Position numbers and translations under genes: made by a program. This document shows positions 1 through 37,011 of a stretch of DNA of 37,011 nucleotides, piece by piece. The DNA is taken from contig JAEUQE010000069.1 in the NCBI GenBank assembly GCA_016789785.1, positions 1-37,011 of the forward strand. Reading direction: 5' to 3'. Origin of the DNA: Bryobacterales bacterium (lineage in GTDB: Bacteria; Acidobacteriota; Terriglobia; Bryobacterales; Bryobacteraceae). Under the pieces are notes generated by a model. That model worked only from the letters and a program-made list of their open reading frames with translations. It was not told where the DNA came from and made no database searches. Position 1 is the stretch's first letter. Each line of letters starts with the position of its first letter.

Positions 1-182
1 TGTCGGCCAATCGGGCGAACGCCGTCAAAGAAGCCATTGTGCGTAAGTTCCCTACGCTTCAGCCCAATCAGTTCGCCGCGGATGGGATGGCCTGGAACAA
101 TCCCGCGGACCCGAACGATCCGCTGAATCACGCGAAGAACCGTCGCGTTGAGATTCGCGTCTACCCGCTCGAGGCGAAGTAA
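1..182 (+). CDS. C-terminus of an OmpA-like domain protein (partial)
   Basis: Only the last 59 residues are inside the window, in the frame starting at base 3. They read as the end of an OmpA/MotB peptidoglycan-binding domain: a helix beginning SANRANAVKEAIV, then FAADGMAWNNPADPNDP, then the hallmark NRRVEIRVYP strand just before the TAA at 180-182. This domain anchors periplasmic or outer-membrane proteins to peptidoglycan. The gene stops 3 nt before the ABC permease start, so it belongs to the same operon. In other bacteria an OmpA domain is known fused to a periplasmic binding protein beside TauC/SsuB-type transporters. I infer that this is the C-terminal half of such a fused solute-binding protein, but that part lies outside the window. 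The family call is firm and the fusion is not shown. Confidence 0.8.
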   Translation, partial: SANRANAVKEAIVRKFPTLQPNQFAADGMAWNNPADPNDPLNHAKNRRVEIRVYPLEAK

Positions 183-185
183 CAC

Positions 186-1079
186 ATGCCTTCCGAGCCA
201 GATACTCCGCCAGCCACTGGGAAGTCTCCCGGCAAGTCAGCCGGGACTACGGTGGAGGAGCCCGCCGGCCATGAGCCCGGGCTCCTTGCCTTGCGTTGGC
301 CGCCGAACGCGCTCTTGAGTAAGTTGATCGGGCTTGGAACGGTAGCGGCAATTCTGCTTTTCTGGTGGATCGCCACGCGCGGCGCGACACCGGAGGCTCG
401 CCTCATCTCGCCGGTGATCCTGCCCTCTCCCGCCGAAGTCGCCGCCAGTGCTCCCTCGCTTTGGAACGAGCGCGGCTTACTGCTGAGCATCGTCGCCACC
501 ATGCGGCGTGTTCTGATCGGCTTCGGGCTCGCTGTGCTCGTCTGCGTGCCGCTCGGCGTCGCCGCCGGATCGTGGCGCGTCCTGGATGCGGCGGCTGCTC
601 CGGTGGCTCTCTTCGGACGCAACATCCCGGTCGCCGCGCTGATCCCGCTGACCATCCTGTGGTTCGGCATCGACGAAACACAAAAAATCGCGTTCATTTT
701 CATCGCCTGCGCACCATTCATTTATTCGGATGCCGTAAGGGCGATTGTCTCGGTACCGGACCGCTACGTCGAAACCGCGCAAACCCTCGGCGCCTCCGCC
801 ATGCAAATCGTCTGGAAGGTACTAGTTGCTCTGGCATTGCCCGACATCTACAAAAGCTTGCGGTCGCTCTTTGGAATCGCGTTTGGCTACATTATGCTCG
901 CAGAGCTGATTAACGCCGAGCACGGTCTTGGCTACTTACTCACCACAAGCCAGCGGCGCGGCCTATCGGAACACATCATCCTCATCCTCTTCGTAATCGG
1001 CGCACTCGCGTTCGGCATCGACCGCTTCCTGCTTTGGTTGCAGCGTGGATTGTTCCCCTACCGTACGGAGGCCGACTAA
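186..1079 (+). CDS. ABC transporter permease, TauC/SsuC type
   Basis: Inner-membrane permease of a binding-protein-dependent importer, 297 residues. The first 45 residues are polar and Pro/Gly-rich, longer than usual for the family. A membrane segment at about 46-65 (ending LFWWIATRG) is followed by the BPD_transp_1 core. The EAA loop that docks the ATPase is at about 197-225 (TLGASAMQIVWKVLVALALP). Further hydrophobic segments lie at about 108-128, 140-180 and 228-245. The start ATG lies 3 nt after the upstream stop with a GAGG about 12 nt before it. The ATPase starts 1 nt after its stop, which implies co-translation. Sequence style matches the nitrate/taurine/sulfonate (NitT/TauT) class, but the substrate cannot be read from the sequence. 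The downstream genes are not typical of a simple nutrient importer. Confidence 0.9.
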   Translation: MPSEPDTPPATGKSPGKSAGTTVEEPAGHEPGLLALRWPPNALLSKLIGLGTVAAILLFWWIATRGATPEARLISPVILPSPAEVAASAPSLWNERGLLLSIVATMRRVLIGFGLAVLVCVPLGVAAGSWRVLDAAAAPVALFGRNIPVAALIPLTILWFGIDETQKIAFIFIACAPFIYSDAVRAIVSVPDRYVETAQTLGASAMQIVWKVLVALALPDIYKSLRSLFGIAFGYIMLAELINAEHGLGYLLTTSQRRGLSEHIILILFVIGALAFGIDRFLLWLQRGLFPYRTEAD

Positions 1080-1080
1080 G

Positions 1081-1911
1081 ATGCCCGCCTCAGAATACGT
1101 TGTCGAATTCGAGAATGTCACGAAGGTCTTCCATGAAGGTGAGCCCAACGCGAGCGTCGCCGTCCGCAACGTGAACTTCAAAGTCCATGACCGCCCCGAT
1201 CACGGAGAGTTCATCTGTGTCCTTGGCCCTTCCGGTTGTGGGAAGTCGACCATCCTGCGCCTGATCGCGGGACTCCGTCCCCACTTTCCCACGACATCGG
1301 GCACCGTCCGCGTGGCAGGCAAGGAAGTGACTGGCCCCGGCCCCGATCGCGGCATGGTGTTCCAGGATTACACGTCCTTCGACAATCGTTCCGTACTCGA
1401 TAACATCGCCTTTGGTCTGGAGTGCGCGGGTATCGCCTCCAGAGAGCGTGAAGACCTCGCCCGCGAGTGGATTCGCAAGGTCGGCCTGAACGTCACGCGC
1501 GACGCGAATAAGTACCCGCATCAGTTATCCGGCGGAATGCGTCAGCGAGTGGCCATCGCTCGCACCTTGATTCTCAAGCCGAGGATTATTCTGATGGACG
1601 AGCCGTTCGGCGCGCTCGATCCTGTCACTCGCCTCAACATGCAGGACTTACTCATCCGCTTGTGGCGCGAGCAGGAAGCCACGGTGTTCTTTATCACGCA
1701 TTCCGTGGAGGAAGCAGTTTTTCTCGGCGACCGGATTTACATCATGACGCCAGCGCCCGGGACCATCATCCGGGAGATGGAGGTGCCGCCTCCGGACCGC
1801 CCGTCGCGCGAACTCCAGCGTGACGCGGCATTTCAGGAGATGGTGTTCGGCATCCGCGACATAATCGAAGGACTCGAGGCATCCGCGCACGCCGGCGCGG
1901 ATCATGTGTGA
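1081..1911 (+). CDS. ABC transporter ATP-binding protein, SsuB/TauB type
   Basis: Cytoplasmic ATPase partner of the preceding permease, 276 residues. Walker A GPSGCGKST is at 49-57, the signature LSGGMRQR at about 149-156, Walker B ILMDEPFGALD with the catalytic Glu near 174, and the H-loop His near 207 (FFITHS). All key residues are present, so it should be active. I chose the ATG at 1081, one base after the permease stop. The same frame is open from 1045, but that would overlap the permease by 35 nt and add a non-homologous leader. The stop TGA overlaps the next gene's ATG by one base (TGATG). The Q-loop region (GMVFQDYTSFDN) resembles the nitrate/sulfonate class. The transported solute is unknown. 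Confidence 0.92.
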   Translation: MPASEYVVEFENVTKVFHEGEPNASVAVRNVNFKVHDRPDHGEFICVLGPSGCGKSTILRLIAGLRPHFPTTSGTVRVAGKEVTGPGPDRGMVFQDYTSFDNRSVLDNIAFGLECAGIASREREDLAREWIRKVGLNVTRDANKYPHQLSGGMRQRVAIARTLILKPRIILMDEPFGALDPVTRLNMQDLLIRLWREQEATVFFITHSVEEAVFLGDRIYIMTPAPGTIIREMEVPPPDRPSRELQRDAAFQEMVFGIRDIIEGLEASAHAGADHV

Positions 1912-2807
1912 TGGCCCAGAATCGACCACAGCCCCAACCCGTGCCCGGCCGCACCGCCGGCGTGGCCGAGTATCTCAAGCGCGCGTTCCTCTACCGCTGG
2001 AACATGCTTTTGTTTCTTGGCGGCGTTGGCGCGGCGATCCTCAGTCCATGGCCCGACGCATTACTTCCTCTCGTAACTGCCGCCGAGATCGCCTATCTGG
2101 GCGCGATGGTCAGCATGCCTCGCTTCCGGAGCGCCATTGATGCGTCCATTTATCAGGAAGCCCGGGAGCAGACAAACACAGCCTCGAAGCAATCCCTGCA
2201 GGACGTCGTGGGACGGCTGTCGTTCGACTCGCGCAAGCGGTTCGAGGCACTCCGTACCCGCTGCATCGAGATGCGGGTGATTGCGAGCGAAGTGCGCGGA
2301 CGAGGAGGCAGCGCGGCTCCCGGTGACGATCTGAGCACACCTGCGCTGGACCGCCTGTTGTGGGTGTTTCTGAGGTTACTGGTTTCGCAGGAGGCGCTCG
2401 ACCGTTTCCTTGAGCGCACCAATGCCGAGGAAATCCAGGCCCGCCTCGCTGAAGCGCAGAGTAAGTTGGTTGGGCATACCGCGGGCGACGAACGGATCGT
2501 CCGCTCATTGCAGGACAGTGTCGCGGCACACCAGCAACGCCTTGAGAACTACGATCGGGCAAAAGGCAACGCGGAGTTTGTGCGCATTGAACTGGACCGC
2601 ATCGAAGCAAAGATTCACGCACTTACGGAGTCGGCGGTGAATCGTCAGAATCCCGACTTACTCAGCAGTCAGATCGATTCCGTAGCCGAAAGCATGCAGT
2701 CCACCGAACGCGCCATCACGGAGTTGCAGGAGATCACGGGCATGGTGGATCAACTGCAGGAACCACCCGCGATCCTCGAAGCAGACTTACGGCAGGTGCA
2801 AAGATGA
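1911..2807 (+). CDS. Two-TM coiled-coil protein of unknown function
   Basis: I do not recognise a named family. The 298-residue product has a short basic/Pro-rich start, two adjacent hydrophobic segments at about 31-49 and 50-72, and then a long, mostly helical, charged region from about 95 to the end rich in E, R, Q and L (for example LDRFLERTNAEEIQARLAEA). This suggests a membrane-tethered cytoplasmic coiled coil. The start ATG overlaps the ATPase stop (TGATG), and a GTG directly before it (1908) is the alternative. The AAA ATPase follows 28 nt later. The layout loosely recalls XpaC/TelA-type membrane stress proteins, but I see no specific motif to support that. Given its place between an ABC importer and an AAA ATPase, an adaptor or scaffold role is a reasonable inference. 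Confidence 0.75.
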   Translation: MAQNRPQPQPVPGRTAGVAEYLKRAFLYRWNMLLFLGGVGAAILSPWPDALLPLVTAAEIAYLGAMVSMPRFRSAIDASIYQEAREQTNTASKQSLQDVVGRLSFDSRKRFEALRTRCIEMRVIASEVRGRGGSAAPGDDLSTPALDRLLWVFLRLLVSQEALDRFLERTNAEEIQARLAEAQSKLVGHTAGDERIVRSLQDSVAAHQQRLENYDRAKGNAEFVRIELDRIEAKIHALTESAVNRQNPDLLSSQIDSVAESMQSTERAITELQEITGMVDQLQEPPAILEADLRQVQR

Positions 2808-2835
2808 ATTGCCATCGCAATCCGGAGGTCCGCTC

Positions 2836-4599
2836 ATGAGCCAGCCGAATCAGGACGCCCGCGTCCCCGCATGGTTTCCACCCTGGGCTGCGCGGCTGAC
2901 ACAACTCTTCTTTTCCGGGACTACCGCGATGTTCGTGCTGCACGGCAATGTTCATGACTTAGTGCGCATCGCCCCGGATCCCGCCCCCCGCTACAGCACA
3001 CTCGCCGACTTTCTCGCCGGCCAGGTCTTCGGACGCTGGGACTTAGTGCTCCATTACGATCTGGCCCGCGGACTCCGCGCCTTCGCTTCGTCCGACGCCG
3101 AGCGCCTGAAACAGATGGTGGTCCTCGCCAACCGCAAGGCCGGCGATCTTACTCTGGCCCGCAAGGATCCCAGCGTCGCCTTCGCCATGATTGACCGGCT
3201 GGCGCAAAACAACATCATGGCTGAGGAGAGCGAACGCATCAGCGTCGCCATCCTGATCGATCATGCGTCATTCTTCGTGCCCGCCGGCGAACCCGGCCGG
3301 CTGAGCCTGACCGCCTCGTCACATATCGTTCACTTACTCAATTGGGCATCCAGCCCGCACATCAAACGCCTCAACATGGCATTCGTCCTGATTGACGAGC
3401 GGATTGCCGCGATCAGCGAGCGGATCGCGTCGAGCCCCCACGTCGCGGGGATCGAGATCCCTCTGCCGGATGTCGCCGAGCGCCAGAATTTTATCCCCTT
3501 CGCCGCCGGGTCCCGCGATTTCACACAAGCCTCGGATTACACCGCCGAAGAGCTTGCCAAACTGACGGCTGGCGTCTCCTTGATTGACCTCAACGTGATG
3601 GTGCAATCCGCGTTTGAAGGCACCGAGCGGCTGGATTCGAAGCGCATGCGCACGCTGAAAAAACAGTTGATCGAGCGCCAGTGCCAGGGACTGATAGAGT
3701 TTATCGAGCCGAAATGGACCCTTGATGCCGTTGTCGGCCATGAGCCGGTGAAGCAGCGCCTCCGCGAAGATGCTCAGTTACTGAAGCGCGGCGAATCGCA
3801 AACGCTGCCCATGGGTTACCTGATCTGCGGCGCCGTCGGCACCGGTAAGACGTTCATTGCGCAGTGCGCCGCGGGTGAGATCGGGATTCCTTGTGTAATT
3901 CTGAAGAATTTCCGGTCAAAGTATGTGGGCGAGACCGAGGGAAACTTAGAGCGCGTCCTTGGAGTTCTTCGGGCGATGGGCCCCGTGGTGGTGGTGATTG
4001 ATGAGGCCGACGCCGCGCTCGGCGACCGCGGCCAGGAAGGCGATTCCGGCACTTCCAGCCGCATCTTTTCCATGATCGCGGCGCAAATGGGAGATACTCG
4101 ATACCGGGGCCGCATCCTCTGGATGCTGCTCACCTGCCGCCCGGACTTACTCCCGATCGACTTGAAGCGTCAGGGGCGCGCCGAGGTCCACATCCCGCTG
4201 TTCTATCCCGAAGATCAGCACGAGATCCGCGATATGTTTGTCTCCATGGCGCGCAAACTCGGCGCGACCGTCGCGCCGGAAGATGTGCCAGACGTCCCGC
4301 AAAAGGGCCAACTCTCGGGCGCCGATATCGAAGGTCTGGTCGGACGCGCGCTTCGAAAGTCGCTTTTGGCAGGCGCGAAGCAGGTCACTCGCGAGGCGCT
4401 CGCGGATGCCGTACAGGGCTTTCTTCCATCCACCGAGGGTATCGAGAAAGAACTCCAGGAGGTTGCGGCGATTGTCGAATGTACTGACTTACCCTTCCTG
4501 CCGCCTGAGATTGTCAAAAGGATGGAAGCCGCAGGCGGCCGCGCGAAGATGGTGGAGCGGCTCAACGTATTGCGGCGCATGGTCGAGTTACAAGGTTAG
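2836..4599 (+). CDS. Ycf46-like AAA ATPase with degenerate N-terminal half
   Basis: AAA-family ATPase of 587 residues. The C-terminal module carries Walker A GAVGTGKT from about 332, Walker B VVVIDEAD with Asp389/Glu390, a GDSGTSSRIF stretch, sensor 1 (LLTCRPDLLP) and an arginine-finger-like KRQGR. The GDSGTS segment and a preceding IEFIEPKWTLDAVVGHEPVK linker match the cyanobacterial/chloroplast Ycf46 layout, in which a nucleotide-binding-like N-terminal half lacking Walker motifs precedes the active ring domain. Here that N-terminal half holds FVLHGNVHDLV, AILIDHASFF and FVLIDERIAAISERI. I chose ATG 2836 because GGAGG at 2824-2828 sits 7 nt upstream. A TTG at 2809 is in frame but has no such signal. 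It is not FtsH: no protease motif and no membrane segment. Its substrate is unknown, and operon position suggests it remodels the coiled-coil protein or the ABC complex. Confidence 0.88.
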   Translation: MSQPNQDARVPAWFPPWAARLTQLFFSGTTAMFVLHGNVHDLVRIAPDPAPRYSTLADFLAGQVFGRWDLVLHYDLARGLRAFASSDAERLKQMVVLANRKAGDLTLARKDPSVAFAMIDRLAQNNIMAEESERISVAILIDHASFFVPAGEPGRLSLTASSHIVHLLNWASSPHIKRLNMAFVLIDERIAAISERIASSPHVAGIEIPLPDVAERQNFIPFAAGSRDFTQASDYTAEELAKLTAGVSLIDLNVMVQSAFEGTERLDSKRMRTLKKQLIERQCQGLIEFIEPKWTLDAVVGHEPVKQRLREDAQLLKRGESQTLPMGYLICGAVGTGKTFIAQCAAGEIGIPCVILKNFRSKYVGETEGNLERVLGVLRAMGPVVVVIDEADAALGDRGQEGDSGTSSRIFSMIAAQMGDTRYRGRILWMLLTCRPDLLPIDLKRQGRAEVHIPLFYPEDQHEIRDMFVSMARKLGATVAPEDVPDVPQKGQLSGADIEGLVGRALRKSLLAGAKQVTREALADAVQGFLPSTEGIEKELQEVAAIVECTDLPFLPPEIVKRMEAAGGRAKMVERLNVLRRMVELQG

Positions 4600-4623
4600 A
4601 GGATTCGATTCAAAGGAGAGATG

Positions 4624-4914
4624 ATGGCACGTACAAGCTGGTTTGACGACGCGGAACTTCCCGTAATTGAGGAGCAGGTGCAGAAACTGGAGTCATTCGC
4701 TGACGCCATGGCCGACGGAGTCGTCGAGAAGCAGGAGTTGGAGCGGCAGCAGGACAGTCTGGTGGAGGCGATGAAAGCCGTGGAGGCTGATCTCAACGAC
4801 GAGCAGCACGCCAAAGTCACGCGGCTGCTGGTGGAGCTTAGCGCCTACAACATCATGCGGCTGCTTCACGAACTGCACGCCACACGCCTCCAGCGTGCCT
4901 TCGGAGCAAAGTAG
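4624..4914 (+). CDS. Small acidic helical protein, last gene of the ABC/AAA operon
   Basis: A 96-residue, almost wholly helical acidic protein with heptad-like runs (EEQVQKLESFADAMAD and ELERQQDSLVEAMKAVEADL). It has no signal peptide, membrane segment or recognised domain. AAGGAG at 4613-4618 gives normal spacing to the ATG at 4624; the adjacent ATG at 4621 is possible. It follows the AAA ATPase by 24 nt on the same strand, so it is probably co-transcribed. A cofactor or adaptor for the AAA protein is one idea, but the sequence does not prove it. The gene is likely real because of its ribosome-binding site and position. Confidence 0.7.
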   Translation: MARTSWFDDAELPVIEEQVQKLESFADAMADGVVEKQELERQQDSLVEAMKAVEADLNDEQHAKVTRLLVELSAYNIMRLLHELHATRLQRAFGAK

Positions 4915-4937
4915 CCGGGCCATCCAGGTTCCTACTA

Positions 4938-4955
4938 AGCTCGGGCAGACGAGCT
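4938..4955. terminator. Short inverted repeat between convergent genes
   Basis: AGCTCG (4938-4943) and CGAGCT (4950-4955) form a perfect 6-bp stem with a 6-nt loop in the 69-nt gap between the convergent operon end and the sulfatase end. There is no clear T-run on either side, so intrinsic termination is only plausible. Confidence 0.3.
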
Positions 4956-4983
4956 ACGCGGGTCTACAGAGTTCCGCCAGCCG

Positions 4984-6507
4984 CTACTTGTGCACCGGCG
5001 GCCGGCGTGGCGGACGTTTCAACTCCGCGGGGAACTCGGCAGCTTTCGTCCCCTTCGGACTCCGCAGATTCTGTGATCCGCCGCGATCGGGCCAGATCGG
5101 CATCTGCATTCCGCCGGTCTGCTCCAGGATCTCGAACAGCCGCGCCCGCATCTGCTGAATCGTTTTCTGATGGGCCTCGCTGTAAATCAGATTGTTCTTC
5201 TCCAGCGGATCCTGCTGTAAGTCGTACAATTCATCCGAGTCCCAGATTCCGTGATAGCGGATGAACTTGTACTTGTCGCCGCGAAGCGCATGCAGCGTCG
5301 GGGTCTGCGGGAAGTTACGTTCCCAATAATACTCGTAGAGTAACTCCTTACGCCAGGGGCCGCCCTTTCCCGAAGCCAGCGCCAGCCAGCTCTGCCCGTC
5401 GCCCTGCGGAGGCTTCAAGCCCATCGTATCCAGCACGGTGGGCATGATGTCGATATTCGCCACCACTTCCCGCACGGTCTTGCCGCCACCGAACAACTCG
5501 GGGCACCTCGCCAGCAATGGAACCCGCATCGACTCTTCGTAGGCAGTCCGCTTGTCGATCAGGCCGTGCTCGCCGAACGCGAAGCCGTTGTCTCCCATGT
5601 AAATCACGAGCGTCGAGTCGAGTTCACCTCTTGCCTTCAGGGCGTCAAATACGCGGCCCAGGCTCTCATCCACGCCGCACAGTGTCTCCGCGTAATCGCG
5701 ATAATACTGCGCAATGTCAATCTCGGTGTGATACGGATACTCCACGCCATGCCACGAGTTGCGCTGGTTCTGCACCCATAGTGGACGGCCACGCGCGTTG
5801 TCTCCGGTGGCATCCATGGTGGCGGGATACTGAAACGGTTTTCCGGCAAACTTACCCTTATGCCGGGGCGCCGGCACGAAGTCGCCATGGACGGCTTTGT
5901 GAGAGAGGTAGAGGAAATACGGCTGATCCTTCTTGCGGCCCTCCAGCCATTGCAGAGCGTAATCGGTCAGCTCGTCCGTGATATATCCCTTCTGCGGTAC
6001 GCGTTTCCCATTCACATTGAGCCCGTTCGGTGACGGATTGTAAGTTCCCTGTCCCCGGAAACTCACCCAATGATCAAACCCTGCCTGCGGGTCGTCACTT
6101 TCCCCGCCCATATGCCACTTACCGACAAAGGCCGTCGAATAACCGGCCGCCTGCAGATACTGCGGAAACAGCTTCGTGCCGGGAGGGATCTTCGTGTTGT
6201 TGTCGATGATCCGGTGGCGGTGTGCATACACTCCTGTCAGAATCGATGCCCGGCTCGGGCTGCACAGCGCGGTCGTTACGAACGCATTGGGAAAGTGCAC
6301 GCCTTCCCGCGCCATGCGGTCCATCTGCGGGGTCTCAAGCCAGGCTTGTCCCTTGAGAAACCCCATCGCGTCATAGCGATGATCATCGGACAAGATGAAG
6401 ATCACGTTGCGCGGTTTCGTCCCGGTGCGCGCCAGCCGCTGTAGATTCGCGGTCTGTGCAAGCGCGGCACTCGCGGTCAGCCCGCCCAACATCGTCCTTC
6501 GGTTCAT
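4984..6507 (-). CDS. Secreted type I sulfatase
   Basis: Alkaline-phosphatase-fold sulfatase of 507 residues, expected to hydrolyse sulfate esters, probably on sulfated polysaccharides, outside the cytoplasm. The N-terminus (NRRTMLGGLTASAALA) looks like a twin-arginine or Sec signal. The metal ligands DD are at 41-42 (ILSDDHRYDAM). The active-site motif is CSPSRASILTG with Cys82, the residue converted to formylglycine. A later MGDNGFAFGEHG holds the conserved Asp-Asn pair, and the C-terminal YDLQQDPLEKNNL is a family hallmark. Length is normal. ATG 6507 is preferred because GGGAGG lies about 7 nt upstream; the frame is open to 6663, but that part runs into a repeat region and has no signal-peptide logic. 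No formylglycine-generating enzyme is in the window. The exact substrate cannot be read. Confidence 0.92.
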   Translation of the reverse strand: MNRRTMLGGLTASAALAQTANLQRLARTGTKPRNVIFILSDDHRYDAMGFLKGQAWLETPQMDRMAREGVHFPNAFVTTALCSPSRASILTGVYAHRHRIIDNNTKIPPGTKLFPQYLQAAGYSTAFVGKWHMGGESDDPQAGFDHWVSFRGQGTYNPSPNGLNVNGKRVPQKGYITDELTDYALQWLEGRKKDQPYFLYLSHKAVHGDFVPAPRHKGKFAGKPFQYPATMDATGDNARGRPLWVQNQRNSWHGVEYPYHTEIDIAQYYRDYAETLCGVDESLGRVFDALKARGELDSTLVIYMGDNGFAFGEHGLIDKRTAYEESMRVPLLARCPELFGGGKTVREVVANIDIMPTVLDTMGLKPPQGDGQSWLALASGKGGPWRKELLYEYYWERNFPQTPTLHALRGDKYKFIRYHGIWDSDELYDLQQDPLEKNNLIYSEAHQKTIQQMRARLFEILEQTGGMQMPIWPDRGGSQNLRSPKGTKAAEFPAELKRPPRRPPVHK

Positions 6508-6589
6508 GCGAAGTTCCTCCCTGCCAAGGGAGATCATCTCATCAATCAGGTGCTGCGCGCATCCTCGCCCGGGGCCGGTGTACGCGCCG

Positions 6590-6905
6590 CGCTGCCCCTC
6601 GAATCGACGACGCGTCGCGTCTTCGCCGGGGGCGCCTGCCGCGAGGATAACACTCTCCAGCACTCGCGATGAACGTTTCCTGGAAATGACTGCGTGCAGC
6701 TACTTCGCCCGAGGCGCCTGCCGCACGGGTAGTAATCTCCCGGCGACCGCGGTGAACGTTTCCTGGAATCACTGGCGTACAGTTACTTCGCCGGAGGCGC
6801 CTACCGCGCGGCTAGCACTCTCCAGACGACCGCGATGAACGATTCCTCGAATCACTGACGTGCAGTTACTTCGCCGGAGGCGGTTGCCGCGCGGTCAGCG
6901 CCTCA
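6590..6905. repeat. Degenerate 83-bp tandem repeat array
   Basis: Two full units of exactly 83 bp lie at 6696-6778 and 6779-6861. They share GAACG(T/A)TTCCT(G/C)GAATCACTG and CAG(C/T)TACTTCGCC. A diverged 82-bp unit (about 6614-6695) precedes them, with a trace of another from about 6590. A truncated unit (6862 to about 6905) follows and runs into the stop codon of the TamB-BamA gene. Since 83 is not a multiple of three and the frame shifts, the array is not a coding repeat. Each unit holds CGCC-GGA-GGCG, a potential small hairpin. The array fills most of the 395-nt gap 6508-6902. In the remainder (6508-6589) I see only the sulfatase ribosome-binding site. Confidence 0.85.
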
Positions 6906-9900
6906 GAATGCCTGCCCTATGCTGAAGAACAGCCGCCCGAGGCCTTCTCCAGGCCGCCGATCCAACTTGAACCCGTAGTCAAAACGCAGCAGAAAGTAAG
7001 GTGTCCGAATGCGCAAGCCAAACCCCGCCGACTTACGCAAGTCCGACAACGCGAAGTCCGAAGCGCGGCGGTACACATTTCCTAAATCCGAAAAACCGAC
7101 TCCTTCCACGATGCTGTAAATCGGGAACCGCAGCTCATTGTTCACCACGAACACCGCGTCCCCGCCACGAGGATCGCCGGCGAAATCCAGCGGCCCGATG
7201 GTGTTCTGCGCAAAGCCCCGCACCGTGGTGCCGCCGCCGGCGAAGAAGCGCTCGCTCGGAATCAGCGTCTGTCCCCCAAGCCCGGCGGCCATTCCGAAGC
7301 GCACACCGCCCGCGTAGATCAGCCTGGGCCTCAGCAGCCCGCCCTGAAACGGCACCTCCGCCGGCTTCGTCAGCGGCACGAACTTGAAATACTGCCCGAA
7401 GTACTTCACATATCGCAACTGCGAGCCGAGAAACTCCGGCGCATACTCTAAGCCGTGAGAGAACAATGATCCGCGCGTCGCATCGAGATAGTCATCCCGG
7501 GTATCTCGCGCCATAGTCGCGGTAAGTGGAGTAATTCGTGTGACGATCGGATCCAGGGCGCCGAGAATGGGATCCGGCATTCGGTCCACCGTTTCCGCCC
7601 GCTCCAGCCGGTATCCGGCGCTGATGAGATAGTGCTTGCGGAACCGTGCCTCCTCCTGCACCGAGAAACCCACCCGGTCGGTGCGAAACGCAGGCTGCAA
7701 CTCACGGCGGAAGAACGTGGTGGCCACCGTCTTCACGGGAAACCGGCGCAGCAGCGGTTGCGCGAAATACAAGCGCCCTTCGCGCAGATCCGCGTCATAG
7801 CGCCCACGGAAACCGAGTACGCGCGCACTTCCGAGCGAGTTCCGGTTGGAGATATCCGCGATTCCACCAGGACCACGCTCCGTATCGAAGTAACCTCCGT
7901 ACCGCAGGTCCCATGGCGGCATCTCGCGCACCCGCACGGTCAGACGAACCGGCTTACTCTCTGCTCCACCGTCCATCTCCTCGCGGTCAATTTCGACGAG
8001 CGAGAAGGCGCTGGTTCCGTAGAGGTCGCGCCGCGCGCGGCTCAGCAAGTCCAGCACCAGCGGGTCACCGGGCTTCAGCGGCAACTGGCTGCGAATGAGG
8101 CCTTCACTTACTCGGGAGTTGCCCGACACCAGAATCTCGCCGACTTTGCTCGGGCGTCCTTCCTCCAGGATGAACTCAACGCGCAAACGCCCGGCTTCCT
8201 CGCCGCGATGAAGCGCGGCACGCACCTCCGTATCGTTGTAGCCCTTTGACCCGTAGAGACCGCGAAGGCGCTCCACCGAAGTATCGCGCAACGCGGGAGT
8301 GAATTCGCTGCCCGTCACCACCGGCAGCACGGCCAGCAGGGCCTTCTCCTCAAAGACGCGGTTCCCTCGAAACGCGATCGCACCCACCGTTGCGCGCGAT
8401 CCTTCGCGAACCACCACCACCGCCTTCGCCGACCGCGCCTCCGTATCGAGTTCCACACGCGGCTCAGTCACGGCGGCATCCAGATAGCCGCGTTCGCGAT
8501 AGTGTGCCGTAACCGCACTGGCCACCTTCGCCGGCTCCACAACAACGAACGAACGCAGCCTCTGTCTCTCGGCCACGCGATTCAACTCCTCAGCCTCGCT
8601 CGAACTCACCCCATCAAACGAAAGGCGCACCTCGCCGTAACGGACACCCGGCGCAACATCGAATAGCACCTGCTTCTCACCAGCCGTGGGCGCCGTCACC
8701 GACGGCCGGATTACCGCTTGCAGATAACCTTCTTCCACCAGCTTGCGGCGAATCGCGCGTACCGCGTCGTCCGTGCGTTGCGCATCGAAAACGCCTCGCT
8801 GCCAGATGCTCCGCACTTCATCGCGGACGCTGCCCGGTGGATCCCAACCCTCGTAAACGAAACTCACCGCAGGTCCGGGCTCAATGTGGACGCTCAGGTC
8901 GACCTGCTTACCTTCCATCTCCCGTGTGAGGCGCACGCTGGACTCCAGCAGCCCGCGCTTGGCATACGACTTCTCCAACTTCTCCATGCCGATGCGCAAC
9001 GCGAAGAAATCGTATCTGCGGCCGCTCTTTGCGTTGAGCTTCTTCCGCACGTCCTTCTCGGCGAACACCGGAGTACCCGTCAATCGCACGTTGCGCACGA
9101 TGCGCTGCATGCGCTCCGCGTTCGTTGTCGGCGCGGGCGGACCACCCAGCCGGATGTCGTGATTGAACTCGAAACGAAAGCTCGCGTCGCTTTGGCGCAC
9201 ACCGCGCGTGACAAAACGGCGGAACGCCTCCCACTGTGCCACGTAGATCTGATCGCGGCTGTCGGTAAGGTTCATCGAGTAGATCACGCTGAGACCTCTC
9301 GCCAGATCCTGCCCAACCGTGAGACGCGCGGTGGGATTCGACTCCGGAGCAATCAATCCGGGCTCGACGCGAAACTGCGAGATCCCAGTGGCACGGCGCA
9401 ACTGCGAAGAGAGCGTGCCGCCAATGCTACCCGCCAGCAGCGAAAGCGCCTGTTCCTTGGCGACATTCGAGCCCGCGCCGCGCGCTTCTTCGAGCGTCCT
9501 GCCCGTCACCAACAGCGATGCGATGTCCTCTTCCGCCAGCGGCGGGTCCGAAGTCAGCGTGGTGGCAATGCGATCGCCGGCGCCTCCCTGGATCAGCATG
9601 TTGATGTCGTGACGGTGCACCTTCGTGCGGGCCGACACATCCAGCAGCGGTTCGATCCGCCGCTCATTGGTGAACGTGATCACACCGCGCTCGATCAGAT
9701 AGTTCCGTTCGGCGACCAGCAGCTTGCCGCCTTCCTCGATCTCGATGCGGCCCGTCAGCCCGGGGTTCCGATACGTTCCGGCCAGCCGCAGGTTTGCAGT
9801 GAGTCCCGCCTGCGCCACGTTGTTGTCCACAACAAGCGGATTGCGTGTGCGCACGCCCACATCAAACCTCAAGCGGGAAAGCAGCGAATCCTCATCTTCC

Positions 9901-12900
9901 TCCTCGACGGTATCCGCGGTGGGCCGTGATTGAAGATACTTCAGCAGGCCTGCCTCAAGCGTCACAGGATCGGTGTATGAGCCTTCCACGATCTCGAGCT
10001 TTCCGCTCAGCAGCAGATCGTTGCCGCGGTCGCGCAGCATCAACTCGCCTCCAGACACGGTTTTCAAACCCGTGGGGTAGTTCAGGTAGACGTTCGATGC
10101 ATTGAGGTTCAACCGCACTTCGGAGAGCTTGCTGGCGGCGTAGCGAAGATGCCCGCCACCCTGCACACGCCCGCCGTTGACATCGCCCCGCAGCGTGCGG
10201 ATCTCGAAACGGTCGCCTGTGAACTCGCCACGAATGGCAACGTGTTCGGCCGCGATGTTCGGCGAAGCAAGGCTAACGCGGCCATCGTTCATTTCGACGA
10301 AGCCCGCAAGCTTGGGCTGCTCCAACGTGCCGAATCCCACCAGCCGCCACCGCGACAGCCCTTGCATGCGCGTATTCGCAGCAAACGGTGAAAGCACCGC
10401 GATGTCCATGTCAGCGTCGGCTCGCACATTCAGAGCACCGCCACGCCTGAGTTCGGCTGTGCCGAAAAGCGAGATCTGCGTTTCAGGCCCTTTCCATTGC
10501 GCATGCTCGACGCGCGCGATTCCATTCGCGATGGAGACAACGGAGTCACCCTGCTGCTCAAGGCGATATCTCTCGGCCTGGAACTGCAGCGCCGTCGCTT
10601 GGATGCGCGCCTTCACCGCATTGAGTTCGAGCGCGGCTGCTTCGGCGGTTGCCTCGAGTGCTGCCTTGCCCGAGACACTGGCGGGCATTCCAGGAATCGT
10701 ACTCAGGTCCAGATCCCGCAGCGACGCGCGAAAAGCAGCAACGCCCGTGTTCCGCGGTGCAAGCGGAATCGATGCCGGCAGCAACGAGAAGGGCACCTCC
10801 GCGCTGGCCGAGAGCTTCGCGCCCTGCCACAGGGCTGACGCGTCGCGAACACGAATGGCTCCGTCACGAATGGATGCGCGCAACTGTTCGATCTCAAGCG
10901 GCTTCCACTGCCCGGAGAGAATGCGGCCATCGTGCAAGGTCAAATCCAAGTCGGGGATCAAGCGCTCGAATGTGCCGGTGGCGCTTCCCTGCAGTTTCAA
11001 ACGGCCTGCCGCGCGATACTCGCTCTCCATCGCCGCGAGATTCTGCAACGTTTCGACATTGAGATCACCATCGAAACGTAGAGAACCAGGAGTGCTGTTC
11101 GCCTCAAGCGGCAGTTCGCCCTCAACCGTCACCTTCGAGTCGGCGATGCGCAGCGCGGAGGGCTCAATCACAACACGTCCATTCGACAGGCCCGCACGCA
11201 GCAGACCTTCGTTGCGAATCGTCTGACCGCGCACGCCGATCTCGGCTCGCGAGATCTCGGCGCTCGCGGCCGCCTGCTTCCAATTCGAGGGTTCGCCGGA
11301 GCCCCGAATCACGGCGTCCAACGTGCCGGTAAGCGGAGGATCGAGTTTCCACGGCAATGCCGCCACATCCAGACCCTGAGCACTGGCTTCGAATTGCGTG
11401 GCGAAGGGCGCTGCGATCGCCGACGTGCTTGTCCATCGTGTTTGAAACCGCGGCATCGCTGCCTCAATGCGCGCCTGCTTCGATGCGACCTCGGCGGCAG
11501 CCGTCGCATCTCCCAAAGCGTACTCATTGATCCGCAGGCCGGAGATACGCAGGTTGGACTTAAGCACCGGATCGGCAATCGTTCCCGAACCGGAGGTCTC
11601 GAACGTCACCACGCCGCGGACCGCGGTCTTGTCAGGAAGTGTGAACGAGTCAAGCGTGAGCCCGGAGCCTCTTGCCTGCAACGTGAAGAGCTGGCTGTCG
11701 ATCCCATAGCTGCCCTTTGCTTCCACGGTCCCCTCGCCGGCTACCCTAGCCGGCTGAATCAGCGACAACCGGTCCAGCGTCAGATCCCGCCCCCTCCATC
11801 CACCCTCGAAGCTCAGCGTGCCGAACGTTTGCCCATAGGCGGCGAGATCGCGCGCGCTGCCACGCATCGCTACAGTGGGGGAATTCCACGCACCACTCGC
11901 GCGGAAGGACGCCGACCATATGCCCGACGCCGGAACATCCTGCCGCAGACCTCGCAGCAGAAGCGCGATCGATCCATCGCGCACCTCACCATCAAGCTGC
12001 AACAGCGGCTGCTTCGGCCGTAGATCAATACCGCCGCGAAGCGACGCAGCCTGCCCCGCCCAATCCAGCGTGGCAACCGGAATGTCGATGTGCTGCTTCG
12101 TTACCAGCGTTTCCGCGTGGGCAACGCCGCCAGTGTAGGCGCCCGAGCGCAATCCCGCAGCGTCCCAGATGATCGACAGCGAAGGCTGATCGATCGTGCC
12201 CGACAGCGCCGCTCGCGCCGACACCGCGCCATCGACATCCGGCGCCGTCCGGAGCAACTTCATCGCCGTGGCCTCATTCAACGATGCAGCCAACTTCTCC
12301 ACTCGCAACGCGACGTCACCGCTGAGTTGCTTGAAGTTCGTCAGCGCGACCTTGCCGCTGCCCTCGATCGCTAGGGCGCGCAACGCTGCGAGATCTACCG
12401 TGAGCACGCCCCTTGCGATCGACGCCGAAATCTCACCCGAAACAGGAAGCGCCATCTCACGCCGCGATACCTGCACAGCATGGAGTGTGGCGGCTGCCTT
12501 CGCGGAAGCGCGCTCGTAGTCCAGCGCAGGCCACGTGGCGTTGACGCTCGCCGAACCAGTGCTCGCAATCGTAACGGGCAGTTTCAGCAAGCCGCTCGCC
12601 TGCCCGAGATCCACCTGGCTGAACCGCAGTGCCGCGCTACTCATGCCGTCTCTCAACGCCAGATCCACCGACCCCGAAGCGTTGCCATGCGAAGTCTGAA
12701 GCCGCAGGTCACCCGCGCGCAATCGGCTTGATGTGGCATCAAACACAACCGTGGAAGAGGCGCCGCCGCTCACGCCGAACGCCGCGGCATCACTCGCGGA
12801 CAAAGTCCCATGAGCCACTACAGCGTTCGCTGGCCCTGTGATCTTGAGTTCGGCCCGCACCAGCCCCTCGATTGCTGCCGTGGCAACCAACGGCGCAAGC

Positions 12901-13661
12901 GTGCGCAGATCGAGTTGCATGACGGTCGCGAGATTCAGTGACGGCTTGCTGATTGGCTCAACGTAGCCCTTGGCCTCGAGACTCGATTTGCCGCTGGACA
13001 GAGAGAGGTTCCGGATCGCGATCGACTCCCTGCCTTGCAGAATGTCGCCGCTTACGTTCAGTGGCAGGGTCTGCCCGCGGTAGATCGCGGAACCGGAACC
13101 AGTCCACTTCACGGTGTGCGCCAGCGATGCCTCGTCGCCGCTGACCTCGAATTGCAGATCGCGCAGCGAAGCGTCCACGCCGTGACGCCGGTCTTCCACG
13201 CGCAACGATGCGCCAGTCAGTCGTGCGAACCGAATCAGGAAGTCGCTTGCCGATTTCGGGGATCGCTCGCGCAGTTCGGGCAAATTCGTACGGCCATCGG
13301 AATCAATGACGAGGTGCAGCGCCGCGCCCCGCGCATCCAGCATGGTGAGATGCACATCGCCCCGAAGCAACGGCCAGAGCGCAACACCAGCCGAAGCCTG
13401 TTGCAGCTTGACAACCGGCGGCAGATCCGCCGCCGTGCGCGATCGCGTCTCCAATTCGCGCACAGCAGCGGACAGCGTAAGCAGGTTGTAGTCGAGGTGA
13501 AAGGTGGACTCGATGCCCTCGTCTCGCAGCCGCTCACGCAACTTGGCGGAGACCAGCCGCTTTGCCGGCGGTGTGTGCGCGAGTGTCAGCGCCACCGTCA
13601 GCAAAAGCAGCAGAGTGCCGGTCAGTCTCACTGCCCGGCGCAGTTTGGCGGTTCCGCGCAA
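6903..13661 (-). CDS. TamB-BamA fusion: AsmA/DUF490 translocation protein joined to an Omp85 barrel
   Basis: A single 2252-residue polypeptide. An N-terminal membrane anchor (about 13-30) is followed by AsmA/TamB sequence: long beta-strand-rich repeats to about residue 1300, then the canonical DUF490 C-terminal domain (GGKLLVAERNYLIERG at about 1310, then LAEEDIASLLVTGRT). From about 1520 there appear to be five POTRA-like repeats, opening VRNVRLTGTPVFAEKD and ending GEILVSGNSRVSEGLIR. From about 1910 to the end is an Omp85 barrel with the lid-loop motif VRGF and the outer-membrane terminus FSIGQAF. TamB spans the periplasm and normally works with a separate TamA/BamA-type barrel in exporting lipids and/or inserting outer-membrane proteins; here both are covalently linked. 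Start TTG 13661 has GAGG about 8 nt upstream, and an in-frame TAA six codons earlier rules out anything longer; an internal GTG is the alternative. It follows the TPR gene by 18 nt. Confidence 0.9.
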   Translation of the reverse strand: MRGTAKLRRAVRLTGTLLLLLTVALTLAHTPPAKRLVSAKLRERLRDEGIESTFHLDYNLLTLSAAVRELETRSRTAADLPPVVKLQQASAGVALWPLLRGDVHLTMLDARGAALHLVIDSDGRTNLPELRERSPKSASDFLIRFARLTGASLRVEDRRHGVDASLRDLQFEVSGDEASLAHTVKWTGSGSAIYRGQTLPLNVSGDILQGRESIAIRNLSLSSGKSSLEAKGYVEPISKPSLNLATVMQLDLRTLAPLVATAAIEGLVRAELKITGPANAVVAHGTLSASDAAAFGVSGGASSTVVFDATSSRLRAGDLRLQTSHGNASGSVDLALRDGMSSAALRFSQVDLGQASGLLKLPVTIASTGSASVNATWPALDYERASAKAAATLHAVQVSRREMALPVSGEISASIARGVLTVDLAALRALAIEGSGKVALTNFKQLSGDVALRVEKLAASLNEATAMKLLRTAPDVDGAVSARAALSGTIDQPSLSIIWDAAGLRSGAYTGGVAHAETLVTKQHIDIPVATLDWAGQAASLRGGIDLRPKQPLLQLDGEVRDGSIALLLRGLRQDVPASGIWSASFRASGAWNSPTVAMRGSARDLAAYGQTFGTLSFEGGWRGRDLTLDRLSLIQPARVAGEGTVEAKGSYGIDSQLFTLQARGSGLTLDSFTLPDKTAVRGVVTFETSGSGTIADPVLKSNLRISGLRINEYALGDATAAAEVASKQARIEAAMPRFQTRWTSTSAIAAPFATQFEASAQGLDVAALPWKLDPPLTGTLDAVIRGSGEPSNWKQAAASAEISRAEIGVRGQTIRNEGLLRAGLSNGRVVIEPSALRIADSKVTVEGELPLEANSTPGSLRFDGDLNVETLQNLAAMESEYRAAGRLKLQGSATGTFERLIPDLDLTLHDGRILSGQWKPLEIEQLRASIRDGAIRVRDASALWQGAKLSASAEVPFSLLPASIPLAPRNTGVAAFRASLRDLDLSTIPGMPASVSGKAALEATAEAAALELNAVKARIQATALQFQAERYRLEQQGDSVVSIANGIARVEHAQWKGPETQISLFGTAELRRGGALNVRADADMDIAVLSPFAANTRMQGLSRWRLVGFGTLEQPKLAGFVEMNDGRVSLASPNIAAEHVAIRGEFTGDRFEIRTLRGDVNGGRVQGGGHLRYAASKLSEVRLNLNASNVYLNYPTGLKTVSGGELMLRDRGNDLLLSGKLEIVEGSYTDPVTLEAGLLKYLQSRPTADTVEEEDEDSLLSRLRFDVGVRTRNPLVVDNNVAQAGLTANLRLAGTYRNPGLTGRIEIEEGGKLLVAERNYLIERGVITFTNERRIEPLLDVSARTKVHRHDINMLIQGGAGDRIATTLTSDPPLAEEDIASLLVTGRTLEEARGAGSNVAKEQALSLLAGSIGGTLSSQLRRATGISQFRVEPGLIAPESNPTARLTVGQDLARGLSVIYSMNLTDSRDQIYVAQWEAFRRFVTRGVRQSDASFRFEFNHDIRLGGPPAPTTNAERMQRIVRNVRLTGTPVFAEKDVRKKLNAKSGRRYDFFALRIGMEKLEKSYAKRGLLESSVRLTREMEGKQVDLSVHIEPGPAVSFVYEGWDPPGSVRDEVRSIWQRGVFDAQRTDDAVRAIRRKLVEEGYLQAVIRPSVTAPTAGEKQVLFDVAPGVRYGEVRLSFDGVSSSEAEELNRVAERQRLRSFVVVEPAKVASAVTAHYRERGYLDAAVTEPRVELDTEARSAKAVVVVREGSRATVGAIAFRGNRVFEEKALLAVLPVVTGSEFTPALRDTSVERLRGLYGSKGYNDTEVRAALHRGEEAGRLRVEFILEEGRPSKVGEILVSGNSRVSEGLIRSQLPLKPGDPLVLDLLSRARRDLYGTSAFSLVEIDREEMDGGAESKPVRLTVRVREMPPWDLRYGGYFDTERGPGGIADISNRNSLGSARVLGFRGRYDADLREGRLYFAQPLLRRFPVKTVATTFFRRELQPAFRTDRVGFSVQEEARFRKHYLISAGYRLERAETVDRMPDPILGALDPIVTRITPLTATMARDTRDDYLDATRGSLFSHGLEYAPEFLGSQLRYVKYFGQYFKFVPLTKPAEVPFQGGLLRPRLIYAGGVRFGMAAGLGGQTLIPSERFFAGGGTTVRGFAQNTIGPLDFAGDPRGGDAVFVVNNELRFPIYSIVEGVGFSDLGNVYRRASDFALSDLRKSAGFGLRIRTPYFLLRFDYGFKLDRRPGEGLGRLFFSIGQAF

Positions 13662-13679
13662 TCGACCACCCTCGTGGGA

Positions 13680-14297
13680 TTAGCGCACCGACCGGAGAAC
13701 GGACTGGACTTTGCTGGCTTCCGGCGCATCGGGCGCCAGTTTCAAAAATGCCTCGAAATGTTCTACCATCCGGTCCGGGCGCTTCATCCCGTTATACGCC
13801 ATCCCGGCATAGTAATGTGCGTAGGCATGCTTCGAATTGCGCGAAATCGCCGTCTCGAAATGTTTGGCGGAGTTCGCGAACTCCTTCCGCGCTAGCATCA
13901 AAAGGCCCCGCGCGTAAGGTAGTTCTTTGTTCCCCTCATCAAGCGATGCGGCTTCGTTCAACACGCGATCCGCCTGGGTGTAGTCCTTCTGCGCGACCAT
14001 CGCCTGCGCCATGCCAACCTTCACGTCTGCGACATTCGCATCGGTCTTCTTCTCGGCTTGTTGAAAGGCTTCCATCGCCTCGGCGGGCTTCTGCAATTTC
14101 AGAAGCGTCAGACCCAGATAGTACGGCGAGCGCCAATCCTCCGGTTCTGCCTCCATGGCCGCGCGCAGTGACTTTTCAGCCTCGGCATAGTCGCGCGACT
14201 CATACTGCTCAATCCCCTTGGAAGACGCAGCTTCCTGCGCCGAGAGAGAAGTGGCGAAAAGAAAAAGTGTCAGCATCCCAACGGTGTGCTTGTTCAT
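13680..14297 (-). CDS. Secreted tetratricopeptide-repeat protein
   Basis: 205 residues with a Sec-type signal peptide (MNKHTVGMLTLFLFATSLSA, then cleavage near AQEA), then about five TPR-like helical pairs, for example DWRSPYYLGLTLLKLQKPAE and HAYAHYYAGMAYNGMKRPDR. TPR arrays bind proteins. ATG 14297 is supported by GGGAGG about 8 nt upstream; the longer frame to 14432 has no signal peptide. Its stop lies 18 nt before the TTG start of the TamB-BamA gene, so the two are likely one operon. A periplasmic role in outer-membrane biogenesis, comparable to BamD-type TPR lipoproteins, is an inference. I see no lipobox Cys. Confidence 0.85.
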   Translation of the reverse strand: MNKHTVGMLTLFLFATSLSAQEAASSKGIEQYESRDYAEAEKSLRAAMEAEPEDWRSPYYLGLTLLKLQKPAEAMEAFQQAEKKTDANVADVKVGMAQAMVAQKDYTQADRVLNEAASLDEGNKELPYARGLLMLARKEFANSAKHFETAISRNSKHAYAHYYAGMAYNGMKRPDRMVEHFEAFLKLAPDAPEASKVQSVLRSVR

Positions 14298-14459
14298 CGT
14301 TTTACCCTCCCGCGACCCCAGAGCCATGTTCATGTATTGTGACGCACCTCTCGTCGTAGACGGTACAGAAACACGCACAGCTCGCAGAAGAGGAAAAGAA
14401 AAGGCGAAATTAGGGCCAGACTGGTCATCCATGGTCCCCCTGCGGGCATTGCACCAGAT

Positions 14460-16571
14460 TCAGTCCGTCTCTGACGCCGGCCCATCCCTCCCAGCCCCCG
14501 CAAGCAACCGTTCGGTGTCATCGCACGGAACCGGCTTGCCAAAGTAATACCCTTGCCCGAACTGGCAGCACAGCGAACGCAGTTCGCTAAGCTGGTCACT
14601 ACGCTCCACGCCCTCGGCCACGACATCAATGCCGAGGCTTCTGGCAAGTGTCAGCACCGTGCGCACCACCTCCAGATCCGTCCTGCTATCAAGCATGCGC
14701 ATGATAAACGAACGGTCGATCTTCAGCGTGTCGATCGGCATGCGGCAGAGATAAGCGAGACTCGAGTATCCGGTCCCAAAATCGTCGAGTTCGATCCCCA
14801 CGCCAAGCTCTTTCAGTTTGCGGGTGGTGGCAATGGCGCCCTCCGGATCATCCATCACCACGCTCTCCGTAATCTCCAGGTGGAACTGATCAGCCGGAAA
14901 CCCGGTCTGGCCCAGAATTTGCGCAATCCGCCCTACAATGTCCGGCTGGCGGAACTGCCGGATCGAAAGGTTCACACTAATCGAGAGCGGAGGCGCCTTC
15001 GGATAGCGGCGTTGCCAGTCGGCCATATCGTGGCAGGCTTGGCGCATCACCCACTCTCCGATCGCCACGATTTGCCCCGTCTCTTCCGCCACTGGAATGA
15101 ACTCCGCCGGGCACACCATCCCGAGCGTCGGATGGTGCCATCGCACCAGCGCCTCGAAACCCACCACTGCGCCGGTCTCCAGATTCACTTTCGGCTGATA
15201 GAACACCGCCAGTTCGTTGCGCTCCACCGCCTTCCGCAACCCGCTCTCGATCTCCAGGCGGATCGCTGCCGCCTCGCGCATACTGTCGTCGAACATCACG
15301 AATCCGGAACCGCCTCGAGCCTTGGCCGCGTACATCGCGGTATCCGCATCGCGCAGCATATCCTCCACCGATTCGTAGTTCGGGTTCCAGGCGGCGATCC
15401 CGATGCTGACGCTGCAAAACACTTCCTTGCCGTTCAGGTCAAACGGTTCGTCAAGCGCACGCAAAACCCGGCTGGCCGCCTCTTCCGCCTCTCGCACATC
15501 AGACAACTGATCGAGCAGAATGGCGAACTCATCTCCTCCGAACCGCGCTACCGTCAATGCGTCCCAATCGCGCAGGGCATGTCCTTCGCCCACGGCCCGC
15601 AACAACCGGCTTCCCACGGCGATCAACAACCGGTCGCCCACCATGTGTCCCATTGAGTCATTCACCAGCTTGAAGCGGTCCACATCCAGGAACAGGACCG
15701 CGAAATGCGTGGACGACTTCCTTGCTTGATCCAGCGCGTGGCCCGCACGATCGAGAAACAGGAGCCGGTTTGCCAGGCCGGTCAGCGAATCGTGCACCTT
15801 CTGCTCGGTGATGTCAGTCTGCGACCCGGTCATGCGGATCACCCGCCCGTTGGGATCGCGGAGCGTGTACCCGCGTCCTCGCATCCAGTGGAAGGTACCA
15901 TCCTTGTGTTGCAGGCGGTACTCGCACACAAACGGGGTGTCCTTGGAAGAATCCGCGGTCCAGTGCGCGCGCAAACTCCCCAGCAGATTCCGCAAGTCGT
16001 CGGGATGGACACGGCCAAACCACTCCTGAGTCGTGTCCGAAATGGCGTCTGCATGCACTCCGGCCATCTCGCGCCAGCGTGGCGAATAGTAGACCCGGTT
16101 GTTTGTCAGATCCCAATCCCAGATCCCGTCGCCAGTTCCGCGCGACGCCAGTTCGTGCCTCTGCTCATTCTCGCGGACACGCCTGTCCTGATCGCGGCGG
16201 CTGAGCTGCGACTTGATGCGCGCCAGCGCCACACGAAAATCGACAGGTTTGGGAATGTAGTCGTTCGCACCCAGATCGAGCGCGCCCGCAATGATCGAAC
16301 TATCGCTAACGGCCGTGGCCATGATCACCGGCAACTCGCTTGGCCCGTGCACCTTCCGCAGCAGCTTCAGCAAGTCGATTCCACTCATGCCCGGCATCAT
16401 CGTATCCAGCAGCACAAGGTCGATGCCGCCTTCTTCAATCACGCCCATCGCCTGCCACGCATCCTCGGCCTCGGCGACCTCGTAGCCATTCCGCGTTAAC
16501 CGCTCCTTGAGCATGTCGCGATTCAGAAACTCGTCATCCACAACCAGCAGTTTGTGTTTCCGTTCAGGCAT
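14460..16571 (-). CDS. Response regulator with PAS, GGDEF and EAL domains
   Basis: 703-residue cytoplasmic output protein. REC domain (1-125) with phospho-acceptor Asp56 (LLDTMMPG) and Lys108. PAS/PAC (about 140-257). GGDEF domain with intact GGDEF at 345-349. EAL domain (EALVRW at 473-478; EITES; DDFGTGYSSL; EGVE) with the metal and catalytic motifs present. It could therefore both make and degrade c-di-GMP. The RxxD (RDWD, 334-337) sits seven rather than the usual five residues before GGDEF, so product inhibition may be altered. The start overlaps the REC-kinase stop by 8 nt (ATGCCTGA), indicating translational coupling. It is the last gene of the PhnD/kinase operon and its likely output. 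Which cyclase/phosphodiesterase activity dominates cannot be told. Confidence 0.93.
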   Translation of the reverse strand: MPERKHKLLVVDDEFLNRDMLKERLTRNGYEVAEAEDAWQAMGVIEEGGIDLVLLDTMMPGMSGIDLLKLLRKVHGPSELPVIMATAVSDSSIIAGALDLGANDYIPKPVDFRVALARIKSQLSRRDQDRRVRENEQRHELASRGTGDGIWDWDLTNNRVYYSPRWREMAGVHADAISDTTQEWFGRVHPDDLRNLLGSLRAHWTADSSKDTPFVCEYRLQHKDGTFHWMRGRGYTLRDPNGRVIRMTGSQTDITEQKVHDSLTGLANRLLFLDRAGHALDQARKSSTHFAVLFLDVDRFKLVNDSMGHMVGDRLLIAVGSRLLRAVGEGHALRDWDALTVARFGGDEFAILLDQLSDVREAEEAASRVLRALDEPFDLNGKEVFCSVSIGIAAWNPNYESVEDMLRDADTAMYAAKARGGSGFVMFDDSMREAAAIRLEIESGLRKAVERNELAVFYQPKVNLETGAVVGFEALVRWHHPTLGMVCPAEFIPVAEETGQIVAIGEWVMRQACHDMADWQRRYPKAPPLSISVNLSIRQFRQPDIVGRIAQILGQTGFPADQFHLEITESVVMDDPEGAIATTRKLKELGVGIELDDFGTGYSSLAYLCRMPIDTLKIDRSFIMRMLDSRTDLEVVRTVLTLARSLGIDVVAEGVERSDQLSELRSLCCQFGQGYYFGKPVPCDDTERLLAGAGRDGPASETD

Positions 16572-17961
16572 TGCTGTGCTCCATCAGGCCCCGCGGAGCT
16601 GCGAACACGGCAGGCGGAACCGTCGCATTCCCGTCCGAACCACCACTGGCATGGTCCACCGGGACAGAAGGATCGCTCGAACCAGAAGTCACCGCGGATG
16701 GAATCCGGATCGTGAATGTCGATCCCTTGCCCAACTCGCTCTGAGCCGTCAGGGATCCGCCCATCAATTCACAGAGCCGCCGGCTGATCGCCAGGCCAAG
16801 CCCCGAGCCGCCAAACCTGCGCGTGGCCGCGGAGTCCACCTGCGTAAACGGCTCGAACAGCTTCCCCAGATTCTCCGCGCTGATGCCGATCCCCGTGTCG
16901 CGTACGCTCCATTCCATCCACATTCCATTTCGGACCACTGCGAGTTCCACGCTACCTGCCGAGGTGAACTTGCAGGCATTGCTGAGCAGATTGAGCAGGC
17001 ATTGCTGGAAACGCGTCTGATCCACTTCCATCCACAGCGGCTCTTCGCTGATCTTCAACACCAGACGGTTGCCGCGCTTCTGCGCGAGCGGTTCGGCAAT
17101 CGCCAGCGCGTCCCCCGCTAGTTCACGGGCACTCACAGATTCACTGCGAATCGGCATCTTCCCTGCTTCGATCCGCGCCATATCCAGGACATCGTTGATC
17201 AGATTCAGAAGATGACGCGACGCCATCTGCACTTTGTCAAGCACAGGCAGCATCTGCCCCCCACCAGTTTGCCGCGCGTCTTCGGCAAGCATCTCTCCGT
17301 AGCCGATGATCGCGTTCAGCGGCGTGCGCAATTCGTGGCTCATCGTCGCCAGGAACTCGCGCTTCAGGCGATTGGCCGATTCGGCCGCTTCCAGCGCAGC
17401 CAACAGTTCACGCTCTGTGCTCTGGCGCTGGCGAACCTCGTTCTCCACTTCCTGAATCTGCGCCTTGCAAACGTCTATGGCGGCTCGCTTCGACGTCAAA
17501 GCGTGGGCCAGTTGCACGACCTCGATATTGTCAAAAGGCTTCTTGAGAATCACGAAATTGTGCGACTCCCCAAGCCGGTCCACAATCTCGCGCCACGAGT
17601 AATCGGTATAGGCCGTGCAGATGACGATCTGCAACGACGGGTCACAGCGCCACAGACGCGTGGTCGTCTCAATTCCGTCCCAGCCTGGAGGCATCCTCAC
17701 ATCCACGAACGCCATTTCGTAGGGCCGCCCTTCCTGCCATGCCGCCTCCACCAACTTGAGCCCGTCCTGACCCTGATAGGCGGAGTCCACCTGGAACTTC
17801 GTACTGTCGTTGCGCGTTGACCCAAACAGCAGCGCCTCGACTCCATCCAGGTCATCTCCGTGCCGCTCCGGCGGCGTCAGGATCTTTCGCAGATCGTCGT
17901 GGATCGCCTCGTTATCATCGATCACCAAAATCCTGCGCCGGGCCGGTTGTTCGTATGTCAT
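16564..17961 (-). CDS. REC-histidine kinase (N-terminal receiver, no membrane segment)
   Basis: 465-residue soluble hybrid kinase. REC domain at 10-157 with phospho-acceptor Asp87 (AFVDVRMPPGWDG) and the KKP lysine at 140-141. It is the long REC variant with an insertion around residues 30-58. A coiled-coil linker (about 160-200) precedes a standard HisKA with MSHELRTPLNAIIGYGEM (His209). HATPase motifs are N box NLLSNACKF, G1 VRDTGIGI and G2 GGSGLGLAIS. The tail from about 425 is Ser/Pro/Ala-rich and disordered-looking. It lacks its own sensor domain, so it probably takes phosphate from the membrane kinase and relays to the REC-GGDEF-EAL protein. The start overlaps the upstream stop (ATGA at 17958-17961). 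Confidence 0.93.
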   Translation of the reverse strand: MTYEQPARRRILVIDDNEAIHDDLRKILTPPERHGDDLDGVEALLFGSTRNDSTKFQVDSAYQGQDGLKLVEAAWQEGRPYEMAFVDVRMPPGWDGIETTTRLWRCDPSLQIVICTAYTDYSWREIVDRLGESHNFVILKKPFDNIEVVQLAHALTSKRAAIDVCKAQIQEVENEVRQRQSTERELLAALEAAESANRLKREFLATMSHELRTPLNAIIGYGEMLAEDARQTGGGQMLPVLDKVQMASRHLLNLINDVLDMARIEAGKMPIRSESVSARELAGDALAIAEPLAQKRGNRLVLKISEEPLWMEVDQTRFQQCLLNLLSNACKFTSAGSVELAVVRNGMWMEWSVRDTGIGISAENLGKLFEPFTQVDSAATRRFGGSGLGLAISRRLCELMGGSLTAQSELGKGSTFTIRIPSAVTSGSSDPSVPVDHASGGSDGNATVPPAVFAAPRGLMEHSNA

Positions 17962-20159
17962 GAACGGGCACTCCTTTCCTTCGCCGATTCGCGCCGGATT
18001 GGAAGTTCCAGCGTAAACACCGCACCTTGCCCCGGACCATCCGTCTGCACGCTGAGGCTTCCTCCAAGGTCCTTTGCCGCAAGCGCCCCCGAATGCAGTC
18101 CGAAACCGTGACCTTCCTTCTTCGTGGTGAAACCATGCTGGAAGACACGTTGCAGGTCCTCCGGCCTCAGGCCGATTCCGTTGTCCGCCACCGAAATGCG
18201 GATCCTGTCCTCATCCGCCCGCGCAACCTCCAGACGGACCAGTTTCTGCGCCTTTCCCGACGCCTTGGTCGCATCCTTGGCATTGCGAATCAGATTCAGC
18301 ACAATTTGCAGCACCTTGTGTTTGTCAGTCAGGATTTCCGGCAGATCGCCAGCGCGTACCTCAATGCGGACGCCGTGGCGTTCCAGACCCTCCCTGGAAA
18401 GGGCCAGCGCATCGTCCATCAACCTCCGAACCGAGACCTTCTCAATAAAGCCAGCGGTTGTGGCATAGCCTTGCTGGGCAGCCACGATCTCCTTGATGTG
18501 GCCGACATGCCGGCTCAAGTTCCCCAACTCGGACACCATGCCTTCCCTCTCCCGCAGAAGGTAGTCCGAGAGTTTCGCCAGATAGGGCAAGACATGAGTG
18601 CCCTTGGCGTCCGACTTGAGAAACGTGCCGAGATCATTCTCGTGCTCCCGCAGCATCTCCACCACCGAGGCAAGCTTGTCGATGCGCGATTGCTGCACTC
18701 GCTCGAGCACCAGCGTCGCCGCCACGTTGACGCTGTTCAACACGTTGCCGACATTATGCAGCACACCTGTGGCCACCTCCGCCATGCCCGCGTGCCGCGA
18801 CATGTCCACCAGCCGCTGCTGCGCGGCCGCCAGTTCGGCGTGGGCGCGATCTCGCTCGATCACCTGCTCCTGCAGTTCCTGCGTTCTCATCGCCACCCGC
18901 TGCTCGAGGGTGTTGTTCGCCTCCACCAGCGCGTTCTGTGCGCGGTGCCGGATGATGGTCGCGCCCAACATGTTGGCCACGGCGCGCAGACTCTCCTTCT
19001 CGGCCTCACTCCAGTCCCGCTCCTGCGCACAGTCGTCAAATCCGAGAAAGCCCCACCAGTCACTGTCCACCCACACGGGAATCAAGATCAGAGACTTGAT
19101 CGACGGATCGAGAACCTGGCGCGCGCCCTCCTCCAGGGTCGCCGCCCTGGCTTCGACAATGCGGTCGTCGGATAACATCATGCCCCAAACGTCCAGCCCC
19201 CCGCCCACCCATGGAAAGCGCTGCCAGCGGTCCTTCTTCGGAGCGATGCCATCCGCGGTCCACTCCTCGCGAAGACTGCACGCCACCACTCCTTCGCAGG
19301 TCTCGTTCTCGAACAGATAGGCCCGGCTCGATCCGGTCGCCCGGCCCATCCGCGCCAGGATGACCTTCATCGCCACGTTTGTGCCGGCGGCACGCAGCAG
19401 TTCCTGCGCCGCAAATCCTACACTCTCCAGAATCATGTTGCGCGCCAGTACGGTAGCCGTCATCGAATTGAAGGCGGCCGCCAGCGTTCCCACTTCATCC
19501 CGCGTCCGAACATCGGCGCGCGCCCGCAAGTCTCCGGCCGCCACTTTGTTCACTGCCGATTGCAACTGATGGATCGGAGTAACCAGGCGCTTTGCGTAGA
19601 CCAGGGAGATCAACAGGCTAAGGACGCTGCAGAACAGACCGAGCATCAACGTCCGTCCCCAACTGCGCGCCACGCTCTGATCGTAGGCATCGAGCGAGAG
19701 CCCCACATGCACCCACCCCCATTCGATCCCGCTATAGTCAAACGGCGTCGAGTAGTGAAACACACGCGTGCCAAACAGCGGCTCCACGCGGATGGAACTC
19801 AACGGCCGCCGGACCGCAGGCCGCCAGGACTCACCAAGGGTCTCGGTCCGCCAGTTGGAGCGGTCCGTAACCACCGAGAAACCGTCGTTCTTGGTGACCA
19901 CCACAAAGCGAATCGCCTCATCACCGGCCAGAACCTGCATGGCCTGATCCACGACCACCGAATAATCCTCCGACACGGCAGCTCCGGCAGCGACCGCCTT
20001 GATCGACGCCGCAATGCCCTGGGCTTTTGACTCCAGATTGGTACGGAACTCGCTCTCCTGCTGAGGAATGATGACAACCACGAAGACCACCAGCGTGACC
20101 AGCGTGACCGTCCATCCAAGCAGCGCGACCCGCAGAGTAATGCCGCGAAACAGGCTCAT
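17958..20159 (-). CDS. Membrane sensor histidine kinase (periplasmic sensor, HAMP, GAF, HNVGNVLNS-type)
   Basis: 733 residues. TM1 about 10-32, periplasmic Cache-like sensor about 33-168, TM2 about 169-189, HAMP about 190-240 (TPIHQLQSAVNKVAAGDL), GAF-like about 245-405, coiled coil about 408-450, then an unusual dimerisation/phospho-acceptor helix with His468 in GVLHNVGNVLNS, and HATPase (NLIRNAKDAT, VADNGIGL, TTKKEGHGFGL). The ATG at 20159 overlaps the stop of the preceding PhnD-like gene (ATGA) with AAGGA about 8 nt upstream. The frame stays open to 20843, but that stretch lies inside the PhnD-like gene and is low-complexity shadow. Placed directly after four binding-protein genes and before the two REC proteins, it is the likely transducer that reads the binding proteins in the periplasm. 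Confidence 0.92.
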   Translation of the reverse strand: MSLFRGITLRVALLGWTVTLVTLVVFVVVIIPQQESEFRTNLESKAQGIAASIKAVAAGAAVSEDYSVVVDQAMQVLAGDEAIRFVVVTKNDGFSVVTDRSNWRTETLGESWRPAVRRPLSSIRVEPLFGTRVFHYSTPFDYSGIEWGWVHVGLSLDAYDQSVARSWGRTLMLGLFCSVLSLLISLVYAKRLVTPIHQLQSAVNKVAAGDLRARADVRTRDEVGTLAAAFNSMTATVLARNMILESVGFAAQELLRAAGTNVAMKVILARMGRATGSSRAYLFENETCEGVVACSLREEWTADGIAPKKDRWQRFPWVGGGLDVWGMMLSDDRIVEARAATLEEGARQVLDPSIKSLILIPVWVDSDWWGFLGFDDCAQERDWSEAEKESLRAVANMLGATIIRHRAQNALVEANNTLEQRVAMRTQELQEQVIERDRAHAELAAAQQRLVDMSRHAGMAEVATGVLHNVGNVLNSVNVAATLVLERVQQSRIDKLASVVEMLREHENDLGTFLKSDAKGTHVLPYLAKLSDYLLREREGMVSELGNLSRHVGHIKEIVAAQQGYATTAGFIEKVSVRRLMDDALALSREGLERHGVRIEVRAGDLPEILTDKHKVLQIVLNLIRNAKDATKASGKAQKLVRLEVARADEDRIRISVADNGIGLRPEDLQRVFQHGFTTKKEGHGFGLHSGALAAKDLGGSLSVQTDGPGQGAVFTLELPIRRESAKERSARS

Positions 20160-21391
20160 ACCGTCCATCCTTCCCAAACCGCGCCCGAACCTGGTCCACG
20201 GCGGACTCCCGAACCCCAATCGTTCTTCACAGAAACTGCCCAGCAGGCCATCAAAGAGCCCTTGGGACCGGCGGCGGCGGACCAGGCGGCATTCTGGGAG
20301 CCGCCAGGAAACCGCCAAGCTTGAACGGCACCCGGCGGAGTCCGATCGGAAGGAGGCCAGCGATGTGCGGCCGGAACGCCGGACCGCGACGCTGGCTGCC
20401 CGGCTGCCAGACCCTGCACCGACGGAAGACTCCCGTGCAGCTTCCGGTACTCTTGCCACAGTCTGCGGGACGCCGCCATATGCTCCGGCGCCAACCGGAC
20501 CACACGACCCACCTGGAACATCGTCAGAACCTGTTTGCCTCGCGGGTTGAGGTGCAGGGAGATCGTTGCATCCCAAAGCTCCCGCATGTAGGGGTGCGGC
20601 ACTACCGGGCGCGCGATCACAGTCTCGATGAAACGCTCCGACCTGGCGATCACCCGCAGCCGCGTCAGTTGCGGATTCATCTCCTTCAGCAACTCGAAAC
20701 TCAGCTCGTCCACGACGCAGGCATCCACCTTTCCGAAGAACACAGGCAGCACACAGTCCTGAGGCCGGGCTGCCGGCTTTCTCGCGCCGGCGTGGGACGC
20801 CGCACGCCCCAGCCCTGCTTTCGCCATCGTCACATCCAGCCACGCCAGCCCAGCGTCCAGCTTGGTCCGCGCATAGTGGCGCAGCGCCTTCTCCTGCAGA
20901 TCTGCAATCGAATGGATCCCGGACTCCGCTCGCGTCAGCACCAAATAGGAGTAGCCGGGATTGGGATCCGATCCCCGCTGCTCCGTCAAATCGGCAACCA
21001 ACAGTCCGTGGGGCTCCAATCGGACATAGTCGACAAAGTCGAGCATCAGGACATCCACCGCCCCCTGCCGGAGACGCTTCTCGATTTCCAGGTGGTCTGC
21101 CGGTACATCGACATGCGAATCCAACTCGAGGCCGCGTTCCTGGGCGATGATGTCAAACCAGGGTTTGAACGCCGCGATCACGTCGTGACGGTCTATCCCT
21201 CGAAAAAATGACGGACTCAGAAGCACGTGCACCCGGGCACGGCGCATACGGCCTCCGGCCGCCGCCTGCGGCGAAGTTTGAGCCACCGCCTGCCACAGCA
21301 TAGCCAGAGCAAGAGTTACACCAGCTCCGAAAACGCGGATGACGCGCACACGCCGCGTCACACTTCTCGTTTTGAACTCGATCCTCCTCAT
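20156..21391 (-). CDS. PhnD-like periplasmic binding protein, paralog 4, with long tail
   Basis: 411-residue member of the PhnD-type (phosphate/phosphite/phosphonate) binding-protein family. It has an N-terminal hydrophobic signal (VFGAGVTLALAMLWQAVAQ), then HVLLSPSFFRGIDRHDV, VDVLMLDFVDYVRLE and the hallmark block CVLPVFFGKVDACVVDE. Shared segments HPYMRELWDATISLHLNP and VLTMFQVGRVVRL align with the three neighbours upstream. About 80 residues at the C-terminus (past GSLPSVQG) are Gly/Pro/Arg/Ala-rich and absent from the paralogs, whose tails are about 30 residues or shorter. The start has GAGAGGA 7 nt upstream and overlaps the previous stop (ATGA); its own stop overlaps the kinase start. 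With no permease or ATPase nearby it probably acts as a ligand sensor, as in the PhnD-like input domain of TtrS-type kinases. Confidence 0.88.
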   Translation of the reverse strand: MRRIEFKTRSVTRRVRVIRVFGAGVTLALAMLWQAVAQTSPQAAAGGRMRRARVHVLLSPSFFRGIDRHDVIAAFKPWFDIIAQERGLELDSHVDVPADHLEIEKRLRQGAVDVLMLDFVDYVRLEPHGLLVADLTEQRGSDPNPGYSYLVLTRAESGIHSIADLQEKALRHYARTKLDAGLAWLDVTMAKAGLGRAASHAGARKPAARPQDCVLPVFFGKVDACVVDELSFELLKEMNPQLTRLRVIARSERFIETVIARPVVPHPYMRELWDATISLHLNPRGKQVLTMFQVGRVVRLAPEHMAASRRLWQEYRKLHGSLPSVQGLAAGQPASRSGVPAAHRWPPSDRTPPGAVQAWRFPGGSQNAAWSAAAGPKGSLMACWAVSVKNDWGSGVRRGPGSGAVWEGWTV

Positions 21392-22479
21392 TGCGGATTC
21401 CTCTCTGCAACGCCGGCCGCCCGGACACGGCGGTTCTCCGTTTCGGCTGAATCTCCCGGATCTCCAGTCAGTTGGTGATACTCGGCCCAGAGCGATCGAA
21501 CTGCCCTCAGATCGCCGGGTGTGAACCTTACCAGGCGTCCCGTGTTGAACACCATCAACAGTTGGCGTCCCCTCACGCTCTCATGGAGCGCCAGAATGGC
21601 CTCCATCAACTCCCCGTGATAAGGATGCTGGTTCGCCGGTGTCGCAATGAGCGCTTCCACCAGCGGCGGGGAACGCAGGACCACCCGCAGTTTGCCAAGC
21701 TGAGGGTTCATCTCCCGCATGATCTCGAAATTGATCTCATCCACCACGCAGGCATCCAGGCGATTGAAAAAGAGTGGCAGCACGCAGTCTTGAGGTTTGG
21801 TGGCAAAACGCGAGTCCCCGAAGTACGTGGCCGCGCGGCCCAGCCTCTCTTTGGCGAGGGTCACGTCCAGCCAAGCCAGGCTTGTCTTTAATTGGCTCCG
21901 GGAAAAGTGGCTGATGCGGGCGCCCTTCAGATCGGAGAGCTTCTCCGCTGGAGAAGATGGAGGGACCAACACCAGGTAGGAGTAACTTGCCCGCTCACCC
22001 TTGCTGCGGCTCCCTAACAGTCTCGGCACCAGGAGACCGGTGCCCTCGATCTGGAGGAACTCCACGGAATCGAGGATCAGAACGTCGACAGAGCGCGCCT
22101 CCAACCGTTGCCGCAGTTCCGGAGTGTTTGATATGACATCGACCCTCGTGTCGAGCGCGAACCCGCGCTCTTTCCCCACCAGTTCCAACCAGGCCTTTAC
22201 CGCAGCCACAGCGTCATTCCGGTTCACCGAAGTGAACATCCGGCTGCTGATCACCGCGTTCAAGCGGGTGGGCCTCAAGTGGCCCAAAGCAGTATCCGCC
22301 GGAACGCCGGAGGCTGCCAACGCCCTGCCGCGCATCGCGCCCTGCCCTTGAGCCGCTGACACCCGAGCCCCCGCAAAGAACCCCGTGCCGAGCATCAGCC
22401 CGGCGACAATCAGGTGTCGCCAAACGTCCAGGCGGGATAACCGCGCACCCAGGCCTGCATCGGATCGCAGATCAGACAT
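21388..22479 (-). CDS. PhnD-like periplasmic binding protein, paralog 3
   Basis: 363-residue PhnD-type binding protein. It has a basic N-region and hydrophobic stretch (HLIVAGLMLGTGFFAGA), then LNAVISSRMFTSVNRNDAV, VDVLILDSVEFLQIEGTG, PQDCVLPLFFNRLDACVVDE and VFNTGRLVRFTPGDL. It aligns end to end with paralogs 2 and 4, including the paired cysteines flanking LPLFF. The ATG at 22479 overlaps the previous stop (TGATG); a TTG at 22482 is better spaced from GAGAGGA and is a real alternative. Its stop overlaps the next ATG. The ligand is unknown. The fold class binds small oxyanions or phosphonates, but divergence here means other ligands are possible. Confidence 0.88.
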   Translation of the reverse strand: MSDLRSDAGLGARLSRLDVWRHLIVAGLMLGTGFFAGARVSAAQGQGAMRGRALAASGVPADTALGHLRPTRLNAVISSRMFTSVNRNDAVAAVKAWLELVGKERGFALDTRVDVISNTPELRQRLEARSVDVLILDSVEFLQIEGTGLLVPRLLGSRSKGERASYSYLVLVPPSSPAEKLSDLKGARISHFSRSQLKTSLAWLDVTLAKERLGRAATYFGDSRFATKPQDCVLPLFFNRLDACVVDEINFEIMREMNPQLGKLRVVLRSPPLVEALIATPANQHPYHGELMEAILALHESVRGRQLLMVFNTGRLVRFTPGDLRAVRSLWAEYHQLTGDPGDSAETENRRVRAAGVAERNPQ

Positions 22480-23432
22480 CAACGGGGTGTCCTCTCTTCC
22501 GGTTCAAGTCCCCTCGCGCTCGTCCCCGGAACAGAACCGCGCCCCGCCTCCGGCCTCAGCTTCCGGTAGCGATTCCAGATCACCCGCACCGTATCGAACG
22601 TCGCGTCGGTTACCCGCACCAGCGGCCCGGTCCGGAACAAAGTGACCAGATGCGCCCCCGTTGGGTCCTTGTGCAAATCGAGAATCGCTTCGATCAGTTC
22701 CTCCCGGTAGGGGTGCGGCACACCGGGCATCGCCACGACGCCCTCCACCAGCGCGGGCGATCGCGCCACGATCTTCAGCTTGGCAAGCTGGGGATTCAGT
22801 TCCTGCAACAATTCCAGGTTGCCGCTGTCCACTACACAGGCATCCAGCCGGCCGAAGAACACTGGCAACACACAAGCCGAGGATTGCGGCGCATCCACAA
22901 CCGAGCTGAAAAACTGAGACGCCGGCCCCAGGCGCTGGTCGGCAAGCAATGTTTCGATCCATGCCAGCCCGAGCCTCGCCTTCGTGCGCGAGCTTGTGGC
23001 AACCCGCTTCTCGCGCAGATCCCCAAACGTCCCCGCAGTTCCTTCCCGAACCAGTAGCACGTATTCAAATCCCAGTTTGAATCTGAGGTTTGCGCCCGCC
23101 GCAATGGGCACCACCAAACCCGTCTCCGCCAATCGCAGATAGTCGGGGGTATCGAGGACCAACAGATCGACCGATTTCTGCCCAAGTCCCGAGATCGCAA
23201 CATCCACGTCCTGGAACACTGTCACCGTCGAGTGGAACTGGAACCCCTTGCGCCGTCCGACCTGATTCACCCACACCCGCATCGCCGCCGTCGCATCATT
23301 CCGGTTCACCGCCGCAAACAGCGAATCACTCGTCATCACGTTGAGCCGCGCGGGCCGCCGTGCAACATCAGCGCCTTCCGCCGGATGCCCAAGTCCGCAG
23401 ATCAGGGTCAGCGCAAGCAGACGCGGCCTCAT
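22479..23432 (-). CDS. PhnD-like periplasmic binding protein, paralog 2
   Basis: 317-residue PhnD-type binding protein with signal peptide RLLALTLICGLGHPAEGA. Core blocks: LNVMTSDSLFAAVNRNDAT, VDLLVLDTPDYLRLAETG, SACVLPVFFGRLDACVVDS, HPYREELIEAILDLHKDP and LFRTGPLVRVT. The start ATG 23432 has GGAGGG 6 nt upstream and overlaps the paralog 1 stop (ATGA). The frame is open to 23885, but that extension lies wholly inside paralog 1 and has no family similarity. The short signal-peptide start resembles the stub preserved at 24388-24486, evidence for tandem duplication of this unit. Confidence 0.89.
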   Translation of the reverse strand: MRPRLLALTLICGLGHPAEGADVARRPARLNVMTSDSLFAAVNRNDATAAMRVWVNQVGRRKGFQFHSTVTVFQDVDVAISGLGQKSVDLLVLDTPDYLRLAETGLVVPIAAGANLRFKLGFEYVLLVREGTAGTFGDLREKRVATSSRTKARLGLAWIETLLADQRLGPASQFFSSVVDAPQSSACVLPVFFGRLDACVVDSGNLELLQELNPQLAKLKIVARSPALVEGVVAMPGVPHPYREELIEAILDLHKDPTGAHLVTLFRTGPLVRVTDATFDTVRVIWNRYRKLRPEAGRGSVPGTSARGLEPEERTPR

Positions 23433-24391
23433 GCCCGGCCCTCCCCCCGCAATGTCCCACTGAATTTGCGGCCCGTCCGCTCGTATTGCTCCAGAATCGA
23501 CAGCGTCGGATCCAGACAACTCGGATGCCGCACCGTAAGAGCATCGCACTGAAACATCGTCAGGACCTGCCGCCCCGCCGTGCTCGACCGCACATCCGCT
23601 AACACCTTCGCCACAAGCTGCCGCTTGGCCGGGTCCCAGCCCCTTCGATAGGCATAGAGACTCGGAACCACCTCTGGCGACACCGCAATCGGCCGCATCC
23701 GCTCGCCGACTTGGGGGTTCAACTCGCACATGGTCGCAAACGCTTGCTGGGTCGCGACGCACGCATCCATCTGGCCGAAGAAGACCGGAAGCATCACCCG
23801 CGAAGGCTTGAGTTCGTTGGTGACGGTTGCGAAAAACTTCTCTGTTCCCCCCGGTTCCTCCCCAGCCACGAGGTTCGACAACCACGCCGGCGCGACGTGG
23901 GTGGCCATGGATTTCAGCATCACCAGTTTTTTTCCCCGCAGTTGCGAGACCCTGGTGACAGCTCCGTCGCTCCTCACCAGCAACACGTATTCGAGCTTCG
24001 TTCTCTGCGAGGGAACCGTAATTTCGGTCCGGTCCAGCGAACCCACAATCTGGCGGTACTCCGAGACAGTCACTGCCACCGTGTCCACGCTCCCCGCCCG
24101 CAGCCTCGCGAACAAACGCGCTGAGGGCTCGAAAACCTGTGGCGCGACGGCGATATCGAGCTTCAGATCCTGGGCAATCCTGCGAATCCAGACCGTCATC
24201 GCCGCCCGCGCATCGGCGACATTGAAGTCGCCCACCAGACTCTCCGACAGCGCTAGACTCACCTCCCGCTGCTGGGCGCTGGCCTGTGCCGCCTCCCCGA
24301 TGGTCAACATACCCGCGGCGTGGCGCAGAAACTCCCTCCTCGCCAGCAGGAGGCTGCCTACAGCCGCGCGACGCGATCTTCCATTTGTCAT
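23429..24391 (-). CDS. PhnD-like periplasmic binding protein, paralog 1 (divergent)
   Basis: 320-residue PhnD-type binding protein, the most divergent of the four. The N-terminus has a twin-arginine-like motif RREFLRHAAGM before a signal ending SAQQ. Core blocks: LALSESLVGDFNVADARAAM, VDTVAVTVSEYRQIVGSL, VMLPVFFGQMDACVATQ and VLTMFQCDALTVRHPSCLD. The first of the paired cysteines kept in paralogs 2-4 (CVLP) is replaced by Val-Met (VMLP), which may change ligand or redox behaviour. ATG 24391 has GGGAG 8 nt upstream and overlaps the stop of an upstream 32-codon stub (ATGA). It is the first intact member of the array. Confidence 0.87.
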   Translation of the reverse strand: MTNGRSRRAAVGSLLLARREFLRHAAGMLTIGEAAQASAQQREVSLALSESLVGDFNVADARAAMTVWIRRIAQDLKLDIAVAPQVFEPSARLFARLRAGSVDTVAVTVSEYRQIVGSLDRTEITVPSQRTKLEYVLLVRSDGAVTRVSQLRGKKLVMLKSMATHVAPAWLSNLVAGEEPGGTEKFFATVTNELKPSRVMLPVFFGQMDACVATQQAFATMCELNPQVGERMRPIAVSPEVVPSLYAYRRGWDPAKRQLVAKVLADVRSSTAGRQVLTMFQCDALTVRHPSCLDPTLSILEQYERTGRKFSGTLRGEGRA

Positions 24392-24486
24392 TTCCGGATC
24401 TCCCGCCTCCGCCGGCCCGGCCATCCCACTTCCATCGAGTGCGCGGGCCCGCAAATCAGCATCGGTACGAATGGGAGCTTCCTCAT
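24388..24486 (-). pseudogene. Signal-peptide stub of a lost PhnD-like gene
   Basis: A 32-codon frame starting at ATG 24486 with AAGAGGA 6 nt upstream and ending at a TGA that overlaps the paralog 1 start (ATGA). Its product begins MRKLPFVPMLICGPAHSMEV, which matches the paralog 2 signal peptide MRPRLLALTLICGLGHPAEG at several positions including LICG..H. I read it as the start and translational-coupling end of a PhnD gene whose body was deleted. It could still be translated as a short leader. Confidence 0.6.
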
Positions 24487-24654
24487 ACCGAATCCTCTTT
24501 CCGCGGAATCCAACTGAGCCTTGCGCCGCGATCGCTCGTACTGATCCAGAATCGCCAGCGTCGCGTCCAGACAACACGGATGCGCCACCAGCGATTCCCG
24601 TCTGGAAAGCAATGGGCTATTCTGCGCTGCCCTGCGCGATCCTTCCGCTTCCAT
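24487..24654 (-). pseudogene. C-terminal fragment of another PhnD-like gene
   Basis: In the same frame as the stub just downstream, translation gives SLVAHPCCLDATLAILDQYE then RSRRKAQLDSAERG. This matches the end of paralog 1 (TVRHPSCLDPTLSILEQYER). At DNA level 24533-24582 and 23478-23527 agree at 44 of 50 bases by my count. The N-terminal three quarters of the gene are missing and the outer-membrane factor gene ends at 24699. With the stub it forms a fossil of a C-terminus/N-terminus junction between two former array members. The upstream boundary of the fragment is uncertain. Confidence 0.72.
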
Positions 24655-24698
24655 TCCAACTCTCCGTCCCGGCGCACGATCCGATCGGAATCCGCAGC

Positions 24699-26303
24699 CT
24701 AGGGCTGGCCCGCCAACCGTTGCAACATCTCCTTACCCACCACCACCGCGATCTGGGACTCGATCGCAAGGTGGTCATACCGCGTCTTCAGGTGCTGCGC
24801 CGTCATGAGCGATTCGAACAACTGGGCACGAATCACTTTCTCTGTCTCGATCAGCTCGCTTTGGTAGGCACGCGAGGTCAGTTCGCGGTTCTCCTGCGCC
24901 GAGGTCATCGCCCGGCCCGACGCCTGATACGCCTTCGCCGCGGCCTGCAGGCTCAAAAACATGTCCCGAAGCTGCAGCCCGATCCCCTCCCTTAACAGCA
25001 CCTTCTCCTCTTTCAACTTCGCGATCCGAGCCACCGCCTCAGCAACCTTGTTCTGCGTCAACAAGCCATTGAAAACGGGGATCTCCGCCCCAAGGCCCAG
25101 CACCCACCCGGCACGGTTCTGCGGTGTCGCGGCTCCTTGCGAATAGCTGTTCCACCAGCGGTGAAGCTGCCCGGTGAACGCAACCTTTGGATAATGTCCG
25201 CTGCGGGCCGTCTTTGCCGCACCCTCCAGGGCGCGTAACCCCGCTTCCACGCGCGCCCAATCCGGATTGAATTCGTAGGCACTTCCCACCATCTCATTCA
25301 AGTCCCCCGCAAACGGCCGGTAGGGAATCTCCTCGGCGGATGGGCGCACGGTCGCGTTCCACGGCAAGCCCATCGTGTAAGCCAGGGCCGCCTCCGCCGC
25401 CGCCTCGTTCCTGGCCAGCATCGCCACCATCGACCGGATTGTCTCCACCATCACCTGATTGTCGAGATAGTCCGTCTTGTTGACCTTTTCCGAACCGTTC
25501 TTGTACATCGACTCGGTGAGTTCCAGCGTCACTTCCATCCGAGCCAGCGTGTCCGTGCCGACCTGATGCAGTTGCCGCGCCAGCAGGGCGCCATAGTATA
25601 GCCGGGTGACGCTGTCGCTGATCTCAAGGTCGGTCCGCCGCTGCTCGGCCTTGGCCAGATCCACCGCACCCAGCGCCTGCTCGCGATAGCCCTTGCGCAT
25701 CCCCCCGTCAAAGAGGAGCCACGTCATGTTCGCCGCGGTGGCCGTCGTCCACGGGTTCAGGAGTTTAATGTTTTGCTCCGGGATCGGAAACATTTGCAGT
25801 GAAGTCGTAATGCTCTGGCCGGGAAAGCTCACGGGCATCTGCACAGCCGCTGGAGGAAAGCCCGGCCCAAACGCGTTGGCCGGGATCGTCACCGCCGCGG
25901 TGCCTCCCGGTACGTTCACCGTCTGCGGCGGGATGTACATGGTGCTCGCCGGAAAGATGAAATTCAAAGGCTCATCGGTCCTGGAAACACCCACCTTCGC
26001 CGACACCTGCGGCCAGTAGCCCGCCAGCGCCTGACGGTGCTGGGCCTCAGCCATCGCGACGGCAAATCGCGAGGCTGGCCGGCGATGATTGTTCTCCATC
26101 GCCATCCGCAGACACTGCTCCAACGAGAGCACCTGCGGCGCCGGGGATGGCGGCTTCACCTGTCCGGCCTGCTGCTCGAATCCCCCGGACAGACCCTTTG
26201 CTTCTCCGGCGGCACAGGCACCCGCCACCGCCAGCGTCAATACGCATCCAATCGGAAACCTGCTCGCCTTCAGTCCCATACTCGATCTCTTGAACCTGCC
26301 CAT
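24699..26303 (-). CDS. TolC-family outer-membrane efflux protein
   Basis: 534 residues with an N-terminal signal (PIGCVLTLAVAGACAAGEA) and the two-repeat OEP pattern: SLEQCLRMAMENN near 60, long amphipathic helices (MAEAQHRQALAGYWPQVSAK and ALGAVDLAKAEQRRTDLEIS), and AEIPVFNGLLTQNKVAEAVA in the second half. An insertion of about 90 residues rich in Pro/Ala/Thr (about 115-200) extends the first beta region. ATG 26303 directly follows GGAGGA with too little spacing; ATG 26279 is an alternative. TolC proteins form the outer-membrane exit duct of efflux pumps or type I secretion, yet no membrane-fusion protein or pump is next to it. It heads the PhnD/kinase gene run on the same strand, so it may be co-regulated. 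Confidence 0.9.
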   Translation of the reverse strand: MGRFKRSSMGLKASRFPIGCVLTLAVAGACAAGEAKGLSGGFEQQAGQVKPPSPAPQVLSLEQCLRMAMENNHRRPASRFAVAMAEAQHRQALAGYWPQVSAKVGVSRTDEPLNFIFPASTMYIPPQTVNVPGGTAAVTIPANAFGPGFPPAAVQMPVSFPGQSITTSLQMFPIPEQNIKLLNPWTTATAANMTWLLFDGGMRKGYREQALGAVDLAKAEQRRTDLEISDSVTRLYYGALLARQLHQVGTDTLARMEVTLELTESMYKNGSEKVNKTDYLDNQVMVETIRSMVAMLARNEAAAEAALAYTMGLPWNATVRPSAEEIPYRPFAGDLNEMVGSAYEFNPDWARVEAGLRALEGAAKTARSGHYPKVAFTGQLHRWWNSYSQGAATPQNRAGWVLGLGAEIPVFNGLLTQNKVAEAVARIAKLKEEKVLLREGIGLQLRDMFLSLQAAAKAYQASGRAMTSAQENRELTSRAYQSELIETEKVIRAQLFESLMTAQHLKTRYDHLAIESQIAVVVGKEMLQRLAGQP

Positions 26304-26757
26304 TCCTCCCGCTGCCCCGAACGCAATACGGGTGACTTCCTAAGTGCTTATCGGCACGAAACCGCCTAAAGTAGGAGAAAAGGCAGAGCCGTGCTTTCAA
26401 GCACAGCCCACACTTCCCGCAGCAAAGCCTGCAATCTCCGGGCGGCGCCAACGCTCCGCCGGACTACCGCCATGTTGCCGGACTGTTGATTGAGGGGCGC
26501 TCGTGCGCGGGTAGCTCAGACAGGCGACGATGCCCGCCGCAAGACAGACCTCGCGATCCTTCGTGGTGACCGAGGCGGTCAGCGCCAATTTGGAGGCCTC
26601 GGTTCGTGATCGCGCTACAGACGAACATTCCACCGGTTACCGGCGGAGTGTACCCCTGTCTTTTGGATTGGAAGATTGATTCTAAGCGAAGTCATCGTGC
26701 CGGCATCAACAGTCTACCCCGTGGGCGCGCGCTCAACTTACAGTAATCTCAGCGCCC
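26304..26757. other. 454-nt intergenic region, structured but without a convincing gene
   Basis: The gap lies between the thioredoxin-like gene and the outer-membrane factor gene, both on the minus strand, so it should hold the promoter and leader of the sensory operon. I see a hairpin GTGCT-TTCA-AGCAC at 26391-26404 and a GC-rich inverted repeat around 26438-26462. A 78-codon minus-strand frame (26397-26633) has no recognisable domain and no clear ribosome-binding site, so I do not call it. GCAAAGCC at about 26423 on the plus strand recalls a GEMM (c-di-GMP) riboswitch core, but the rest of the consensus is missing and the strand is wrong. Confidence 0.5.
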
Positions 26758-27960
26758 TTACGGCACAGTCAGACCCAGTTTTCGCAACCCGGCCTTCAGC
26801 GCGGCTTCCGAACTTGCGCCGGCCCCGATGACGAACTCGGCCACCTTCCCTTCCCGGTCAATCACAATCGCCGTGGGGATCGCCTCCACACGATACTTGC
26901 CGCGAATCCCGTGATCCTTCCCGTCAAATACATGCGGCCAGCCGTAGGTTCCTTCCTCAACATACTTGCGCGCGATTTCGGGCGTTTCGTCATCATTGAT
27001 CCCGAGCAGGACCAACCCCTGTTCCTTCGTCTCCCGGTACAACTGCGCCAATTCCGGCATCTGTTTCCGGCACGGCTCGCACCACGTCGCCCAGAAGTTC
27101 AGCAGCACGATCTTTCCCTTGAAATCAGCAAGCCGGATCTCCGCGCCATCCAGCAATCGGGCCGTGATCTCGGGAGCGGGTTTGCCCGTCATTTCCAGTG
27201 CCGGCCGCGGGTATGCGCGCTCCAGCTTATCCACCTGGGCGAAATTCGAGGGCGGCGAGTAAGTGAATAGTTTCTCCTCCACCGGTTCATTCACCGACAT
27301 TTTCAGATAACGGATCACGTGCCGGCTTTCCACTTCCTGATAAGGCTGCGAAGGAAACAACGCACCGCGGTTCACGCTCTCCTCCCGCAGGAGTAGCTTG
27401 CGGGCCTCATCGATCCAGAACGTCCGCATCCATGCGACGATGCCCACCGAACCTGGCGGCGGCGTGTAGTCCGCGCGCACCACCACGCATTCCACGGCCT
27501 TTCCGTCCACTTCGAGTTTCTCCCTGCGAATGCGCTCCGCGCGGATGAGGTGCTGGTCCAGGCGTTGGAACGAGGAAGAGGCGAACTTCAGGCGCTGCAG
27601 ACCCATGCCCGCCACCGGGCCGAGATCCTTCATTTCCGTAAGTTTGCCCTGCCGTGGCTTTCGCACATACTCACGAGTATCCGGTGAAGCCAGCCAGACC
27701 TCGGCGCCGTTCGCGACAACCGTCACCGCCTGCGTGCTCTCCCGTGACTCGTACCGGACCCGGTCCTCGCCATCCTTCACCATCACCAGCCGCCCGCGTG
27801 ACCACGAGCGCTGCCACTCGCTGCTCAACTGGCTCTCTGACTCGGACTCGATATGATAGCGGTCCGCTCCACTCATCTTCGCCGCGACCTCACGCAGAAG
27901 GACGCGGGCATCCTCCTGCGCAAGCAGCGGCATTGTCAGAACGAATAGTATCCACCGCAC
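26758..27960 (-). CDS. TlpA/ResA-like thioredoxin protein with lipoprotein-carrier-like N-terminal domain
   Basis: 400-residue exported protein. A signal peptide (RWILFVLTMPLLA) is followed by a beta-rich domain (about 20-235) resembling LolA/DUF2092-type periplasmic proteins (KPRQGKLTEMKDLGP; ADYTPPPGSVGIVAWMRTFW). The C-terminal redoxin (about 250-400) has GKPAPEITARLLDG, the active site WCEPC (Cys294/Cys297) and a cis-Pro loop (EAIPTAIVID). It probably acts as a periplasmic thiol-disulfide reductase. GTG 27960 is chosen because GGGGAG lies 6 nt upstream; a GTG at 27966 would overlap that site. It stands apart from its neighbours. Confidence 0.88.
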   Translation of the reverse strand: MRWILFVLTMPLLAQEDARVLLREVAAKMSGADRYHIESESESQLSSEWQRSWSRGRLVMVKDGEDRVRYESRESTQAVTVVANGAEVWLASPDTREYVRKPRQGKLTEMKDLGPVAGMGLQRLKFASSSFQRLDQHLIRAERIRREKLEVDGKAVECVVVRADYTPPPGSVGIVAWMRTFWIDEARKLLLREESVNRGALFPSQPYQEVESRHVIRYLKMSVNEPVEEKLFTYSPPSNFAQVDKLERAYPRPALEMTGKPAPEITARLLDGAEIRLADFKGKIVLLNFWATWCEPCRKQMPELAQLYRETKEQGLVLLGINDDETPEIARKYVEEGTYGWPHVFDGKDHGIRGKYRVEAIPTAIVIDREGKVAEFVIGAGASSEAALKAGLRKLGLTVP

Positions 27961-28011
27961 CAGCACCTCCCCTTGCTATTGACGTGGATCACGCGCCGGC
28001 CGTGCACCCGG

Positions 28012-28437
28012 TCAGGCTGCGGACGAACTTGCAGCCATCTCCCCGTTGATCATCCACGGGATTCCGAACCGGTCCACTACCATGCCAAAACGCTTCGCCC
28101 AGAAGGTTGCTCCCATCGCCATGGTGATCTTGCCTCCCGCGGCCAACTCCCCAAACACCCGTTCCGCCTCCGCGGTAGTGTCAAACGCGACCATCACCGA
28201 AAAGCCTGAAGCGGGCGTGCCGTCCCCAGGTGGACGGTCCGATGCCATCAGCGTGCAACCGCGAATCGAAAGCCGCGCGTGCATGATCAGCGGACGCCAC
28301 TCCTTGGGCACCTCCGCCGCCATTGGCGATTCGCCGTGACTCATCATCACCTGGATCTCGCCGCGAAAACACTTCGCGTAATACTCAAGGGCCTCCCGGC
28401 AATTGCCGGCGAACGTAAGGTAAGGAACAATCTGCAT
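28012..28437 (-). CDS. PhnB-like VOC (glyoxalase-fold) protein
   Basis: 141 residues with the PhnB/VOC pattern: IVPYLTFAGNCREALEYYAK, LMASDRPPGDG and GMVVDRFGIPWMING near the end. Such proteins are small metal-binding or ligand-binding glyoxalase-fold dimers, and many have no known reaction. ATG 28437 has AGGAGG 4 nt upstream. That site is buried in a long hairpin (28436-28477). PhnB-like VOC proteins often lie near DGPF proteins and ECF sigma factors, which are found about 3.5 kb upstream here beyond the TonB receptor gene. Confidence 0.88.
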   Translation of the reverse strand: MQIVPYLTFAGNCREALEYYAKCFRGEIQVMMSHGESPMAAEVPKEWRPLIMHARLSIRGCTLMASDRPPGDGTPASGFSVMVAFDTTAEAERVFGELAAGGKITMAMGATFWAKRFGMVVDRFGIPWMINGEMAASSSAA

Positions 28438-28477
28438 TTCGCCTCCTGCCTCTTCATCGAATCAGGAGGCGCGAAAT
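28436..28477 (-). promoter_or_regulatory. Hairpin sequestering the ribosome-binding site of the VOC gene
   Basis: ATTTCGCCTCCTG (28436-28448) pairs with CAGGAGGC (28463-28470) plus GAAAT (28473-28477), giving about 13 bp with a 2-nt bulge and a 14-nt loop. On the minus-strand RNA one arm covers the AGGAGG site and the first two bases of the start codon. No T-run follows, so it looks more like translational occlusion than a terminator for the upstream TonB-receptor transcript. Confidence 0.6.
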
Positions 28478-28517
28478 CGACACCCGGCAGGAAGATCTTT
28501 TCGTTCGGTGCCACCGC

Positions 28518-31500
28518 TCAGAACGAAAACCTGCCGCCCAGTTGGAAAGCCCGTGGCCCGCCCGAACCGAATACCTGCCCCGCGCGGCTGGTCGGCACCC
28601 CGAAGGTCGCCGGGTTGTTCAGACTCGAACTGATGCCACCCAAATTCGCGATATTGAAGATGTTGAATCCTTCAACAAACAAATTCAGCTTAAAGCGCTC
28701 CCGGAAATTGATAATCTTCGTGACCCGGATATCCTGAGACGAGAAATTCTCACCAAAGGAATACTCTGCAGGCAGCGTCAGCCGGGGGATCGTCTGACCT
28801 CGCGACGTCCTCGGACGCTGTCCGTTCGGCAGATCCGGATAGGCCGCGTTCCATGCCGCCACACCAGCCTCCAGCCGCTCCCTGGTTGGCTTCCGGTCCG
28901 GCACATTCCAACCCGGCAGGAACGACGTATCCACGCCATCCCCATCCAGGTCCACACTGCCGATCTGCGGACGGTAAGGCCCGCGCGTCCCCATCGACGA
29001 AATGAAAGACACCTGCACCTTGCCCGGCAAGTCGACGATACCGGAAACATTCAGACCATGCCGCCCGCCGGTGGGGCCCCAATTCTCGAACCAGTTATCC
29101 AGATTCGTAATGCTGTTCATCCCTTGCGGCGCGGCCAGTGCGTAAGAAGCGAGTAACTGGTAGCGCTTGGAGAACCGCTTGTCCACTTTCACCAGCAGGG
29201 CCCGGTACACGGAACGTCCCGCCGGAGTGCGGAAACCGATCGAACCGGTGGAACAATTTGCCAGTGGCTGGGATGCCTGATTCCCAGTGCAGCGCGGAAT
29301 CACCGGCCCCTGCACTCGGAAGAACCGGTTGTAATCGAGCGCTCCCAGGTCCTCCCGGAAACTGTGCCGGTATACGAAATCCGCATTCACCACTAAGTCT
29401 TTCGCCACGGACCGCTGCACGCCAACCGTAATGTGCCGGGCATAACTCGGCGCGTACCGGTAAGGATACAGGTCCGTGCCCTGCTTTGAGAGATTGATGT
29501 TCCTCACCGACAGATCATTCGGATTCGGATTGAGAACCGCGGCCTCCGCCTGCGCTCGGATCTGCGGCAGAATCGCCATCAGATTCGAGAGGCGGAACCC
29601 GGTTGGCAGCGTCCGGAAATCCAACGGCGCCCCCACATTCACATTCGGCAGGACGCCGGGAATCGGGTTCACAATGCCCGCCACGGGGTTCGGAATGCTC
29701 TGCCCGCCAATCTGCTGCCGCCCGTTGCCCACAGGCCCAAGCGCGGCACGCTCTCCCAGCCGTTGCGAGAGTTCCGTCGTGTCGTAGAAGAACCCTGCGC
29801 CGGCGCGAATCACGGTCTTGCCATCCTCAAACGGGTTCCACGCGAAGCCCAGTGACGGGCTCCAGTTCCGGTAGTTCGGACGGGTCGGATCCGTGCTTTC
29901 GAGCAGCGGCGCAAGCAACGCCGGCTTACTCAAATCGCCGTTCACCAGCGTCGACTCGAACTGCCACGCCAGCCCGTAGTTCATCGTCAGTTTCTTGTTG
30001 ATCCTGTAAGTATCCTGCCAGAACAGATGATAGCGGCGATTATTTGCGGCCTTGTCCCGCGCGTAAGGAGGAGGCTGCGACGGGTCGCCAATGCCCATCG
30101 CAAACGCCGCCAGAGGCAGCTTCAAAACGTCGTCGTTGGTCAGGAACTGGTTTGGCAATCCGAAGGCAGCCAGGGGAATCCGGTTCGCGACCATGATATC
30201 CGGGCCCCAGACGTTCCCCGCGGCGGGGTCGCCGAACGCCCAGAACCCGGAAAACGGCGCCGTCTCGTAACTTCCGCCGAAGCGCATGCGGTGCGCGCCC
30301 CGCTGCCACGTCATGTTATTCACGATGTTATAGCGGCGGATGTCCCGGCCTTGCGGCGCGTTCGACGTGTTGCCAAACCGCACGTTGGTGCCGACCACCG
30401 ACATCTCCGGCAACCCAAGGCCCAAACACCCCGGACATTCGTTCGACGTCGGATGAAGGTTGCGGTTACTCCAATAAAGATAAGAGAACCGGAAATCATT
30501 AACGAGAGTCGAACGGAACGTGCTCGTCAGACCAAGTACGCTCTGGTCCGCCCAATTCTTGTTCACCAGCCAGTTGGACGGCAGCGGCGAGCCACTCCGC
30601 GGGCCAAATCCGTTGTTGCCATCGTGCGAGTAGCGAGCAAACAGGTTGTGGCTCGTGTTGATGCGGTAGTCGAACTTCGCGCTGGGCTGGCGCGCATTGT
30701 ATGGGTTACTTGCATTCTGCGCCAGGCTCGCGAAAAACGGAGAATCCGGCTGCACCGTCACCACCGCGTCCTGATTGTTGTTCTCCAGGTTGAAGAAGAA
30801 AAACAGCTTGTCCTTCTTGATCGGACCTGAAACGAGGAATCCGCTCTGCCGCCGTGCGAAAAAAGGATCCGGAGCGAATGCATTCCGCCGCAGCGCCGGG
30901 TAAGCCGAAAGGTTATTGTCGCGGAAGAAGAAGTAAGCTCCGCCGTGAAAATCGTTCCCTCCGGACCGGGATACGATATTGACCGATCCAGTCGCCGTAA
31001 AGCCTGTCGAAAGATCGAAATTGGCGGTTGAAATCTGAAACTCCTCCACCACTTCCTGTGAGAAGTTCTGTCCCGATCCCCCCTCAAGCGAGTTGCGCAC
31101 GTTACCGCCGTCCACCGTGATGGCCGTCTTACCCGAATTCCCGCCCAGCACCGACACGCTGAATTGCGCATTGTACTGCGCCAGACTCTGGGTTCCCACG
31201 CCAACTCCAGGCTCAAGAAACGCCAGTTGCAGAAAACTGCGTCCGTTCAATGGCAGCGACTCGATCTGCGTGCGCCCCACCACACCGTCGATCTTGTGGC
31301 TGTCGTAGGCGATCTGCGACGTCGCATCGTCCACCGTCACCACTTCCGACACCGCGCCGAGTTGCAGTGCAAGGTCCACGGTGGTTGTGCTGCCGACCAC
31401 CACCACTGCCTGCCGCACGATCTGCCGGAACCCTGCCTTCTGGCCTCGCACTTCATAGCGTCCGGCAGGCAGCGCCGGCACACCATACTGGCCTTCGGCA

Positions 31501-31670
31501 TTGGACTGCAGTTCGCGCTTCAACCCGGTTTCGACATTGGTCACCACAACACTCGCATCTTGTACAAGCGCGCCGGAAGCATCGGTCACCGTGCCGGCGA
31601 TCGTACCGATCGGAGCCTGCGCCCACAATGTCATCAAACTGATCAGAAACAGAATCGAAACACGCAACAT
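28518..31670 (-). CDS. Oar-like TonB-dependent receptor with carboxypeptidase-regulatory domain
   Basis: 1050-residue outer-membrane protein. Signal peptide (VSILFLISLMTLWAQA), CarboxypepD_reg-like domain (about 20-110: GTIAGTVTDASGALVQDASV; ALPAGRYEVRGQKAGFRQIV), plug-like domain (about 120-250: IESLPLNGRSFLQLAFLEPG) and a large beta barrel ending FQLGGRFSF, the usual aromatic outer-membrane terminus. This architecture is greatly expanded in Acidobacteriota. Proposed roles include uptake or binding of large organic substrates or peptides. I found no SusD-like partner or adjacent TonB/ExbB. AAGGG lies a few bases before ATG 31670. It sits between VOC and DGPF genes without overlap. Ligand unknown. 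Confidence 0.92.
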   Translation of the reverse strand: MLRVSILFLISLMTLWAQAPIGTIAGTVTDASGALVQDASVVVTNVETGLKRELQSNAEGQYGVPALPAGRYEVRGQKAGFRQIVRQAVVVVGSTTTVDLALQLGAVSEVVTVDDATSQIAYDSHKIDGVVGRTQIESLPLNGRSFLQLAFLEPGVGVGTQSLAQYNAQFSVSVLGGNSGKTAITVDGGNVRNSLEGGSGQNFSQEVVEEFQISTANFDLSTGFTATGSVNIVSRSGGNDFHGGAYFFFRDNNLSAYPALRRNAFAPDPFFARRQSGFLVSGPIKKDKLFFFFNLENNNQDAVVTVQPDSPFFASLAQNASNPYNARQPSAKFDYRINTSHNLFARYSHDGNNGFGPRSGSPLPSNWLVNKNWADQSVLGLTSTFRSTLVNDFRFSYLYWSNRNLHPTSNECPGCLGLGLPEMSVVGTNVRFGNTSNAPQGRDIRRYNIVNNMTWQRGAHRMRFGGSYETAPFSGFWAFGDPAAGNVWGPDIMVANRIPLAAFGLPNQFLTNDDVLKLPLAAFAMGIGDPSQPPPYARDKAANNRRYHLFWQDTYRINKKLTMNYGLAWQFESTLVNGDLSKPALLAPLLESTDPTRPNYRNWSPSLGFAWNPFEDGKTVIRAGAGFFYDTTELSQRLGERAALGPVGNGRQQIGGQSIPNPVAGIVNPIPGVLPNVNVGAPLDFRTLPTGFRLSNLMAILPQIRAQAEAAVLNPNPNDLSVRNINLSKQGTDLYPYRYAPSYARHITVGVQRSVAKDLVVNADFVYRHSFREDLGALDYNRFFRVQGPVIPRCTGNQASQPLANCSTGSIGFRTPAGRSVYRALLVKVDKRFSKRYQLLASYALAAPQGMNSITNLDNWFENWGPTGGRHGLNVSGIVDLPGKVQVSFISSMGTRGPYRPQIGSVDLDGDGVDTSFLPGWNVPDRKPTRERLEAGVAAWNAAYPDLPNGQRPRTSRGQTIPRLTLPAEYSFGENFSSQDIRVTKIINFRERFKLNLFVEGFNIFNIANLGGISSSLNNPATFGVPTSRAGQVFGSGGPRAFQLGGRFSF

Positions 31671-31740
31671 AAGACCCTTTCTGCCAAGCAGTGGCGTTAC
31701 CTCCCCCCACTGTACCGCAGTCAGGTCTGGAGCCGCCCCA

Positions 31741-32100
31741 TCAACTCCCAGGGAGCAGACCGGGCAACTCCATCACCGGCCGGATCTCCACCGTTCCCGC
31801 TTTCGCCCCTGGAATTCGCGAGGCAATCGCGATCGCCTCATCCAGATCCTTCACGTCCACCATGAAGTAACCACCCAGTTGCTCCTTCGTCTCCGCAAAC
31901 GGGCCGTCGATCACCATGCGCCGCCCTTCCCGGACGCGCACACTGGTCGCAACCGATACCGGCTGCAATGGCGACGCCGAGACATACTGCCCTCGCTCGT
32001 GTAATTCGCGGGCCAGGGCCGCTGACTCGATATAGCATTGATCCCGTTCTTCGGTGGTGATCGCGTCCTCCGCCATGTAAATGAGTAACATGTATCTCAT
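31741..32100 (-). CDS. DGPF/YCII-domain protein (second of a pair)
   Basis: 119 residues with the dimeric alpha-beta YCII/DGPF pattern: MRYMLLIYMAEDA at the start, VIDGPFAETKEQLGGYF with the namesake DGPF motif, and a C-terminal VEIRPVMEL. Its start overlaps the upstream DGPF gene's stop (ATGA, 32097-32100), so both are co-translated. DGPF proteins are the hallmark neighbours of ECF42 sigma factors, and the sigma gene is divergent just upstream of the pair. Biochemical function is not established for the family. Confidence 0.92.
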   Translation of the reverse strand: MRYMLLIYMAEDAITTEERDQCYIESAALARELHERGQYVSASPLQPVSVATSVRVREGRRMVIDGPFAETKEQLGGYFMVDVKDLDEAIAIASRIPGAKAGTVEIRPVMELPGLLPGS

Positions 32101-32477
32101 CTCTTTTCCTCTTTCCGCGATTCGGCCGTCAGGTCAACAATCGGCCGCACCTCAATGCGCGACAGTGACTGCTCGCCTACAAACCCCTCGGCGATCCGGA
32201 TGGCTTCCGCTTGGTCAACCGCCTCGATCAGCGCATATCCTCCCAATTGCTCCTTCGTCTCGGCGAATGGTCCGTCCGTAATCAGCCGCCGGCCTTCCCG
32301 AAATCCCACCGTCACGGCCTGTGACGTCGGATGCAGCGGTGCGCCGCCCAGCATTTTTCCGCTCGCGGCCATCGCAGTCGCGTGTGGCTGGCACTGCGCC
32401 ATCTGCCGCTGCTGCTCCTCAGGCCCCAGGGCCTCCCACGCTTTCTCGTCCAGATACACCAGAAACATGAACTTCAT
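32097..32477 (-). CDS. DGPF/YCII-domain protein (first of a pair)
   Basis: 126 residues: MKFMFLVYLDEKAWEAL, then TDGPFAETKEQLGGYA with the DGPF motif, then IEVRPIVDL. ATG 32477 has GGAGG 9 nt upstream. A longer frame reaches 32501, but those residues lie in the mapped leader. It is the first gene behind the predicted ECF42 promoter at 32500-32526. The DGPF block is nearly identical to that of the next gene, indicating a duplication. Confidence 0.92.
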   Translation of the reverse strand: MKFMFLVYLDEKAWEALGPEEQQRQMAQCQPHATAMAASGKMLGGAPLHPTSQAVTVGFREGRRLITDGPFAETKEQLGGYALIEAVDQAEAIRIAEGFVGEQSLSRIEVRPIVDLTAESRKEEKR

Positions 32478-32499
32478 CCTCGAATACCTCCACCCATAC

Positions 32500-32526
32500 A
32501 TCGCGTGACGCCCGCCGAAATCGACA
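32500..32526 (-). promoter_or_regulatory. Predicted ECF42 promoter of the DGPF operon
   Basis: On the minus strand TGTCGA (32526-32521), 17 nt, then CGAT (32503-32500). This matches the reported ECF42 target pattern (TGTCGA in the -35 region and CGA with T or C at -10) with normal ECF spacing. It ends 22 nt before the start codon of the first DGPF gene. Confidence 0.7.
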
Positions 32527-32550
32527 CGTCCGCCGGAATTTTTCTATCAT
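32521..32550 (+). promoter_or_regulatory. Possible sigma70-type promoter of the ECF42 gene
   Basis: TCGACA (32521-32526), 18 nt, TATCAT (32545-32550): five of six matches to each housekeeping hexamer. The start of transcription would fall only about 6 nt before ATG 32563, in line with the lack of a Shine-Dalgarno site. The -35 bases are the same six base pairs as the ECF42 -35 of the divergent promoter. Confidence 0.4.
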
Positions 32551-32562
32551 CGGACATGCGGC

Positions 32563-33786
32563 ATGGATGTAAACACTACCGTTGAATCGGTGTACAGGTC
32601 GGACTGGGGACGCATCGTCGCCGCACTCATCCGCCTCACCAGCGACTTCGACCTCGCCGAAGAAGCCGCGCAGGAAGCCTTCACCGCCGCCATCCATCAG
32701 TGGCCCTCCAGCGGAATCCCGGCGTACCCACGCGCGTGGATCATCGAAACCGCCCGTCACAAGGCAATTGATCGTATCCGTCGCCGCACCCGTTTCGAAG
32801 CAACCCTCGACACGACGGTCTCCGAACCCTCCACTCCCGCCACCGATTTTGACCCTTCCGAGATCCCCGACGAACGGCTGCGGCTGATCTTCACCTGCTG
32901 TCATCCCGCGCTCGCTCTCGAATCGCAGGTCGCGCTGACGCTGCGCACGCTCGGCGGGCTCGACACCGAAGAAATCGCCCGCGCCTTCCTTGTTCCCACC
33001 GCCACCATGGCCCAACGGCTGGTGCGCGCGAAACGGAAGATCCGCGATGCTGGCATCCCTTACTCCGTACCGGCCCGAAACGACATGCCCGAACGTTTGG
33101 ACGCGGTCCTCGCTGCCATCTATCTCATCTTCAACGAAGGTTACTCCGCCACGCGGGGCGAACCCCTCCTCCGCATCGGCCTCTGTGCCGAAGCAATCCG
33201 TCTGGGCCGCCTGGTTCACTCTCTGATGCAGCCCGAGACTCCGGGCGAAGCCACCGGCCTGCTCGCCCTGATGCTCCTTCATGACTCCCGGCGCGACGCC
33301 CGGGTCGACGATTCCGGTGACATCGTTTTACTCGAAGATCAGGACCGCTCCCGTTGGAATCAGGCGCAAATCGTCGAAGCGCTTCCGCTCGCATCATCGG
33401 CGCTTCTGTACGCGCCGGGGCCCTATGCCATTCAGGCAGCCATCGCCGCGGAGCACTGCCGTGCGGCCCGCGCCGAAGATACCAACTGGCGGCGGATCCT
33501 CCGCCTCTACCACTTACTTGAGCAGTTACAGCCGTCGCCGGTCATCACTTTGAACAAAGCGGCTGCGCTCGCCATGGCCGAGGGCCCGCAACCTGCCCTC
33601 ACTCTGATCGAATCGCTTGCCGACGAACTCGATAACTACCACCTGTTCCATGCGGCGCGAGCCGATCTTCTCCGCCGGGCCGGCAACGCCACCGCAGCCG
33701 CCATCAGTTACCGCCGTGCACTCCTGTTAGTAACCAACGAAAGCGAACGGCGTTTTCTGGAGGGGCGCCTGCGCGAGGTCGAGTAA
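32563..33786 (+). CDS. ECF42-type RNA polymerase sigma factor with C-terminal extension
   Basis: 407 residues, about twice the size of a minimal ECF sigma factor. Region 2 is at about 5-75 ([36 protein letters not shown]). The linker has the family's [15 protein letters not shown]. Region 4 is at about 125-165 ([19 protein letters not shown]). From about 175 a helical, TPR-like extension ([42 protein letters not shown]) replaces an anti-sigma partner in this group. The divergent DGPF pair and their promoter confirm the ECF42 assignment. There is no ribosome-binding site before ATG 32563, so translation may be leaderless. The stop lies 10 nt from the end of the convergent beta-helix gene. The activating signal is unknown. 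Confidence 0.93.
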
Positions 33787-33796
33787 CTCTCCGGGG

Positions 33797-35149
33797 TCAA
33801 CGCGCCTCGCCCGGCTTCCGGACCGGCCAGCGCTTCCTTGGCAGCCCCACTTCGAACGCGCCCACGGCCGGCGGCGTGCCCCAACACCGTCCATCGAAGT
33901 CGGGCACACTCAACGAAATCAGGCGCCCCGCACCGCGCGCAGGGCTGCCCATCGGAAGATGAAAGTCGCCCCCTTCCCGGTCCGCGAACCCAGGGTCCTT
34001 CTGAATCATCGATCCCGATTCCGGTGGCACGCCGCCCGAAAGCACCGGCCCTCGCCAGTCAGGCCCTTGATCGAGCGCAAACCAGAGGTTCGAGCCGAAC
34101 GTAAAGGTGTCCGGCGCGGTTCCGCCTCCCACGTTGACAATGGTCCGTATGTCGGACTGGCGCATCACGATCAGGTTATTCACAAAAAGCCCATTGCGCG
34201 AAGGGACAAAGCGCGGCCCGGTAGTTTCCTGAAGAATTCGCGCCACCCACGTCTTCGGCTCCACCACCGTGTTATGCGCGAAGATACATTCATCGCATCC
34301 TGTATAAGCGATACTCGCGCCGCTCATCGATCCATTGCGCAGAAACACGTTGCCAATCACGCGGATTCTGGCCGCCTCGTGGGGCGCATCCAGCGGCCGG
34401 AAAAACTCCAGCCCCGTGGAGCCGCCCGCATTCACGCCGCGCCCCGGGACATCGGCAAAAGTGTTGGCGTGAATGAGAATATCCGAACTTCCGCCCTTCG
34501 CTTGCACTCCGCTCGCCACGGGATCATGAAAGTAGTTACCCGCGATATAGCCATGGTGACACCCCACCATATCGATAATCTCGCCGCGGTTACACCCATA
34601 CGCCTCGCTATCGAGCACGAAGAAGCGGTCGACGCCCGAAAGCTTGATACAGTCATTGTTACCGCCCGAACCCGCGCCAGCCACCGTCAGCCCCCGCAGC
34701 ACGATGTGCTCGCTGGGAGTTTCGTAAGTGCCGCCATCGTCGATGTTAATGCCGTGTACCGTCGCGCCACGAATGGTAAATCCTTCAATCACGACATACC
34801 GCAGATCGTTACCGGTCAGGACAATCGATGCTCCCGCCGCGTCCAGTACCACTTCCCCGGCGGCAACAATGGCGATCGGGCGCCCCGGCTCGCCCTGTAG
34901 ACCGGTCAACGTGGTGCCGCCAGCATAACGGCCCGGTTGAACCAGAATCCGAGTGCCCGGCGAAGCGTGCCGCACAGCGGACCGGATCGAGTCAAACGGC
35001 GCCTCCGTGGAGCCGTCGCCATTCGCGCTGCCGGACGTGCTCACGTGCAGCGTGCGCTCATAAGTAACACCCGTATCGAACGGCTCCGGCAGCGTCTGGC
35101 CCCACACTGCCCCCAAGAACACTTCCAATAGCAGCAAGCTTGCAAGCAT
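33797..35149 (-). CDS. Secreted right-handed parallel beta-helix protein
   Basis: 450 residues. Signal peptide (ASLLLLEVFLGAVWGQ), then a DUF1565-like opening (HVSTSGSANGDGSTEAPFDS, TRILVQPGRYAGG) and repeated beta-helix rungs (YVVIEGFTIRGATVHGINID; FFVLDSEAYGCNRGEIIDMV; DILIHANTFADVPGRGVNAG; IRVIGNVFLRNGSMSG). The fold is typical of polysaccharide lyases and glycoside hydrolases such as PL6 or GH28, but I see no specific catalytic set. ATG 35149 has AAGGAG about 5 nt upstream; the longer frame to 35200 lacks a clean signal start. It is divergent from the pectate-lyase-like gene with a 173-nt shared upstream region, so joint regulation is likely. Confidence 0.87.
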   Translation of the reverse strand: MLASLLLLEVFLGAVWGQTLPEPFDTGVTYERTLHVSTSGSANGDGSTEAPFDSIRSAVRHASPGTRILVQPGRYAGGTTLTGLQGEPGRPIAIVAAGEVVLDAAGASIVLTGNDLRYVVIEGFTIRGATVHGINIDDGGTYETPSEHIVLRGLTVAGAGSGGNNDCIKLSGVDRFFVLDSEAYGCNRGEIIDMVGCHHGYIAGNYFHDPVASGVQAKGGSSDILIHANTFADVPGRGVNAGGSTGLEFFRPLDAPHEAARIRVIGNVFLRNGSMSGASIAYTGCDECIFAHNTVVEPKTWVARILQETTGPRFVPSRNGLFVNNLIVMRQSDIRTIVNVGGGTAPDTFTFGSNLWFALDQGPDWRGPVLSGGVPPESGSMIQKDPGFADREGGDFHLPMGSPARGAGRLISLSVPDFDGRCWGTPPAVGAFEVGLPRKRWPVRKPGEAR

Positions 35150-35322
35150 CGTCACTCCTTCTGCCACGGGATACATGGCATGGCGAAGCCAGTGTATCAA
35201 GGCGGCCGATGTCCCGGATCATGGTCCGCCATCAGCCGCGGCCGGCCGTTGCCCCACCGTCCAAGCCGAATGTGTCATGCTCACTGGTGAGGCTTCCCTC
35301 TCAACAGGGCGAGCAACAGGCC

Positions 35323-36645
35323 ATGCTGTTCCGAATTTCTTTTATCCTTCTCCTCACCACCACTTACACCACCGCTCAAGTCCCCGCCTTTCCAGGCGCC
35401 CAGGGCTATGGAGCATCCACACCCGGAGGCCGCGGCGGCCAGGTCATCGCCGTCACCAATCTCGACGATTCCGGGCCTGGCAGCTTCCGTGCCGCCGTCA
35501 CCGCACGCGGCCCCAGAATCATCATCTTTCGAGTAAGTGGAACCATCACCCTCCGCTCATCCATCAACATTCGCGAGCCGTTCCTCACCATCGCCGGCCA
35601 AACCGCCCCCGGCGGCGGCATCACTCTGCGCGGCGAGAACCTCACCGTCTCCACCAACGACGTAATTGTGCGGTTCATCCGCGTCCGCCTCGGCGACGAA
35701 CATCTCAAGGAGAACGACGCGGTCAGCATTGCCAGCGGCGCGCGCAACGTCATCTTCGATCACGTTTCGGCGAGTTGGAGCGTGGATGAGTGCTTCTCGC
35801 CCAGCGGCGCAATCCGCGACGTGACCGTTCAGTGGTGCCTCATCAGCGAAAGCCTCTGGCATAGCATCCACAACAAGGGGACCCACGGCTATGGTTCGCT
35901 GCTGCGCGCGGTCGGCGGAGTCAGCCTCCATCACAACCTGTGGGCCCATCACAATGGCCGCAATCCCCGCTTCGGCGACAACTACGGCGAGGGTCCATGG
36001 CCAACTTACGATTTTCGCAATAATGTGATTTATAATTGGGGATCTTATTGTAGCGGAGTTACGGACGGCACCATTCGCGCCAACTATGTCGGAAACTACC
36101 TGAAACCCGGGCCCAATTCGTCCCGCCGGAACCCCATCTACATGGGCGACGAAGCAACTCCCGAAACGCGCTTCCACGTCGCGTCGAACATTGTCGAGGG
36201 CCGCCCGGAACTTACTGCCGACAACTCCCGCCTCTTCGACCGCACCGAGCGCAACGGCCAGCGCCTGTACACTCTCCACGACGCGCCCTTCGAAACTCCG
36301 CACGTCGATTCGACCTCCCCTCAGGAAGCCTACGAAACCGTCCTGCGCGACGCCGGCGCCGTGCTGCCCCGCCGCGACTCCGTCGACGAGCGCATCATCC
36401 ACGAAGTCCGGACCGGCACCGGAAGCCTCATCGATACCCAGCAGCAGGTCGGCGGCTGGCCGGAACTCGAGAGCGCCCCCCCACCTCTCGATTCCGACAA
36501 CGACGGCATGCCCGACTACTGGGAACGCGACTACGGACTCGACCCGCACGACCCCTCCGACGGCCCGAAGATCCGCGAGTCTGGCTACTCCAACATCGAG
36601 CACTATCTCAACGAGATCGCGGCCTGGCGCCGGTCTCAGCCCTGA
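35323..36645 (+). CDS. Secreted pectate-lyase-like enzyme (PL1-like)
   Basis: 440 residues. Signal peptide (LFRISFILLLTTTYTTAQ), then the characteristic opening FPGAQGYGASTPGGRGG, VIAVTNLDDSGPGSFRAAV and a pectate-lyase beta-helix core (IIIFRVSGTITL; VIVRFIRVRLGDEHLKENDA; NVIFDHVSASWSVDECF; VSLHHNLWAHHNGRNPRFGD). A C-terminal Ca-binding-type segment DSDNDGMPDYWERDYGLDP is usual in this subfamily. It should cleave pectin-like uronans by beta-elimination, though the substrate is inferred from family. ATG 35323 is chosen for the signal peptide; the ribosome-binding site is weak and the open frame extends to 35140. Confidence 0.9.
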   Translation: MLFRISFILLLTTTYTTAQVPAFPGAQGYGASTPGGRGGQVIAVTNLDDSGPGSFRAAVTARGPRIIIFRVSGTITLRSSINIREPFLTIAGQTAPGGGITLRGENLTVSTNDVIVRFIRVRLGDEHLKENDAVSIASGARNVIFDHVSASWSVDECFSPSGAIRDVTVQWCLISESLWHSIHNKGTHGYGSLLRAVGGVSLHHNLWAHHNGRNPRFGDNYGEGPWPTYDFRNNVIYNWGSYCSGVTDGTIRANYVGNYLKPGPNSSRRNPIYMGDEATPETRFHVASNIVEGRPELTADNSRLFDRTERNGQRLYTLHDAPFETPHVDSTSPQEAYETVLRDAGAVLPRRDSVDERIIHEVRTGTGSLIDTQQQVGGWPELESAPPPLDSDNDGMPDYWERDYGLDPHDPSDGPKIRESGYSNIEHYLNEIAAWRRSQP

Positions 36646-36708
36646 ACGGAGGCTTACCGAGGAATTAGTCCCACTTATGCGGATATGGAAGACTAGCCCA
36701 CCCGTCTT

Positions 36709-36743
36709 GGGGCTGGTTTGACACGAAGGACGAAACCAGCCCC
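36709..36743. terminator. Strong inverted repeat between convergent genes
   Basis: GGGGCTGGTTT (36709-36719) and AAACCAGCCCC (36733-36743) form a perfect 11-bp stem with a 13-nt loop, placed between the pectate-lyase gene end (36645) and the minus-strand gene end (36808). It is a likely bidirectional transcription stop, although no T-run follows on either strand. Confidence 0.55.
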
Positions 36744-36807
36744 CGGCGAGTGGCTCTTCCATCAGGCCCGCTCCTTCCAGCGGCATTTCGCCTGCTACAG
36801 GCGCGAA

Positions 36808-37011
36808 TCAGCGCACTTCATGCCCTCTCCATTCCTTCATCCGGTCCTGAAACCGCGACCGCATGAACTCGTGCGCCTTCTCCGCCTTCTCCTTCTGCGC
36901 CGGAGTGAGAATCGCATAGAATCGCGACATCGCCTTCAGATGATTTCCCAAAGCCTGCCCCGCCAGAACCCCGGCGGAATTACCCAGTTGCTGTAACTCG
37001 GAATCTGACTT
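36808..37011 (-). CDS. C-terminus of an LTXXQ (Spy/CpxP-like) periplasmic protein (partial)
   Basis: 67 codons and a TGA (36808-36810) on the minus strand; the rest lies beyond the window. The segment LKAMSRFYAILTPAQKEKAE has the LTPxQ motif of the Spy/CpxP/LTXXQ family of periplasmic helical chaperones and stress sensors, followed by a basic helix (HEFMRSRFQDRMKEW). The frame is open to the window edge with consistent codon use. Confidence 0.75.
   Translation of the reverse strand, partial: KSDSELQQLGNSAGVLAGQALGNHLKAMSRFYAILTPAQKEKAEKAHEFMRSRFQDRMKEWRGHEVR

Follow-up and report, generated by a model that had tools for sequence, protein, structure and literature searches.

Gene content of the locus

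The window, a 37,011-nucleotide stretch of DNA from a Bryobacterales bacterium, carries on its minus strand a run of genes for a TolC-family channel, a PhnD relic, four PhnD-type binding proteins, a membrane histidine kinase, a REC-kinase, and a REC-PAS-GGDEF-EAL protein. The features are given in operon order.

24699..26303, minus strand: TolC-family channel of the outer membrane (OEP), at the head of the operon (PF02321, E = 2.2e-36)
24388..24654, minus strand: class A PhnD relic (a fifth PhnD), 88-aa ORF (shuffle-tested DNA and protein similarity)
23429..24391, minus strand: PhnD1, class A, twin-arginine-like signal peptide (PF12974, E = 2.5e-15)
22479..23432, minus strand: PhnD2, class B (PF12974, E = 1.5e-18; tree)
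21388..22479, minus strand: PhnD3, class B (PF12974, E = 4.8e-17; tree)
20156..21391, minus strand: PhnD4, class B, C-terminal tail of ∼90 aa (PF12974, E = 1.3e-20)
17958..20159, minus strand: membrane histidine kinase, TM-predicted Cache (single)-TM-HAMP-GAF-DHp-HATPase (Pfam; start taken at 20159)
16564..17961, minus strand: soluble kinase, REC-HisKA-HATPase (Pfam)
14460..16571, minus strand: response regulator, REC-PAS-GGDEF-EAL (Pfam; motifs read from the translation)

With the starts chosen, the junctions from PhnD1 to the REC-PAS-GGDEF-EAL gene overlap by 4, 1, 4, 4, 4, and 8 nt, and the 1-nt overlap becomes 4 nt if a TTG is taken as the start. A first-pass annotation had described four consecutive PhnD genes followed by the three signaling genes, with overlaps of 1 to 8 nt and no permease or transport ATPase in the run. 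Pfam searches bore out this description, with PF12974 found in four ORFs, and the overlaps were right at all six junctions. Its seven genes stand, but the list omitted both the relic and the TolC gene (24699-26303), which lies inside the 14460-26303 interval it covered.

A terminator-like hairpin is located at 26386-26409, before tolC. A σ54 promoter was considered and rejected, as the window has a single match, fewer than the chance mean of 2.77, and it lies away from the operon start. The general promoter scan (4 matches versus a mean of 2.7) and the terminator scan (6 versus 9.9) were not used.

Conservation of the TolC-PhnD-kinase order

We searched 257 genomes from the order of G001, the closest relative among the genomes searched, scoring the best five or fewer TolC candidates per genome. 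The channel was found in 17 genomes (E ≤ 1e-70), with one match in each, and a PhnD gene directly followed it in all 17 (the G113 gene is split across two contigs and was counted by the fragment on the PhnD contig). PF02321 matches the protein in two stretches, and its conservation is about equal to that of the kinase Cache domain; a phmmer search of PDB sequences at E 0.1 gave no match. The OEP domains are shared with TolC/OMF efflux systems, but the gene directly downstream here encodes a PhnD rather than an adaptor or pump, neither of which was found between TolC and the kinase.

In all 15 genomes with TolC and the kinase on one contig, the interval between them consists of PhnD genes only (G061, with a contig end, and G223, with two contigs, were left out; the G002 kinase is truncated by a contig end). 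On the basis of heuristic gene calls (ORFs of at least 100 aa, starts picked by rule), the number of PhnD genes per operon is six in one genome, four in four, three in four, two in one (with the second cut down to 162 aa), and one in five. The same order occurs in four further genomes (G572, G596, G939, and G003). The linkage of PhnD and kinase genes, on which the first-pass annotation had made its reading depend, is thus kept on each of the 15 contigs.

History of the PhnD genes

The PhnD paralogues form two classes in the tree, A and B, each with its own tandem duplications; the class A node has a support of 100/100, and sister tandem pairs are present in G224, G088, G113, and G008. The tree holds 54 of 57 rows, three shorter than 250 aa having been dropped, and the placement of G003, G939_2, and G043, on long branches, is unsure. 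The PhnD alignment combined 52 of the 120 matches listed (443 found) with 20 of 48 from a second search, its rows being labeled A or B according to the search that listed them. In each of the 11 operons with both classes, the window's among them, class A comes before class B.

Between TolC and PhnD1, a 307-nt gap contains a decayed fifth PhnD of class A, which retains its start, the beginning of a signal peptide, and the C-terminal tail, and overlaps PhnD1 at an ATGA. The C-terminal part scored 107 as DNA (at most 50.5 in 2000 shuffles) and 86 as protein (at most 40 in 5000 shuffles), and the N-terminal part scored 47 as protein (at most 41 in 5000 shuffles); the DNA of the N-terminal part alone was not significant, its score being reached by 26 of 2000 shuffles. 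The tail of PhnD4 was considered as another hidden relic, and this idea was rejected because the tail region has a homologue, P0164, to which it is 42% identical over 132 columns.

For G203 and G207, the pair that gave the full Ka/Ks set, ratios were 0.13 to 0.20 for all four PhnDs and 0.06 to 0.09 for TolC, the kinase, and the REC-kinase. In this pair, the PhnDs are under purifying selection yet change ∼2- to 3-fold faster than TolC and the kinase.

The membrane kinase and its predicted Cache domain

The Pfam match of the kinase to sCache_3_2 is weak (27.5 bits; cut-off, 28.4), and in the structural model the secondary structure fits a Cache domain between the transmembrane helices, but the pTM is only 0.38. 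The DHp motif is LHNVGN. The kinase alignment held 50 of the 120 matches listed (2165 found), the window's own included, and across these 49 chosen relatives the periplasmic part had a mean identity of 68%, above the other parts measured. Among the matches listed is a kinase from Paludibaculum fermentans with 56% identity. A separate search, scoring the best four or fewer candidates per genome, gave kinases in 20 of the 257 genomes, including some without an adjoining PhnD. Identity to the window was greater for the Cache domain than for the cytoplasmic part in 17 of 20 genomes (for example, 80% versus 66% in G001 and 66% versus 25% in G244). Judged by identity, the predicted Cache domain is the best-conserved part of the kinase in most relatives. 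Single-PhnD operons exist for class A and for class B, with similar kinase front ends, and operons of only class A or only class B both retain a recognizable Cache domain, which fits the part of the earlier proposal that took the receptors to be interchangeable.

The output end

The GGDEF and EAL signature motifs are both present in the translated REC-PAS-GGDEF-EAL protein. The output genes vary among relatives, and hybrid kinases replace the c-di-GMP output in several of them, so the fixed c-di-GMP output of the first-pass annotation did not hold; as predicted from gene content, this output is common but not universal. A PADLOC run on three proteins gave one weak match, to the REC-kinase (21.8 bits), which we took as a general kinase match.

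Comparison with known systems

In the XSR regulation of arsenic genes, AioX, ArxX, or ArrX with AioS likewise has a stand-alone PhnD-fold protein encoded beside a sensor kinase, and signaling there ends in a response regulator that works upstream of an RpoN promoter (PMC5908839). The text of that article on AioX-type regulation makes no mention of TolC. The same arrangement, a stand-alone PhnD-fold protein with an adjoining sensor kinase and no permease, is found here, and the best matches by sequence and by fold include ArrX and AioX; AioX/AioS, however, has one binding protein per kinase and the window has several. The binding-protein-dependent kinases known to us have one receptor each.

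The PhnD1 AlphaFold2 model (mean pLDDT, 89.6) is that of an ordinary bilobal binding protein. Its matches in sequence and fold searches included ArrX, AioX, MCA1014, and PtxB, with MCA1014 (7t1m, titled bacterial sterol transporter) one of the top matches. All six sequence matches among solved structures at E ≤ 0.01 were sensing proteins (ArrX, AioX) or MCA1014, with no transport PhnD at this threshold. In the Bst sterol proteins, BstB is a PF12974 protein that does not belong to a phosphonate ABC system (PMC10942540); those genes are linked to sterol synthesis, whereas the PF12974 genes here are linked to a kinase. In a rough comparison through a HMMER alignment (∼16% identity; Tyr88 outside the aligned stretch), the AioX pocket residues were mostly replaced: the positions of Cys106, Tyr131, Ser161, Ser163, His192, and Asp210 hold T/D/D/D, L/F/Y/Y, T/A/L/L, V/L/T/A, P/S/P/P, and T/D/D/D in PhnD1/2/3/4, and a Tyr two residues beyond the Tyr131 position is invariant in all four.

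XAC2383, also among the top Foldseek matches of PhnD1, is reportedly a PhnD-fold receptor paired with the diguanylate cyclase XAC2382 in Xanthomonas citri, a system said to have one receptor and the cyclase within the membrane protein itself. The likeness lies in the PhnD-fold receptor and the c-di-GMP enzyme, but the receptors here are multiple. The NspS-MbaA system of Vibrio cholerae is said to have one receptor, of another binding-protein family, with MbaA itself a GGDEF-EAL protein and no kinase relay. There, the docking binding protein switches the c-di-GMP enzyme (PMC8967002). In contrast to both systems, the membrane partner here is a histidine kinase and the GGDEF-EAL module resides on a separate REC protein. 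TtrS-type kinases sense in the periplasm by a PhnD-like domain (PMC5408782), which is part of the kinase, whereas the window encodes several receptors as separate genes. According to a 2022 review, SBP_bac_3 was by then the only member of the binding-protein clan to have been examined in c-di-GMP networks (PMC8846402). Among the matches listed from the open-licence literature, we recognized neither a TolC-PhnD-kinase operon nor several PhnDs per kinase.

Proposed mechanism and alternatives

The locus probably encodes an expandable multi-receptor envelope sensor, in which a set of PhnDs docks on one Cache kinase in the manner of AioX-AioS and NspS-MbaA; the docking, the ligand binding, the phosphotransfer order, and the role of TolC are what we infer. 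PhnD-fold proteins of the two classes would reside in the periplasm, presumably recognizing a different ligand each, and any ligand-loaded member of the set would dock on the same Cache domain. The signal would pass from the kinase to the REC-kinase and on to the REC-PAS-GGDEF-EAL protein, moving c-di-GMP up or down. TolC would most likely admit ligands across the outer membrane or belong to the same assembly. Tandem duplication and loss would resize the receptor set around a constant TolC/Cache hub. We tentatively suggest, as a possibility short of an even chance, that this is an undescribed module, with a signaling-dedicated TolC, a strongly conserved Cache hub shared by an expandable and fast-changing set of PhnDs, and an exchangeable output; if true, it would be a bacterial multi-receptor array that gains inputs by tandem duplication without new kinases. 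Because one to six receptors sit on the conserved hub through several separate duplications, the sharing of one kinase and the gain of new inputs are directly testable, and the constant TolC in a pump-less signaling operon raises the question of what an efflux-type channel does in sensing.

The existence of single-PhnD operons of either class with a similar kinase front end indicates that one receptor is enough, and one PhnD might signal while the other copies act as antagonists, as buffers, or as decoys that capture ligand, in competition for the same ligand or docking site. We consider this unlikely, given that all four G203/G207 copies are under comparable purifying selection and that the pocket-equivalent residues differ among the window's copies, which does not suggest shared ligands. 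Alternatively, TolC, the PhnDs, and the Cache kinase could form a trans-envelope complex with the PhnDs as adaptors, the signal being the TolC channel's state or traffic. The position of TolC at the head of the cluster, its presence in 17 of 17 genomes with Cache-like conservation, and the absence of an adaptor or pump gene between TolC and the kinase would agree with such a complex, but the PhnD1 model resembles a conventional binding protein and we know of no PhnD-fold adaptor for TolC; we regard the complex as quite improbable.

A third reading, very improbable in our view, makes the PhnDs transport components served by one common ABC permease from another locus, with the kinase merely reporting uptake. 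PF00528 permeases are encoded somewhere in all 12 genomes searched, and the PhnD fold is that of transport PhnD/PtxB. Near the cluster, however, PF00528 was absent in 12 of 12 genomes, in agreement with the first-pass statement that no cognate ABC permease adjoins the PhnDs, and it was absent from the cluster's contig in 11 (some contigs being short, such as 15 kb in G002); in the twelfth, on a chromosome-size contig, the nearest lies ∼230 kb away. With the NCBIfam models for transport PhnD and PhnD-like proteins, whose cut-offs are 112 and 261 bits, the window's four PhnDs score 13 to 24 bits, and most of the pocket residues of AioX, an oxyanion-binding protein, are replaced. The cluster thus differs from PhnCDE transport in lacking a permease and in having, in all 15 genomes compared, only PhnDs between TolC and the kinase. 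Elsewhere in the window, an ABC permease and ATPase are encoded at 186-1911 on the opposite strand, more than 12 kb from the operon.

Layout of the operon and a probable relic of a fifth PhnD

The span 14460..26303, described in the first-pass annotation as four PhnD-like proteins plus a phosphorelay with c-di-GMP output, does include a TolC gene by its coordinates, which that description omitted. On the basis of Pfam matches, and with chosen starts from PhnD1 onward, the genes are as follows in transcription order.

24699–26303, minus strand, TolC-family channel
24388–24654, minus strand, relic ORF, between TolC and PhnD1
23429–24391, minus strand, PhnD1
22479–23432, minus strand, PhnD2
21388–22479, minus strand, PhnD3
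20156–21391, minus strand, PhnD4
17958–20159, minus strand, membrane kinase
16564–17961, minus strand, REC-HisKA-HATPase kinase
14460–16571, minus strand, REC-PAS-GGDEF-EAL protein, last of the run

Overlaps of 1–8 nt at all six junctions of the seven genes from PhnD1 onward were confirmed, and the four PhnDs are strongly divergent from one another, at 27–44% pairwise identity. PhnD4 ends in a Pro/Gly/Ala-rich tail of ∼90 aa (20156–20480, minus strand), over which the clearest homologue is the protein P0164. The GGDEF-EAL gene is followed by one for a TPR protein (13680–14432, minus strand as well), with no counterpart called in the loci of relatives.

TolC and PhnD1 are separated by 307 nt in the window (listed as 121 nt in our junction survey, the rule of which chose an earlier PhnD1 start). 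The same distance was between −29 and +39 nt in 20 of 21 junctions of relatives and 126 nt in the remaining one, from genome G003. The 88-aa relic ORF sits inside this gap and its 3′ end overlaps PhnD1 through ATGA. At its N terminus it is similar to the PhnD1 signal peptide, and the part that follows is 70% identical to the PhnD1 tail over 23 residues. For the C-terminal part, the DNA score was 107 against a maximum of 50.5 in 2000 shuffles, and the protein score was 86 against a maximum of 40; for the N-terminal part, the protein score was 47 against 41 (0 of 5000 shuffles reached either protein score), and the DNA alone was not significant (26 of 2000 shuffles reached its score). On the plain reading of these alignments, the ORF would be a fifth PhnD of the PhnD1 class (class A) that has lost its middle.

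Conservation of gene order

The window TolC had a single match per genome (E ≤ 1e-70) in 17 of 257 genomes from the order to which G001 belongs; G001 is the nearest relative among the genomes searched (kinase 69% identical to that of the window). A PhnD gene was directly 3′ of TolC in all 17. The first-pass annotation had made linkage with the kinase a check of its proposal, and this linkage held: in 15 of 15 genomes with TolC and kinase on one contig, only PhnD genes were called between them. Five of these genomes had a single PhnD gene, one had two (the second being 162 aa), four had three, another four had four, and one had six. In a phylum sample (396 genomes, TolC search at E ≤ 1e-60), G572 and G596 were hit in addition to G001; among 297 genomes sampled from the phylum to which G003 belongs, the hits were G003 and G939. 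All four of these further genomes have the same TolC–PhnD–kinase order, so the module is patchy but old. Gene junctions were ≤25 nt in 69 of the 77 measured, those of the window included. The operon arrangement is real, conserved, and beyond chance.

A nearby ABC permease, also sought at the suggestion of the first-pass annotation, did not appear: PF00528 gave 100 matches in 12 cluster-bearing genomes, none near the cluster. The family was absent from the cluster's contig in 11 of the 12, some of these contigs being short (15 kb in G002), and in the twelfth (G203, chromosome-sized contig) the nearest match was ∼230 kb away. NCBIfam transport models scored the window PhnDs far under cut-off. 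The window's own ABC permease and ATPase (186–1911, plus strand) are apart from the sensor operon and on the opposite strand; they are followed by a further protein and an AAA ATPase (to 4599), and no binding protein was found among the scanned proteins of 186–4599.

Receptor classes and ligand pocket

A phylogeny of 54 PhnDs shows two classes: class A, PhnD1 and its relatives, with node support of 100/100, and class B, PhnD2–4, with a 16-row core at 100/98 and deeper nodes at 95/80, 84/67, and 95/91. Sister tandem pairs in G224, G088, G113, and G008 represent separate duplications, and copies 2, 3, and 4 pair by position between G001 and G002 (98/93, 96/80, and 99/93). A genes were 5′ of B genes in 11 of 11 mixed operons, the window counted, with the B label in G088 and G061 depending on the 84/67 node and G223 read across two contigs. 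The G001 operon has four A and zero B genes, G158, G119, and G244 have a single A, and G019, G043, and G003 (long branch, placement unsure) have a single B; since A-only and B-only operons exist, either class can apparently function by itself. Ka/Ks between G203 and G207 was 0.13–0.20 for four PhnDs and 0.06–0.09 for TolC, kinase, and REC-kinase (rough values, as Ks was ∼1.0–1.4), and ∼0.31 and ∼0.34 for two PhnDs of G217 and G223, so the copies are retained but evolve more quickly than the remainder of the operon. Class-A proteins often begin with a twin-arginine-like signal (24 of 53 alignment rows, versus 1 of 23 in class B), which would imply export in folded form.

PhnD1, the sole receptor modelled, is predicted to be a bilobal binding protein (mean pLDDT 89.6). 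Among solved structures, the matches by sequence were ArrX, MCA1014, and AioX, and by fold the PhnD1 model matched PtxB, ArrX, AioX, MCA1014, HtxB, PhnD, and XAC2383; these include both sensing and transport proteins, so the fold alone cannot tell the two apart. We mapped the AioX pocket residues listed in PMC5908839 at ∼16% identity, with numbering assigned here from the alignment. At that identity, most are replaced in the PhnDs, and classes A and B are unlike each other. The place of Asp210 is Asp in 22 of 23 class-B rows and Thr or Ser in all 53 class-A rows; that of Cys106 is Asn in 45 of 53 class-A and Asp in 13 of 23 class-B rows. With most pocket residues changed, arsenic oxyanions and phosphonates would be less probable ligands; for class B, the preference may be for a ligand with a positive charge. 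An NPQ motif common to 47 of 49 PhnDs (order plus window) may be a site of contact or of structural importance.

The kinase as a probable receptor hub

Mean identity to the window kinase among 49 chosen relatives was 68% for the periplasmic part, which holds a putative Cache domain, 62% for DHp, 58% for TM2-HAMP, 57% for the ATPase part, and 43% for GAF. In the operon kinases, identity to the window was higher for the Cache part than for the cytoplasmic part in 17 of 20 genomes (66% versus 25% in G244, for example; cytoplasmic alignment lengths vary) and slightly lower in G003, G572, and G596. Stronger conservation of the sensor domain than of the catalytic ones is consistent with docking by many partners, and could also reflect one constant small ligand. 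We favor a hub with multiple receptors as the most likely mechanism of the operon, with somewhat better than even confidence. The system resembles AioX–AioS and NspS–MbaA as a binding-protein-dependent sensor but differs from both in its receptor number, its accompanying TolC, and its kinase relay to c-di-GMP.

Exchange of the output end

The proposed c-di-GMP output fits the window, in which the GGDEF and EAL motifs and receiver aspartates look intact as read, and for 6 of 15 genomes with a GGDEF protein 3′ of the kinase, but does not extend to all relatives. This protein has REC and EAL in G001 (assigned from a 64% match to the window protein and likewise preceded by a REC-kinase), G119, and G019; in G046 EAL is present and REC was perhaps lost through the chosen start, in G088 EAL is cut, and in G008 there is no EAL in the same frame. 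REC-PAS-kinase proteins replace it in G203, G207, G217, and G158 (three with a second REC), G224 has a REC-PAS-kinase and then a REC-HD_5 protein, and G043 has REC domains within the kinase itself. No output protein was recognized among the operon gene calls of G113. In G002 and G244 the operon runs to the contig end, though fragments of a kinase, a REC-kinase, and a GGDEF-EAL protein lie on another G002 contig. Beyond the order, a REC-GGDEF-EAL protein is present in G003. The front end (TolC, PhnDs, and kinase) is constant and the back end is exchanged; for the window we infer the order of phosphotransfer. The gene directly upstream of TolC in both G001 and G002 encodes a REC-PAS-kinase-REC hybrid (loci L119:1724-3802 and L127:4832-6973), and these operons may therefore have two output branches.

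Elsewhere in the window, a 2252-aa ORF (6903–13661, minus strand) combines a TamB-type N-terminal half (PF04357) with POTRA repeats and an Omp85 barrel (PF07244, PF01103) and is, judged by these domains, a TamB-TamA-like fusion within one polypeptide chain.
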